DNA from: Thioalkalivibrio halophilus
GTDB lineage: Bacteria; Pseudomonadota; Gammaproteobacteria; Ectothiorhodospirales; Ectothiorhodospiraceae
Direction: 5' to 3'
DNA length: 64,000 nucleotides
Assembly (NCBI RefSeq): GCF_001995255.1
Contig: NZ_MUZR01000007.1
Location: 62,001-126,000, forward strand
Shown here: in pieces, positions 1-64,000 of the stretch
How the letters are laid out: each line of letters opens with the position of its first letter
Position numbering within the stretch: the first letter of the stretch is position 1
The notes under the pieces: model-generated
The model's input: only the letters and a program-made list of their open reading frames with translations
Databases searched by the model: none
Told to the model about the DNA's origin: nothing
Program-made: the position numbers and the translations under genes

Positions 1-816
1 GGTTTCGGGCGTCAGCGCCGGTTCCAGTTCCAGCGGGCCCGGGGGCAGCAGGAGGACCACCGAGGACCCCAGGTTGAAGCGGCCCATCTCCGCGCCGCGC
101 TCCAGTGCGATGTCGCGTTCCGGCCAGGTCACGCAGCTGGCCTCGCGGGCCGCGGGCGGCGTGATCTCCCCGGCCCATACGGTCTCGATCGAGCCCACGT
201 TCTGGGCGCCGATCAGGGCCGTCGCCATAGGGCCGAAGCGGGTGTCGAACAGCGCCACCACGCGCTCGTTGCGGGCGTAGATGCGCGGCACGTGACGCAC
301 GATACGCGGGGCCACCGAAAACAGCCGCCCGGGGACATGGATCGCGTGGGTTAGCGTGCCGTCCAGCGGCATATGCAGGCGGTGGTAGTGGCGCGGGGAC
401 AGGTACAGGGTGACGAAATGCCCGTCGCGAAATGGCACCGCGAGGTCGTTCTCGCCGCCCAGCAGTTCTTCCACCGAGTAGTCGTGCCCCTTGGCCTGGA
501 AGATGCGCCCGGCCTCGATGCGCCCGCTGGCGCTGACCCGCGCATCCGCCGGGCTGACCACGGTGGCGGGATCGCCCTCCAGCGGGCGTACCCCGTCGCG
601 CAGGGCGCGGGTGAACAGGGCGTTGAAGCTGGGGTAGGCGGCGATGTCCGGCTCCGCGGCCTCGCTCATGTCGAGCCCGAACCGGCGGACGAAGGCACGC
701 AGCAGCGGCTGCACGCGCGGGGACTCGATGCGGGCCAGCCGGTGCACCAGCCGCGACAGGGCGTGATGGGGCAGGGCGTGGGACAGGCGGGCAAGCCAGG
801 GATCGACGGCGCTCAT
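1..816 (-). CDS. psd: Phosphatidylserine decarboxylase proenzyme (3' end outside window)
   Basis: Inner-membrane enzyme that decarboxylates phosphatidylserine to phosphatidylethanolamine. The minus-strand frame is open from the ATG at 814-816 to the window edge, giving 272 residues; the C-terminal end lies before base 1. Family landmarks are a HYHRLHMP segment and the LGSS motif at 58-72, where self-cleavage between Gly250 and Ser251 would generate the pyruvoyl cofactor of the small alpha chain. E. coli has LGST at this point; LGSS is a common variant. It is divergent from prmB with an 84-bp gap. Together with the PmtA-like gene at 45197 it suggests an aminophospholipid to phosphatidylcholine route. 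The family is clear; only the final residues are missing. Confidence 0.95.
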   Translation of the reverse strand, partial: MSAVDPWLARLSHALPHHALSRLVHRLARIESPRVQPLLRAFVRRFGLDMSEAAEPDIAAYPSFNALFTRALRDGVRPLEGDPATVVSPADARVSASGRIEAGRIFQAKGHDYSVEELLGGENDLAVPFRDGHFVTLYLSPRHYHRLHMPLDGTLTHAIHVPGRLFSVAPRIVRHVPRIYARNERVVALFDTRFGPMATALIGAQNVGSIETVWAGEITPPAAREASCVTWPERDIALERGAEMGRFNLGSSVVLLLPPGPLELEPALTPET

Positions 817-900
817 GGGGTTCTCGTGGCGTGGGATCGGGTGCATGATGCCGGTCGCGGTTTATCATGACGACCCTTCAACCCCTCCCGGAGTGTGAAA

Positions 901-1794
901 ATGGAACCCGGTACCGGTTTGCTCACCCTGCGCGACTTCATTCGCTACGGCGCGTCGCAGTTCCGTGCGGCGGGGCTGTCCTTCGGGCACGGCACCGACA
1001 ACGCCTTTGACGAAGCCGCCTGGCTGACCCTGCACGCGCTGCACCTGCCGCTGGACCTGGAGGCGCACTGGTGGGACAGCCGGTTGACCGAGGCGGAGCG
1101 CGAACGGGTCGAGGGCCTGCTGCGCGAGCGCATCCAGTCGCGCAAGCCGGCGGCCTATCTGGCGCGCGAGGCGTGGTTCGCCGGGTTGCCCTTCCACGTG
1201 GACGAGCGCGTGCTGGTACCGCGTTCACCCTTCGCCGAAGTGATCGAGTCGGGGTTCGAACCGTGGGTGGATCCGGACGCCGTGGAGCGCGTGCTGGACC
1301 TGGGCACCGGCGCGGGCTGCATCGGCATCGCCGTGGCGCTGGTGCTGCCGCAGGCGCGCGTCGATCTGGCCGACATCTCGCCGGATGCGCTGGCGGTGGC
1401 GCGCGACAACGTGGCGCGTTACCAGCTGGAGGACCGGGTCCGGCTGGTCGAGAGCGATGTCTTCGAAGGGCTGGGGCCGGAGGATCGCTACGATCTCATC
1501 GTGACCAATCCGCCGTACGTGGACGCCCGCGACATGGCCGAACTCCCGGACGAATACCGCCACGAACCCGAACTGGGGCTGGCGGCCGGGGAAGACGGTC
1601 TCGACATCGTGCGCCGCATCCTCGCCGGCGCGCGCCGGCATCTGACCGACGAGGGGGTGCTGATGGTGGAGGTCGGCAACAGCCAGGAGGCCGTAGAGGA
1701 TGCGTTCCACGACATCCCGATGGTGTGGCTGGATTTCGAGGCCGGCGGTCACGGGGTGTTCGTGGTGCGGGCAGAGGACCTGCCCGCGGACTGA
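901..1794 (+). CDS. prmB: Ribosomal protein uL3 N5-glutamine methyltransferase PrmB
   Basis: SAM-dependent enzyme that methylates a glutamine of ribosomal protein L3. The 297-residue protein has the N-terminal helical domain of the HemK/PrmB family, a glycine-rich SAM motif (LDLGTGAGCIGIA) and the catalytic NPPY motif at residues 203-206. The VPRSPFAEVI segment fits PrmB better than its paralogue PrmC. I chose ATG 901 because a GGAG sits about 7 bases upstream; the in-frame GTG at 895 would be too close to that site. The next genes, a rhodanese and a GlcG-like gene, lie on the other strand, so this gene converges on them. Confidence 0.93.
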   Translation: MEPGTGLLTLRDFIRYGASQFRAAGLSFGHGTDNAFDEAAWLTLHALHLPLDLEAHWWDSRLTEAERERVEGLLRERIQSRKPAAYLAREAWFAGLPFHVDERVLVPRSPFAEVIESGFEPWVDPDAVERVLDLGTGAGCIGIAVALVLPQARVDLADISPDALAVARDNVARYQLEDRVRLVESDVFEGLGPEDRYDLIVTNPPYVDARDMAELPDEYRHEPELGLAAGEDGLDIVRRILAGARRHLTDEGVLMVEVGNSQEAVEDAFHDIPMVWLDFEAGGHGVFVVRAEDLPAD

Positions 1795-1816
1795 AGCCGC
1801 ACCGGAGGGGCGCGGA

Positions 1817-2278
1817 TCAGCACTGCTCCCAGGGCAGGCCGTGGTAACGCCACCCGCCCACGGTGGAACGGTGGTGCTGCTCGTCCAGCGGACCCTCGAA
1901 ACCCTCTTCCACCGAATACACGTTGTGCACCCCGGCCTGCAGCAGGGCCTCGGCGGCCGCCAGGGTGCGCTTTCCGCTGCGGCAGATCAGGTACACCGAC
2001 GGGGCGTCCTCGGCGGTGTCCATGGCCCCGCCCAGCAGCAGCTTGCGCACCTGCGGCACGAAGTCCGGGTTCACCGTCCAGTCCGGTTCGTCGATCCACG
2101 GGATGTGCACGGCCCCCACCGGGTGGCCGACGAACAGGAATTCCATGGTCGAGCGAACATCGACCAGCAGATCCCGGGGCCGTTCGCGCAGGCGCTCCCG
2201 GGCCTCCACCGGGTGGATGCGGGGGACGTTGGCGCCGGTGTCCGGCGAGTGTCCGTGCGGGTCGGAATGTTCGCTCAT
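1817..2278 (-). CDS. Rhodanese-domain sulfurtransferase
   Basis: Single-domain rhodanese of 153 residues with the active-site loop CRSGKR; Cys99 would carry the persulfide. The conserved LLVDVRS and HIPW elements of the fold are present. No signal peptide is visible, so it is probably cytoplasmic. I chose ATG 2276-2278 (MSEHSD), which begins just before the conserved domain; the longer frame upstream overlaps the neighbouring gene and looks non-coding. It lies 22 bases downstream of the GlcG-like gene on the same strand and is probably co-transcribed with it. The physiological sulfur acceptor cannot be told from the sequence. Confidence 0.88.
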   Translation of the reverse strand: MSEHSDPHGHSPDTGANVPRIHPVEARERLRERPRDLLVDVRSTMEFLFVGHPVGAVHIPWIDEPDWTVNPDFVPQVRKLLLGGAMDTAEDAPSVYLICRSGKRTLAAAEALLQAGVHNVYSVEEGFEGPLDEQHHRSTVGGWRYHGLPWEQC

Positions 2279-2300
2279 GCGATGGTCTCCGGTTGCAGGG

Positions 2301-2816
2301 TTACATGGCGAAGTCCAGTTCTTCCCGGATCGCCTCCATGCCTTGTTCGGCGCAGGCGCGGTCCAGATCGCCGCCCGGGGCGCCGGAGACCCCCACCGCA
2401 CCGAGCATGCGGCCGGCGGCCTCGATCAGGATGGCCCCGTCCAGCATCAGGATGCCGTCGACGTTGTTCATTTCGTCACGGATATCCTCGCGGTTGGCCA
2501 CGAAGTCACCGGAGTCCAGGCCGGACATGACCGAGGCGCGGGCCTTGTCACCGGCGATCGAGATGGTCTGCGGTGCGGCCCGGTCGTCGCGCATGACGAC
2601 GCGATCGTTGCCGCTGCGGTCCACCACCACGGCGCTGACCTGGTGTCCGTCGTCGCGGCAGGACTGCACGGTGGCCATCGCCAGCTCCTGGGCCAGGTCC
2701 AGGTTCAGGCTGGGCAGCTCGGTGTAGACGTCGGCCGCGGCCGAGCCGCCGAAGCCCAGCATCCCGCTCAGGACGGTGGCCAGGGCGGTGCGGCGGAGCG
2801 ATTGCAGACGGGTCAT
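2301..2816 (-). CDS. Secreted GlcG/HbpS-like (DUF336) protein
   Basis: A 171-residue protein of the GlcG/HbpS family, which includes haem-binding extracellular proteins and companions of glycolate or diol enzymes. Residues 1-28 form a Sec signal peptide (basic start RLQSLRRTA, hydrophobic core, cleavage after GSAAA). The mature domain has the family's helix-strand pattern with VVVDRSGN and the late GAVGVSGAPGGDLD glycine motif. AAGGAG lies 6 bases upstream of ATG 2816. The export signal points to a periplasmic role, perhaps ligand or haem binding, but the ligand is unknown. It leads a two-gene unit with the rhodanese. Confidence 0.85.
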   Translation of the reverse strand: MTRLQSLRRTALATVLSGMLGFGGSAAADVYTELPSLNLDLAQELAMATVQSCRDDGHQVSAVVVDRSGNDRVVMRDDRAAPQTISIAGDKARASVMSGLDSGDFVANREDIRDEMNNVDGILMLDGAILIEAAGRMLGAVGVSGAPGGDLDRACAEQGMEAIREELDFAM

Positions 2817-2943
2817 GGAGAACTCCTTGCGGTTGAGTGACAGGAGCATAGACGAAAGGACGGCGACGCGGATTCCGGTGGTGGTACCCGGGTCGCTTCC
2901 ATGGGCGGGCGACATCCCCGGCGGCTGGCGGTAAACTGGCGCC

Positions 2944-4167
2944 ATGTCAGGAAACAGCTTTGGACGACTGTTCGTCGTCACCACATTCGGCGAGAGTCAC
3001 GGACCGGCCCTGGGCGGGGTCGTGGACGGCTGCCCACCCGGGATCCCGCTCACCGAGGCCGATCTGCAGAAGGACCTGGACCGGCGGCGTCCGGGTCAGT
3101 CGCGTCATACCACCCAGCGGCGCGAGCCGGACCAGGTGCGCATCCTGTCCGGGGTGTTCGAGGGCGTGACCACCGGCACCCCCATCGGGTTGCTGATCGA
3201 GAATACCGATCAGCGCTCGAAGGACTACGGCGAGATCAAGGACCAGTTCCGGCCGGGACACGCGGACTACACCTACCACCGCAAGTACGGCGTTCGCGAC
3301 TATCGCGGGGGCGGACGCAGTTCCGCGCGCGAGACCGCGCTGCGGGTGGCGGCCGGATCGGTGGCCCGGCGCTTCCTGGGGGAGCGCTACGGCATCGTGA
3401 TCCAGGGCTGGCTGTCGCAGCTGGGGCCGCTGGGGCTGGAGGAGAAGGACCTCGCACGCACCGAAGATAACCCGTTCTTCTGCCCGGATCCCGACCGGGT
3501 CCCGGAGCTGGAAGAATTCATGGACCAGCTGCGCAAGTCGGGGGATTCCATCGGGGCGCAGGTGACGGTGGAAGCCCGGGGGGTCCCGGCCGGCTGGGGC
3601 GAGCCGGTGTTCGACCGCCTGGACGCCGAGCTGGCCCACGCCCTGATGAGCATCAATGCGGTCAAGGGCGTGGAGATCGGGGCCGGCTTTGACAGCGTGG
3701 CCCAGCGCGGCACCGAGCACCGCGACGAAATCACCCCGGAGGACGGTTTCCTGTCCAACCATGCCGGTGGCGTGCTGGGCGGGATCTCCACCGGTCAGGC
3801 GCTGCGCGCGAACCTGGCGCTCAAGCCGACCTCGTCGATCCGCCTGCCGGGCCGCAGCATCGACACCGCCGGCGAGCCGGTGGAGGTGGTGACCAAGGGG
3901 CGTCATGACCCCTGCGTGGGCATCCGCGCCGCGCCCATCGCCGAGGCGATGACGGCGCTGGTGCTGGCCGATCACGCGTTGCGCCATCGCGGTCAGAATG
4001 CCGACGTGCCGGACCGCGGCCCGCATCCCGGGGAAGGCCCGGGACCCGAGTCCGGGTATCGCTCCGGCTCCGGCGTCGATGCCCGGGGTCGAGTCCCGGC
4101 TCCTTTCAGCGTTTTCACCCTCCGTGCCGGATCCGGCACGGAGCGTTATCCGTGGTTCCGGTCGTGA
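2944..4167 (+). CDS. aroC: Chorismate synthase with an unusual C-terminal tail
   Basis: FMNH2-dependent enzyme converting EPSP to chorismate, the last common step of aromatic amino-acid synthesis. Signatures are GESHG at residues 16-20, the [12 protein letters not shown]-site motif at 121-129 and the HRGQNADV end motif at 348-355. E. coli AroC is 361 residues and stops just after this motif, but here the frame runs on for about 51 more residues, rich in Gly, Pro, Arg and Ser, to a TGA at 4165-4167. The tail contains a perfect palindrome (4121-4142) and overlaps the start of the MFS gene. No stop occurs in the other frames near the expected end, so stop-codon loss is as likely as a frameshift. 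The catalytic core looks intact. Confidence 0.95.
4121..4142. repeat. Perfect 22-bp palindrome inside the aroC tail
   Basis: The 11-base arm TCCGTGCCGGA is followed directly by its reverse complement, so the site is fully self-complementary. As RNA it could fold as a strong GC hairpin, but no T-run follows. It lies within the non-conserved end of aroC and just before the MFS ribosome-binding site (GGAG at 4140-4143), so it could be an old aroC terminator or could affect translation of the next gene. Confidence 0.7.
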
Positions 4168-5330
4168 CGCCCAATCTGCGCCTGTCCAGCTTCTACTTCT
4201 TCTATTTCGCCACCATCGGGGCGTTCATGCCCTACTGGGGGCCGTATCTGTCCGAGCTGGGGTTCTCCGGCTCGCAGATCGGCGAGCTGATGGCGATCGT
4301 GCTGGCGACCAAGATCATCGCGCCCAATGTGTGGGGATGGCTGGCGGATCGTACCGGCACCCACATGCCGCTGGTGCGCTCGGGGGCGCTGGCGGGGCTG
4401 ATCGCCTTCACCGGGGTGCTGCTGTATTCCGGCTACTGGTGGCTGGCGGCGGTGATGGCGGTGTTCAGCTTCTTCTGGAACGCGATCCTGCCGCAGTTCG
4501 AGGCCACCACCCTGCGCACCCTGGGGCGCGACAGCCACCGCTACGCGCTGGTGCGGCTGTGGGGGTCGGTGGGCTTCATCGTGGCGGTGGCCTCGCTGGG
4601 CTGGCTGTTCGACTACATCGACGTGGCCTGGCTGCCGTGGCTGGTGCTGCTGCTGTTCGTCGGCCTGTATGTCAGCACGCTGCAGGTCCCGGAGCCGCCG
4701 CGTGACGAGGTGGCCGAGAACAACGTGCCGTCGATCGGGAGCGTGCTGCGGCGGCCCGAGGTCATCGGGCTGTTCCTGGCGTGTTTCTTCATGCAGGCGA
4801 GTCACGGGCCGTACTATGCATTCTTCACCCTGTACGTGGAGGAGGCGGGTTTCTCCCGCTCGATGGCCGGGCAGCTGTGGGCCCTGGGCGTGCTGGCCGA
4901 GGTGTTCCTGTTTCTGATCACGCCGCGACTGATCCTGCGTTTCGGCGCGTGGTTCCTGGTGACCCTGGCGCTGGTGCTGACCACGCTGCGCTGGTCGCTG
5001 CTGGCGGCGGTGCCGGAGTCACTGCCGATGCTGCTGTTCATCCAGACCCTGCATGCCTTCAGCTACGGGGTGTATCACGCGGCGGCGATCTCGCTGATCC
5101 ATTATTTCTTCCCCGGCCGGCTGCAGGGGCGCGGACAGGCGCTTTATTCGTCGCTGGCCTTCGGCATCGGAGGTGCGCTGGGCAGTCTGGCCGCCGGCTA
5201 TCTGTGGGACGGCGTGGGCTCGGCCTCGGTCTACGTGCTGGCCGCGGGGCTGGCGGCAGCCGGGGTAGTGGCCTCGCTGTTCGGCCACTGGCGCCACCGG
5301 CGAGTGGCGGCCCGGACCCGGGCGGGCTGA
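4152..5330 (+). CDS. MFS transporter, HcaT-like (MFS_1_like)
   Basis: Polytopic inner-membrane protein of 392 residues with about twelve hydrophobic segments. The N-terminus ([17 protein letters not shown], then [19 protein letters not shown]) is typical of the major facilitator subgroup related to the 3-phenylpropionate transporter HcaT and nucleoside permeases. The substrate cannot be assigned. GTG 4152 is preferred because GGAG lies 8 bases upstream; GTG 4164, which overlaps the aroC stop, is an alternative. The overlap with the end of aroC implies co-transcription and possibly translational coupling. Confidence 0.87.
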
Positions 5331-5367
5331 CGCATCGCCGGGGCTCGCGTAGGCTTTGTGCAACTGA

Positions 5368-6180
<813 letters not shown>

Positions 6181-6187
6181 CGCCGCG

Positions 6188-6218
6188 TTGGACGGGGATT
6201 TGGGCCCTGGCGTACACT
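6188..6218 (+). promoter_or_regulatory. Possible sigma70 promoter upstream of carA
   Basis: TTGGAC at 6188-6193 and TACACT at 6213-6218 are separated by 19 bases, in the short dapB-carA gap. The spacing is longer than ideal and the -10 element is imperfect, so this is only a candidate. No ARG-box or pyrimidine-type leader was recognised. Confidence 0.3.
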
Positions 6219-6259
6219 TGTTACATCCCGTTTGATGATCCCCTGCCGGAGGTTCGCCC

Positions 6260-7393
6260 GTGCCCGCGCCCGCCCTGCTCGTCCTTGAAGATGGCACCGT
6301 GTTCCATGGTCAGGCGATCGGCGCCCTCGGCCAGACGGTTGGCGAGGTGGTGTTCAACACCGCCATGACCGGCTATCAGGAGATCCTGACGGATCCCTCG
6401 TATGCGCGGCAGATGGTGACCCTGACCTATCCGCATATCGGCAACACAGGGACCAACCCGGAGGACGACGAGTCGTCGCGGGCGCAGGCCGCCGGGCTGA
6501 TCGTGCGCGACGTGCCGCCGCTGGTGTCGAATTTCCGCTCGCGCGAATCGCTCCCGGATTACCTGCTGCGCCACGGGATCGTGGCCATTTCCGGCATTGA
6601 TACCCGCAGGCTGACCCGTCTGCTGCGAGAGAAGGGCGCGCAGAACGGCTGTATCCAGGCAGGCGAGGTGGACGAGTCCGCGGCCCTGGCCGCCGCCCGC
6701 GAGTTCCCCGGCATCAAGGGCATGGACCTGGCCCGGGAAGTCACCACGCGCAAGCGCTACGAGTGGCTGGAGGGCACCTGGCAGCTGGGCGGGGAGCCGC
6801 GGCAGCTGAGCCCGGACGCGGCCGAGTATCACGTGGTCGCCTACGACTTCGGAATGAAACAGAACATCCTGCGGATGATGGTGGACCGGGGCTGCCGGGT
6901 GACCGTGGTCCCGGCCGAGACCTCGGTGGAGGAGGTGATGGAGCTGTCCCCCGATGGCGTGTTCCTGTCCAACGGGCCGGGGGACCCTGAACCCTGCACC
7001 TACGCAATCGAGGCGATTCGCGGTTTCTGCGAACGCCGTGTGCCGCTGTTCGGGATCTGCCTGGGGCACCAGCTGCTGGGGCTGGCCAGCGGGGCGCAGA
7101 GCGTGAAGATGAAATTCGGCCACCACGGCGCCAACCACCCGATTCGTCACGAGGCCAGCGGACGCGTGATGATCTCTTCGCAGAACCACGGGTTCGCGAT
7201 CGACGAGGACCGTCTGCCCGGGACCCTGACGCCGACCCACCGTTCGCTGTTCGACGGTACTCTGCAGGGGGTCGCACGGACGGACTGTCCGGCGTTCAGC
7301 CTGCAGGGCCACCCGGAGGCGAGCCCGGGGCCGCATGACGTGTCCGCGGCGTTCGACGATTTCGTCGAGATGATGCGCGCCGTCCGCGCCTGA
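6260..7393 (+). CDS. carA: Carbamoyl-phosphate synthase small (glutaminase) subunit
   Basis: Hydrolyses glutamine and channels ammonia to CarB for carbamoyl phosphate, feeding arginine and pyrimidine synthesis. The 377-residue protein has the CarA N-terminal domain ([26 protein letters not shown]) and a class I glutamine amidotransferase domain with nucleophile Cys267 in FGICLGHQ and the late [10 protein letters not shown] histidine/glutamate motif. GTG 6260 follows a GGAGG site. It lies 73 bases before carB. Confidence 0.97.
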
Positions 7394-7466
7394 GAATCCC
7401 GGCGGCGCGCCCCGCGTGCCGTCCGCCGAACCCGAATCCTGACCCGACAGCCAGCGAGAGGGCCTC

Positions 7467-10699
<3,233 letters not shown>

Positions 10700-10703
<4 letters not shown>

Positions 10704-11179
10704 AGAAGACACCGCTTACCTTGAACGGCGCCGAGAAGATGAAGGAAGAGCTGCGGCGCCTGAAGGCCGAAGACCGGCCGAAAGTGGTCAACGCGATCGC
10801 CGAGGCGCGTGAGCACGGGGACCTCAAGGAAAATGCCGAGTACCATGCGGCGCGCGAGCAGCAGAGTTTCATCGAGGGACGGATCCGCGAGCTGGAGGCG
10901 ACCCTGTCCAATGCCGAGATCATCGACGTGACCGCCCTGCCGCAGACCGGCAAGGTGGTGTTCGGCACGACGGTGGTGCTGGAGGCCACCGAGGACGGGC
11001 GCGAGGTGACTTACAAGATCGTCGGGGACGACGAGGCCGATATCAAGCAGAACATGATTTCGGTGTCCTCGCCGATCGCCCGGGCGCTGATCGGCAAGGA
11101 AGAGGGCGACATCGTGACCGTTCAGGCGCCCGGCGGCGAGACGGAATACGAGATTCTCGAGGTGCGTTACGTCAACTGA
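10700..11179 (+). CDS. greA: Transcription elongation factor GreA
   Basis: Binds in the RNA polymerase secondary channel and stimulates cleavage of backtracked transcripts. The 159-residue protein has the N-terminal coiled coil with the acidic tip ([15 protein letters not shown]) and the C-terminal FKBP-like domain ([18 protein letters not shown]). It overlaps the carB stop by four bases. Its end overlaps the convergent yhbY end by eight bases (11172-11179). carAB-greA is a known order in many gammaproteobacteria. Confidence 0.97.
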
Positions 11180-11474
11180 CGGGCTCGAGGCTGACCTTCG
11201 GCGCCTCCGGGTTGCGCCGGAACAGCGTGGCCACGTGGCCGATGCGCTGAACCAGCTCCGCGCCGGTGCGCTCGCACATGTCGTGGATGACCTCGGCGCG
11301 GGCGTCACGGTCGCCGATCCCGACCTTTACCTTGACCAGTTCGTGATGGGCCAGCGCCTGTTCCAGTTCGGCCAGCACTGCCTCGGACAGGCCGTGGCGA
11401 CCAAGGGTCACGACGGGCTTGCGCGGGTGGGCGAGGCTGCGCAGATGGCGGCGTTGCGCGTCAGTCAGATTCAC
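11172..11474 (-). CDS. yhbY: CRS1/YhbY-domain ribosome assembly RNA-binding protein
   Basis: Small RNA-binding protein of 100 residues with the CRM fold, linked to ribosomal subunit assembly. The sequence [28 protein letters not shown] closely follows the YhbY pattern, with the GxxG-like GRHG loop. No in-frame ATG fits; I chose GTG 11474, which gives VNLTDAQ and aligns with the MNL start of E. coli YhbY. The Shine-Dalgarno is weak. It is divergent from rlmE with a 72-bp gap and convergent with greA, as in E. coli. Confidence 0.93.
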
Positions 11475-11546
11475 GGGAGGCTTGCTTCGTTTTGAAACGG
11501 TACGAGTGTAGCACGCCGCCGCCGGCACGAAACCGGGGTGCGGGCG

Positions 11547-12173
11547 ATGCCTAAGCGCAGTCGCTCCAGTCAGCGCTGGCTGAAGGAGCATTTCGATGAC
11601 CCGTACGTGCAGCGCGCGCAGCAGGAGGGGTATCGCGGTCGCGCGGTCTTCAAGCTGGAAGAGCTGGACCAGCGCGACCGTCTCCTGCGGCCCGGGATGC
11701 GCGTGGTGGATCTGGGGGCGGCTCCCGGGGGCTGGACCCAGTACGCGGCCGGTCGCATCGGGCGCAAGGGCGTGCTGGTCGCCTCCGACATCCTGCCGAT
11801 GGACCCGGTCCCCGGCGCGGAGGTCGTGACCGGGGATTTCCGCGAGGACGAAGTGCTGGACCGCATCCTCGAGACCCTGGGCGGCGAGGGTGCGGATCTT
11901 GTGCTTTCCGACATGGCCCCCAATCTTACCGGTACGGATGCCGTTGACCAGCCGCGTTCGATCCATCTGTGCGAGCTGGCGCTGGATCTGGCGCTGCGCG
12001 TCCTGAAACCGAATGGCGCGTTTCTGGTCAAGCTGTTCCAGGGGGAAGGCTCGGATGCCTACCTTGCGGAGCTGCGCCGGTGTTTCGCACAGGTGAAGGT
12101 GCGCAAGCCGAAGGCGTCGCGGCCCCGCTCACGCGAAGTGTACGTATTGGCGCGGAACCCACGGGATGTGTAA
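11547..12173 (+). CDS. rlmE: 23S rRNA 2'-O-methyltransferase RlmE (FtsJ)
   Basis: Methylates the ribose of U2552 in 23S rRNA in late 50S assembly. The 208-residue protein has the SAM motif [14 protein letters not shown] and the K-D-K-E catalytic tetrad in [27 protein letters not shown] and [11 protein letters not shown] 11547 (MPKRSRSS) is preferred to the in-frame GTG 11538 by comparison with the family N-terminus. ftsH begins 58 bases downstream, as in E. coli. Confidence 0.96.
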
Positions 12174-12231
12174 CGATCCATTAGTATCCACGCATACGCG
12201 TTCGGCCCAGCACAGCTTTTGAGGTGTCGTT

Positions 12232-14196
12232 TTGAATGGCCTGGTAAAGAATCTGATCATCTGGGCGGTGATTGCCGTCGTCCTGATGTCCATCTTCAAC
12301 AATTTCGCGCCCGATCCCGAGCAGCAGGCGACGCGCAGCATCACCTACTCGGAGTTCATCCAGCAGGTGCAGAGCGGTCGCGTGGACAGCGTCACCATCG
12401 AAGGTGACAAGATCTCCGGGCAGATGGCTGACGGCGAGCGCTTCTCCACTGTTAACCCCAACGATTCGGGGCTGATCGGCGATCTCCTCAACCACAACGT
12501 GGAGATCAACGCCGAGGAGGAGGCCGAGCGCGGCCTGTTGATGAGTATCCTCATCAGCTGGTTCCCGATCCTGCTGCTGATCGCCGTGTGGATCTACTTC
12601 ATGCGGCAGATGCAGGGCGGTGGTGCCGGCGGCAAGGGCGCGATGTCCTTCGGCAAGTCCAAGGCCAAGCTGATGTCGGAGGATCAGGTGAAGGTTACCT
12701 TCGCCGACGTGGCCGGCTGCGACGAGGCCAAGGACGAGGTCGTGGAGCTGGTCGACTTCCTCAAGGACCCGGGCAAGTTCCAGAAGCTCGGCGGCCAGAT
12801 CCCGCGCGGCGTGCTGATGGTCGGCTCCCCGGGTACCGGGAAGACCCTGCTGGCCAAGGCGATCGCCGGAGAGGCCAAGGTGCCGTTCTACAGCATCTCC
12901 GGCTCCGACTTCGTCGAGATGTTCGTGGGCGTGGGCGCCTCGCGCGTGCGCGACATGTTCGCCGAGGCCAAGAAAAACGCCCCGTGCATCATCTTTATCG
13001 ACGAGCTGGACGCCGTCGGGCGTCAGCGCGGCGGCGGCATGGGCGGTGGCGGTCACGACGAGCGCGAGCAGACCCTCAACCAGCTGCTGGTCGAGATGGA
13101 TGGCTTCGAGGGCACCGAGGGCGTGATCGTGATCGCCGCGACCAACCGTCCCGACGTGCTGGACCAGGCGCTGCTGCGTCCGGGCCGCTTCGACCGTCAG
13201 GTCGTGGTGCCGCCGCCGGACGTGCGCGGTCGCGAGCAGATCCTCAACGTGCACATGAAGAAGACGCCGATCGCGGAAGACGTGAACCCGCACAAGATCG
13301 CGCGCGGCACGCCGGGCTTCTCCGGTGCGGACCTGGCCAACCTGGTCAACGAGGCGGCGCTGTTCGCTGCCCGCGCCGGCAAGCGCCTGGTGGACATGAG
13401 CGACTTCGAGCGCGCCAAGGACAAGATCATGATGGGCGCCGAGCGCCGCTCCATGGTGATGTCCGAGGACGAGAAGAAGCTGACCGCCTATCACGAGGCC
13501 GGGCACGCGATCGTGGGGCTGACGGTCCCCGAGCACGACCCGGTGTACAAGGTCAGCATCATTCCGCGCGGCCGGGCACTGGGTGTCACCATGTTCCTGC
13601 CGGAGGAGGATCGTTACAGTCACTCCCGGACCAAGCTGGAGAGCCAGATCGCCAGCCTGTTCGGCGGGCGCCTGGCCGAGGAGATCATCTTCGGCGAGAA
13701 ATCGGTGACCACGGGGGCATCCAACGACATTGAGAAGGCCTCGCAGATCGCGCGCAACATGGTGACCAAGTGGGGCCTGTCGGAGAAGCTGGGACCGCTG
13801 GACTATGGCGAAGACGAACAGCAGTCCTTCCTCGGACCGTCGATGGGCAAGCCGAAGCAGATGTCGGACGACACCGCCAACGCGATCGACGAGGAAGTGC
13901 GCAAGATTATCGATACCCATTACAACCATGCGCGTCAGATCCTGGTAGACAATCTCGACAAGCTGCACGCGATGGCGGGCGCGCTGATGAAGTACGAGAC
14001 CATCGACGACAAGCAGATCGGGGACATCATGGCCGGTCGCGAGCCGCGTGAACCCGCCGACTGGAACGATGGTTCCTCCGGCGGCGACGATGCCGGCACT
14101 CCGGCCGGTGAAGGCGAGGCCGGGGACGGCTCTGACGATTCTCGCGACAGCGACAGCGACCGTGGGGTGGTCGGCGGGCCCGCGCCGCAGTCCTGA
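12232..14196 (+). CDS. ftsH: ATP-dependent zinc metalloprotease FtsH
   Basis: Membrane-anchored AAA+ protease for quality control of membrane and short-lived cytoplasmic proteins. In order: membrane segment about 7-25, periplasmic region, second membrane segment about 102-124, AAA domain with Walker A GSPGTGKT at 198-205 and Walker [12 protein letters not shown], and the zinc motif HEAGH at 421-425. The C-terminal tail is rich in Gly, Asp and Ser and is variable in the family. The start is a TTG at 12232 preceded by GAGGTG five bases upstream; it gives MNGLVKNLI, matching other FtsH N-termini. A terminator lies between ftsH and folP. Confidence 0.97.
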
Positions 14197-14245
14197 TCGA
14201 CGTTCGGCTCCGCCGCACTCCGGGGGGCTGCCCGCGCATCATCAT

Positions 14246-14280
14246 GGCCGCCGTGGCTCTGTCGCGGCGGCCTTTTCTGT
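14246..14280 (+). terminator. Rho-independent terminator after ftsH
   Basis: Stem GGCCGCCG (14246-14253) pairs with CGGCGGCC (14265-14272) around an 11-base loop and is followed directly by TTTTCTG. It lies 50 bases after the ftsH stop and just before folP, so folP expression needs readthrough or its own start. Confidence 0.8.
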
Positions 14281-14309
14281 TGCCGTGTTTCGCTTTCATG
14301 GGAGGACTG

Positions 14310-15194
14310 ATGACGGCTCCAACGGCACCCACACTGCTGTATGGCCCGGCCGGTCCGCTGGCCTTCGATCGCCCGCGGGTGATGGGTATCCTCAACGTGA
14401 CGCCGGATTCCTTCTCGGACGGTGGCGCACATGACCGCGTGGATCGGGCCGTGGCCCGTGCGCGGCAGATGCAGGACGAGGGCGCGGATCTGATCGACGT
14501 GGGCGGGGAATCTACCCGCCCGGGGGCCGAACCGGTGTCGCTCGCGGAAGAACGTTGTCGCGTGCTGCCGGTGCTGGAGGCGCTGGCGGCGGAGGTTTCC
14601 TTGCCGGTCTCGGTCGATACCATGAAGCCGGAGATCATGCGCGACGCGGTGCGGGCGGGCGCGGCCATGCTCAACGACGTGAATGCCTTCCGTCGGCCGG
14701 GCGCCGAGGAGGAGGCGGTGGCGGCCGCCCGGGAGCACGGCGTGGCCCTGTGCGTGATGCACATGCAGGGCGAGCCGCAGTCCATGCAGCACGCCCCGCA
14801 TTACGGCGACGTGACCGCCGAGGTCCGGGCGTTCCTCGACGCACGCTGCAGTGCACTGCAGGCCGCGGGGGTGCCGCCGGACCGTCTGGTGGTGGATCCG
14901 GGCTTCGGTTTCGGCAAGACGCTGGAGCACAATCTGGAACTGTTTCGCCATCTCCCGGACCTGGTCGGTGATGGTTGGCCAGTGCTGGTCGGGGTCTCGC
15001 GCAAGTCGATGATCGGGGCCCTGCTGGGACAGCGGCCGGTGACGGAGCGTGGCAGCGGGAGCGTGGCCGCCGCGCTGCTCGCCGCACAGCAGGGGGCGCG
15101 CATCCTGCGTGTGCACGACGTCGCGGCCACGGCGGACGCCCTCGCGATATACTCCGCGCTGGATCCCCGCGGTACTGACGGGGTCATGTCTTAG
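14310..15194 (+). CDS. folP: Dihydropteroate synthase
   Basis: Joins p-aminobenzoate to dihydropterin pyrophosphate in folate synthesis and is the sulfonamide target. The 294-residue TIM-barrel protein carries [15 protein letters not shown], the pterin loop [15 protein letters not shown], and later [14 protein letters not shown] and the [13 protein letters not shown] motif. ATG 14310 is chosen because GGAGGA is just upstream and because an earlier in-frame ATG (14244) falls inside the ftsH terminator. Its stop is 11 bases before glmM, with which it forms an operon as in E. coli. Confidence 0.96.
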
Positions 15195-15205
15195 GGAGGA
15201 ACCGC

Positions 15206-16546
15206 ATGGGACGTTATTTCGGGACCGACGGCATCCGCGGGCGAACCGGCGAATGGCCGATGACGCCGGAGTTTGCCCTGCGCCTGGGCTACGCCGTGGG
15301 CGAGATCCTGGGCGAGAACGGATATGCCCAGGGGCCGGTGCTGGTCGGCAAGGATACCCGGGTCTCCGGCTACATGTTCGAATCGGCGCTGGAGGCGGGC
15401 CTGTCGGCGGCCGGGCTCGACGTGGCCCTGCTGGGCCCGATGCCCACGCCGGCCATCGCCTATCTGACCCGGACCTTCCGCGCGACGGCGGGCGTGGTGA
15501 TCAGTGCCTCGCACAACCCTTTCAACGATAACGGCTTCAAGTTCTTCACCCCGGAAGGCGACAAGCTGCCGGACGCGGTGGAGGCCGCGATCGAGGCGCG
15601 CCTCGACGAACCCGCGCAGGCCATCGACGGGCGGCGCCTGGGCAAGGCGGTACGCATCTCCGACGCTGCCGGGCGCTATGTCGAATTCTGCAAGAGCGCC
15701 ATACCCGCGCGGTCCGAATTGCGCGGCATGCGCATCGTCCTCGACTGTGCCCACGGGGCGACCTACAACGTCGCGCCGCATGTCTTCGAGGAGCTGGGGG
15801 CGGAGGTCGAGCTGACCGGCGCCATGCCCGATGGCTACAACATCAACGAGGGTGTGGGGGCATTGCACCCCGACCGCCTCGCGGAACGTGTACGCGCGAC
15901 AGGATCCGATCTGGGCATCGCTCTGGACGGGGATGGTGACCGCGTGATCCTGGTGGACGCTGCCGGCCAGATCGTGGACGGTGATCGCATCCTCGGGATC
16001 CTCGCCCTGGAACGCCTGCACCTGGGTACGCTGGGCGGTGGCGTGGTCGGCACCCAGATGACCAATCTCGGCCTGGAAAACGCGCTGGCGGAGGTCGGAG
16101 TGCCGTTCGTGCGCGCGCGGGTGGGGGACCGCTATGTCCTCGAGGAACTGCGGCGCTACGGCTGGTTGCTGGGCGGTGAGAGTTCCGGACATATCATCTG
16201 TCTGGATCACACCACCACCGGTGACGGCACCGTGGCCGGACTGCAGATCGCGCACCTGATGCAGCGCAGCGGCCGGTCCCTGGCCGAACTGGCCGCGGCC
16301 ATCCCGCAGTTCCCGCAGGCCCTTGTCAACGTGCGCCTGGACGAGGGAGCAGACGAGCGTCTGGATGCGCCGCCGGTCCGCGCCGCCGTGGCCGAAGTGG
16401 AATCCGAGCTGGGTCGCCGCGGCCGGGTGCTGTTGCGACCGTCGGGCACGGAACCCCTGATCCGCGTCATGGTCGAGGCGGAAGACGCAGGCGCCACGCA
16501 GGCTGCCGCGGAACGCATTGCGGACGCGATCCGCGCGGTCGCCTGA
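15206..16546 (+). CDS. glmM: Phosphoglucosamine mutase
   Basis: Converts glucosamine-6-phosphate to glucosamine-1-phosphate for UDP-GlcNAc, peptidoglycan and LPS. The 446-residue protein has the start [10 protein letters not shown], the phosphoserine loop [12 protein letters not shown] with Ser102 as the phosphorylated residue (same number as in E. coli), the metal site DGDGDR, the sugar-binding GGESSGH and the phosphate-binding [19 protein letters not shown] lies upstream of ATG 15206. It is followed by a strong hairpin and a fresh promoter before tpiA. Confidence 0.97.
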
Positions 16547-16552
16547 CTCCCG

Positions 16553-16585
16553 CCACCCGGTGCGCGTGACGCGGCGCCCGGGTGG
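16553..16585 (+). terminator. Long GC hairpin after glmM (possible terminator)
   Basis: CCACCCGG at 16553-16560 pairs with CCGGGTGG at 16578-16585, with further GCGC pairing inside the loop. There is no clear T-run after it, so it may be an mRNA-end stabilising hairpin or an imperfect terminator. It ends just before the tpiA promoter. Confidence 0.45.
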
Positions 16586-16589
16586 TCGG

Positions 16590-16618
16590 TTGATTTGCCG
16601 GGAACGCGCCGGTAACAT
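16590..16618 (+). promoter_or_regulatory. Sigma70-type promoter for tpiA-secG-tRNA-Leu
   Basis: TTGATT at 16590-16595 and TAACAT at 16613-16618 have ideal 17-base spacing. It sits directly after the glmM hairpin and 48 bases before the tpiA start. Confidence 0.6.
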
Positions 16619-16666
16619 CCCGCCGCTCAATCATGGAACCCTGGCCATCGCAGGAGGAACCACCGC

Positions 16667-17431
16667 ATGCGCAAGCCGCTGGTCGCCGGAAACTGGAAAA
16701 TGAACGGCTCCCGCGACGCCAATCGCGAGCTTCTGTCCGCGCTCCAGTCGGAGCTGGACGGGCTGGCCGGCGTCGAGCTGGCCGTGTGCCCGCCTGCGGT
16801 CTATCTGCCCGAAGTCGTCGAGGCCCTGGCCGACAGCCCCATTGAGGTCGGGGGGCAGGACTGCTCCGATCAGGCTTCCGGCGCTTACACCGGCGAGGTC
16901 GCCGCGGCCATGCTCAAGGATGTGGGCTGCCGTTACGTGATCGTGGGGCACTCCGAGCGCCGCGACCGCCAGGCCGAGGACAGCGCCTGGGTGGCGGCCA
17001 AGTATCAGGCGGCCCTGGCCGCCGGCGTGACCCCGATCCTGTGCGTGGGCGAGCAGAAGGAAGAGCGCGAAGCCGGCCGCACCGAAGCGGTGGTGGGCGA
17101 GCAGCTCGATGCCGTGCTGGATGCCGCCGGAGTCGAATCGCTGGACCGCGCCGTGATCGCCTACGAGCCGGTCTGGGCGATCGGCACCGGCCTGACGGCC
17201 ACCCCGGAGCAGGCGGCCGAGGTGCATGCCTTCATCCGTAACCGGGTCGCCGGCCGCGATCCGCGCGTGGCTGCCGACCTGCGCATCCTGTATGGCGGTT
17301 CGATGAAGGCCGACAACGCCGCGGGGCTGCTGGCGCACGATGACATCGATGGCGGCCTGGTGGGCGGAGCCTCGCTGGATGCCGCGAATTTCGCCGGGAT
17401 TGCGCGGGCCGCGACCGGGGCGGGCGAATGA
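16667..17431 (+). CDS. tpiA: Triosephosphate isomerase
   Basis: Interconverts dihydroxyacetone phosphate and glyceraldehyde-3-phosphate. The 254-residue barrel carries the AGNWKMNGS start with the catalytic lysine, the catalytic histidine in VIVGHSERR, the catalytic glutamate in YEPVWAIGTG and the phosphate loop in YGGSMKADN and GGASL. GGAGG lies upstream of ATG 16667. Its stop overlaps the secG start (ATGA at 17428-17431). tpiA upstream of secG is common in gammaproteobacteria but not in E. coli. Confidence 0.97.
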   Translation: MRKPLVAGNWKMNGSRDANRELLSALQSELDGLAGVELAVCPPAVYLPEVVEALADSPIEVGGQDCSDQASGAYTGEVAAAMLKDVGCRYVIVGHSERRDRQAEDSAWVAAKYQAALAAGVTPILCVGEQKEEREAGRTEAVVGEQLDAVLDAAGVESLDRAVIAYEPVWAIGTGLTATPEQAAEVHAFIRNRVAGRDPRVAADLRILYGGSMKADNAAGLLAHDDIDGGLVGGASLDAANFAGIARAATGAGE

Positions 17432-17814
17432 TCTACGGGATCCTCCTGGTTGTTCAGGTGGTGGTGTCGATCTCCATCATCGCGCTGGTGCTGATGCAGC
17501 ACGGCAAGGGCGCGGATGCCGGGGCCGCATTTGGCAGCGGGGCTTCGGCCACCGTGTTCGGTGCCCAGGGGTCGGCCAACTTCCTGAGCCGCGCCACGGC
17601 CTTTCTGGCCGCGGTGTTTTTCATCAACGGGCTGGCGCTGGCCTATATCGCTGCGTCGGAACCCGAGGCGCGCAGCCTGATGGATGAACCGACGCCCGAA
17701 GAGGCGGTCGAGGACGATATCCCGATCGGGGATGTTCCGGGCATGGCGCCGGACGATTCCCCTGCCGACGAGCCGGCGGATCCGCCCTCGCGGCCGCAGG
17801 ACGTGCCACAATAG
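17428..17814 (+). CDS. secG: Protein-export membrane protein SecG
   Basis: Auxiliary subunit of the SecYEG translocon. The 128-residue protein has two membrane segments (about 3-23 and 54-74) joined by the conserved LMQHGKGADAGAAFGSGAS loop. The acidic, Pro-rich tail after about residue 80 is longer than the core and of a type variable among SecG proteins. It is translationally coupled to tpiA and ends 18 bases before the tRNA-Leu gene, as secG-leuU in E. coli. Confidence 0.95.
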   Translation: MIYGILLVVQVVVSISIIALVLMQHGKGADAGAAFGSGASATVFGAQGSANFLSRATAFLAAVFFINGLALAYIAASEPEARSLMDEPTPEEAVEDDIPIGDVPGMAPDDSPADEPADPPSRPQDVPQ

Positions 17815-17832
17815 GGCTTCAGTCAGGAATAC

Positions 17833-17917
17833 GCAGATGTGGTGGAATTGGTAGACACGCTATCTTGAGGGGGTAGTGGCGCAAGCCGTGTGGGTTCGAG
17901 TCCCACCATCTGCACCA
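17833..17917 (+). tRNA. leuU: tRNA-Leu (anticodon GAG)
   Basis: An 85-base class II tRNA. The acceptor arms GCAGATG and CATCTGC pair fully, the anticodon stem CTATC/GGTAG encloses TTGAGGG with GAG at 17867-17869, a long variable arm follows, the T-loop reads GGTTCGAGTCC, and the CCA end is encoded. It directly follows secG, and a strong terminator follows it. Confidence 0.97.
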
Positions 17918-17928
17918 TTTTTCAGGGA

Positions 17929-17965
17929 AGGTTCCGTCCGGAGGTCCGGGCGGAACCTTTTTATT
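17929..17965 (+). terminator. Rho-independent terminator after tRNA-Leu
   Basis: AGGTTCCGTCCGG pairs with TCCGGGCGGAACCT almost without interruption and is followed by TTTTTATT. It ends the tpiA-secG-tRNA-Leu transcript before the nuo promoter. Confidence 0.88.
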
Positions 17966-18006
17966 GTAAAGCCTTTATAAACAATAACTTGGCGTTTTAT
18001 GTGAGC

Positions 18007-18036
18007 TTGACACCGTTTTCCGGCTTCACCTAGACT
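18007..18036 (+). promoter_or_regulatory. Sigma70 promoter of the nuo operon
   Basis: A perfect TTGACA at 18007-18012 and TAGACT at 18031-18036 are separated by 18 bases, inside an AT-richer island between the tRNA-Leu terminator and nuoA. The start point would be near 18043, giving a leader of about 140 bases. Confidence 0.75.
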
Positions 18037-18038
18037 GC

Positions 18039-18050
18039 CTCACCGGTGAG
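18039..18050. promoter_or_regulatory. Palindrome at the predicted nuo start point (candidate operator)
   Basis: CTCACCGGTGAG is a perfect 12-bp inverted repeat lying two bases after the -10 element, over the predicted transcription start. The position suits a repressor site, but no regulator can be named from the sequence and a GC-rich palindrome of this size may be chance. Confidence 0.35.
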
Positions 18051-18183
18051 CGCACCGGCCCGATCGCCCGAGGGCCGCGGCCCCGGCGCATTCACCCAGC
18101 AACGCTGAACCGCCCATGGTCCGGCCCTCCTGTTCGGCCGACCCGTGGACCTGCCCGCCCGAGGCGGCGTACGGGAGAGAGAC

Positions 18184-18540
18184 ATGCTGGAAGGATATCT
18201 GCCCATCCTGCTGTTCATTGCAGTAGGCATCGTGATCGGTATCGTGCCGCTGGTGATCGGCATGGCCGTGGGGCCCCGCAAGGCGGATGCCGCCAAGGAT
18301 TCGCCGTATGAATGCGGCTTCGAGGCGTTCGAGGATTCGCGCCTCAAGTTCGACGTTCGGTTCTATCTGGTCGCCATCCTTTTCATCATCTTCGATCTCG
18401 AGATCGCCTTTCTGTTTCCCTGGGCCGTCTCCCTCGATGCCGTAGGCCTGTTCGGGCTTCTTGCGATGGCGCTGTTTCTGCTGATTCTGGTAGTCGGCTT
18501 TGTCTACGAATGGAAGAAGGGGGCGCTGGAATGGGAATAG
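18184..18540 (+). CDS. nuoA: NADH-quinone oxidoreductase subunit A
   Basis: Membrane subunit at the junction of the complex I arms. The 118-residue protein has three membrane segments and the conserved [34 protein letters not shown] core, including the loop that sits near the quinone site. ATG 18184 follows a purine-rich GGGAGAGAG. The final ten bases overlap nuoB. First gene of the fourteen-gene operon. Confidence 0.97.
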
Positions 18541-19007
18541 AAGGCGTTCTGGAAAAGGGCTACGTCACCACCTCGGCTGACAAGCTCATCAACTGGGCCC
18601 GCACCGGCTCCCTGTGGCCGATGACCTTCGGCCTGGCCTGCTGCGCGGTGGAGATGATGCACACGGGTGCCGCGCGCTACGACATGGACCGGTTCGGAGT
18701 GGTATTCCGTCCGAGTCCGCGTCAGTCCGACGTGATGATCGTGGCGGGTACGCTGGTCAACAAGATGGCACCGGCGCTGCGCAAGGTGTACGACCAGATG
18801 TCGGAACCGCGCTGGGTGATCTCCATGGGCTCCTGTGCCAACGGCGGCGGGTACTACCACTATTCGTATGCCGTGGTTCGGGGTTGCGACCGCATCGTGC
18901 CGGTGGACATCTACGTGCCGGGCTGTCCGCCGACGGCCGAGGCTCTGCTTTACGGCATCATCCAGCTTCAGAACAAGATCCGGCGCACGAACACGATCGC
19001 GCGCTGA
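18531..19007 (+). CDS. nuoB: NADH-quinone oxidoreductase subunit B
   Basis: Peripheral subunit carrying cluster N2, the last Fe-S centre before quinone. The 158-residue protein has the N2 ligands as the tandem Cys37-Cys38 ([11 protein letters not shown]), Cys102 ([12 protein letters not shown]) and Cys132 ([10 protein letters not shown]). The ATG at 18531 overlaps the end of nuoA by ten bases, so translation is coupled. Confidence 0.97.
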
Positions 19008-19024
19008 GCGACCCGGGGTGGCAG

Positions 19025-19750
19025 ATGGCTGAACAACAGACCTGGATTGACGTGCTGCGCGCGAAGCTGGGCGAACGCCTGGACGGAGTGCGGGTGGTCA
19101 ACGGTGAGGCGACCATTGAAGTACCGGCGGACGCCTGGCGCGAGATCGCCGAGACCCTGCGCGACGACGAGGATTTCGGATTCGAAATCCTGATCGACCT
19201 GTGCGGCGTGGACTATCTCGAGTACGGACAGACCGAATGGGCCACCGATGACGCCTCCAGTGAGGGTTTCAGTCGGGGCGTCCAGTCCGCCACCTCCGGC
19301 CGGTTCACGTTCGATGATGCGCCCGGCGAATCGTGCTGGGACGGTCCGCGCTTCGCCGTGGTGGTGCATCTGCTGTCGGTGCAGAACAATCGTCGCCTGC
19401 GCATGCGTGCCTGGCTGCCGGATGACGAATTCCCGGAGCTGGAGTCGCTGGTGGACGTCTGGGCGTCGGCCAACTGGTTCGAGCGCGAGGCCTTCGATCT
19501 GTTCGGGATCCTGTTTTCGGGGCATCCGGACCTGCGTCGCATCCTGACCGACTACGGTTTTGTCGGCCATCCGTTCCGCAAGGACTTCCCGCTGATCGGG
19601 CACGTGGAGATGCGCTACGACACCGAGCAGGCGCGCGTGGTGTACCAGCCGGTGACCATCGAGCCGCGCGTGCTGGTGCCGAAGGTGATCCGCGACGACC
19701 ATCGCTACACCGATGGCGACGCGCCGGCGGAAGGAGCCGATCATGCCTGA
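19025..19750 (+). CDS. nuoC: NADH-quinone oxidoreductase subunit C
   Basis: Hydrophilic connecting subunit of complex I (30-kDa family), 241 residues. Hallmarks are [29 protein letters not shown] and HPFRKDFPL. NuoC and NuoD are separate here, unlike the fused NuoCD of E. coli. ATG 19025 lies 17 bases after nuoB. The gene overlaps nuoD by eight bases. Confidence 0.97.
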
Positions 19751-20996
19751 GATTCGCAATTTCACCCTGAACTTCGGCCCCCAGCATCCGTCTGCACACG
19801 GCGTGCTGCGGCTGGTCCTGGAGATGGACGGCGAGGTGGTGCAGCGCGCCGATCCGCATATCGGCCTGCTGCATCGGGGGACCGAGAAACTTGCCGAGAG
19901 CAAGCCATATAACCAGTCGATCGGCTACATGGATCGTCTGGACTACGTGTCCATGATGTGCAACGAGCACGGTTACGTGCTCGCCATGGAGCGTCTGCTT
20001 GGTATCGAAGCGCCGCTGCGGGCGCAGTACATCCGGGTGATGTTCGACGAGATCACCCGAATCCTGAATCACCTGATGTGGCTGGGCGCGCACGCTCTCG
20101 ACATCGGCGCGATGACGGTGTTCCTGTACGCGTTCCGCGAGCGCGAGGACCTGATGGACTGCTACGAGGCGGTCTCCGGCGCGCGCATGCACGCCACCTA
20201 CTACCGGCCCGGAGGGGTCGCCCGCGACCTGCCCGGCACCATGCCGAAATACCAGCCATCGGCCTGGAAGTCCCAGGAAACGGTCGACGAGCTTAATGCC
20301 AATCGCCAGGGCTCGCTGCTGGACTTCATCGAGTCGTTCACCGAGCGGTTCCCGGGGTGCGTGGACGAATACGAGACCCTGCTGACCGACAACCGTATCT
20401 GGAAACAGCGGACGGTCGGTATCGGCGTGGTGGATGCCGACCGGGCGAAACAGCTCGGTTTCACCGGCCCGATGCTGCGCGGATCCGGAGTGGAATGGGA
20501 CCTGCGCAAGAAGCAGCCCTACGAGGTCTACGATCAGCTGGATTTCGACATCCCGGTCGGGGTCAATGGGGACTGCTACGACCGTTACCTGGTGCGCATG
20601 GAAGAAATGCGCCAGTCCAACCGCATCATTCGGCAGTGCGTCGACTGGCTGCGCAGGAATCCCGGCCCGGTGCTGCTGGAGGATCACAAGATCACGCCGC
20701 CGAAGCGCGAAGAGATGAAGGCGGACATGGAATCGCTGATCCATCACTTCAAGCTGTTTACCGAAGGGATGTGCCTGCCGGAGGGCGAAGCTTACGCCGG
20801 CATCGAGCATCCCAAGGGCGAGTTCGGCTGCTATCTGGTGTCGGATGGCGCCAACAAACCGTATCGCCTCAAGGTGCGCCCGCCGGGCTTTGTCCACCTT
20901 TCCGCCCTGGACGAGATGGCGCGCGGCCACATGCTGGCCGACGTCGTGGCCATTATCGGAACCCAGGATATCGTCTTCGGGGAGATTGATCGCTGA
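19743..20996 (+). CDS. nuoD: NADH-quinone oxidoreductase subunit D
   Basis: 49-kDa-type subunit forming much of the quinone cavity with NuoB. The 417-residue protein contains [13 protein letters not shown] near the N-terminus, [12 protein letters not shown], and the C-terminal KGEFG(C)YLVSDG and [15 protein letters not shown] 19743 follows GGAAGGAG; the longer frame upstream is the overlap with nuoC. Its TGA overlaps the nuoE ATG by one base. Confidence 0.97.
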
Positions 20997-21526
20997 TGGC
21001 TGCCGAACCCAAACCCGTTGCCTTTCACAAGCCGGCCGAGCACAAGGTCGACCTGAGCGACCACGAGCGCGAGGAGATCGATCACTGGCTGGCCCGCTAT
21101 CCGGAGGACCAGAAGCGCTCGGCGGTACTCGCCGCGCTGCGGGTGGTCCAGCACGAGGACGGCTACGTTTCCACCGCGAAGATGGACGCGGTTGCCGACT
21201 ACCTGGGGCTCCCGGCGATCGCCGTCTACGAAGTGGGTTCGTTCTACTCGATGTTCGAGCTCGAGCCGGTGGGCAAGCACACCATCGCGGTGTGCAACAA
21301 CATCTCCTGCAGTCTGCGCGGCTCGGCCGGGATTATCGAGCATCTGGAAAACCGGCTCGGCATCACCCTGGGCGAAACCACGCCCGACGGGAAGTTCTAC
21401 CTGAAGAAGGAAGAAGAATGCCTCGCCGCCTGTTGCGGGGCGCCGATGATGCAGGTGAACCACGTCTATTACGAGAATCTGACGCCGGAGCGCGTGGACG
21501 AGATTCTCGACGGCCTGGAGTCCTGA
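20996..21526 (+). CDS. nuoE: NADH-quinone oxidoreductase subunit E
   Basis: 24-kDa-type subunit of the NADH dehydrogenase module with the [2Fe-2S] cluster N1a. The 176-residue protein has the four ligands as Cys100-x4-Cys105 and Cys142-x3-Cys146 (CNNISC and CLAAC). The helical N-terminal domain ends in [11 protein letters not shown]. It starts in the nuoD stop and ends four bases before nuoF. Confidence 0.97.
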
Positions 21527-21530
21527 AACG

Positions 21531-22811
21531 ATGGCCAACCAGATCTGTTTCGCGACCCGCTACCTGGATGACCCGTCGTCGCTCGAGACCTATCGTAGCG
21601 TCGGCGGATACCAGGCGCTGGAAAAGGTGTTCGGCGGCAAGATGGCCGCGGAAGACGTGATCGAGGAGGTCAAGACCTCCAACCTCCGCGGCCGCGGAGG
21701 CGCGGGGTTCCCGACCGGGATGAAATGGTCGTTCATGCCGCGCAATTCCCCGGGGCAGAAATACATCGTCTGCAACTCCGACGAATCGGAGCCCGGTACC
21801 TGCAAGGATCGCGAGATCCTGATGTACAACCCGCATGCGCTGATCGAGGGGATGGCGATCGCCGGCTACGCGATCGGCGCGACGGTGGGATACAACTACA
21901 TGCGCGGCGAGTTCATGGACGAGGTCAATACACGCTTCGAGGCCGCCCTGAAGGAGGCCTACGAGGCCGGCTACCTCGGGCGTGACATCCTTGGCTCGGG
22001 CGTGGACTTCGAGCTGTATCCGACGCTGGGCGCGGGCGCCTATATCTGCGGCGAGGAAACCGCGCTGCTGGAGTCGCTCGAGGGCAAGAAGGGGCAGCCG
22101 CGCTTCAAACCGCCATTCCCGGCGAACTTCGGCGTCTACGGGAAGCCGACGACGGTCAACAACACCGAGTCGCTGGCTTCCATCCCGTCGATCATCCGCA
22201 ACGGCGGCCAGTGGTTCGCGGACCTGGGCGTGCCCAAGTCGGGGGGCGAGAAACTGTTTTCGGTTTCCGGACACGTCAACAAACCCGGCAACTTCGAAGT
22301 GCCCCTGGGCATGCCGTTTCGGGAACTGCTGGAGATGGCCGGTGGCGTGCTCGATGGCCGCCAGCTCAAGGCGGTGATCCCGGGCGGTTCGTCCGTGCCG
22401 GTGGTGCCGGGCGACACGATGCTGCAGACCAACATGGATTACGACTCCATCACGCAGGCCGGATCCATGCTCGGCTCCGGCGCGGTGATCGTGATGGACG
22501 AGACCACCGACATGGTGAAGGCGCTGCAGACGATCTCGCGCTTCTATTATTCCGAATCCTGCGGTCAGTGCACGCCGTGCCGTGAGGGCACCGGGTGGCT
22601 GTACCGCATGCTGACCCGCATCGTGGAAGGGAAGGGTCGTCCCGAGGACCTCGAACGCCTGGACGACGTTGCGAGCAAGATCGAAGGGCACACCATCTGC
22701 GCCCTTGGGGATGCCGCCGCGATGCCGGTGCGCAGTTTCGTGAAGCATTTCCGTCACGAATTCGAACACTACATCCAGCACGGCCGGAGCCCGGTGGCCA
22801 GCGCCGCCTGA
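21531..22811 (+). CDS. nuoF: NADH-quinone oxidoreductase subunit F
   Basis: 51-kDa-type subunit that binds NADH and FMN and carries the [4Fe-4S] cluster N3. The 426-residue protein has the nucleotide and flavin motifs [15 protein letters not shown] and [25 protein letters not shown], and the N3 ligands Cys344, Cys347, Cys350 ([12 protein letters not shown]) and Cys390 ([10 protein letters not shown]). It is the electron entry point of the complex. Confidence 0.98.
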
Positions 22812-22845
22812 TCGCCCCGTCGCGCACACGCAGCAGGAATCGAAC

Positions 22846-25251
22846 ATGAGTCAGGATCAGCCACAGGATCTGGTCACCGTCGAGATCGACGGGCAGACCT
22901 TGCAGGCGCCCAAGGGCACCATGCTCATCGAGGTTGCGGACGAGGCCGATATCCGGATTCCGCGCTTCTGCTATCACAAGAAACTGTCCGTGGCCGCCAA
23001 TTGCCGGATGTGCCTGGTGGAGGTCGAGCGAGCGCCCAAGCCGCTGCCGGCCTGTGCCACGCCGGTGATGGACGGCATGAAGGTGTACACGCAGTCGCCC
23101 CTCGCCATTTCCGCACAGAAGGGCACGATGGAATTCCTGCTGATCAATCACCCGCTGGATTGTCCGATCTGTGATCAGGGCGGCGAGTGTGAACTGCAGG
23201 ACGTGGCGATGGGGTATGGCGAGTCCGTTTCGCAATACACCGAAGCCAAGCGGGTCGTGCACGACAAGGATATCGGTCCGCTGATCGAAACCGAGATGAC
23301 CCGCTGCATTCACTGCACCCGCTGCGTGCGCTTTGGCGAGGAGATCGCGGGCGTGCGCGAACTGGGTGCGACCGGGCGCGGCGAAGACATGCGGATCGGG
23401 ACCTATGTCGAGAAGACCGTCGCGCACGAGCTCTCCGGGAACGTGATCGATCTGTGTCCGGTGGGCGCGCTCACCGCCAAGCCGTCGCGCTACGGCGCAC
23501 GTGCCTGGGAATACGCCCAGGCCCCCAGTATTGCCCCGCACGACGCGGTGGGTTCCAACATTGCCGCCCATACCTATGACGGGCGCGTGATGCGGATGGT
23601 CCCGCGCGACAACGAAGCGGTCAACGAGACCTGGATCTCGGACCGGGACCGTTTCTCCTACGCGGGGCTGTATGCCGAGGACCGCGTGACCACGCCGCGC
23701 ATCAGGCGCGACGGGCAGTGGCAGGACGTGGACTGGGAGACCGCCCTGCAGCATGCGGTGGAAGGCCTGCGCAAGGTGGCCCCCGAGCGGATCGGCGGGC
23801 TGTTTTCTCCGTCGCTGTCGCTGGAGGAACACTACCTCGGCCAGAAACTACTTCGCGGGCTGGGCGTGCGCGACATCGACCATCGCATGAGCCAGCAGGA
23901 TTTCCGCGACGACGACGCCGCGCCCCTGTTCCCCTGGCTGGGCAGCCCGATCGCCGAGCTGGACCGCGCCGATGCGATCCTGCTGGTCGGCACCAATCCG
24001 CGGCGCGAGCAGCCGCTGCTGGCGCATCGCCTGCGCAAGGCGGCTCTCAACCACGACGCCAGGGTTACCCTGGTGCATAACCAGCTGCTGGACCTGACCT
24101 ACCCGGTGGCGGCCCAGCTGGTCGGCAACGAGCACGACCAGGTCATGGCCCTGGCCGGGATTGCCGGGCGTATCGCGGCGGCCGGCGAGGGGCTGCCGCC
24201 CCGCCTGGAAAAGATCGTCAAGGCCGCCCAAAGCGACGATCCGGACACCCGCGAAGCGTTCGAGCGGGCCGCACGCTCGCTGCTGGACGGGGAACAGGGC
24301 CACGTGCTGCTGGGTGCGGACGCCATGGCCAGCCCGGCGTTTGCAACCCTCCGGGCCCTGGCCGGCTGGATCGCCCGCCATACCGGGGCCCGTCTCGGGT
24401 ACATGCCCGAGGGCGCGAATGCGGCCGGTGCCTGGCTGGCCGGGGTGCTGCCGCATCGCGGCGTGGCCGGTCAGGCGCTCGAGACCAGCGGACGCCCGGC
24501 GCCGGAGATGCTGAACGAAGGCCGCGACGCGTTCGTCGTTGCCGGACTCGAGCCCGGCCGCGACGGACATGATCCGGTCGCTTTCCAGCAGGCAGTGCGC
24601 GACGCGGGATTCGTGGTCGCACTGACCGCGTTTGCCGACGCCGAATTGCAGGCATCGGCCGACGTTCTGCTGCCGGTCGCGACCAGCTTCGAATCCTCCG
24701 GGACCTTCGTGAACGCCGAAGGACGCTGGCAGAGCTTCCGCGCGGCGAGCCGCGCCCCGGGCGAGGCTCGTCCGGGATGGAAGGTCTGGCGCGTGCTGGG
24801 CAACCTGTTCGCGCAGAAGGGCTTCGATTACCTCGATTCGCCCGCAGTGCGCGACGAGCTGAAGGGCCTCCTCGCGGATGTCAGCTTCGACAACACGGTC
24901 AACCTGAACCGTGTGCACGTTGAGGAACCGGAAATCGCAGACCCGGGCAAACAAGGGTTGCGGCGCGTCGCCTCGCGTTCGCTGTACGCCACCGATCCGC
25001 TCGTGCGTCGGGCCGAACCGCTGCAGCGCAGCCCCGAGGGGCAGCTGGCGAACGCGGTGCAGGTGCACCCCGACTCGGCCGGCGGGATCCCCGACGGCAG
25101 CCGGGTTCGCGTGCAGCAGGGACGGGCCGAGGCCGAACTGACGCTTGTGCTTGACGATTCCGTACCGCCGGGCCTGGCCATCACCCTCACCGGTGGTGCC
25201 GCCGCCCCGCTTGGTGCCCCGGGCGAGCCGGTCACGCTCGCACGCGCCTGA
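22846..25251 (+). CDS. nuoG: NADH-quinone oxidoreductase subunit G
   Basis: 75-kDa-type Fe-S subunit, 801 residues. The N-terminal region supplies Cys42, Cys53, Cys56 and Cys70 for [2Fe-2S] N1b, His102-Cys106-Cys109-Cys115 for N5, and Cys154, Cys157, Cys160 and Cys204 for N4. The extra cysteine set that would hold cluster N7 in E. coli-type NuoG is not evident. The remainder is a molybdopterin-oxidoreductase-like fold with no visible cofactor site. It lies 34 bases after nuoF. Confidence 0.97.
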   Translation: MSQDQPQDLVTVEIDGQTLQAPKGTMLIEVADEADIRIPRFCYHKKLSVAANCRMCLVEVERAPKPLPACATPVMDGMKVYTQSPLAISAQKGTMEFLLINHPLDCPICDQGGECELQDVAMGYGESVSQYTEAKRVVHDKDIGPLIETEMTRCIHCTRCVRFGEEIAGVRELGATGRGEDMRIGTYVEKTVAHELSGNVIDLCPVGALTAKPSRYGARAWEYAQAPSIAPHDAVGSNIAAHTYDGRVMRMVPRDNEAVNETWISDRDRFSYAGLYAEDRVTTPRIRRDGQWQDVDWETALQHAVEGLRKVAPERIGGLFSPSLSLEEHYLGQKLLRGLGVRDIDHRMSQQDFRDDDAAPLFPWLGSPIAELDRADAILLVGTNPRREQPLLAHRLRKAALNHDARVTLVHNQLLDLTYPVAAQLVGNEHDQVMALAGIAGRIAAAGEGLPPRLEKIVKAAQSDDPDTREAFERAARSLLDGEQGHVLLGADAMASPAFATLRALAGWIARHTGARLGYMPEGANAAGAWLAGVLPHRGVAGQALETSGRPAPEMLNEGRDAFVVAGLEPGRDGHDPVAFQQAVRDAGFVVALTAFADAELQASADVLLPVATSFESSGTFVNAEGRWQSFRAASRAPGEARPGWKVWRVLGNLFAQKGFDYLDSPAVRDELKGLLADVSFDNTVNLNRVHVEEPEIADPGKQGLRRVASRSLYATDPLVRRAEPLQRSPEGQLANAVQVHPDSAGGIPDGSRVRVQQGRAEAELTLVLDDSVPPGLAITLTGGAAAPLGAPGEPVTLARA

Positions 25252-25265
25252 CAAGGGACTGAACC

Positions 25266-26330
25266 ATGTTCGACTGGATTCTCAACCTGTTCCATTCGCT
25301 GCCAACGGTGATGCAGATCCTGATCGGCATCCAGCTGATCATCATCCCGTTGATGCTGGGTGTCGCCTATCTGACCTTCGCCGAGCGCAAGATCATCGGC
25401 TATATCCAGGTGCGCGTCGGGCCCAATCGCGTGGGACCGCGCGGATGGCTGCAGCCGATCGCGGACGCGCTGAAGCTCCTCATGAAGGAGGTGATCGTCC
25501 CGTCGAATGCCAACCGGTTCCTGTTCTTCAGCGCACCGGTGCTGACGATCGCACCGGCGCTGGCGGCCTGGGCCGTGATTCCGTTCTTCGAGGGCGGTGC
25601 GCTGGCGGACGTGAATGCGGGTCTTCTCTATCTCCTGGCGCTGACGTCGCTGGGCGCCTACGGGATCATCATTGCGGGATGGGCATCCAACTCGAAATAC
25701 GCCCTGATGGGCTCGCTGCGATCGGCGGCGCAGCTGGTTTCGTACGAGATCGCGATGGGCTTCGCCCTGGTGGGCGTACTGATGGCCGCGGGTTCCATGA
25801 ACGTCGGCGACATCGTCCAGGCCCAGTCGGGCAGCGTCTACCACTGGTTCCTGCTGCCGCTGCTGCCGTTGTTCTTCGTGTATTTCATTTCCGGGGTTGC
25901 CGAGACCAACCGGGCGCCTTTCGACGTGGCCGAAGGGGAATCCGAGATCGTGGCCGGCTTCCACGTGGAATACTCCGGGATGGCTTTCGCGGTGTTCTTC
26001 CTCGCCGAATACGCCAACATGATCCTGATCTCGGCGCTGACCGCGGTGCTGTTCCTCGGCGGCTGGCTGTCCCCGTTCCAGGGCATCCTGCCGGCGGCGA
26101 TGTTCGACTGGCCGGTGATCGGTACCCTGTTGGGCGACGGTCTGCACTGGTTTCTGATCAAGACCGCGCTGTTCCTGTTCATCTTCCTGTGGCTACGTGC
26201 CACCTTCCCGCGCTATCGCTATGACCAGATCATGCGGCTGGGCTGGAAGGTGCTGATCCCGGTCACCATCGTATGGCTGTTCGTGCTGGGCGTGTTCGTC
26301 GCGTTCGACGTCGGCCCGTGGTTCGCGTAA
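25266..26330 (+). CDS. nuoH: NADH-quinone oxidoreductase subunit H
   Basis: Membrane subunit forming the entry of the quinone channel and the link to the proton-pumping arm. The 354-residue, eight-helix protein has [41 protein letters not shown] and the [24 protein letters not shown] loop, all near invariant. AAGGGACTGAACC precedes ATG 25266. Confidence 0.98.
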
Positions 26331-26340
26331 GGAGTTCGCC

Positions 26341-26829
26341 ATGAAATCCGTGCGTCATTTCTTCAAGAGCTTCCTGTTCTTCGAACTGCTGCTGGGCTTG
26401 CGGCTGACCGGCCGGTACCTGTTCCGCCGCAAGTTCACCGTGCAGTACCCGGACGAGAAGACCCCGATGTCGCCGCGTTTCCGCGGGTTGCACGCGCTGC
26501 GCCGTTATCCCAACGGCGAGGAGCGCTGCATCGCCTGCAAGCTGTGCGAAGCGGTGTGCCCGGCGCTGGCGATCACGATTCATTCGGAAGAGCGCGAGGA
26601 CGGTACGCGGCGGACGTCGCGGTATGACATCGACCTGTTCAAGTGCATCTTCTGCGGGTTCTGCGAAGAGGCCTGCCCGGTGGATTCCATCGTCGAGACG
26701 CACATCTTCGAATACCACTTCGAGAATCGGGGCGAGCAGATCATGACCAAGGACAAACTCCTGGCGATCGGTGATCGCTTCGAGAAGGAGATCGCCGAGG
26801 CCCGTGCGATCGACGCCCCGTACCGGTAA
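26341..26829 (+). CDS. nuoI: NADH-quinone oxidoreductase subunit I
   Basis: Ferredoxin-like subunit with two [4Fe-4S] clusters (N6a and N6b) that pass electrons to N2. The 162-residue protein has [12 protein letters not shown] (Cys63, 66, 69, 73) and [12 protein letters not shown] (Cys102, 105, 108, 112). The N-terminal helix is amphipathic and hydrophobic, as expected for lying on the membrane. AAGGAG precedes ATG 26341. Confidence 0.98.
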
Positions 26830-26843
26830 TCAGGGACGCAACG

Positions 26844-27482
26844 ATGACCTTCGAGCTCTTTCTGTTCTATCTTTTTGGCGCCATCCTGCTGGGTGCCGCG
26901 CTGGCGATGATCAGTGTGCGCAATCCGGTGCATGCCGCGCTGTTTCTGGTGGTGTGCTTTGTCTCGGCTGCGGCGCTGTGGTTGATGGCGGAGGCCGAGT
27001 TCCTCGGACTTGTACTCGTGCTGGTCTATGTCGGCGCAGTCATGGTGCTGTTCCTGTTCGTGGTGATGATGCTGGACATCAACATCGCCCGGCTGCGGGA
27101 GGGCTTCAGTGAATACCTCCCGGTTGGCCTGGTGGTCGCTGCCGCGATGGCGACCGTGCTGGTGCTGGTGATCACGCGTTACATCACCATGGATGCACCG
27201 GAACGGGCAGGCCCCGAGTACGCCAACACCGAGGCGCTGGGGGCGGTTCTGTACACCGAATACGTGTACCCGTTCGAGATTGCCGCCGTGATCCTGCTGG
27301 TGGCGATCATCGCGGCGATCTCCCTGACCATGCGCCGGCGGCCGGACAACAAGCGGATCGACCCGGCGCGCCAGATCGAGGTCTCGCGCGAGGGGCGCGT
27401 GCGCATGGTGTCGATGAAGTCGGAGGACAAGGCGCGCCGGGCCCGCGGGGCCGAACGCGACGACGACCCGAACCAAGAGTGA
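26844..27482 (+). CDS. nuoJ: NADH-quinone oxidoreductase subunit J
   Basis: Membrane subunit with five predicted helices, 212 residues. It contains the conserved RNPVHAALFLVVCFV and EAEFLGLVLVLVYVGAVMVLFLFVVMML segments, the latter including the pi-bulge helix TM3. The last 60 or so residues are a charged cytoplasmic extension rich in Arg and Asp (KARRARGAERDDD). A 73-base gap with a GC hairpin (27485-27500) separates it from nuoK, the longest gap inside the nuoA-N block. Confidence 0.95.
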   Translation: MTFELFLFYLFGAILLGAALAMISVRNPVHAALFLVVCFVSAAALWLMAEAEFLGLVLVLVYVGAVMVLFLFVVMMLDINIARLREGFSEYLPVGLVVAAAMATVLVLVITRYITMDAPERAGPEYANTEALGAVLYTEYVYPFEIAAVILLVAIIAAISLTMRRRPDNKRIDPARQIEVSREGRVRMVSMKSEDKARRARGAERDDDPNQE

Positions 27483-27555
27483 CGCCGGCGGGAGCGCCGG
27501 TGCCGAGCCACCGCGGGGCGGATGACCGTCCCCCAACGGAATTCAGGGCCAGACA

Positions 27556-27861
27556 ATGATTACGCTAGAGCACTACCTGGTGCTGGCCGCGCTGTTGTTT
27601 TCGATCAGCGTGGCCGGGATCTTCCTGAACCGAAAGAACGTGATCGTGCTGCTGATGTGCATCGAACTGATGCTGCTGGCGGTGAACATCAACTTCATTG
27701 CGTTCTCGTTCTTCCTGCAGGATCTGGCCGGGCAGGTCTTCGTGTTCTTCATCCTCACCGTTGCCGCGGCGGAAGCCGCGATCGGGCTGGCCATCCTGGT
27801 GTTGCTGTTCCGTAATCGCGGGACGATCAACGTCCAGGATCTGGACGAAATGAAAGGATAA
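27556..27861 (+). CDS. nuoK: NADH-quinone oxidoreductase subunit K
   Basis: Three-helix membrane subunit of 101 residues homologous to MrpC. The conserved glutamates in [14 protein letters not shown] and [14 protein letters not shown] take part in proton transfer. The length is typical. It ends six bases before nuoL. Confidence 0.97.
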
Positions 27862-27867
27862 CGGGCC

Positions 27868-29874
27868 ATGGATACGATCTATCTCCTTCTTGTCCTGGCG
27901 CCGCTGGCGGGCGCGATCGTCGCCGGTCTGTTCGGGCGTCAGATCGGCCGGGTGGGCGCGCACAGCGTGACGATCGCCGGGGTGGCCATCTCCTTCCTGC
28001 TGTCCGTGGTGGTGTTCTATCAGCACGTGTTCGGCGGAGTCGGGGTGTACAACGAATCGGTGTACACCTGGATGGTTTCTGACGGGATCCGGTTCGAGGT
28101 CGGTTTCCTGGTCGACAACCTGACCGCCATGATGATGCTGGTGGTGACCTTCGTGTCGCTGATGGTGCACATCTACACCATCGGCTATATGCAGGACGAT
28201 CCCGGCTACCAGCGGTTCTTCGCGTACATTTCGCTGTTCACCTTCTCCATGCTGATGCTGGTGATGGCGAACAACTTCATGCAGCTGTTCTTCGGCTGGG
28301 AGGCCGTGGGGCTGGTCTCCTACCTGCTGATCGGCTTCTGGTACAAACGCCCCACGGCCATTTACGCCAACATGAAGGCGTTCATCGTCAACCGCGTCGG
28401 GGACTTCGGATTCCTGATCGGGATCGCCGCGCTGGTGTTCTACACCGGCAGCCTCAACTACACCGAGGTGTTCGCCGAAGGGCAGGCGATGAGCGAGGCG
28501 ACCATCACCATCTGGCCGGGCTGGACCTTCGGTCTGCTGGATCTGGCGCTGATCTTCCTGTTCATTGGTGCGATGGGTAAATCCGCCCAGGTGCCGCTGC
28601 ACGTGTGGCTGCCGGACTCCATGGAAGGCCCGACCCCGATCTCGGCGCTGATCCACGCGGCGACCATGGTGACCGCGGGCATCTTCATGGTGGCGCGCAT
28701 GTCGCCGCTGTACGAGTTCTCCGTGCCGGCTCTGTCGTTCATCCTGGTGATCGGGGCGATCACGGCCTTCTTCATGGGTCTGATCGGTCTGGTGCAGAAC
28801 GACATCAAGCGCGTGGTCGCGTATTCGACGCTGTCGCAGCTCGGATACATGACCGTCGCCCTGGGGGCCTCGGCGTATGCGGCCGGTGTGTTCCACCTGA
28901 TGACCCACGCGTTCTTCAAGGCGCTTCTGTTCCTGGCCGCCGGCTCTGTGATCATTGCGATGCACCATCTGCAGGACATGCGCGCGATGGGCGGGCTGCG
29001 CCGGCACATGCCCATCACCTACGTGACCGCGCTGATCGGGTCGCTGGCGCTGATCGGGTTCCCGTTCTTCTCCGGGTTCTTTTCCAAGGACGCGATCATC
29101 GAAGCAGTCGGGTACTCCGAGATTCCGGGGGCGACTTTTGCCTACTGGATGGTTCTGCTGGGCGTGTTCGTAACCGCGCTGTACACCTTCCGCATGTTCT
29201 TCATGGTGTTCCACGGGGAGGAACGCTACGACCAGGCACATCACTACATGCCGGATCACGGGGACGGTGAAGATCACCATCATCACGGTACCCCGCATCC
29301 GCACGAGACCCCGTGGGTGGTTACGCTGCCGCTGATCCTGCTGGCGATCCCGTCGGTGGTGGCCGGGTACTTCATCGGCCCGATGCTGTTTGGCGACTTC
29401 TTTGCCGATTCGATCTTCGTCAGCGAGGCGAAGGACGTACTGGCGCAGAAGGGCGAGAGCTACACCGGGGTGTTCGGGTTCGTGCTGCACGGGCTCGTGG
29501 CGCCGGCGTTCTGGTTCGCGATGGCCGGGCTGGCGACCGCCTGGTACCTCTACATCAAACGGCCCGATCTGCCGGCGGTGATCGCCGACCGTCTGCGGCC
29601 GGGTGTGCGCATCCTCGAGGACAAGTACGGGTTTGACCGCTTCAACGACTGGTTCTTCGCCGGTGGCACGCGGCGCCGCGCGTTCGGTGGGCTGGGTGTC
29701 GGCCCGGGTGCGCCATGTGCAGTCCGGCTTCCTCTATCACTATGCATTCGTGATGATCATCGGCCTGCTGGTCCTGATGTTCGCCTTCGTGATCTGAGGG
29801 GTTTCGACGATGACCGCTGCGAAGCCCACCGCTGTTTCAAGGAACGACCATGTTTGCTGACTGGCCCATTCTGA
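27868..29874 (+). CDS. nuoL: NADH-quinone oxidoreductase subunit L, broken near its 3' end
   Basis: Antiporter-like, proton-pumping distal subunit. Residues 1-600 match NuoL well, including FFGWEAVGLVSYLLIGFW, KSAQVPLHVWLPDSMEGPTP, the TM7/TM8 lysine region and a His-rich loop with nine histidines at 458-479. After YGFDRFNDWFFAGGTR (to about 29673) the frame changes. The expected C-terminal end (VGWVSARVRHVQSG, then FLYHYAF and a hydrophobic helix) is in the +1 frame and stops at 29797. About twenty residues normally between the two parts also seem to be missing. The open frame instead ends in a charged, non-membrane tail at 29874, overlapping nuoM. This is a small deletion with frameshift, or an assembly error; the product would lack the last transmembrane helix. 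Confidence 0.9.
   Translation: MDTIYLLLVLAPLAGAIVAGLFGRQIGRVGAHSVTIAGVAISFLLSVVVFYQHVFGGVGVYNESVYTWMVSDGIRFEVGFLVDNLTAMMMLVVTFVSLMVHIYTIGYMQDDPGYQRFFAYISLFTFSMLMLVMANNFMQLFFGWEAVGLVSYLLIGFWYKRPTAIYANMKAFIVNRVGDFGFLIGIAALVFYTGSLNYTEVFAEGQAMSEATITIWPGWTFGLLDLALIFLFIGAMGKSAQVPLHVWLPDSMEGPTPISALIHAATMVTAGIFMVARMSPLYEFSVPALSFILVIGAITAFFMGLIGLVQNDIKRVVAYSTLSQLGYMTVALGASAYAAGVFHLMTHAFFKALLFLAAGSVIIAMHHLQDMRAMGGLRRHMPITYVTALIGSLALIGFPFFSGFFSKDAIIEAVGYSEIPGATFAYWMVLLGVFVTALYTFRMFFMVFHGEERYDQAHHYMPDHGDGEDHHHHGTPHPHETPWVVTLPLILLAIPSVVAGYFIGPMLFGDFFADSIFVSEAKDVLAQKGESYTGVFGFVLHGLVAPAFWFAMAGLATAWYLYIKRPDLPAVIADRLRPGVRILEDKYGFDRFNDWFFAGGTRRRAFGGLGVGPGAPCAVRLPLSLCIRDDHRPAGPDVRLRDLRGFDDDRCEAHRCFKERPCLLTGPF
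29672..29797 (+). other. Displaced nuoL C-terminus in the +1 frame
   Basis: From GGC at 29672 this frame reads GAARSVGWVSARVRHVQSG and then a hydrophobic helix ending LMFAFVI before TGA at 29795-29797. This is the normal NuoL ending (last transmembrane helix). No heptanucleotide slippery site was seen at the junction, and no Shine-Dalgarno lies before the in-frame GTG at 29687. Confidence 0.85.
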
Positions 29875-31364
29875 GTCTGTTGATCTGGCTGCCGATCCTC
29901 GGTGGCTTCCTGACGCTTGCCGCCGGGCGCGACGCGCCGGTGGTGGCCCGGCGCCTGGGCCTCAGCGTGGCCGTGGCCACTTTCGTGGCAAGCCTGCCGC
30001 TGTGGTTCATGTTCGAGCGCGGCACCGCGGAGATGCAGTTCCAGGAGGTGGCCTCCTGGATCCCTGCGTTCAACGTGAACTATCACCTCGGGGTCGACGG
30101 CATCTCCATGCCCCTGATCCTCCTGACCACGCTGATCACGGTGGTCGTGGTCATCGCCGCATGGGAGTCGGTGAAGGATCGCATCGCCTACTACCTCGCC
30201 GCGATGCTGGTCATGGAAGGACTGATGATCGGCATGTTCGCGGCGATGGACGCGGTGCTGTTCTATGTGTTCTTCGAGGCGATGCTGATCCCCATGTTCC
30301 TTGTCATCGGGATCTGGGGCGGGCCGCGCCGCGTGTACGCAACGATCAAGTTCTTCCTCTACACCTTCCTCGGGTCGGTGTTCATGCTGGTCGCACTGAT
30401 CTGGATGTACATCCAGTCCGGCAGCTTCCTGATCCAGGACTTCCATGCCCTGCAGATCGGGATGACCGCGCAGATACTGATCTTCCTCGCGTTCTTCCTG
30501 GCGTTTGCGGTCAAGATCCCGATGTTCCCGGTGCATACCTGGCTGCCGGACGCGCACGTCGAGGCGCCGACGGGGGGGTCGGTGATCCTGGCGGCGATCA
30601 TGCTGAAGATCGGCGGCTACGGCTTCCTGCGTTTCTCGCTGCCGATCACGCCGGATGCGTCCGCGGTGCTGGACACGCTGATGATCGTGCTGTCGCTGAT
30701 CGCGGTGGTGTACATCGGGGTGGTGGCGCTGATCCAGAGCGACATGAAGAAGCTGATCGCGTACTCGTCGATCGCCCACATGGGCTTCGTGACTCTGGGC
30801 TTCTTCCTGGCGTTCTACATCTACTCGAATACCGGCGACTGGCAGGGCGCGTCGCTGGGTATCGCCGGCGGCATGGTGCAGATGATCTCGCACGGCTTCA
30901 TCTCTGCGGCGATGTTCCTCGCGGTGGGCGTGCTTTACGACCGGCTGCACAGTCGGCAGATCGCGGATTATGGCGGCGTCGTCAACACCATGCCGTGGTT
31001 CGCCGCGTTCTTTGTGCTGTTCGCGATGGCCAATACCGGTCTGCCGGGCACCTCGGGCTTCGTGGGGGAATTCATGGTGATCCTGGCTGCCTTCAAGGCT
31101 GATTTCTGGATTGCCTTCCTCGCCGCGACCACGCTGATCCTGGCGGCGGGGTACACCCTGTGGCTGGTCAAGCGCGTGATCTTTGGCACCGTGGCCAACG
31201 AGAACGTGGCCGGCCTGTCCGATATGAACCGGCGCGAATTCTTCCTGATGGGGCTGCTGGCGTTTTTCACGCTGCTGCTGGGCGTGTGGCCGGCACCGCT
31301 GCTGGAAGTGATGAACGCGACCATCGACAACCTCGTGGCGCATATCGCGCACTCGAAGCTCTGA
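29850..31364 (+). CDS. nuoM: NADH-quinone oxidoreductase subunit M
   Basis: Antiporter-like proton-pumping subunit of 504 residues with about fourteen membrane helices. Landmarks are the TM5 glutamate in [21 protein letters not shown], the lysine in [27 protein letters not shown] and [17 protein letters not shown] 29850 follows AAGGA. The start lies within the out-of-frame extension of nuoL. Confidence 0.98.
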
Positions 31365-31377
31365 ACGGACGCCTGAC

Positions 31378-32826
31378 ATGAATTTCGAGATTCCTGCCTT
31401 TCTGCCCGCCGTTCCCGAGATGTTCGTCCTCGGGATGGCGTGCTTCATCCTGATACTGGATGCGTTCCTGCCGGATTCGCGCCGCGACATCACCTACGGC
31501 CTGGTGCAGGCGACGCTCGCGGGAGCCGCGGTGCTGACGCTGTGGCTGGCCGGTCCGGAAGTGGTGCTGACCTTCAGCGACAGCTTCATCAAGGACCCGA
31601 TGAGCGACGTGCTGAAGCTGGCGGTGTACGTCACGAGCTTCTTCGTCTTCCTCTACTCGCGGCCGTATCTGATGGCGCGCGACATCCACAAGGGGGAGTT
31701 CTACATCCTCGGGCTGTTCGCGGTCCTGGGGATGATGATCATGATCTCGGGGCACAATCTGCTGACCCTGTACCTGGGCCTGGAACTGCTGTCGTTGTCC
31801 TCGTATGCGCTGGTGGCGTTCTGGCGCGACAACACCCGGGCCAGCGAAGCCGCGATGAAGTACTTCGTGCTGGGGGCGCTGGCGTCCGGACTGCTGCTGT
31901 ACGGCATGTCCATGATCTACGGCATGACCGGCTCGCTGGATATCGCGGTGATCGCCTCCGAACTGACGACGGCCGACGAGGCCCTGAACGTCCCGCTGGT
32001 GTTCGGTCTGGTGTTCCTGGTGGTGGCGATCGCGTTCAAGCTGGGGGCGGTGCCGTTCCACATGTGGGTGCCCGACGTCTATGACGGGGCGCCGACGGCG
32101 GTGACGCTGTTCATCGCGACCGCGCCGAAGATCGCGGCCTTCGCGTTCCTGATGCGGCTGCTGGTCGAGGGCATGGGACCGATGCATGCCGACTGGCAGG
32201 GCATGCTCATCATCCTGACCGTGCTGTCGCTGGCGGTGGGCAACGTGATTGCGATCGCGCAGACCAGCATCAAGCGCATGTTCGCGTATTCGACCATCGC
32301 GCATGTCGGGTTCCTGTTCATGGGGATCCTCGCGGGGACCGATTCGGGCTACGCCTCGGCGATGTTCTACGTGATCGTGTATGCCCTCACTGCGGCCGGC
32401 GGGTTCGGCATGATCGTGTTCCTGTCGCGCCGGGGTTACGAGGCCGATCGCCTGGACGACTTCGCCGGGCTGGCGAAACGCAACCCGTGGTTCGCCTTCA
32501 TCATGCTCCTGCTGCTGTTCTCCATGGCCGGGGTCCCGCCGACCGTCGGTTTCTACGCCAAGCTGGCCGTGATTCAGGCGGCCGTGGGTGCGGGCCTGGT
32601 CTGGCTGGGTGTGGTCGCGGTGATCTTCAGCATCATCGGTGCGTTCTACTACCTGCGGGTGGTGAAGATCATGTTCTTCGACGAGCCGAAGGAGGAGGCC
32701 AGCGAGCCGGTGCAGCCTTCGGGTGCGCTGGCCACGGCGCTGAGCATCAATGGCCTGGCAGTGCTGTTGCTGGGAATTTTTCCGGGCCTTCTGCTGTCCG
32801 TTACCCACTACGCCATTGCTGGCTGA
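31378..32826 (+). CDS. nuoN: NADH-quinone oxidoreductase subunit N
   Basis: Third antiporter-like membrane subunit, 482 residues and about fourteen helices. Landmarks are [40 protein letters not shown] and [15 protein letters not shown]. It ends 18 bases before the DUF2818 gene and completes the NuoA-N set. Confidence 0.98.
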
Positions 32827-32844
32827 TCCGCCCCGGAGGATGTC

Positions 32845-33189
32845 TTGAATCAACTGGTCCCGTTTGAAGTCCTGGTCTGGGGGTTTGTGGCGTTTGCCTT
32901 CGTGGCCGCCAACCTGCCGTGGCTGACCGATCGCATCGCGCTGATGTTCCTCCCGGCGACCGGGACCAAGGGAGGCTGGACCCGGGTCTTCGAATGGCTG
33001 GTGCTGTTCCTGCTGGTGGGGCTGATCGGCAAGGGTCTCGAACATCAGGCGACGGGCAGTGTTCATGCACAGGGCTGGGAGTTCTACGTGATCGGGCTGT
33101 CGATGTTTGCGGTGTTCGCGATCCCCGGGTTCATCTGGCGGCATGATCTTCGCCCGCATTTGCGTCAGCGGGCGCGCCGTTCTCGCTGA
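32845..33189 (+). CDS. DUF2818 membrane protein following nuoN
   Basis: A 114-residue protein with three or four hydrophobic segments (about 9-25, 46-62, 81-98), the central one reading WLVLFLLVGLIGKGLEHQ. I recognise the DUF2818 family, small membrane proteins typically found directly after nuoN; a role in complex I assembly or stability is inferred from position only. The start is TTG 32845, preceded by CGGAGGA at 32834-32840. The C-terminal tail is strongly basic. Confidence 0.85.
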   Translation: MNQLVPFEVLVWGFVAFAFVAANLPWLTDRIALMFLPATGTKGGWTRVFEWLVLFLLVGLIGKGLEHQATGSVHAQGWEFYVIGLSMFAVFAIPGFIWRHDLRPHLRQRARRSR

Positions 33190-33202
33190 TTCCGATCGGG
33201 GC

Positions 33203-33231
33203 TTGCAAGCCGGCCCGCGGCTTGGTAAAGT
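33203..33231 (+). promoter_or_regulatory. Sigma70 promoter of the initiator tRNA gene
   Basis: TTGCAA at 33203-33208 and TAAAGT at 33226-33231 are 17 bases apart; the predicted start lies about 7 bases before the mature tRNA 5' end. The -35 is part of the GCTTGCAAGC palindrome. Confidence 0.7.
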
Positions 33232-33244
33232 ACGTTTTCTCGGA

Positions 33245-33321
33245 TGCGGGGTGGAGCAGTCTGGCAGCTCGTCGGGCTCATAACCCGAAGGTCGCAGGTT
33301 CAAATCCTGCCCCCGCTACCA
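33245..33321 (+). tRNA. metY: Initiator tRNA-fMet (anticodon CAT)
   Basis: A 77-base tRNA with anticodon CAT at 33279-33281. The three G:C pairs at the base of the anticodon stem (TCGGG/CCCGA) and the unpaired 1-72 position mark an initiator. Position 1 and position 72 are both T here rather than the usual C and A. CCA is encoded. Its location before rimP-nusA-infB corresponds to E. coli metY. Confidence 0.97.
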
Positions 33322-33327
33322 GTTTTC

Positions 33328-33355
33328 GAAAGGGCCCCTTCGCGGGGCCTTTTTC
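33328..33355 (+). terminator. Terminator after initiator tRNA
   Basis: AAAGGGCCCC pairs with GGGGCCTTTT around a short TTCGC loop, and the T-tract TTTTTCTT follows. Some readthrough would be needed if the tRNA promoter drives rimP-nusA, as in E. coli. Confidence 0.85.
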
Positions 33356-33420
33356 TTGGGGCCGCGCTCCCGCGCGCCGACAGGCTTCGAGCTGCAGCCT
33401 GTTTCCATGACGGAAGGTGT

Positions 33421-33447
33421 AAAGGGGCGTTCAACGCCCTTTTTTTG
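33421..33447 (+). terminator. Second terminator before rimP
   Basis: AAAGGGGCG pairs with CGCCCTTTT around TTCAA and is followed by seven T residues. It lies 49 bases before the rimP start. The 65-base segment between the two terminators holds no evident gene, though it contains the small hairpin AGGCTTCGAGCTGCAGCCT. Confidence 0.82.
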
Positions 33448-33495
33448 TTTCCGGGCTCCGTGCACCGGTGCAGTGGAATCGAGGTCGACAGGCAT

Positions 33496-33966
33496 TTGTC
33501 CGAGCAGGTTGAACAACTGAAGGCGCTACTGGGACCCGTGGTCGAAGGCCAGGGTTGTGAGCTCTGGGGTATCGAACACCATGCGGGTTCGAAGCCGCAG
33601 ATGCTGCGCATTTATATCGATCGTTCGACCGGCGTGACCGTGGATGACTGTGCGCGCGTCAGCGAGCAGGTCAGCGCGGTCCTCGATGTGGAAGAGCCGA
33701 TCCGCGCGGACTACACGCTCGAGGTGTCCAGTCCGGGCATCGAACGTCCCCTGTTTACTCCCGATCAGTTCCGCGAGTACGTCGGACGTGCGGTCAAGGT
33801 GCGTCTGACCTGGCCGGAGCACGGGCGGCGGAACTACCGTGGGCAGCTGTTGTCCGCGGACGACACCATGATCGAGGTGGCGGTCGATGGCACGGCCTAC
33901 GAGTTGCCGCTGGCCGCGATTCACAATGCGCGCGTGCTGGAAGAAGACCCGGGGACGCAATCATGA
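33496..33966 (+). CDS. rimP: Ribosome maturation factor RimP
   Basis: 30S subunit maturation factor of 156 residues. Family signatures are LRIYID, VTVDDCARVSEQVSAVLDVE and LEVSSPGIERPL. The start is taken as TTG 33496, giving MSEQVEQLKALLGPVVE, which aligns with E. coli RimP; no in-frame ATG or GTG is better placed, and the longer frame runs back through the terminator and the tRNA gene. GAGG lies 11 bases upstream. First gene of the rimP-nusA-infB-rbfA-truB unit. Confidence 0.93.
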   Translation: MSEQVEQLKALLGPVVEGQGCELWGIEHHAGSKPQMLRIYIDRSTGVTVDDCARVSEQVSAVLDVEEPIRADYTLEVSSPGIERPLFTPDQFREYVGRAVKVRLTWPEHGRRNYRGQLLSADDTMIEVAVDGTAYELPLAAIHNARVLEEDPGTQS

Positions 33967-34014
33967 ACAACCTGATGTCGACAGGCGACTGTCGAGGCTG
34001 CGAAGAGGCATGAC

Positions 34015-35508
34015 ATGAACAAGGAGATCCTGCTGGTCGTCGACGCCGTTTCCAACGAGAAGGGCGTCGAGAAGGGCGTTATCTTCGAGGCCCTGGAATC
34101 GGCCCTGGCGATGGCCACGCGCAAGTATCACGGTGGGCGCATGGATGTGCGCGTGAGCATCGACCGCGAAAGCGGCGATTACGAGGCCTATCGCCGCTGG
34201 ACGGTGGTGGACGACGAGGATCCCGAGTTCGAGTCTCCCGACTATCAGATGCTGCTGTCCTACGCGCAGCAGAAATACCCGGAGATTCAGATCGGAGAGG
34301 TGATCGAGGAACCGGTCGAGGCCGTGGACTTCGGGCGTATCGCCGCGCAGACCGCCAAGCAGGTGATCGTGCAGAAGGTGCGTGATGCCGAGCGGCAGAA
34401 GGTCGTCGAGGAGTACGAGGACCGGGTCGGTTCGCTGGTGATGGGGATCGTCAAGCGTACCGACCGCAACGGGACCTACGTGGACCTGGGCAACAACGCC
34501 GAGGCCCTGGTCCCGCGCGAGCACATGATTCCGCGCGAGACGGTACGCACCAATGATCGCCTGCGCGGCTATCTCAAGGAGATCCGGCCGGACGCTCGCG
34601 GACCGCAACTGATCCTCAGCCGCACCGCGCCGGAGTTCCTCATCGAGCTGTTCAAACTCGAGGTCCCGGAGGTGGGACAGGAGATCATCGACATCCTCGG
34701 GGCGGCCCGCGATCCGGGCATGCGGGCGAAGATCGCGGTGCGCTCGAATGACCCGCGGCTGGATCCGGTGGGGGCCTGCGTGGGCATGCGCGGTTCGCGT
34801 GTGCAGTCGGTCTCCAACGAGCTCGCGGGCGAACGCATCGATATCATCGTATGGGACGAGAATCCGGCCCAGTTCGTGATCAATGCGATGTCGCCGGCGG
34901 AAGTCCTCTCGATCGTGGTCGACGAAGAGAAGCAGTCGATGGACATCGCGGTGGCCGAGGACAAGCTTTCGCTGGCGATCGGTCGCGGGGGGCAGAACAT
35001 CCGTCTGGCCTCGCAGCTGACCGGCTGGGAGCTGAACGTGATGACCGAGGAGCAGGCCGAGGAGAAGAGCGAGGCCGAGGCCCGGCAGCTGGTGACCTAC
35101 TTCATGGAGGCGCTGGACGTCGACGAGGAGGTGGCCGGGATCCTGGTGCAGGAAGGCTTCAGCACCCTGGACGAGGTGGCCTATGTGGACGAGGCGGAAC
35201 TGCTGTCGATCGAGGAATTCGATGAGGACGTGGTCGCGGAACTTCGCAACCGGGCCAGCGACGCGCTCCTGACGCGGGCGATCGCGGCACAGGACGGCGG
35301 GGGTGGCGAGCCGGCCGAGGATCTGCTGAACATGGATGGCATGACCGTGGCGCTGGCGAATCGGCTGGCAGCCAGCGGGGTGTGCACCATGGAGGACCTC
35401 GCCGAGCAGGCCGCGGACGACGTGGTGGAAATGCTGGGCATCTCCGAGCAGGAGGCGTCCGAATTGATCATGACCGCGCGCGCCCCCTGGTTCGAAACCG
35501 GGGAATGA
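34015..35508 (+). CDS. nusA: Transcription termination/antitermination factor NusA
   Basis: Binds RNA polymerase and RNA to modulate pausing, termination and antitermination. The 497-residue protein has the NusA N-terminal domain (MNKEILLVVDAVSNEKGV), an S1 domain (GSLVMGIVKRTDRNGTYVDLG), two KH domains (VGACVGMRGSRVQSVSNEL; LAIGRGGQNIRLASQLTGW) and two acidic C-terminal helix-hairpin repeats, as in E. coli. It starts 48 bases after rimP. Confidence 0.98.
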   Translation: MNKEILLVVDAVSNEKGVEKGVIFEALESALAMATRKYHGGRMDVRVSIDRESGDYEAYRRWTVVDDEDPEFESPDYQMLLSYAQQKYPEIQIGEVIEEPVEAVDFGRIAAQTAKQVIVQKVRDAERQKVVEEYEDRVGSLVMGIVKRTDRNGTYVDLGNNAEALVPREHMIPRETVRTNDRLRGYLKEIRPDARGPQLILSRTAPEFLIELFKLEVPEVGQEIIDILGAARDPGMRAKIAVRSNDPRLDPVGACVGMRGSRVQSVSNELAGERIDIIVWDENPAQFVINAMSPAEVLSIVVDEEKQSMDIAVAEDKLSLAIGRGGQNIRLASQLTGWELNVMTEEQAEEKSEAEARQLVTYFMEALDVDEEVAGILVQEGFSTLDEVAYVDEAELLSIEEFDEDVVAELRNRASDALLTRAIAAQDGGGGEPAEDLLNMDGMTVALANRLAASGVCTMEDLAEQAADDVVEMLGISEQEASELIMTARAPWFETGE

Positions 35509-35574
35509 TCGCGACGCAGCGGCGGTGGTCGGGCAGCGGCACGCCGGAACAGAATCTGGAATGGAGGTAGCGCC

Positions 35575-38406
35575 ATGGCGCAAATGACAGTGCAGCAATT
35601 CGCGGAATCGGTGGGCAAGCCCGTCGATCGTCTCCTGGAGCAGCTCAAGGAGGCGGGTGTCGAGGTGGCCGGGCCCGAGGCGCCCATCACCGATGCCGAG
35701 AAGCGCCAGCTGCTGGACCATCTGCGCCAGGGTTCCTCCGGCGGGGCGAGTGACCGCGTGACTTTGCGGCGGCGTTCCCAGGCGCAGACGCTGAAGGTCA
35801 GCTCGGGCCAGGGCAAGACCAAGACGGTTAACGTGGAGGTGCGCAAGAAGCGCACCCTCAAGCGCAAGCCGGCGGATGCAACACCGGCGCCGGAGGATCG
35901 CCCGGAGGCGGCCGAGAATGTGGAATCCGAAGCCGCTGCGGCACCGGAAGAGACCCGTCCCGATGCAGAATCGCCGGTGACCCCGGAAGTCGAGGAGGCC
36001 GCAGCCGGCGAGGCGTCGGAGGCGGAAGCACCGGCGGATGAGCCGGTGGTGGCCGAGACGCCGGAACCGGAACCTGAACCGGCGGCCGACGAGGCCGCGG
36101 CGGAGGAACCGGCGGACGTCGAGGAAGAGCCCGAAGCGGCGGAGGCGGCCGCAGCCGAGGCACCGGAGTCACCCGAGGCGGAAGAGGCGGCCGAGGAGCC
36201 GGCCGCAGCCGCGGAAGAAGCGCCGGCCGCCCCGAAGAAGCCGCTGAGCCGCACGCAGCAGCTGGCCATGCAGCTGGAAGCCGAGCGGGAAGCTCAGCGC
36301 AAGGCTGTGGAAGCGCGCAAGCAGGAAGAGGTCGAACGCGAGGAGCGCCAGAAGCGCAAGCAGGAAGAGCAGGAGAAGCAGGAGGCGAAGCGCGAGAAGG
36401 AAGAACAGGCGCGCCTGGAACGCGAGGCCGCGCAGCAGCGCCAGGCACCGGCCCCCGCCGCGGCACCGGCGGAACCCGCCAAGTCCGGCAAGGGCCGCAA
36501 GGGTGGCCGCAAGGACGACCGCAAGGAACTGCATGTCGCCGGCGACCGTCGTGGTCGGCGCAAGAAGGGTGACAAGGGCAAGGGCGCCGGGCAGTCGCAG
36601 GCGGCCCAGGCCGTGGCCGGCAAGCACGGCTTCGCCAAGCCGACCGCACCGGTGGTGCGCGAGGTGGAAGTGCCGGAGACCATCACGGTGGCCGATCTGG
36701 CGCAGGCGATGGCGATCAAGGCACCGCAGCTGATCAAGACCCTGATGGGCATGGGCGTGATGGCCACCATCAACCAGTCCATCGATCAGGAAACGGCGAT
36801 GCTGGTGGTCGAGGAAATGGGCCACACCGCGGTGCCCGCAAGGGAAGAGACCATCGAGGATCAGATCGAGGTTGCCCAGGAGCAGACCGCCGAGCCCAAG
36901 GCCCGTCCGCCGGTGGTGACCGTGATGGGCCACGTGGACCATGGCAAGACGTCGCTGCTGGACCATATCCGCAAGACGCGCGTGGCCTCCGGAGAAGCCG
37001 GCGGGATCACCCAGCACATCGGGGCCTATCACGTCGAGAACGGGCATGACGGGGTGACGTTCCTCGATACGCCGGGACATGCGGCGTTCACCGCGATGCG
37101 TGCCCGGGGTGCCCAGTCCACGGACATCGTGATCCTGGTGGTTGCGGCGGATGACGGCGTGATGCCGCAGACGCTCGAAGCCATCAACCATGCGAAGGCC
37201 GCCGGCGTACCGATCGTGGTCGCGGTCAACAAGATCGACAAGCCGGAGGCGGATGCCGACCGGGTGATCAACGATCTCGCCCAGCACGAGGTAATCCCCG
37301 AGGAATGGGGTGGCGACACCCAGTTCATCCGGGTCTCGGCGCATTCCGGGGAAGGCATCGACGAGCTGCTGGAAGGCCTGGGTCTGCAGGCGGAGCTGAT
37401 GGAGCTGATGGCCCCGGACGAGGGGCCGGCGCGCGGCGTGGTGATCGAGTCGCGGCTGGACAAGGGCCGTGGCCCGGTGGCCACGGTGCTGGTGCAGTCC
37501 GGCAGCCTGAAACATGGCGACATCGTGCTGACCGGCAAGGAATACGGCCGTGTGCGGGCGATGTTCGACGACACCGGCACGGCGGTAAAGGAAGTCGGTC
37601 CGTCGATGCCGGTGGAGATCCTGGGGCTCTCCGGGGTGCCGGAGGCCGGCGACGAGATGCTGGTGGTCGCGGACGAAAAGACTGCCCGCGAAGTGGCCGA
37701 GTACCGCGACACCAAGCAGCGCGAGCGCAAGCTGGCGGCGCAGCAGGCGGCCAAGCTGGAAAACATCTTCAACCAGATGCAGGAAGGCGACGTCGGCACG
37801 GTCAACATCCTGATCAAGGCCGACGTGCAGGGATCCGCCGAGGCGCTGCGCGAATCGCTGGTCAAGCTGTCCAACGAGGAGGTCCGGGTCAAGGTGATTT
37901 CCACCGGGGTCGGCGGTATCTCCGAGTCGGATATCAACCTGGCGACCGCTTCGGATGCGATCGTGATCGCGTTCAACGTGCGTGCCGACGCCGGCGCCAA
38001 GCGTGTGGCGCAGGAAAACGGGATCGACGTCCGCTACTACTCGGTCATCTACGAGGCCATCGAGGACGTGAAGCAGGCCCTGTCCGGGCTGCTGGCGCCG
38101 GAGACCCGCGAGGAAATCGTGGGCCTGGCCGAGGTGCGCGAGGTGTTCAAGGCCTCGAGCTTCGGCCAGGTGGCCGGCTGCCTGGTGGTCGAGGGTTCGG
38201 TCAAGCGGGGCAACCCGATCCGCGTGCTGCGTGACAACGTGGTGGTGTACGAGGGCGAGCTGGAAAGCCTGCGCCGCTTCAAGGACGACGTGAACGAGGT
38301 TCGCGCCGGTACCGAGTGCGGCATCGCGGTGAAGAACTACAACGACGTGAAGGCCGGAGACCAGATCGAGGTCTTCCAGCGCGTCGAGGTCCAGCGGTCG
38401 CTGTAA
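35575..38406 (+). CDS. infB: Translation initiation factor IF-2
   Basis: GTPase that brings initiator tRNA to the 30S subunit. The 943-residue protein has an N-terminal IF2 domain, a long Ala/Glu/Pro-rich acidic linker (about 100-225), then a Lys/Arg/Glu-rich coiled-coil stretch, a second IF2_N-like domain around 360, and the GTPase with GHVDHGKT at 452-459, DTPGH and NKID, followed by domains II to IV. GGAGG precedes ATG 35575. Its TAA overlaps the rbfA ATG by one base. Confidence 0.98.
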
Positions 38407-38858
38407 TGCCCGGACCCCGCGACTTTCAGCGTAGTGATCGGGTCGGCGAGCAGATCCAGCGCGAGCTCGCCGAGCTGGTGCGTGTCGAGGTGAAGGACCC
38501 GCGGGTCGGCATGGTGACCATCTCGGGGGTGGAGGTCTCGAAGGACCTGGCCCACGCCCGGGTGTATTTTACCCGGCTGGGTGGCGAGGAGGGTGGCCGC
38601 GAGGCGCAGCAGGGCCTCAACAACGCGGCCGGCTTCCTGCGGCGGGCGCTGGGTAGCCGGATTCGCATGCGCAGCATCCCGCAACTGCGGTTCATCTACG
38701 ATGACACGCCCGAACGGGGCGCGCGCATGTCTTCGCTGATCAGTCAGGCGCTGGCGGAGGATCGCGAGCGGCACGGCGACAGCGATGGGGAGGCCGATCC
38801 GGAAGGCGGCGGGGATCCGGATGGCTCCGGTGGTCCCGACGTCCCGGAAGACCGGTAA
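38406..38858 (+). CDS. rbfA: Ribosome-binding factor A
   Basis: 30S maturation and cold-adaptation factor. The 150-residue protein has the KH-like fold with RVGEQIQRELAELVRVEVKDPRVGMVTISGVEVS and RSIPQLRFIYDD. The tail after about 120 is Asp/Gly/Pro-rich and not conserved. The start overlaps the infB stop (TAATG), so it is coupled. The usual truB follows 11 bases later. Confidence 0.96.
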   Translation: MPGPRDFQRSDRVGEQIQRELAELVRVEVKDPRVGMVTISGVEVSKDLAHARVYFTRLGGEEGGREAQQGLNNAAGFLRRALGSRIRMRSIPQLRFIYDDTPERGARMSSLISQALAEDRERHGDSDGEADPEGGGDPDGSGGPDVPEDR

Positions 38859-38869
38859 ACCGACTCCCC

Positions 38870-39829
38870 GTGGCGCGCAGGAAGGGGCGTAACGTCGACG
38901 GCATCCTGCTGCTCGACAAGCCGCAGGGGCTCAGTTCGAGCCAGGCGCTGGGTCGGGTGAAATACCTCCTCGGTGCGCGCAAGGCGGGCCATACCGGCGC
39001 CCTGGATCCACGGGCGACCGGGCTTCTTCCTCTGTGTTTCGGGCAGGCGACCAAGGTGTCCGGCTGGCTGCTGGACGCGGACAAGCGTTACGTCGCCGTC
39101 GCGCGGCTGGGCGTGGAGACCGACTCGGCGGACATGGACGGAGAGATTCTCGCCGAATCTCCGGTCCCCGTGATCACGGACGAGGATCTTGCGCGGCTGG
39201 AACGCGACTTCACCGGCGATCTGGAGCAGGTTCCCCCGATGGTGTCAGCCCTGAAGAAGGACGGCCGGCGGCTGTATGAACTGGCGCGCGAAGGGGTCGA
39301 AGTGGACCGTCCGCCCCGGCCCGTGCGGATCCATTCGCTGAACATCGAACGGCTGGCGGATGATCGTCTGCGGCTGGAGGTGTATTGCAGCAAGGGCACC
39401 TATATCCGGTCGCTGGTGGCCGACATCGGGGATGCCCTGGGTTGCGGGGCGGCGGTGGAAGAGCTGCGGCGTACGGCGCACGGCGTCTTCGATGCCGAGG
39501 CGATGTGGACCCGCGAAGCCCTGGAGGAACGATTCGAGGCCGGTGGGCCGGCGGCGATCGAGGCCTGTCTTCTGCCGGCCGAGGCAGCCCTGGCGGGCTG
39601 GCCGCAGGTGCACCTGAATGCAACCGGCGCCGCGGCGCTGCGTCACGGGAATACGGCGGACGCGGAGACGGTGGACCGGCAGGTCACGGGGGCCTCGCCG
39701 GTGCCGGACGAGGCCGGGCCGGCCGGGATACTGGTGCGCATGCACGGCCCTGAAGGCGAGTTCCTGGGCGTGGGTTTGCAGGACGCGAAGGGGGCGGTCC
39801 GGCCGCGGCGCCTGTTCACCACGGCCTGA
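38870..39829 (+). CDS. truB: tRNA pseudouridine-55 synthase
   Basis: Forms pseudouridine 55 in the T-loop of tRNAs. The 319-residue protein has the catalytic aspartate Asp46 in GHTGALDPRATGLLPLC, LLLDKPQGLSS at the start, the YSKGTYIRSL-type motif (CSKGTYIRSLVADIG) and a C-terminal PUA-like domain. The start is GTG 38870. It ends 18 bases from the convergent GGDEF-EAL gene; in E. coli rpsO would follow directly. Confidence 0.96.
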   Translation: MARRKGRNVDGILLLDKPQGLSSSQALGRVKYLLGARKAGHTGALDPRATGLLPLCFGQATKVSGWLLDADKRYVAVARLGVETDSADMDGEILAESPVPVITDEDLARLERDFTGDLEQVPPMVSALKKDGRRLYELAREGVEVDRPPRPVRIHSLNIERLADDRLRLEVYCSKGTYIRSLVADIGDALGCGAAVEELRRTAHGVFDAEAMWTREALEERFEAGGPAAIEACLLPAEAALAGWPQVHLNATGAAALRHGNTADAETVDRQVTGASPVPDEAGPAGILVRMHGPEGEFLGVGLQDAKGAVRPRRLFTTA

Positions 39830-39847
39830 GGCTTGTCCGAGCCGGGT

Positions 39848-42481
39848 TCAGTCCCGGCGACAGGCCGGGACGGGGTCCTCGATCAAGGCCCCCATCTGCT
39901 CGGTGGACATCGGGCGGGCCAGGTAATAACCCTGAGCCTCGTCGCAACCGTCCAGGATGATCATGTCGCGCTGAGTGGCGGTTTCCACACCTTCGGCGAT
40001 GACCGTCAGGCCAAGTTTGTGGCCCATGGCGATGATGGACGCGGTGAGCGCGGCGTCGGCGGCGTCGGTGTCGGCCCCCTGGACGAACGAGGCGTCGACC
40101 TTCAGGCGCTGGACGGGCAGGCGCTTGAGATAACTCAGCGACGAATAGCCGGTGCCGAAGTCGTCGATCGCCAGCTGCACGCCCATGGCCCGCAGCTCTT
40201 CGAGTACCGCGATGCCGCGTTCGGCATGGTCCATTACGAAGCCCTCGGTGATCTCCAGTTCCAGGCGCCACGGCTCCAGGCCGGTCTCTTCCAGCACCGC
40301 CCGCACGTCCCCGGCGATGTCGCCGAACAGGACCTGGTGCCCGGAGACGTTGACGCCGATTCGCCCCAGTCGTTGCGGTCCCCATTCGCAGGTCCTGCGG
40401 ACTGCCTCCCGCAGGACCCACCGCCCCAGCAGTCCGATGGTGCCGTTCTCTTCCGCCACCGGGATGAATTCGGCCGGGCTGATCATGCCGAAATCCGGAT
40501 GCCGCCAGCGGACCAGCGCCTCCGCGCCGGACAGGCCTTCGCCAGGCAGATACCATTGTGGCTGATACACGACCTCCAGCTCGTTGCCCTCGATTGCGCG
40601 GCGCAGGCCGGCCTCGATCGCCAGCCGGCGCTGACTGGCATCGGTGAGGTCCGCCGTGTAGAGCTGGACGTTATTGCGTCCGCGAGCCTTGGCGCGGTAC
40701 ATCGCCGAGTCCGCGTTGCGGATCAGCATGTCCGAGGAGGCCGCATCATCGGGAAACAGGCTGATGCCGATACTCGCCCCAATGAACAGTTCCTGACCTG
40801 CCACGTGGAAGGGGGCCTCCAGCGCACGCAGGAGATTATCGGCGACCCGTTCGGCATCGTCGGTGCCGGCAATGTGTTCGGTCAGGACCACGAATTCGTC
40901 GCCCCCGTGGCGCGCGATGGTGGAGTGCCGGTCGATGGCGCCCAGCAGGCGCCGGGCGACCGCTTCCAGGAGCTCGTCTCCGCGATGGTGGCCCAGACTG
41001 TCGTTCACGTACTTGAAGCCGTCCAGGTCGACGAACAGTACCGCCAGGCGCTCGTCGTGGAGCCGGCAGCGTTCAATCGCGCGCGCCAGGCGCTCGTCGA
41101 GCTGGGTGCGGTTGGGCAGGTCGGTGAGTGGGTCGTAGTTGGCCAGGTGACTGACCCGGCGCCGGGCCTCCTCGCGGCTGGTGACGTCGCGGGCCACGCC
41201 AAAGATATCCACTACGTGGCCGCTGTTGTATCGGACACGGGCGTTGAGTTCCAGCACCACCGGGTTGCCCGCCTTGTCAGTCACCTCGGCGCGGGCCGGT
41301 GGCAGCTCGGAATCGGTGCCGCCGTCGATGGGCACGGCGGTGCCCTCGAGATAGGGCAGGAAGGGTTCGACCAGGGCGCGCAGGGTGGTCTCTGGCAGGC
41401 GGTCCATGCTGCGGCCGAGGACCCGTTCCACGCCCGGCGAGATGTAGCGCGCCCGACCCGAGCGGTCGAAGCGATAGACGAAGCCGCTGGCGTACTCCAG
41501 CAGATCCTCCTGCTCCTCGGACGCGCGCTCCAGGGCCTCGGACTGCGCCACCACCTGGCGTGACAGCGGCCGGATCACGCCGATCAGCCCCAGTCCCGAC
41601 AGCAATGCCATGCCCAGGACCAGTCCGACCGGCAGCGCCAGGTGGGCCATCATGCCGGCGTAGAGTTCCTCCTCCGGTACGGCCATCGACAGCCCCCAGC
41701 CCGGGCGTACCGGCACCGCAAAGACCACCTCGCCGTCCGTGCGCTGCAGGGCCTGCGATCCTCCGCGGGCCTGCTGCAGTGCCGGGGCCACCAGGTTCCC
41801 GGCGCCGGTCGGCTTCAGGCTCCAGGTGATGTCGTCCACCCGCAGCACCACTCCCTGCGGGCCCTCCAGCCAGGCGGCCTTGCCGCCCTCGGCGGCGGAC
41901 TCCAGCACGCCGACCAGGGCCTCGGCGGGGAACACCAGGATGTCGGCGCCCAGCCATTCGTCCTCGCGGGAGAGGATCGGCACCGCGATCATGATCCAGG
42001 CCCGGCCCTCCCAGGCCAGGTGATCACGCATGCGGGTCTCGCGCATCGCCGGGTCGATGTCCGGCCAGTAGATCGGGTCCGGGTTGGCGTCGCCCACCGC
42101 CAGTACCTGGCGGCCTTCCGCATCCAGGCGGATGATGCCGGCCGCGCCGGAGGGGCGCAGGGCATCTTCCAGCTTGTCGTGACTGAAGTCCTGCAGGTCT
42201 TCGAGATCGGTCGCGCCGCGATTGTAGGCGGCCAGTTCGTCGCGGATGCGGCTGCGGCTGGCGACCTGCCAGGCGATGTCTTCCAGGCGGTCGAAATACT
42301 GCGCCACCGCCTGCCCGTGATGCTGCAGCGCGGCCTGCTGCGCCAGGTCCGCGCGGTCGCGCGCCTGCTGGTAGTAGGCGTGGGCCGTCAGACTGGCCGC
42401 AATCAGGCCCAGCAGCACCAGCACCGCAAGTGCCAGCAGCAGGATGCGGGCCTGGAGGCGGCGGGTTTCCTGCGTGGTCAT
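39848..42481 (-). CDS. Membrane GGDEF-EAL cyclic-di-GMP protein with PAS domain
   Basis: An 877-residue protein: membrane helix about 11-33, extracytoplasmic sensor about 40-275, second helix about 282-303, a PAS domain about 325-435, a GGDEF domain with intact GGDEF at 526-530, and an EAL domain starting with EAL at 654-656. The EAL catalytic set looks complete (NVSGHQ, ELEITEG, DDFGTGYSSLSYLKRL, KVDASF, AEGVET). The RxxD inhibitory site before GGDEF is absent (RHST at 518-521). It could make or degrade c-di-GMP, or be a phosphodiesterase with a regulatory GGDEF; the ligand is unknown. ATG 42481 follows AGGGACAG. It is antisense to its neighbours, between truB and rpsO. Confidence 0.93.
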   Translation of the reverse strand: MTTQETRRLQARILLLALAVLVLLGLIAASLTAHAYYQQARDRADLAQQAALQHHGQAVAQYFDRLEDIAWQVASRSRIRDELAAYNRGATDLEDLQDFSHDKLEDALRPSGAAGIIRLDAEGRQVLAVGDANPDPIYWPDIDPAMRETRMRDHLAWEGRAWIMIAVPILSREDEWLGADILVFPAEALVGVLESAAEGGKAAWLEGPQGVVLRVDDITWSLKPTGAGNLVAPALQQARGGSQALQRTDGEVVFAVPVRPGWGLSMAVPEEELYAGMMAHLALPVGLVLGMALLSGLGLIGVIRPLSRQVVAQSEALERASEEQEDLLEYASGFVYRFDRSGRARYISPGVERVLGRSMDRLPETTLRALVEPFLPYLEGTAVPIDGGTDSELPPARAEVTDKAGNPVVLELNARVRYNSGHVVDIFGVARDVTSREEARRRVSHLANYDPLTDLPNRTQLDERLARAIERCRLHDERLAVLFVDLDGFKYVNDSLGHHRGDELLEAVARRLLGAIDRHSTIARHGGDEFVVLTEHIAGTDDAERVADNLLRALEAPFHVAGQELFIGASIGISLFPDDAASSDMLIRNADSAMYRAKARGRNNVQLYTADLTDASQRRLAIEAGLRRAIEGNELEVVYQPQWYLPGEGLSGAEALVRWRHPDFGMISPAEFIPVAEENGTIGLLGRWVLREAVRRTCEWGPQRLGRIGVNVSGHQVLFGDIAGDVRAVLEETGLEPWRLELEITEGFVMDHAERGIAVLEELRAMGVQLAIDDFGTGYSSLSYLKRLPVQRLKVDASFVQGADTDAADAALTASIIAMGHKLGLTVIAEGVETATQRDMIILDGCDEAQGYYLARPMSTEQMGALIEDPVPACRRD

Positions 42482-42558
42482 GACTGTCCCTGTCGGGGAG
42501 TGATGGAGTTCACAATACAACAGAAACAGGTCAGGGGCAGCCGTTCGTCCGTTCGCTG

Positions 42559-42586
42559 TTCACGGTGCTTGAGCGCGTGCTAACAT
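42559..42586 (+). promoter_or_regulatory. Promoter of rpsO-pnp (extended -10 type)
   Basis: TTCACG at 42559-42564 and TAACAT at 42581-42586 are 16 bases apart, and TGC directly before the -10 gives an extended -10. It lies 68 bases before rpsO, and provides expression independent of truB now that the GGDEF-EAL gene separates them. Confidence 0.55.
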
Positions 42587-42653
42587 ACGCGCCTGTTCGC
42601 CAGCGCCACTGGCCACTCAGACAGACGGTTCAGGAATCAGGAGTCAGCCTTAC

Positions 42654-42923
42654 ATGTCGCTCACTACCGAAGAGAAATCGGCTATCGTCGAGAAGCACAA
42701 GCGCGATGCCAGTGATACCGGATCGCCCGAAGTGCAGATTGCGCTCCTGACGGCGCGTATCCAGCATCTGATGGGTCATTTCGACAAGCACAAGCAGGAC
42801 CACCATTCCCGGCGTGGCCTGCTGAAGATGGTCAGCCAGCGTCGCAAGCTGCTGTCCTATCTCAAACGCAAGGACGTCGAACGCTATCAGTCGATCGTGA
42901 AGGAACTGGGCCTGCGCCGCTAG
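42654..42923 (+). CDS. rpsO: 30S ribosomal protein S15
   Basis: Primary-binding ribosomal protein of 89 residues, same length as in E. coli. It has the family core [55 protein letters not shown] lies upstream of ATG 42654. A terminator-like hairpin follows and pnp is downstream, as in E. coli. Confidence 0.99.
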
Positions 42924-42937
42924 GCCCCGCCCCCCGG

Positions 42938-42969
42938 GCCCGCGCCATTGGTGCGGGCCTGTTTGTTTG
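42938..42969 (+). terminator. Terminator/attenuator between rpsO and pnp
   Basis: GGCCCGCGCC pairs with GGTGCGGGCC around a three-base ATT loop, followed by TGTTTGTTTG. Position and form match the E. coli rpsO terminator that lets some transcription through to pnp. Confidence 0.75.
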
Positions 42970-42999
42970 GGGCATTGATTGCGGAGAGAACTTTCAGCG

Positions 43000-43019
43000 G
43001 CTCGTCCACCGACGAGTCA
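43000..43019 (+). promoter_or_regulatory. Hairpin in the pnp leader
   Basis: GGCTCGTC pairs over eight positions (one G-T) with GACGAGTC around CACC, 31 bases before the pnp start. In E. coli a pnp leader stem-loop is cut by RNase III and used for autoregulation by PNPase; this one is shorter, so an equivalent role is only a suggestion. Confidence 0.4.
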
Positions 43020-43050
43020 CATCGGGATTCAAAGGGAAACGGGAAAAAAC

Positions 43051-45138
43051 GTGTCATACAAGAAGTCGTTCCAGTACGGAAATCACACCGTCACGCTCGA
43101 AACCGGGGACATCGCGCGCCAGGCCAGCGGCGCGGTGCTGGTGAACATGGCCGAAACCGTGGTCCTGGTCACCGTGGTCGCCCGCAAGGAAGCCGATCCG
43201 GGCCGCGACTTCTTCCCCCTGACCGTCAACTACCAGGAACGGACCTACGCCGCCGGCAAGATTCCGGGCGGTTTCTTCAAGCGTGAAGGGCGTCCGAGCG
43301 AGAAGGAAACCCTGACCTCGCGCCTGATCGACCGTCCGATCCGGCCGCTGTTTCCCGAAGGCTTCAAGAACGAAACCCAGGTCATCGCGACGGTGGTCTC
43401 GATCAACCCCGAGGTGGATCCCGACATCCCCGCGATGATCGGTGCTTCCGCGGCGCTGGCACTCTCGGGTGTGCCGTTCGGCGGGCCCATCGGCGCCGCC
43501 CGCGTGGGGTACCGCGCCGGTGAGTACCAGTTGAATCCGAGCTTCAGCGCGCTGGAGGAATCCGAGCTGAACCTGGTCGTGGCGGGGACCGAAAACGCGG
43601 TCCTGATGGTGGAGTCGGAGGCAAGCGAGCTGTCCGAGGAAACCATGCTGGGCGCGGTGATGTACGGCCACGAACAGCTGCAGGCTGCGATCCGCGCCAT
43701 CAACGAACTGGCGGCCGAGGCGGGCGAACCCGCCTGGGACTGGCAGCCGCCGGAGAGCGAGGCCTTGGTGGAAGACCGCGTGGCCGCGGCCGCGCGCGAT
43801 GAGCTGACCGAGATTTACCAGATCGCCGACAAGCAGACCCGCAGCCAGCGCCTGAGCGAACTGCGCAGCCGCCTGGTTGAATCGCTGGTGAGCGACGACG
43901 GTTCCGGCCCCGATGCCGATGCGGTCAAGACCACCCTGCACGATCTGGAATACCGTCTAGTGCGTGATCGCATTCTTGACGGGCATCCGCGTATCGATGG
44001 ACGTGACACGAAGACTGTCCGTCCGATCGACGTGCAGACCGGCCTGTTGCCGCGTGCCCACGGCTCCGCGCTGTTTACCCGGGGCGAGACCCAGGCGATG
44101 GTGGTGGCCACCCTGGGCACCGACCGCGACGCCCAGGTGATCGACGCGATCGAGGGCGAGCGCCGCGACCGCTTCATGCTGCATTACAACTTCCCGCCAT
44201 ACTGCACCGGGGAGACCGGTTTCGTCGGCTCGCCCAAGCGCCGCGAGATCGGCCACGGCCGTCTGGCCAAGCGCGGCGTGGCCGCGGTGATGCCGAACGA
44301 CGAGGACTTCCCCTACGTGGTGCGTGTGGTCTCCGAGATCACCGAGTCCAACGGTTCCAGTTCCATGGCCTCGGTGTGCGGCACCTCGCTGGCGCTGATG
44401 GACGCCGGCGTGCCGCTGAAGGCCCCGGTCGCGGGCATCGCGATGGGCCTGATCAAGGAAGACGACCGCTTCGCCGTGCTCTCCGACATCCTCGGCGACG
44501 AGGATCACCTCGGCGACATGGACTTCAAAGTGGCCGGCACCCATGACGGCGTGACCGCGCTGCAGATGGACATCAAGATCGACGGGATTACCCGAGAGAT
44601 CATGGAAAAGGCCCTGGAGCAGGCGCGCGAGGGCCGGCTGCACATCCTGGGTTGCATGAACGCGGAACTGGACACCCATCGCCAGGAGATGTCCGAGCAT
44701 GCGCCGCGCTTCATCACCCTGAAGATCAACCCGGACAAGATCCGCGACGTGATCGGCAAGGGCGGGGCGACCATCCGTACCCTGACCGAGGAGACCGGCA
44801 CCACCATCGACATCGGTGACGATGGCACGGTCAAGATCGCCTCCACCGATGCGGCTGCCGGCAACGAGGCGAAGCGCCGCATCGAGGAGCTGACCGCGGA
44901 CATCGAGGTGGGGCGTCAGTACACCGGAAAGGTCGCCAAGATCATGGACTTCGGCGCATTCGTGTCGATCCTTCCGGGGCGTGACGGTCTGGTGCATATC
45001 TCGCAGATCTCCGACGAGCGCGTGGAGAACGTGAGTGATTTCCTCTCCGAGGGGGATTCGGTCACCGTGCGGGTGCTGGAGGTCGACAAGCAGGGCCGTA
45101 TCCGCCTGAGCATGAAGGCGGTCGAAGAAGACGCCTGA
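43051..45138 (+). CDS. pnp: Polyribonucleotide nucleotidyltransferase (PNPase)
   Basis: 3'-5' phosphorolytic exoribonuclease of the degradosome. The 695-residue protein has two RNase PH domains ([35 protein letters not shown]), the catalytic-region motif [11 protein letters not shown] with [15 protein letters not shown], a KH domain ([21 protein letters not shown]) and an S1 domain ([28 protein letters not shown]). The start is GTG 43051, giving [10 protein letters not shown] in line with other PNPases. The Shine-Dalgarno is weak, which fits a regulated leader. Confidence 0.97.
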
Positions 45139-45196
45139 GGGCGGGTCGGCGGGCCTGGCCCGGGCCGGGCGGCGGTTTCCTTCGGGGGCGACAGGC

Positions 45197-45814
45197 ATGG
45201 ATCTGGTCAGTATTCGCAAGAGCTATCGGCGCTATGCGCGGCATTACGACGCGACCTTCGGGCGAGTGTTCGCCACCGGGCGGCACAGCGCGCAGAAGAC
45301 CCTCGCGCCGCTGGAAGGCAAACGGGTCCTCGAGGTCGGGGTCGGAACCGGGATTTCGTTTCCGGAATACCCCGACGGCGTGGATCTGGTCGGGATCGAC
45401 GTGTCGCGCGAGATGCTGCAGGTCGCGCAGGAACGCATCAACGGCGGTCTGCCGGGGGTGCGCGGCGTGGCCGAGATGGACGCCGAAGCACTCGGTTTCC
45501 GCGACGACAGCTTCGACGCCGTGGTCGGGATGTACGTGGCGTCCGTGGTCCCCAATCCCGACCGCATGTTCGCCGAGATGTGGCGGGTGTGCCGCCCGGG
45601 CGGACAGATCCTTCTGGTCAACCATTTCGCGTCCCGGCAATGGCTGCTGCGCGGGGTGGAACGCAGCCTGCGGCCTCTTTCGCGGGCGGTGGGCTTTCGT
45701 CCGGACATGGAGCTGGACCACTTCGTGCACCTGACCGGCTGCGAGCCCGAGGCGGTGGAACCCGCCAGCCTGTTCGGTTACTGGAAACAGGTGGCTTTCC
45801 GCAAACCCGCCTGA
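45197..45814 (+). CDS. pmtA: Phosphatidylethanolamine N-methyltransferase-like (PmtA type)
   Basis: SAM-dependent class I methyltransferase of 205 residues. Motif I is LEVGVGTG at 45-52 with the acidic strand-2 residue Asp68 (GIDVSREML), and the MDAEALGFRDDSFDAVVGMYVASVVPNPDR and MWRVCRPGGQILLVNHFA segments resemble the Rhodobacter-type PmtA, which methylates phosphatidylethanolamine stepwise to phosphatidylcholine. The YRRYARHYDATFG N-terminus is also typical. Product assignment is by resemblance, so another small-molecule or lipid acceptor is possible. It lies 58 bases after pnp. Confidence 0.75.
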   Translation: MDLVSIRKSYRRYARHYDATFGRVFATGRHSAQKTLAPLEGKRVLEVGVGTGISFPEYPDGVDLVGIDVSREMLQVAQERINGGLPGVRGVAEMDAEALGFRDDSFDAVVGMYVASVVPNPDRMFAEMWRVCRPGGQILLVNHFASRQWLLRGVERSLRPLSRAVGFRPDMELDHFVHLTGCEPEAVEPASLFGYWKQVAFRKPA

Positions 45815-45921
45815 TTCCCGGCCATCCGGCGGTGGTTGCGGTACGAGGGGCAAGACCCTTAGGGTTTTGCTGGAATAATCCGACGGCCGCAGCATGACAT
45901 GCCCACCCCGGGGAACCGCGG

Positions 45922-48900
45922 ATGACACAGCGCGATCAGGCCTCCTTTCAGTCCTTCCATTATCGGCTTCTGCTGCTGGTGCTTGCCGCCATCGTGCTGC
46001 TGGGCGCGGTGCTGGCGGCCGTCGCCTACCAGATGCTGGAGACCGAAACCCGCGAGGCCGTCCGTTCGGAGGTCGCCTCCACCTCCGATTCCACTGCCCT
46101 GTACGTTTCTCACTGGTTCACGTCCAATGCGCGCCTGATCCGGGGGCTCGCCGGCGAGATCCCGCAGGGGCGGGATCCGCGTCCCGTCCTGCAGCAGTTC
46201 GAACGCATGGGCGAGGTGGATCTGACCTACATCGGGGATCAGCAGGGCGGCATGATCATGTCCGACCCCGAGGCCACCCTGCCGGACGATTTCGATCCGC
46301 GCACCCGCCCCTGGTACCAGGGATCGGTGGAAGCGGATGATCTCTACATCACCGCGCCTTTCGAGGATGCCGCCCAGGATCGGCTGATCATCTCCATGGG
46401 CATGCCGGTGTATCGCGATACCGGAGGGCTTTACGGGGTCGCCGCGGGGGACATCGGTCTGCAGGAAGTGACGCGAAGCGTGACCGGTCTGGATCTGCGC
46501 TGGGACGGCGAGATCGTGCTGGTAGACGAGGATGGCATGGTGGTGGCCCATCCGGACTCCTCGCGGGTTCTCCGCCCGCTGGTCGACAGCATCGACGAAG
46601 GCAGGGGCTTCGATCCGCTGGATCCCGATCGCGAGGGCGAGCTCCGGGAGGTGACGGTTGACGGAGAGCAGCGCCTGCTGCACGTCACCCGGATCCCCGG
46701 AACCGACTGGCATCAGGTGCTCAGTCTGGATCGGGCGGCGGTCACCGAGCCCCTGCGCAATCTGCTGATCCAGTTCGCGGCCTGGACCGTGCTGGTGGTC
46801 CTGATCGTGGGCGGGGTCACCACGCTGATCCTGAATCGTCTGGTGCGGGTGCGTCGTGATCTCGAGGCCGAGATGCGTCGCGCCCGCGAGCAGGCGGAAA
46901 GCGCGACGCGTGCCAAGAGCGAGTTTCTTGCCAATATGAGCCACGAGATCCGCACCCCGATGAACGCGATCATCGGCATGAGCCATCTGGCACGGCGGAC
47001 CGAGCTGACCCCGCGCCAGCGCGGGTACATGGACAAGATCGACAACGCCGCCCAGCGCCTGCTCGGCCTGATCAACGACATCCTCGACTTTTCCAAGATC
47101 GAGGCCGGCAAGCTCGAACTGGAAGATGCTCCGTTCCACCTCGATTCCGTGCTCAACGGGGTCACCGACGTGGTCGGCCACCGGGCCGAGGAGAAGGGAC
47201 TGGAACTGGTGCACCACGTCGCGCCGGGTACACCGCGCCTGCTGCGAGGGGATGCCCTCCGGCTGGGGCAGATTCTGACCAATCTCGCCGGCAATGCGGT
47301 CAAGTTCACCGAGCAGGGCGAGGTTGTGGTGCATGTCTCGGCCGAGGCGATCGACGACGGCTATGCCACCCTGCGCTTCTCGGTGCGCGACACAGGACCG
47401 GGGATGTCCGAGGAGGAGGCCCGCAGGCTGTTCCGTTCTTTCACGCAGCTGGACAGCTCGGTGACCCGGCGCCAGGAAGGCACCGGGCTCGGGCTGGCGA
47501 TCAGCAAGCAGCTGGTGGAAATGATGCACGGCGACATCGGGGTGGAAAGCACGCCCGGCGAGGGGGCGACATTCAGCTTTACCGCACGTCTGGGCGTGGA
47601 GACGGAGCAGGTACAGCCCGCGCGTCCGGTCGTGTCCCGATCACTGCGCGGGCGCCGGGTGCTGGTGGTCGATGACTCGGACGCGGCCCGGGAAACCCTG
47701 GCCGCGATGCTGAGCGATCTGGGAATCGAGGCGGATACGGCGCCCTCCGGCCCGGATGCCCTGGGCATGCTGGACCGGGCGGTGGAAAAGGGCGTGCATT
47801 ACGATATGGTGCTGACCGACTGGCGCATGCCGGGGATGGATGGTCTGGAGGTGGCGCAGAACATCAATGCCGAACGCAAGCGACAGGTCCCTTCGGTTCT
47901 GATGGTGACCGGGTTCAGCCGCGATGAAATCCTGCAGAAGGCGGAAGAGACCGTGGATGGTCTCCTGCTCAAGCCGGTGACCGAATCCACGCTGCACGAC
48001 ACCCTGGTCGAACTCCTGAATGCGGATGATGAAGGCGACCGGGTGCGCGAAGCGGCCCCCGGCATGACGGCCGACACGCCGCGCCTGGACGGCTGCCGCA
48101 TCCTGCTGGCGGAGGACAACGCCATCAATCGGGATCTGGCGGTGGAGCTCCTGGAGGATCTGGGCTGTGACGTCACCACGGTGGAGGACGGTCGCGAGGC
48201 GCTGGCGGCCGTTGAGGCCGCATCCTTCGACGCGGTGCTGATGGACATCCAGATGCCCGAAATGGACGGGCTGAGTGCCACGCGCGAGCTGCGGTGGGAC
48301 GCGCGTTTCCGGGACCTTCCGGTGATCGCGATGACGGCCCATGCGATGGCCGGCGATCGCGAGAAGAGCCTGGAGGCGGGGATGAACGACCATGTCACCA
48401 AGCCGATCGACCCCGCTGCCCTGGCCCGGACACTTTCCGAGTGGATCGGATGCGTGCACCAGGGAGCCGCGTCCGGGGGGGCGGGCGATGACAGTACGGG
48501 CTCGCCAATGCCGTCTGCGACCACCGGTTCCGGTGCGTCGGGCGGCGACGGGCTGCCGCAGGAGCTGCCGCCGTTCGATCTCCCGGCGGCACTGGCGCGC
48601 TGCAACGGCAAGGCGTCGCTGCTGCGGCGCATGATCCTCAGCCTGGAGGAGCGTTACAGCGGGGTGGTCGAGGAATTGCGGTCGCTGCTGGAAACCGGCC
48701 ACCGCGACGAGGCGCATCGACTGGCGCACTCGCTCAAGGGCGTCGCGGGTTCCCTGGAGTTGCGCGAAGTGCAGGCCTGCGCGCAGCGGATCGAGAATGA
48801 ACTCGCGCAGGGAGACGAGGGCGCCGCGTTCGGGCGCCTTGCGGAGCTGGACGAGCACCTGGCGCCGGCACTGGAAGCGGCCCGTGGTCTGGTTGCCGAC

Positions 48901-49182
48901 GGGGACGCGGAGGATGCCCCGGAGAGCGGTTCCGGGGACGGGCCCCTTCACGATATGGAGACCGGCCCCCTGCCAGAGGATGAGCTGCGCGAGCTGCGTG
49001 TGCTGATCGAAGGCAACAACCTGCGTGCCCGGGCGCATTTCCGCGAGCTGAGCGGACGGCTCCTCGGGCACGGCCAGGACGCCCTCGTGCGGGAACTGGG
49101 GTCCCGCATTGAAGAACTGGATTTCGAACAGGCGCTGGTGGCGGTGGACCGGCTGCTGAGGGAAAGTGGAGAAGGCTTATGA
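45922..49182 (+). CDS. Membrane hybrid histidine kinase (dCache-HisKA-HATPase-REC-REC-Hpt)
   Basis: A 1086-residue sensor kinase. Membrane helix about 15-36, a periplasmic dCache-like sensor about 40-275 ([18 protein letters not shown] is typical of Cache domains), second helix about 281-304, HisKA with phospho-acceptor His341 in [11 protein letters not shown], HATPase with [10 protein letters not shown] and DTGPGM, receiver 1 with Asp633 ([11 protein letters not shown]), receiver 2 with Asp775 ([11 protein letters not shown]), and an Hpt domain with His936 (AHSLKG). An additional helical module of about 70 residues ends the protein. The signal is unknown. It overlaps the next gene by four bases (ATGA), so the receiver-GGDEF protein is its likely output. 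Confidence 0.93.
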
Positions 49183-50099
49183 ACAGTGACCATCGGGCAC
49201 GTATCCTCGTGGTGGATGACGAGCCTGCCAACATCGAGTTGCTGGCCGGGATCTTCGAGGACGAACACGAGGTGCTGTTCGCCACGAACGGGAAACGCGC
49301 GCTGGATCTTGCCGCCTCGGCGCGTCCGGACGTGATCCTGCTCGACGTGATGATGCCGGGAACGGACGGTTTTCAGGTCTGTGAATGGCTGAAGTCCGAG
49401 CGCGCGACGGCGAACGTCCCGGTGATCTTCATTACCGGGGTGGGAGATACCGAGGGCGAGGCCCGGGGTCTGGAACTGGGCGCGGTCGACTACGTGAACA
49501 AGCCCATCAATCCGCCGGTGGTCCGGTTGCGGGTGCAGCATCAGATCGAGCTCAAGCGCGCCCGCGATCAACTGACCCGCATGGCGGTGACCGACGGACT
49601 GACCGGCCTGGCCAACCGGCGCCAGTTCGAGGAGACCCTGGAGCGTGAAAATGCGCGTCTGGCGCGGACCGGGGACGCCCTTTCGGTGATCCTGATGGAC
49701 ATCGATTATTTCAAGCCCTTCAACGACACCCTGGGCCATGTCCGCGGGGATGACTGTCTGCGCGAAGTGTCGCGGGTGCTGGACGAGACCATCTCGCGTC
49801 CCGCCGACCTGGCCGCACGTTACGGGGGGGAGGAGTTCGGCTGCATCCTGCCGGAAACCGCGCTGGAGGATGCCGCGGCAGTGGCCGAGCGGGTGCGGGA
49901 GGCGATCGTCGAACTCGGTGTCCCCCATCCGGCGTCCGAAGTGGCGGATCACGTGACCGCCAGCCTTGGCGTGGCCACGCTGCATTGCCAGCCGCGCCAG
50001 TCCGCCCTGCGGGTGGTGGCGCGGGCCGATGAGCAGCTCTACCGCGCCAAGGCGGAGGGACGGAACCGGGTCTGTGCTGCCGGCTCCGCGGAGCGCTGA
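49179..50099 (+). CDS. Response regulator with diguanylate cyclase output (REC-GGDEF)
   Basis: A 306-residue PleD/WspR-type regulator. The N-terminal receiver has acidic residues DDE near 13-15, Asp56 as phosphorylation site (LLDVMMPG) and Lys108 in NKPI. The GGDEF domain has the active GGEEF at 216-220, and an RxxD inhibitory site (Arg207-Pro-Ala-Asp210) at the canonical distance of five residues upstream, so product inhibition by c-di-GMP is expected. It is translationally coupled to the upstream hybrid kinase and is 15 bases before the flavin-kinase gene. Confidence 0.94.
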
Positions 50100-50114
50100 G
50101 CAACGCAGCGCAAA

Positions 50115-53100
50115 GTGGGGGCTTCCAGAAAGACCGTACTGATTGCCGGAGCCGGCCCTGTCGGGCTGGAAGCGGCCCTGTATGCCACGCGCCTGGGCTA
50201 TCGTGTGCTGCTGGCCGAGCGTTCCCGCGCGGTCGCTCCCGCGTTGCGCGACTGGGCCGGGATACGGATGTTCACCTCCTGGCAACAGTGCACCTCGCCG
50301 CTGGGGCGTGACGCGTTGCGCGGGCAGGGACACGCTCTTCCCGATCCGGATGCTTTCCCGACCGCCGGCGAGTTTCGTCGCGAGTACTGCGAGCGGCTCG
50401 CCGGGGTGCTGGCACACCGGGATTGCGACCTTCTGCTCGAGACGCGAGTGCTGGCGGCAAGTCGCGACGGCATGCGGGCGAATACCGGCATTGGCGATCC
50501 GGAACGCGCCCGTCACCCGTTCCGCGTGCTGGTGGACGAGCAGGGACGTGAGCGCCAGCTGGAGGCCGATCTGCTGATCGACACCACCGGCGTGGCGGGA
50601 CACCCACAGTGGCTGGGGCCCGGCGGGTTGCCGGCCTCGGGGGAGCGCGAGCTGGGCGGACGCATCCTGTACGGACCCCGGGCGCCGGAGGGCGAGGAGG
50701 GTCAAGCCCTGCCGCCCGCCGAATGCATCCTGGTGGCCGGCGGCGGAGCCGAGGCCGCGCTGGCGGTCGAATACTGGCTGGATCCGCCGACGGGCTCGCC
50801 GCCCGTGGAGCTTCTGTGGGCCTTCGAGGAACCGGTCCCCCTGCCGCCCGACTGGCCGCAGCGGGATCCGTTTCCCGAGCGCGGGGCTCGGTTCGCGCGG
50901 GTCCTGGAGGCGACCGCCGGTGACCGTGGCGCACGGCGGCTGCCGCAGACGCAGGTGGTACGGCTGGAGCACGGCCCGGGCGTGCGTGGCGGGCTGGATG
51001 TGGAGCTCCGCGGACCTGACGGGACCCGGCGCATGAGCGTGGACCGGGTGCACGCGCTGACCGGCCATGTCCCGGACAACGCCTGGCTGGAAACGCTGCA
51101 GTTCCACGCCTGTTATGCCACCGGCGCGCCCATGGGGCTGGCTGCGGCCATGCTCGCGACCGTCGAGGATTCGCACGAGCTGTGGCACAGCCTCGGGGTG
51201 TCCACCGTGGGCAATCCCGAGCCGGGGCTTTTCGTGCTCGGGCGCAAGAGTTACGGACGCAGCCCCGGGTTCGTGCTGCCGGTCGGTCTGGGCCAGATCG
51301 TCGAGACCTTTCAGTCCATCACCGGGGACACGAGCCTGGATCTCTATGGCGACACCGTCCCGCGCCAGGGCAACCGTCCCGGCGGGGCCGCCATTGAGTC
51401 CGCGCAGCCGGTGACCTGCGATCTCCCGCCCGCAGCCACCGACACCGCCGGACCGGCCGGGCGTGATGCCGTGATCCCGGGCGACGGAGGAGAGGATGCC
51501 GCGGCCGACTATCATTTCCGGGTGATCGCCGAGAATCTCAAGGAGGTGGTGTTCCAGACGGATCTCGAGCATCGCATCACCTATCTGAGTCCGTCGTGGA
51601 GCGAAGTTACGGGCCTGGCGCGGGAGCCGTTCATCGGGCACAGCTGGATGGATCTGCTGCACCCGGAGGATCAGGGGTACGGTCGCAACCAGTGCGACGC
51701 CTTCGTGGGTGACCGGCTGGCCGAGTACAACGAGGAGTTGCGCGTGCGGACCAGCGAGGGTGCGGTGCGCTGGATGGACGTCACCGCGCGGGTGCTGCGG
51801 GATCGACAGGGTCGGGCGCGCGGGACGGTGGGCTCCATGCTGGATGTGACCCGCCGGCGCGAAAGCGAGGCCGAGCTGCGCGAGAGTCAGGAGCGCTTTC
51901 GCCTGATCAGCGATCTGGCGACTGACTGGATCTACTGGCTGACTCCCGAGTTCGAGTTCCGCTACTGCTCGCCTTCCTGTCAGGCGGTGACCGGCTACGG
52001 CGATGCCGAGTTCTACCGGAACCCCGACCTGTTGCGCGAGATCGTGCACGTGGAGGATCGCGAGGGGTTCGATCAGCATTTGTACGAGATCCACGAGAAG
52101 CATGTGGACGGCGCGTTTGATTTCCGCATCGTCACGCGCGCGGGCGAGGAGCGCTGGCTGCGCCATCACTGCACCCCGGTGTATGCGGAAAGCGGGCTGT
52201 ACATGGGGCAGCGGGCGGCCAACTACGACATCACCGATCGTATCCGGGCCGAGGAGGCTCTGACCCGGGCCCGTGACGAGGCCGAGTCCGCCACCCGGGC
52301 CAAGAGCGAATTTCTCGCCAACATGAGTCACGAGATCCGTACGCCGATGAACGCGATCATCGGCATGACGCACCTGGCTCGGCGCACTGAGCTGACTCCA
52401 AAGCAGCGTGGCTATCTGGACCGTATTGACAGTGCTTCCCAGGCTCTGCTGGGACTGATCAACGACATCCTGGATTTCTCCAAGATTGAGGCCGGAAAGC
52501 TGGAGCTGGAGGAAAGCCCGTTCGCGCTGGAAGACGTGCTGCGCAACGTCTGGGACATCGTCGGTCTGAAGGCCGAGGACAAGGGGCTGGAGCTCGTGCA
52601 CCGGGTGGATCCCGCTCTTCCGCACCACCTGACGGGGGACGCCCTGCGGCTCGGACAGATCCTCACCAACCTGGTTGGCAACGCGGTGAAATTTACCGAG
52701 GAAGGCGAGGTGGTGGTGGGCGCGACCTGCGAACGCATGGAAGAGGACGAAGCCGTGCTGCGTTTCGAAGTGCGCGATACTGGCCCCGGCATGAGCCGGG
52801 AGGAGACCCGGCGGCTGTTCCAGTCCTTCACCCAGCTCGACGGCTCCGTGACCCGCCAGCAGGAGGGCACGGGCCTGGGTCTGGCGATCTCCAGGCAGCT
52901 GGTGGAGATGATGGGGGGCGAAATCGGTGTCGAGAGCGAGCCGGGACGGGGCAGTACCTTCCATTTCAGTGTGCGCCTGGGGCTGAATACGGCCGCCGGG
53001 GATCCGCACGAGACCCTGGGTGAACGGCTTACCGGCGCGGAGCTGGCCGGCCGCCGCGCGCTGGTGGTGGATGACAACGCCAGCGCGCGCGAGACGCTGG

Positions 53101-54563
53101 AGGAGATGTGCCGTTACCTCGGGATGGAGGTGGAGGTGGTGCCCTCCGGTGCTGCCGCACTGGCGCAGATCGATCAGGCACTGGAAGAGGGACGTCCCTA
53201 CGATCTTGTGCTGACCGACTGGCGCATGCCGGGCGTCGACGGCATTGAAGTGGCGCAGCGCATCAAGGCCCACGAAGGGGCGCGAATGCCCGCGGTTCTG
53301 ATGGTCACCGGCTTTGCCCGCGAGGAGGTTCTGGGGCGTGCGGAGCGCGCGGGGGTCGACGGCATCCTGCTCAAGCCGGTGAGCCAGTCCACCCTGCTGG
53401 ATACCCTTTCGGGACTGTTTCACGTGCACCCGGAGGAGACCTCCCCGATGCCCGCGCCGGCGGAAAAGGGCAAACGGGAATCCGCGGACATGTCCGGGAG
53501 CCGGGTCCTGCTGGTGGAGGACAATGTCATCAACCGCGAGCTGGCGACCGAACTCCTGCAGGACCTGAGCTGCGAAGTGACCTGGGCGGAGGATGGGCGC
53601 GAGGGGGTGGAGAAGGCACGCAACGAGACGTTCGACCTGATCCTGATGGATATCCAGATGCCCCGGATGGACGGACTGACCGCGACCCGGCGCATCCGCG
53701 CACGCCCCGATCTGGCCGAGATTCCGATCATCGCCATGACCGCCCACGCGATGGAGGGCGACCGCGAGCGCAGCCTGGAGGCGGGCATGGACGACCACGT
53801 GACCAAGCCCATCGATCCGCAGGTGCTGGAGGAAACGCTCGGCCGCTGGATGAACAACGTCCCGGGGGCGGGTGACTCGCAGGCATGCGAGGCCGGCGCG
53901 GACGCCATGCAGGCGGCGCCGGAGCCCGCGCCCGAGCCCGATCTGCCGGAGTCGCTGCCACCGTTCGACCTTCCGGCCGCGCTGGCTCGTTGTGGTGGCA
54001 AGCCGGCCCTGCTGCGCAAGATGCTGGCCGGTCTGGAGCGGGATTACAGCGACGCCGGCCGGCGTCTGCGGGAGTGGCTCGAGCAGGATCGCACGGAAGA
54101 CGCACAACGCCTGGCGCATTCCCTCAAGGGGGTGGCCGCGGCGCTGGAGGCCGCCGAATTGCGCACGGCCGCGGAGGCGGTGGAACTGGCCCTGCGTGAC
54201 GGCGACCCGGAAACGCAGGAGCTGGAGACACGTCTGCAGTCCCTGGAAGCCGCCCTGGCCGAGGCGACGGCAGCGGTGGCCGGACTGGGCAGGGCGGCGC
54301 GCGGCGGGGGTGACCGGGAGAACCGGAGTCGGGCTTCGGCGGGGCCCCGTGGGCCGTTCCCTCACGAGGCGCTGCGCGCCCTGCGTGAACGCGTGGCACA
54401 GAATCAGCTGGGTGCGCGCCGCGAGTTCGACGGGCTGCGGCCGCAGCTCGAGGGGCGCGGTCTCGATCCGGAGGTGCAGGCGATCGCCGAGGGGCTGGAG
54501 AGCCTGGACTTCGACGCCGCCCTGACGGCACTGGACCGGCTGCTGGACGGCATGCGGGAATGA
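50115..54563 (+). CDS. Flavoprotein-oxidoreductase-like domain fused to a PAS-PAS hybrid histidine kinase
   Basis: A 1482-residue soluble protein with no membrane segment. Residues 1-415 look like an FAD/NAD(P) oxidoreductase: dinucleotide motif VLIAGAGPVGLEAALYATRLG at the N-terminus, RMFTSWQQCTSPLG, DLLIDTTGVAG, a second glycine motif CILVAGGGAEAALAVEYW (204-221) and a C-terminal FAD segment NPEPGLFVLGRKSYGRSPGF. A linker follows (415-465), then two PAS domains (about 467-580 and 593-712), HisKA with His739, HATPase (TNLVGNAVKF, DTGPGM), receivers with Asp1035 and Asp1179, and Hpt with His1335, then a helical end module. The kinase half closely resembles the gene at 45922. The start is GTG 50115, 15 bases after the GGDEF regulator; no in-frame ATG occurs before residue 120. 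A redox or NAD(P)H-sensing role is inference. Confidence 0.9.
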   Translation: MGASRKTVLIAGAGPVGLEAALYATRLGYRVLLAERSRAVAPALRDWAGIRMFTSWQQCTSPLGRDALRGQGHALPDPDAFPTAGEFRREYCERLAGVLAHRDCDLLLETRVLAASRDGMRANTGIGDPERARHPFRVLVDEQGRERQLEADLLIDTTGVAGHPQWLGPGGLPASGERELGGRILYGPRAPEGEEGQALPPAECILVAGGGAEAALAVEYWLDPPTGSPPVELLWAFEEPVPLPPDWPQRDPFPERGARFARVLEATAGDRGARRLPQTQVVRLEHGPGVRGGLDVELRGPDGTRRMSVDRVHALTGHVPDNAWLETLQFHACYATGAPMGLAAAMLATVEDSHELWHSLGVSTVGNPEPGLFVLGRKSYGRSPGFVLPVGLGQIVETFQSITGDTSLDLYGDTVPRQGNRPGGAAIESAQPVTCDLPPAATDTAGPAGRDAVIPGDGGEDAAADYHFRVIAENLKEVVFQTDLEHRITYLSPSWSEVTGLAREPFIGHSWMDLLHPEDQGYGRNQCDAFVGDRLAEYNEELRVRTSEGAVRWMDVTARVLRDRQGRARGTVGSMLDVTRRRESEAELRESQERFRLISDLATDWIYWLTPEFEFRYCSPSCQAVTGYGDAEFYRNPDLLREIVHVEDREGFDQHLYEIHEKHVDGAFDFRIVTRAGEERWLRHHCTPVYAESGLYMGQRAANYDITDRIRAEEALTRARDEAESATRAKSEFLANMSHEIRTPMNAIIGMTHLARRTELTPKQRGYLDRIDSASQALLGLINDILDFSKIEAGKLELEESPFALEDVLRNVWDIVGLKAEDKGLELVHRVDPALPHHLTGDALRLGQILTNLVGNAVKFTEEGEVVVGATCERMEEDEAVLRFEVRDTGPGMSREETRRLFQSFTQLDGSVTRQQEGTGLGLAISRQLVEMMGGEIGVESEPGRGSTFHFSVRLGLNTAAGDPHETLGERLTGAELAGRRALVVDDNASARETLEEMCRYLGMEVEVVPSGAAALAQIDQALEEGRPYDLVLTDWRMPGVDGIEVAQRIKAHEGARMPAVLMVTGFAREEVLGRAERAGVDGILLKPVSQSTLLDTLSGLFHVHPEETSPMPAPAEKGKRESADMSGSRVLLVEDNVINRELATELLQDLSCEVTWAEDGREGVEKARNETFDLILMDIQMPRMDGLTATRRIRARPDLAEIPIIAMTAHAMEGDRERSLEAGMDDHVTKPIDPQVLEETLGRWMNNVPGAGDSQACEAGADAMQAAPEPAPEPDLPESLPPFDLPAALARCGGKPALLRKMLAGLERDYSDAGRRLREWLEQDRTEDAQRLAHSLKGVAAALEAAELRTAAEAVELALRDGDPETQELETRLQSLEAALAEATAAVAGLGRAARGGGDRENRSRASAGPRGPFPHEALRALRERVAQNQLGARREFDGLRPQLEGRGLDPEVQAIAEGLESLDFDAALTALDRLLDGMRE

Positions 54564-54578
54564 CCCGGGTCCGGCGGT

Positions 54579-54869
54579 TCAGACGCGGGTGAACAGCGGG
54601 AGTTCGTGGCGCCGGGCGTTGGCAGCCAGAAAGCGGCCGCGCCCGGGTTGTTCGGCTTCCAGCGTCTCCAGATACCGTGACGCCTCGCCCGCCACCGTCG
54701 CCAGGAACACCTCCAGTTCGCGCGGGTCCACCCGCGGCGCGCCGAAGGCACCGCCGCTTTCCGTCGGGTGCCAGAACAGCCGCGGCTGCCAGTTGCAGCC
54801 CCGGATGCGCGGGTCCTCGAACAGGGCCTGCACGCGTTGCAGCAGTTGCGGATCGTGGGTGACGCTCAT
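54579..54869 (-). CDS. Small protein of unknown function coupled to ispG
   Basis: A 96-residue soluble protein I do not recognise. It contains [20 protein letters not shown] near the middle, then a helical, acidic part ([24 protein letters not shown]). No signal peptide, membrane segment or cysteine cluster is present, apart from a single Cys. Its ATG overlaps the ispG TGA (ATGA at 54866-54869), so it is translated with ispG; this coupling and codon use like its neighbours support a real gene. It converges on the flavin-kinase gene with a 15-base gap. Confidence 0.7.
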
Positions 54870-56092
54870 CCGGCCTGTCCGTAGCGGCGTTCGATGTAGG
54901 CCTCGACGCGGGCCTGGAAGTCCTCGGCGATATGTTCGCCCTTGAGGGTCACGGTCTTCTCGCCGTCCTCGTAGACCGGCGCGACCGGCTGCTCCCCGGT
55001 GCCGGGCAGGGAGATGCCGATGTCGGCATGCTTGCTCTCGCCGGGGCCGTTGACCACGCAGCCCATCACCGCGACGGTCATCTCTTCCACTCCGGGGTAA
55101 TGCTGTTTCCAGGTCGGCATCTGCTGGCGGATATAACTCTGGATGTCCTGCGCCAGGTGCTGGAAGTACTCGCTGGAGGTGCGGCCGCAGCCGGGGCAGG
55201 CCACCACCGAGGGCAGGAAGCTGCGCAGGCCCATGCTCTGCAGGATCTCCTGCGCGACGCTCACCTCCTGTGTGCGGTCCCCGCCGGGTTCCGGGGTCAG
55301 CGAGATGCGGATGGTGTCGCCGATGCCCTGCTGCAGCAGGACGGACAGCGCGGCGGTGGAGGCGACGATCCCCCTGGCCCCCATGCCGGCCTCGGTCAGG
55401 CCCAGATGCAGCGGGTAGTCGCAGCGCGCGGCCAGGTCCTGGTAGACCCGGATCAGTGGCTGCACGCCGCTGACCTTGGCCGACAGGATGATGCGGTCAT
55501 GCGGCAGGCCGATGCGTTCGGCCTCGGCCGCGCTCTCCAGCGCCGAGGTAATCAGCGCCTGCTCCATCACCGCCTGGGGTTCCAGCGGCTCCGGCTGCTG
55601 CGCGTTTTCGTCCATCATGCGCGCCAGCAGTTCCTGATCCAGGCTGCCCCAGTTCACGCCGATGCGGACCGGCCGGTCGAAGCGGATGGCGGTCTCGATC
55701 ATCGCCTGGTACTGCGCGTCGCGCTTCGATCCGCGGCCGACGTTGCCCGGGTTGATGCGCAGCTTGGCCAGGGCCTCGGCGCATTCGGGGTACTTCGTCA
55801 GCAGCTTGTGGCCGTTGAAGTGGAAATCGCCGACCAGCGGCACGTCCAGGTCCATTGCATCCAGGCGCTCGCGGATCTCCGGCACGGCCCTGGCCGCATC
55901 TTCGGAGTTGACCGTGATGCGCACGATCTCCGAGCCCGCGCGAGCCAGTTCCGCGACCTGCACTGCGGTACGCAGTGCGTCGGCGGTGTCGGTGTTGGTC
56001 ATGGACTGGACCACCACCGGGTGATCGCCACCCACGGTCACGGGGCCAACACGGACGGGGACGGTACGGTGGCGGACGGGGCTGCTGCTCAT
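54866..56092 (-). CDS. ispG: 4-hydroxy-3-methylbut-2-en-1-yl diphosphate synthase (flavodoxin)
   Basis: Fe-S enzyme of the MEP isoprenoid pathway that converts MEcPP to HMBPP. The 408-residue protein has the TIM-barrel start ([14 protein letters not shown]), RINPGNVG and GVNWGSLD, and the [4Fe-4S] ligands in CPGCGRT and [10 protein letters not shown]. The ATG at 56092 begins [16 protein letters not shown], like other gammaproteobacterial IspG. It lies 108 bases downstream of the mgtE pair on the same strand. Confidence 0.97.
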
Positions 56093-56200
56093 GGTCGTGT
56101 ACTCGCGCGGAACGGGGTCGCCGGAAAGAGGCCCGAGTCTAACGCAGTCGCGCGGGCCTGCCGAACCGCCGCAGGCCGCACGGGTGTTTGCACGGTCGTT

Positions 56201-57559
56201 CTAAAGACCAAGCATGGCCACCGCCACGCCGAAATAGATCAGGATCCCGACGATGTCGATGACCGAGGTGATCAGCGGTGCGCTGGCCACCGCGGGGTCC
56301 ATGCGCATGGCGGTCAGGGCGAAGGGCAGGAGCATGCCGAACATCGCCCCGAATACCACGACCAGGAACATGCCCAGGGCGATGGCGTTGGCGACCTCCA
56401 GCGAGCCCAGCCAGTTGCCGGAGAGCCAGATGGCGGCCGCCAGGGTGAGCCCCAGCGCGGTGGAGACCCCCAGTTCCTTGCCGCCCAGGCGCCAGGCGTC
56501 GCGCAATCGGACATCGTTGATCGCCAGTGAGCGCACCACCAGGGTGGCGGCCTGCGAGCCGGTGTTGCCGCCGGAGGCGATGACCATCGGCAGGAAAAAG
56601 ATCAGCGCGACGACCGACTCGATGGCCGCCTCGTAGTGGGCGATGGCCAGCCCGGCGAAGATGTTGACCACCACCAGGATCAGCAGCCAGCCGATGCGCT
56701 TGCGGTACAGCAGGCCCATGCTGGCGTCGCGCAGCGACAGCACCACGTCGCCCACCGCAGCCATGCGGTGGAAGTCCTCGGTGGTCTCTGCGCGCAGGAC
56801 ATCCATTACGTCGTCCACGGTGATGATCCCGAGCATGTGGCCCTGGTCGTCGACCACCGGCAGGACGTTGAGGTCGTAGTGGCTGATGCGGTGGGCTGCC
56901 TCCTCCCGGTCCTCCTCGGCGGTGATGCTGGCCACGTCGGTGTGCATCAGTTCCGATACCCGGTTCCACGGCCGTGCCAGAAGCAGCTCCTTCAGCCGCA
57001 CCCAGGCCAGCAGCTCGCCGGCCGCGGTGGTCACGAACACCGTGTTCACGGTCTCCGCGACCTCGTGGTTGGCGCGCAGATGCTCCATGGCTTCGTTCAC
57101 CGTCCATTCGGGCTGCACGGTGACGTACTCCGGGGTCATCACGCGGCCGGCGCTCTCCTCCGGATAGGCGAGCAGTGATCCGACCGCCTCCTGGCTCTCC
57201 GCCGGGAGGGTTTCCATCAGTGAGTCGGCATGCTCGTCGCCCAGGCCGTCGATCACCGCCACGGCGTCATCCAGCGAGAGCGCGCTGACCAGGTCCGCGG
57301 CCTGCTGCTCGTCCAGCGCGGCCAGCACCCGGGACTGGTGATCGGGCTCCAGGTGCGCGTACACCGGCGCGGCGCAAGCCGACTCCAGACGCTGGAAGAA
57401 GGCGACCGCCTGATCCTCGGGCAGGGTCTCCAGCGCGTCCGACAGGTCGGGGGGCGCGTGGGCGTTGCAGATCGCGTTCAGCGGCCCGTCCGAGCCCTGC
57501 TCCAGGGCGGTGCGCAGGGTGTCGGGGAGGTTCTCGATGTCGACGTCGGTCGGACTCAT
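56201..57559 (-). CDS. mgtE: MgtE-type magnesium transporter (second of a tandem pair)
   Basis: A 452-residue Mg2+ channel/transporter: cytoplasmic MgtE N-domain (helical superhelix, about 30-130), two CBS domains (about 135-255, with PVVDDQGHMLGIITVDDVMDVL), the connecting plug helix (RRMAAVGD-type region), and five membrane helices in the C-terminal 180 residues with the pore sequence IASGGNTGSQAATLVVR. The ATG at 57559 (MSPTDVD) is preferred over a longer start at 57589 that would overlap the upstream gene. It follows its paralogue by 13 bases. No accessory domain is present. Confidence 0.93.
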   Translation of the reverse strand: MSPTDVDIENLPDTLRTALEQGSDGPLNAICNAHAPPDLSDALETLPEDQAVAFFQRLESACAAPVYAHLEPDHQSRVLAALDEQQAADLVSALSLDDAVAVIDGLGDEHADSLMETLPAESQEAVGSLLAYPEESAGRVMTPEYVTVQPEWTVNEAMEHLRANHEVAETVNTVFVTTAAGELLAWVRLKELLLARPWNRVSELMHTDVASITAEEDREEAAHRISHYDLNVLPVVDDQGHMLGIITVDDVMDVLRAETTEDFHRMAAVGDVVLSLRDASMGLLYRKRIGWLLILVVVNIFAGLAIAHYEAAIESVVALIFFLPMVIASGGNTGSQAATLVVRSLAINDVRLRDAWRLGGKELGVSTALGLTLAAAIWLSGNWLGSLEVANAIALGMFLVVVFGAMFGMLLPFALTAMRMDPAVASAPLITSVIDIVGILIYFGVAVAMLGL

Positions 57560-57572
57560 GGGGGTATCCCGT

Positions 57573-58934
57573 TCAGGCCGGCGTGGCAAGGCCGAGCATG
57601 GCCACGGCCAGCGAGAAATAGATGGCGATGCCGCCGAGGTCGGCGATGGCGGTGACCAGCGGTACGCTGGCGGTGGCCGGGTCCAGCTTCAGCCAGTCGA
57701 GGAGGAGCGGCAGCAGCATGCCCACCATGCTGGCACCGGTAACCACCAGGGTCATGGCCAGGGCGACCAGCATGGCGATCTCCGTTCCGCCTCGCCAGAG
57801 GCCCAGCAGGGATACGGCGATCCCCATGCTGACGCCGATGGTGGTCGCCACGCCCAGTTCCTTGGCCCACAGGCGCAGCCAGTCCCGCGCGGTGACTTCG
57901 CCGGTGGCCATGGCCCGCACCATCAGGGTCGAGCTCTGGGCTCCGGCGTTGCCCGCCGAGCCGATGATCAGCGGCAAGAAGAACACCAGCACCGCGACGG
58001 CTTCGATGGCCTCTTCGTACTGCGAGATCATCAAGGCGCCCAGGGTGTTGAACGCCACCAGCCCCAGCAGCCAGCCGACCCGCTTGCGATACAGCAGGAA
58101 CGGACTGGCCTGGCGCGGACTCAGCGGGAGGTTGCCCACCGAACCCAGCTTGTGGAAATCCTCGGTGGACTCGGCCTCGATCACGTCCATGACGTCGTCC
58201 ACCGTGACCACGCCCAGCAGCTCGCCGTTGTCGCCCACCACCGGCAGGCTCTCGATGTCGTAGTGCTGGATGCGCCGGGCGGCCTCGACGCGGTCGGCGT
58301 CCACCTGCACGGTGTAGGGCGATTCGTCGTCGATCAGGCTGCGCACGGGGCTGTCGGGCTCGGCGCGCAGGAACCGCCGGATGGGAATGGCGGCCAGCAG
58401 GGTGCGGTCATCGTCGACCACGAAGATCACGTTGTTGGAGTGTTCGTCACCGGTGCGCCGCACGTGGGCCAGTGCGCGCTTGAGCGTCCAGTCCGGGTCC
58501 ACGGCTACCACCGACGGGGACATCACGCGGCCGACCGATTCCTCGGGGTAGTTGAGCTGCTTCAGCGCCCGGCGGATGGCCCGGAACGGGAGCAGACGCA
58601 GGTATTCGCGCAGACGCTCGGCATCCAGGGTCTGGAGCAGGGCGGTGAGGTCGTCGGTTTCCATCTCGGAGAGCAGAAACCGCGCATCCTCGCGCGAGGA
58701 TGCATTCAGCAGTCGCAGCTGGAACGGGATGTCGAGATAGGCGAAGACGTCGGCCTTGCGCCCGGGATGCAGCCGGTTGAAGATCGGGGCCACGTCGTCC
58801 GAGGGCAGTTCCATCAGCGCATGCGCGATGTCCTGGATGCGCATGTAGTCCAGCAGCTCGTCGAGGCTGTCGCGGTCGTCCAGGCGGACGAGTTCGCGCA
58901 GCTCGATGATGGACTGTTCGAGGTTGTGTTCCAT
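57573..58934 (-). CDS. mgtE: MgtE-type magnesium transporter (first of a tandem pair)
   Basis: A 453-residue paralogue of the next gene with the same plan: MgtE N-domain about 20-125, CBS pair about 130-255 (PVVGDNGELLGVVTVDDVMDV), linker HKLGSVGNLPLSP, then five membrane helices with GSAGNAGAQSSTLMVRAMA at the pore, which differs from its partner's SGGNTGSQ. GGAGCAGGG precedes ATG 58934. A 16-base-spaced promoter lies about 240 bases upstream, giving a long leader. The duplicate genes could form different channels, or one could have a different ion preference; this cannot be settled here. Confidence 0.93.
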   Translation of the reverse strand: MEHNLEQSIIELRELVRLDDRDSLDELLDYMRIQDIAHALMELPSDDVAPIFNRLHPGRKADVFAYLDIPFQLRLLNASSREDARFLLSEMETDDLTALLQTLDAERLREYLRLLPFRAIRRALKQLNYPEESVGRVMSPSVVAVDPDWTLKRALAHVRRTGDEHSNNVIFVVDDDRTLLAAIPIRRFLRAEPDSPVRSLIDDESPYTVQVDADRVEAARRIQHYDIESLPVVGDNGELLGVVTVDDVMDVIEAESTEDFHKLGSVGNLPLSPRQASPFLLYRKRVGWLLGLVAFNTLGALMISQYEEAIEAVAVLVFFLPLIIGSAGNAGAQSSTLMVRAMATGEVTARDWLRLWAKELGVATTIGVSMGIAVSLLGLWRGGTEIAMLVALAMTLVVTGASMVGMLLPLLLDWLKLDPATASVPLVTAIADLGGIAIYFSLAVAMLGLATPA

Positions 58935-59292
58935 GCCCTGCTCCCGGCGGTCGATTGCGGATCACCGGCACGCGCGGTGCGGTGATGACGAAGGACCGTC
59001 GTAATCGGATTTCCAGGACGGGGCAGATCGAAGGATCCGGCCGCCTCCCGGCGCTCTTGTGTCATGAGGCCCGGCGGAAGCGGCGGAGAAGGGTGCACAG
59101 TGCTTACGGCCGGGCGACGATAGATCGACAGCGTGTTCGGCGTTTCATCATGCGTTCCCTTGTGGCAGGTTCCCTCATTTTAACGGGTCTTCCGTTTCAT
59201 TCAAGTGCTTGCACGCAATGCTTGCACCGGTTTGCCCGCTGGCGCGAACCTTTCCGGCCGTGCCCGGTCGCTTGTTCATGATGGAGCCATAC
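58935..59292. other. Divergent intergenic region between mgtE and the ABC operon
   Basis: A 358-base stretch without a convincing gene. It holds a minus-strand promoter for the mgtE-mgtE-ispG direction (59177-59204) and thereby a leader of about 235 bases, which might fold (GGCCCGGCGG / CCGCCGGGCC-type complementarity near 59068). I could not match it to the M-box or another named magnesium riboswitch. The direct repeat CTTGCACGCAATG / CTTGCACCG lies at about 59208-59230. No clear plus-strand promoter was assigned. Confidence 0.5.
59177..59204 (-). promoter_or_regulatory. Promoter reading toward the mgtE pair
   Basis: On the minus strand TTGAAT (59199-59204) and TAAAAT (59177-59182) are 16 bases apart. 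The start point would fall near 59170, about 235 bases before the mgtE ATG. Confidence 0.6.
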
Positions 59293-60035
<743 letters not shown>

Positions 60036-60039
<4 letters not shown>

Positions 60040-62582
60040 ATCTGGTGTGGCGGGCCTGGATGCGAGACTGGCGGCGCCGTCCCCTGCAGCGGGTACTGAC
60101 CCTGCTGGGGGTGGTTATTGCGGTCGCCGTGGTGCTGGCCGTGGATCTGGCCAACCAGTCCGCGCAGCGGGCCTTCGACCGTTCCATGGAGACCGTGGCC
60201 GGTACCGCCACCCATCAGGTGCTGGGGCCGCCACAGGGATTCGCCGAGGCCGTGTATGCGGAGTTGCGCACCGCCGGCCAGCGGGAGACGGCGCCGGTGG
60301 TGGAGGGGGCCGCGCGGCTGGAAGATGGCCGCAGTATCTACCTGCTGGGCGTGGATCCGTTCGCCGAGGGGCCGTTCCGCGGCGCCGCCTCGGACATCGG
60401 CGCGGCACCCGTGCAGCGGCTGCTGAGCGAGCCCGGAACGGTGCTGCCGCCACGCCAGTGGTTCGCCGAGCAGGATGCGGCGGATGGCGACCGGGTCGAA
60501 CTGCGGGCCGCCGGCGGGCGCCACGCGGTGCGGGTGCTCGCGGCCGACGGGGCCGGCGAGGACGACGGTCGGGTCTGGGTGACCGACATCGCCACCGCCC
60601 AGGTCCTGCTGGGCCGCGAGGGGCGCCTCGACCGCATCGACCTGCGGCTGGAGGACGCCGAGGCGCAACGGGCGATGGAACGCGCATTGGAGCGGGCCGC
60701 CGGGGCCGCGGGGGTCAACCCCGAGGAGCTCGAGATCGTCGCGTCCGGAGCACGCGATCAGGCCTCGCGTGAACTGGCGCGGGCGTTTCGCATCAACCTG
60801 ACGGCGATGAGTCTGCTGGCGCTGCTGATCGCGGCCTTCCTGGTCTACAACACCCAGACGTTTTCGGTGCTGCGCCGGCGCGAGCTCCTGTCCAGTCTGC
60901 GCCTGCTGGGAGTGGGACGCGGTCGGGTCGTCGCCGTGGTTTTGCTGGAGGCCGCGGTGGTCGGACTGATCGGGACGCTGCTGGGGGCGCTGGCCGGGAT
61001 TGCCCTGGCGCAGATGCTGGTCGCGCAGGTGGCGCAGACGGTCACCGATCATTTCTTCGCCGCAGCGGTCACCCGGGTGACACCCCGCCCGCTGGCACTG
61101 CTGGCCGTGCTGGTGCTGGGCGTGGGCGTGGCGCTGCTGGCCGCGCTGGCCCCGGCACTGGAAGCGGCCCGCCACGCGGGCCCCTCGGCGCAGGGGGCGG
61201 GGGGTGGCGAGTTGCGGGCGCGGCGGCGGGTGCAACGCGTCGCGGCGGCTTCCCTGATCCTGCTGGCGGCCGGGGCGCTGGTGCTGATCAGCGCACTCGG
61301 GGGCCTGCCGGGGGCGTTCTTCGGGCTGTTCCTGCTGATTGCCGGGTTCGTGCTGTTGCTGCCGTGGGCCCTGGCGTGGGTGCTGCGTGGTCTCGCCGTC
61401 GCCAGCGCCGGTCGGACCCTGACGCGGATCGGCTTGCGCAGCCTGGAACGCAGTCTCTCGCGCAGCGGTCCGGCCGTCTCGGCCCTGACCCTGGCTCTGG
61501 CCGCGACCATCGCAGTCTCCGTGATGGTGGGCAGTTTTCGCGGCAGCGTGGAACAGTGGTTGGGGCAGGCGCTGACCTCCGATCTCTATGTCACTCCGGT
61601 CGCGCCGGCCGCGGCACGGGATTCGGCGCGGCTGCCGCAGGACTGGGCCGGGCCGCTGTTGAGCGAATCCGGGGCCGAATCGCTGAGTACCGGTACCACG
61701 GTGGAGACCGGCAGCGACCCGGGTCGGGTCGAGCTGTTCGTGGTGCGGCCGCACCCCGACTGGCTGGAACACCTGCCGCTGCTGCAGGTGGATGGTCCCC
61801 GGGGCGGGCTGGCGGACCGTCTGGCCGCCGGCGAGGCCGTGCTGGTGACCGAGCCGTTCGCCGCGCACCATGGCCTGCAGGCCGGGGAGACCCTCGAGCT
61901 GATGGTGCCGGGCGGCCGCCGGTCATTCGCGGTGGCAGGGGTCTACCGGGACTATGGCTCGCCTCGGGGGCGGGTAATGATGCCCCATGCGGCGTACGCG
62001 CGTGACGGTCCGGCGCCGGACGGCGTGGGGTCCTTCGGGCTTGTCCTGCCATCGGGTGCGGATGCCGCCGCTGCGGCCGAACGCATCGAGGCGTGGCTGG
62101 CGGAGCGGGATCCGGCCGCGGTGGTAACGCGGCCCGACACTCTCGAGGAGGAATCCATGGCGATCTTCGACCGGACCTTCGCGGTCACCCACCTGCTGCG
62201 GATCATCACCCTCGTAGTAGCCTTCATCGCCATCCTCGGGGCATTGATGGCGCTGCAGATGGAGCGCGCCCGCGAGTTCGCGACGCTGCGCAGCCTGGGG
62301 CTGGAACCCCGGGGCGTGCGGGGCCTGGTGCTGCTGCAGGGCGGGGTGCTGGGGCTGTTCGCGGTGCTCGCGGCGATCCCCGGGGGGCTGGGGATGGGCT
62401 GGATCCTGATCGAGGTGATCAATCGTCAGGCCTTCGGCTGGGGCATGGACCTGCGCTGGCCGGGACGCGAGGTGGCCGGGACGGTGTTCATCGGTCTCGT
62501 GGCCGCCCTGCTGGCCTCGCTGTGGCCGGCCTGGCGCATGGCGCGGATGCGCCTGCTGCCGGCGTTGCGGGAGGTGGCTTGA
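60036..62582 (+). CDS. FtsX-type ABC permease (two permease repeats)
   Basis: An 848-residue inner-membrane protein with two FtsX repeats. A helix near 18-38 is followed by a periplasmic domain up to about 240, then three helices (about 245-270, 300-325, 350-370), a second group (about 405-470), another periplasmic domain (about 490-690) and the last three helices with MALQMERAREFATLRSLGLEPRGVRGLVLLQG. This layout fits a transporter that acts on outer-membrane or periplasmic substrates, as in LolE/MacB-type and AttFG systems, not a simple importer. It is coupled to both its neighbours (ATGA and TGATG overlaps). Confidence 0.88.
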
Positions 62583-63784
62583 TGGCGGGAATGATGCGCC
62601 GAGGACTGGATGTGCTCCGGGAGGGCGCCCCGGGCGTGTTTCTGATGGCCCTGGTGGCGTGCACCGGGGAGCCCCCGGAGCCCGATGCCGGGGTCGACGG
62701 GAACGGCGGAGCGCTGCGGGTCGGCGATGCCCTGGGGGTGGAGGATGTCGAGGGCTTTCGTCGCGCCGACGGACCGCGGGCCTTCGAGTTTCCCCGGGAT
62801 CACGGACCGCACCCGGGGTTTCGCAACGAGTGGTGGTATCTGACCGGCAATCTGGATGACCCCGACGGCGGACGCCATGGCTTTCACATCACCTTCTTCC
62901 GGGTGGCGCTGGCGCCGGAGCTGGAGGGCGACCCGGCGTTTCATGGGTCGAGCTGGGCCACGCCGCGGCTGTGGATGGCGCATGCTGCGATCCTCGACGT
63001 GGAGGGCGACTGGCACGGTTCGGAGGAGCGTTTCGCCCGGGATGCCGCCGGGCTGGCCGGGGCCAGCGAGCCGGCGGGTCGGGTGTGGCTGGAGGACTGG
63101 GAGCTGGCCGGCCTGGCGGGCGACACCTGGGACCTGCGGTTCACGGTGGACGGGCGCGAGCTGGAACTGGAGCTGGACCCGGAGCGCGCCCCGGTGCTGC
63201 AGGGCGAGGCAGGTCTGAGCCAGAAGGGGCCGGAGCCGGGCAATGCGTCTTACTACTACTCGGTCCCGCGGATCGCCGCGCGGGGTACCCTGCGCGACGC
63301 CAACGACGACGAAAGGTTGCTGTCGGGGCAGGCCTGGCTGGACCGCGAATGGAGCAGCGGCGCGCTGGCCGCGGGCCAGATCGGCTGGAACTGGTTTGCG
63401 CTGCAGTTCGACGACGGGACCGACCTCATGTACTACCAGCTGCGCCGCGAGGACTGCGCGCCCCACGAGCGGTCGAAGGGCCGCTGGATGCCGGCCGATG
63501 CCCCGGACCACGAGCTGCGCCCGGAGCATGTGGAGCTGGAGCCGCTGCGGCATGCGCGCATGCCCTCGGGGAACCGCTATCCGGTGGTCTGGGCGATGAC
63601 GGTCACGCTGCCGGATGGCAACTCGCCCCGGCGTTTCCGCGTGGAGGCGGTGCGGGAATTTCAGGAAATGGATACGGTCATTCCCTACTGGGAAGGCGCG
63701 GTGGACATCCGTGACCAGGAGGGCGAGCTTCTGGGCCGCGGCTTCGTGGAACTGACCGGCTATGAACGCGAGGACGAGGAATGA
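62582..63784 (+). CDS. CrtC/AttH-like lipocalin-fold lipoprotein
   Basis: A 400-residue secreted protein. Residues 1-27 resemble a lipoprotein signal with lipobox LVAC and lipidation Cys27. The mature protein contains FPRDHGPHPGFRNEWWYLTGNL, HGFHITFFRVAL, MAHAAILD, SYYYSVPRI and GQAWLDREWSSG, all features of the carotenoid 1,2-hydratase (CrtC)/AttH double-lipocalin family. The name AttH fits the neighbouring ABC genes; actual activity is unknown, and no carotenoid gene is seen here. It starts in the permease stop (TGATG) and overlaps the cytochrome gene (ATGA at 63781-63784). Confidence 0.85.
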   Translation: MAGMMRRGLDVLREGAPGVFLMALVACTGEPPEPDAGVDGNGGALRVGDALGVEDVEGFRRADGPRAFEFPRDHGPHPGFRNEWWYLTGNLDDPDGGRHGFHITFFRVALAPELEGDPAFHGSSWATPRLWMAHAAILDVEGDWHGSEERFARDAAGLAGASEPAGRVWLEDWELAGLAGDTWDLRFTVDGRELELELDPERAPVLQGEAGLSQKGPEPGNASYYYSVPRIAARGTLRDANDDERLLSGQAWLDREWSSGALAAGQIGWNWFALQFDDGTDLMYYQLRREDCAPHERSKGRWMPADAPDHELRPEHVELEPLRHARMPSGNRYPVVWAMTVTLPDGNSPRRFRVEAVREFQEMDTVIPYWEGAVDIRDQEGELLGRGFVELTGYEREDEE

Positions 63785-64000
63785 ACGGAATGACCGGTGG
63801 CAACGCGGATGCCCTGCGGGTGAAGGTCTGGGACTGGCCGACGCGGGTTTTTCACTGGGGGCTGCTGCTGTGTCTGGTGGGCCTGTGGTACACCAGCACC
63901 GAATTCATGCTGTTCCGGTGGCACAAGTGGCTGGGTTACACCGTGCTGGGGCTGCTGCTGTTCCGCATCGTGTGGGGCTTTGTCGGCAGCGAGACGGCGC
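63781..64000 (+). CDS. Cytochrome b561-like di-haem membrane protein (3' end outside window)
   Basis: The first 73 residues are visible. They contain VWDWPTRVFHWGLLLCLVGLWY and WHKWLGYTVLGLLLFRIVWGFVGS, two membrane segments with haem-ligand histidines (RVFHW and HKWLGY) typical of bacterial cytochrome b561 / Ni-Fe hydrogenase cytochrome b-type proteins. It overlaps the AttH-like stop. ATG 63790 is an alternative start. The electron partner lies beyond the window. Confidence 0.85.
   Translation, partial: MNGMTGGNADALRVKVWDWPTRVFHWGLLLCLVGLWYTSTEFMLFRWHKWLGYTVLGLLLFRIVWGFVGSETA

What the first reader, a model, noticed from the sequence alone, without database searches (positions are those of the whole stretch)
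29640..29874. nuoL has lost its conserved C-terminus by deletion plus frameshift
After DRFNDWFFAGGTR the frame breaks; the conserved NuoL ending, including the last transmembrane helix, lies in the +1 frame to 29797, and about twenty intermediate residues appear to be absent. The deletion is not a homopolymer error of one base. The result would be a complex I whose distal subunit lacks the helix that anchors its lateral helix, in an otherwise intact operon.
Basis: partly seen in the sequence, partly recalled or inferred. Interest (0 to 1): 0.6.

Follow-up and report, generated by a model that had tools for sequence, protein, structure and literature searches.

The report
Broken nuoL end in one genome
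One soda-lake bacterium's draft genome lacks 65 bases near the end of a respiratory gene, which would spoil the end of the protein; since the relatives examined do not share it, it is most likely a sequence error or a recent harmful mutation.

Summary
Against the nearest relative held (G012, same genus), nuoL lacks exactly 65 bases between 29675 and 29676. The rest of the gene lies in the +1 frame to its normal stop at 29797, while the nuoL frame runs on through unrelated residues to 29874. All 109 relative loci examined (95 distinct 3' ends) keep an in-frame hydrophobic C-terminus. Of 30 genus genomes searched, only the window's own matches the joint over its whole length. Over 140 kb, nuoL is the only compared gene model whose conserved end continues in another frame. 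The other 13 nuo genes are open and recognised.

A near-identical E. coli mutant, K551fs, has about 37% of the complex and little quinone reductase activity (PMC3274701).

Reads are not available, so artefact and mutation cannot be separated. I favour a draft-assembly error (0.55) over a recent loss-of-function deletion (0.40). Nothing found supports an adapted, working truncated complex I.

The parts
18145..32826 (+). nuoA to nuoN operon; the 13 genes other than nuoL are open
   Evidence: ORFs; NCBIfam matches (12 of 13 above a curated cut-off of at least one model of that subunit; nuoA matched at 2.9e-36 but below its cut-off)
27868..29874 (+). nuoL open frame as it stands, 668 aa: 602 normal residues, then an unrelated tail
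   Evidence: NuoL profiles match residues 3/4-599 only
29675..29676 (+). joint: 65 bases present in the relative G012 are absent between these two bases
29676..29797 (+). normal 3' end of nuoL, now in the +1 frame, with the normal stop
29676..29874 (+). out-of-frame tail of the nuoL frame; no likely membrane helix (best 19-residue hydropathy 1.34, against 2.55 for the tail of G012); runs 25 bases into nuoM
29669..29680 (.). 12-base perfect palindrome across the joint; meaning unknown, may be chance
29850..31364 (+). nuoM, start overlapped by the extended nuoL frame

Best explanation
In this one draft assembly the nuoL gene of a Thioalkalivibrio strain lacks 65 bases that its relatives have. 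I think it most likely that the organism has these bases and a normal NuoL, and that they were lost when the draft was assembled. Shown: the 65-base absence, the frame shift, its absence from the other genomes examined, and an otherwise open operon. Inferred: that the loss happened in the assembly and not in the cell. The inference rests on how damaging the change should be to a bacterium of a genus that needs reverse electron transport, not on any direct sign of mis-assembly.
For: The genome is a draft of 97 contigs. The joint is in 1 of 30 genus genomes searched, its own. The 13 other nuo genes are open and recognised, and nuoL before the joint differs from G012 at 121 codons silently and 14 non-silently out of 602: the gene was under strong constraint. 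The lost frame after the joint is nearly unchanged (3 of 10 changed codons non-silent, Fisher p 0.096), so any real deletion would be very recent. The matching E. coli truncation K551fs is severely damaging, and Thioalkalivibrio sp. K90mix is described as obligately chemolithoautotrophic and needing reverse electron transport for NADH (PMC3368412, listing and passages).
Against: No direct sign of mis-assembly was found: the window has no N, and over 140 kb no other compared gene model continues its conserved end in another frame, so the assembly looks good here. The joint is clean, and its two ends share a short imperfect match of a kind seen at real deletions (sequence). Steimle et al., as reported in PMC3274701, found similar truncations to keep 80-85% activity, which would make a real mutation tolerable.
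Confidence: 0.55

Rival explanations
1. A real, recent 65-base deletion in the sequenced culture or strain. It shifts the frame in the middle of the lateral helix, removes the second half of that helix and the last transmembrane helix, and leaves little or no working complex I (loss of function).
For: Clean joint in an otherwise good stretch of assembly. Short imperfect match at the two ends (the relative has CGGC before each end, with a mismatch at the next base), as expected of slippage or short-homology end joining. The mutant type is viable in E. coli.
Against: Expected to be costly in an obligate chemolithoautotroph. No second NuoL was found: of 8 antiporter-like matches in the genome, 3 are nuoL, nuoM and nuoN, 4 score best as Mrp-type antiporter subunits A or D, and 1 matched no family at E 1e-30. 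NqrA was not found. No decay is seen elsewhere in the operon.
Confidence: 0.4
2. A working complex I that has adapted to a NuoL without its distal lateral helix and anchor, perhaps pumping fewer protons per electron.
For: The frame stays open into nuoM and the operon is otherwise open. Steimle et al., as reported in PMC3274701, found about half pumping with most activity kept.
Against: Not seen in any relative examined. Nothing points to compensation or to age. Belevich et al. found a fragile complex with negligible quinone reductase activity.
Confidence: 0.03
3. Programmed frameshifting joins the normal C-terminal frame to the rest of NuoL.
For: The downstream frame is conserved.
Against: Even with a shift about 22 conserved residues, including the IDG..NG stretch, would be missing, and no relative examined has the arrangement.
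Confidence: 0.01

Closest known systems
NuoL, NADH-quinone oxidoreductase subunit L (TIGR01974, NF005141)
   Same: Residues 1-603 are 97.7% identical to the nearest relative held; scores 747.8 and 756.3 bits, above the curated cut-offs of 407.5 and 556.
   Different: The profile match stops at residue 599 (positions 567 of 630 and 547 of 615), while the nearest relative matches to the end.
E. coli NuoL variant K551fs (Belevich et al. 2011, PMC3274701, passages read)
   Same: A frameshift in the middle of the lateral helix, with loss of the second half of the helix and of the 16th transmembrane helix.
   Different: Made in the laboratory by a one-base loss, ending after nine foreign residues. 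Here 65 bases are missing and 65 or 66 foreign residues follow.
E. coli NuoL variants Y544St and W592St (Steimle et al. 2011, known to me only through PMC3274701)
   Same: C-terminal truncations of the same part of NuoL.
   Different: Clean stops; reported to keep 80-85% quinone reductase activity and 50% pumping, in conflict with Belevich et al..

Membership tests
NuoL (TIGR01974 / NF005141) | Whole-protein score above the curated cut-off | tested here: met
   747.8 against 407.5 bits; 756.3 against 556 bits
NuoL (TIGR01974 / NF005141) | Complete C-terminus: whole lateral helix and last transmembrane helix | tested here: not met
   Match ends at residue 599; break at E. coli 554-556; tail without a likely membrane helix
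NuoL (TIGR01974 / NF005141) | Place in a nuo operon between nuoK and nuoM | tested here: met
   nuoK 27556-27861, nuoL, nuoM 29850-31364
Assembly artefact | Reads that disagree with the joint | not testable with these tools
   No reads and no second assembly of the strain are held
Assembly artefact | Other broken gene ends nearby, as in a poor assembly | tested here: not met
   100 of 110 G012 gene models matched at 70% or more, 90 of these 100 in one piece; of the 10 others only nuoL continues its conserved end in another frame
Loss-of-function mutation in the strain | Loss confined to one or few strains, relatives intact | tested here: met
   an artefact would look the same
Loss-of-function mutation in the strain | Relaxed selection on the lost frame | tested here: inconclusive
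   3 of 10 changed codons non-silent after the joint, 14 of 135 before; Fisher p 0.096

The most novel reading that the evidence does not exclude
A naturally occurring, working complex I whose NuoL lacks the distal lateral helix and its anchor, with a lower proton-to-electron ratio that eases reverse electron transport in a soda-lake sulfur oxidiser.
Probability: 0.03. Interest if true: 0.6.

Novelty: not a real feature. Interest (0 to 1): 0.1.

Why it matters
If the deletion were real and the complex worked, it would be a natural test of the role of the NuoL lateral helix, on which two E. coli studies disagree (PMC3274701). As it stands it is chiefly a caution: nuoL of this record should not be used as evidence about complex I until reads confirm it.

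Tried and rejected
Local structure explaining the joint: the window stretch and the intact relative fold no better than shuffled sequence (z 1.15 and 1.46); rejected.

A long direct repeat at the two ends: none found. The longest shared words near the ends in G012 are 7 bases, at spacings 67 and 71, not 65. At spacing 65 the best 24-base stretch near the joint has 11 matches, reached by 1.7% of stretches in nuoL; weak.

Decay of the lost frame as a clock: 3 of 10 changed codons after the joint are non-silent, against 14 of 135 before it; Fisher p is 0.096, and 61 of 563 upstream stretches of 39 codons have as many non-silent changes. Inconclusive.

The missing segment elsewhere in the genome: apart from the two halves of nuoL, only 15 scattered short matches of about 16-29 bases. 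A dropped piece of 65 bases need not survive as a contig, so this does not decide between the readings.

Mistakes mended: a blastn step failed on its gap parameters and was replaced by direct alignment. The comparison after the joint was off by one base and was redone. A first check of relatives left out 16 loci lying on the other strand; all 109 are. Only 2 of the 5 non-nuo antiporter-like proteins were first classed; the other 3 were scanned later.

Papers: PMC3274701, PMC3368412 and PMC8795404 were seen as search listings and found passages only (13, 28; 34, 38). Other papers were seen as listings only. Steimle et al. is known to me only through PMC3274701. Seven library searches were made; no claim is made that a natural NuoL truncation is absent from print.

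Not done: no structure prediction; no search for type II NADH dehydrogenase; no identification of the strain.

Full report
What is there. The window carries a nuoA-nuoN operon at 18145-32826. The 13 genes other than nuoL are open and matched by NCBIfam models of the expected subunits, 12 of 13 above a curated cut-off; nuoA is matched at 2.9e-36 but below its cut-off. nuoL begins at 27868 and its frame is open to 29874, giving 668 residues. The two NuoL profiles match residues 3/4-599 only, while for the nearest relative they match to the end.

The break. Aligned with L009 (genome G012; 97.7% identical over residues 1-603; 91.6% identical DNA over 4412 aligned bases of the neighbourhood), nuoL has one gap of exactly 65 bases at 29675/29676. 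The bases after it are the normal 3' end, in the +1 frame, with the normal stop at 29797.

Is it shared? 109 of 109 loci aligned have an in-frame stop and a hydrophobic end, with 61-72 residues after the point of the break; they are 95 distinct 3' ends, 14 pairs being fetched by two tools. 9 of the 109 fail only a strict IDG..NG pattern. Of the 24 other genus genomes, 20 gave a nuoL locus used here (L009-L028); the other four (G007, G018, G019, G023; 66-80% complete) gave no orthologous nuoL locus among those fetched. In one search the 81 bases across the joint matched over their whole length in 1 of 30 genus genomes, the window's own; 16 of the other 29 had partial matches only and 13 had none at the threshold, so that search alone says little about the 13.

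Is the assembly poor here? Over 140 kb of the contig (the window and both sides), 110 mechanical gene models were made on G012; 100 had a match of 70% identity or more in G000, and 90 of these matched in one piece over at least 93% of their length. Of the ten others, nuoL is the only one whose conserved end continues in another frame. From the alignments and sequences, six of the other nine look like over-extended starts, two lie at ends of the compared stretch, and one (148 residues) differs in a low-complexity end; this sorting is my reading. In the other direction 104 of 107 models matched, 96 in one piece, 8 otherwise, nuoL among them. Two of those 8, outside the window (C7:476-910 and C7:136817-137902), match in two frames near their starts; they were not followed up.

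What would the protein lack? Aligned with E. coli K-12 NuoL (fetched; the position numbering is supported by D542 and P552 falling on the letters named in PMC3274701), the break falls at E. coli 554-556. [quoted passage not shown] So the second half of the lateral helix goes as well as the last transmembrane helix. The foreign tail has no likely membrane helix (best 19-residue hydropathy 1.34, against 2.55 in G012). E. coli K551fs is almost the same truncation: 37% of wild-type HAR activity (a measure of the amount of complex), 14% quinone reductase, very slow growth on malate. Y590St, lacking only the last helix, gave 42% and 7% (passages). The same paper reports that Steimle et al. found 80-85% activity and 50% pumping for similar variants, so the effect is probably severe but disputed.

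Could the strain do without it? Of 8 antiporter-like matches in the genome, 3 are nuoL, nuoM and nuoN; 4 score best as Mrp-type antiporter subunits A or D (three of these four below the curated cut-off, and two were scanned as partial stretches); 1 matched no family at E 1e-30. No second NuoL was seen, although some genus genomes have a second NuoL-like protein of about 50% identity. NqrA gave no match; RnfC did. K90mix, of the same genus, is described as obligately chemolithoautotrophic and as needing reverse electron transport for NADH; it has nuoA-N and Rnf (PMC3368412). Whether Rnf could stand in is not known from these calls. Type II NADH dehydrogenases were not searched for.

Artefact or mutation? 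Nothing in the sequence decides it. For a mutation: a clean single joint, a good local assembly, no N in the window, and a short imperfect match between the two ends. For an artefact: one genome only, a draft of 97 contigs, an expected severe cost, and no decay of the lost frame or of the other nuo genes. A 12-base perfect palindrome crosses the joint. The window has 50 such palindromes, so one across a given joint would be expected about once in a hundred (density), but it was noticed after the fact. I give 0.55 to artefact, 0.40 to a recent loss-of-function mutation, 0.03 to an adapted working enzyme and 0.01 to recoding.

Novelty. Either way the kind is ordinary: a draft error, or a frame-shifting deletion of a type already made and studied in E. 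coli. I file it as not a real feature because that is the likelier reading, with the reservation that reads would settle it at once.

Noticed in passing
window 29669-29680: A 12-base perfect palindrome lies exactly across the 65-base joint; unexplained and possibly chance (50 such palindromes in the window).
   Followed up: partly
window 50083-54579: About 4.5 kb with no collinear match in G012, holding a 1482-residue PAS / histidine kinase / receiver / Hpt protein (50115-54563). Its best match in the compared part of G012 is 57% to a stretch that aligns elsewhere with window 46.9-49.2 kb, so it may be a duplicated and diverged neighbour.
   Followed up: partly
window 29254-29310: NuoL carries a histidine- and acid-rich loop (DHGDGEDHHHHGTPHPHET); loops of varying length and composition occur at the same place in several relatives and are absent from E. 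coli.
   Followed up: no
G009, G011, G014, G015, G016, G017 and others: Some Thioalkalivibrio genomes hold a second NuoL-like protein of about 628 residues, about 50% identical; no such match was listed for the window's genome.
   Followed up: no
G000:C7:136817-137902 and C7:476-910 (outside the window): Two gene models match G012 in two frames near their starts; start-site effects or further frame differences, not resolved.
   Followed up: no
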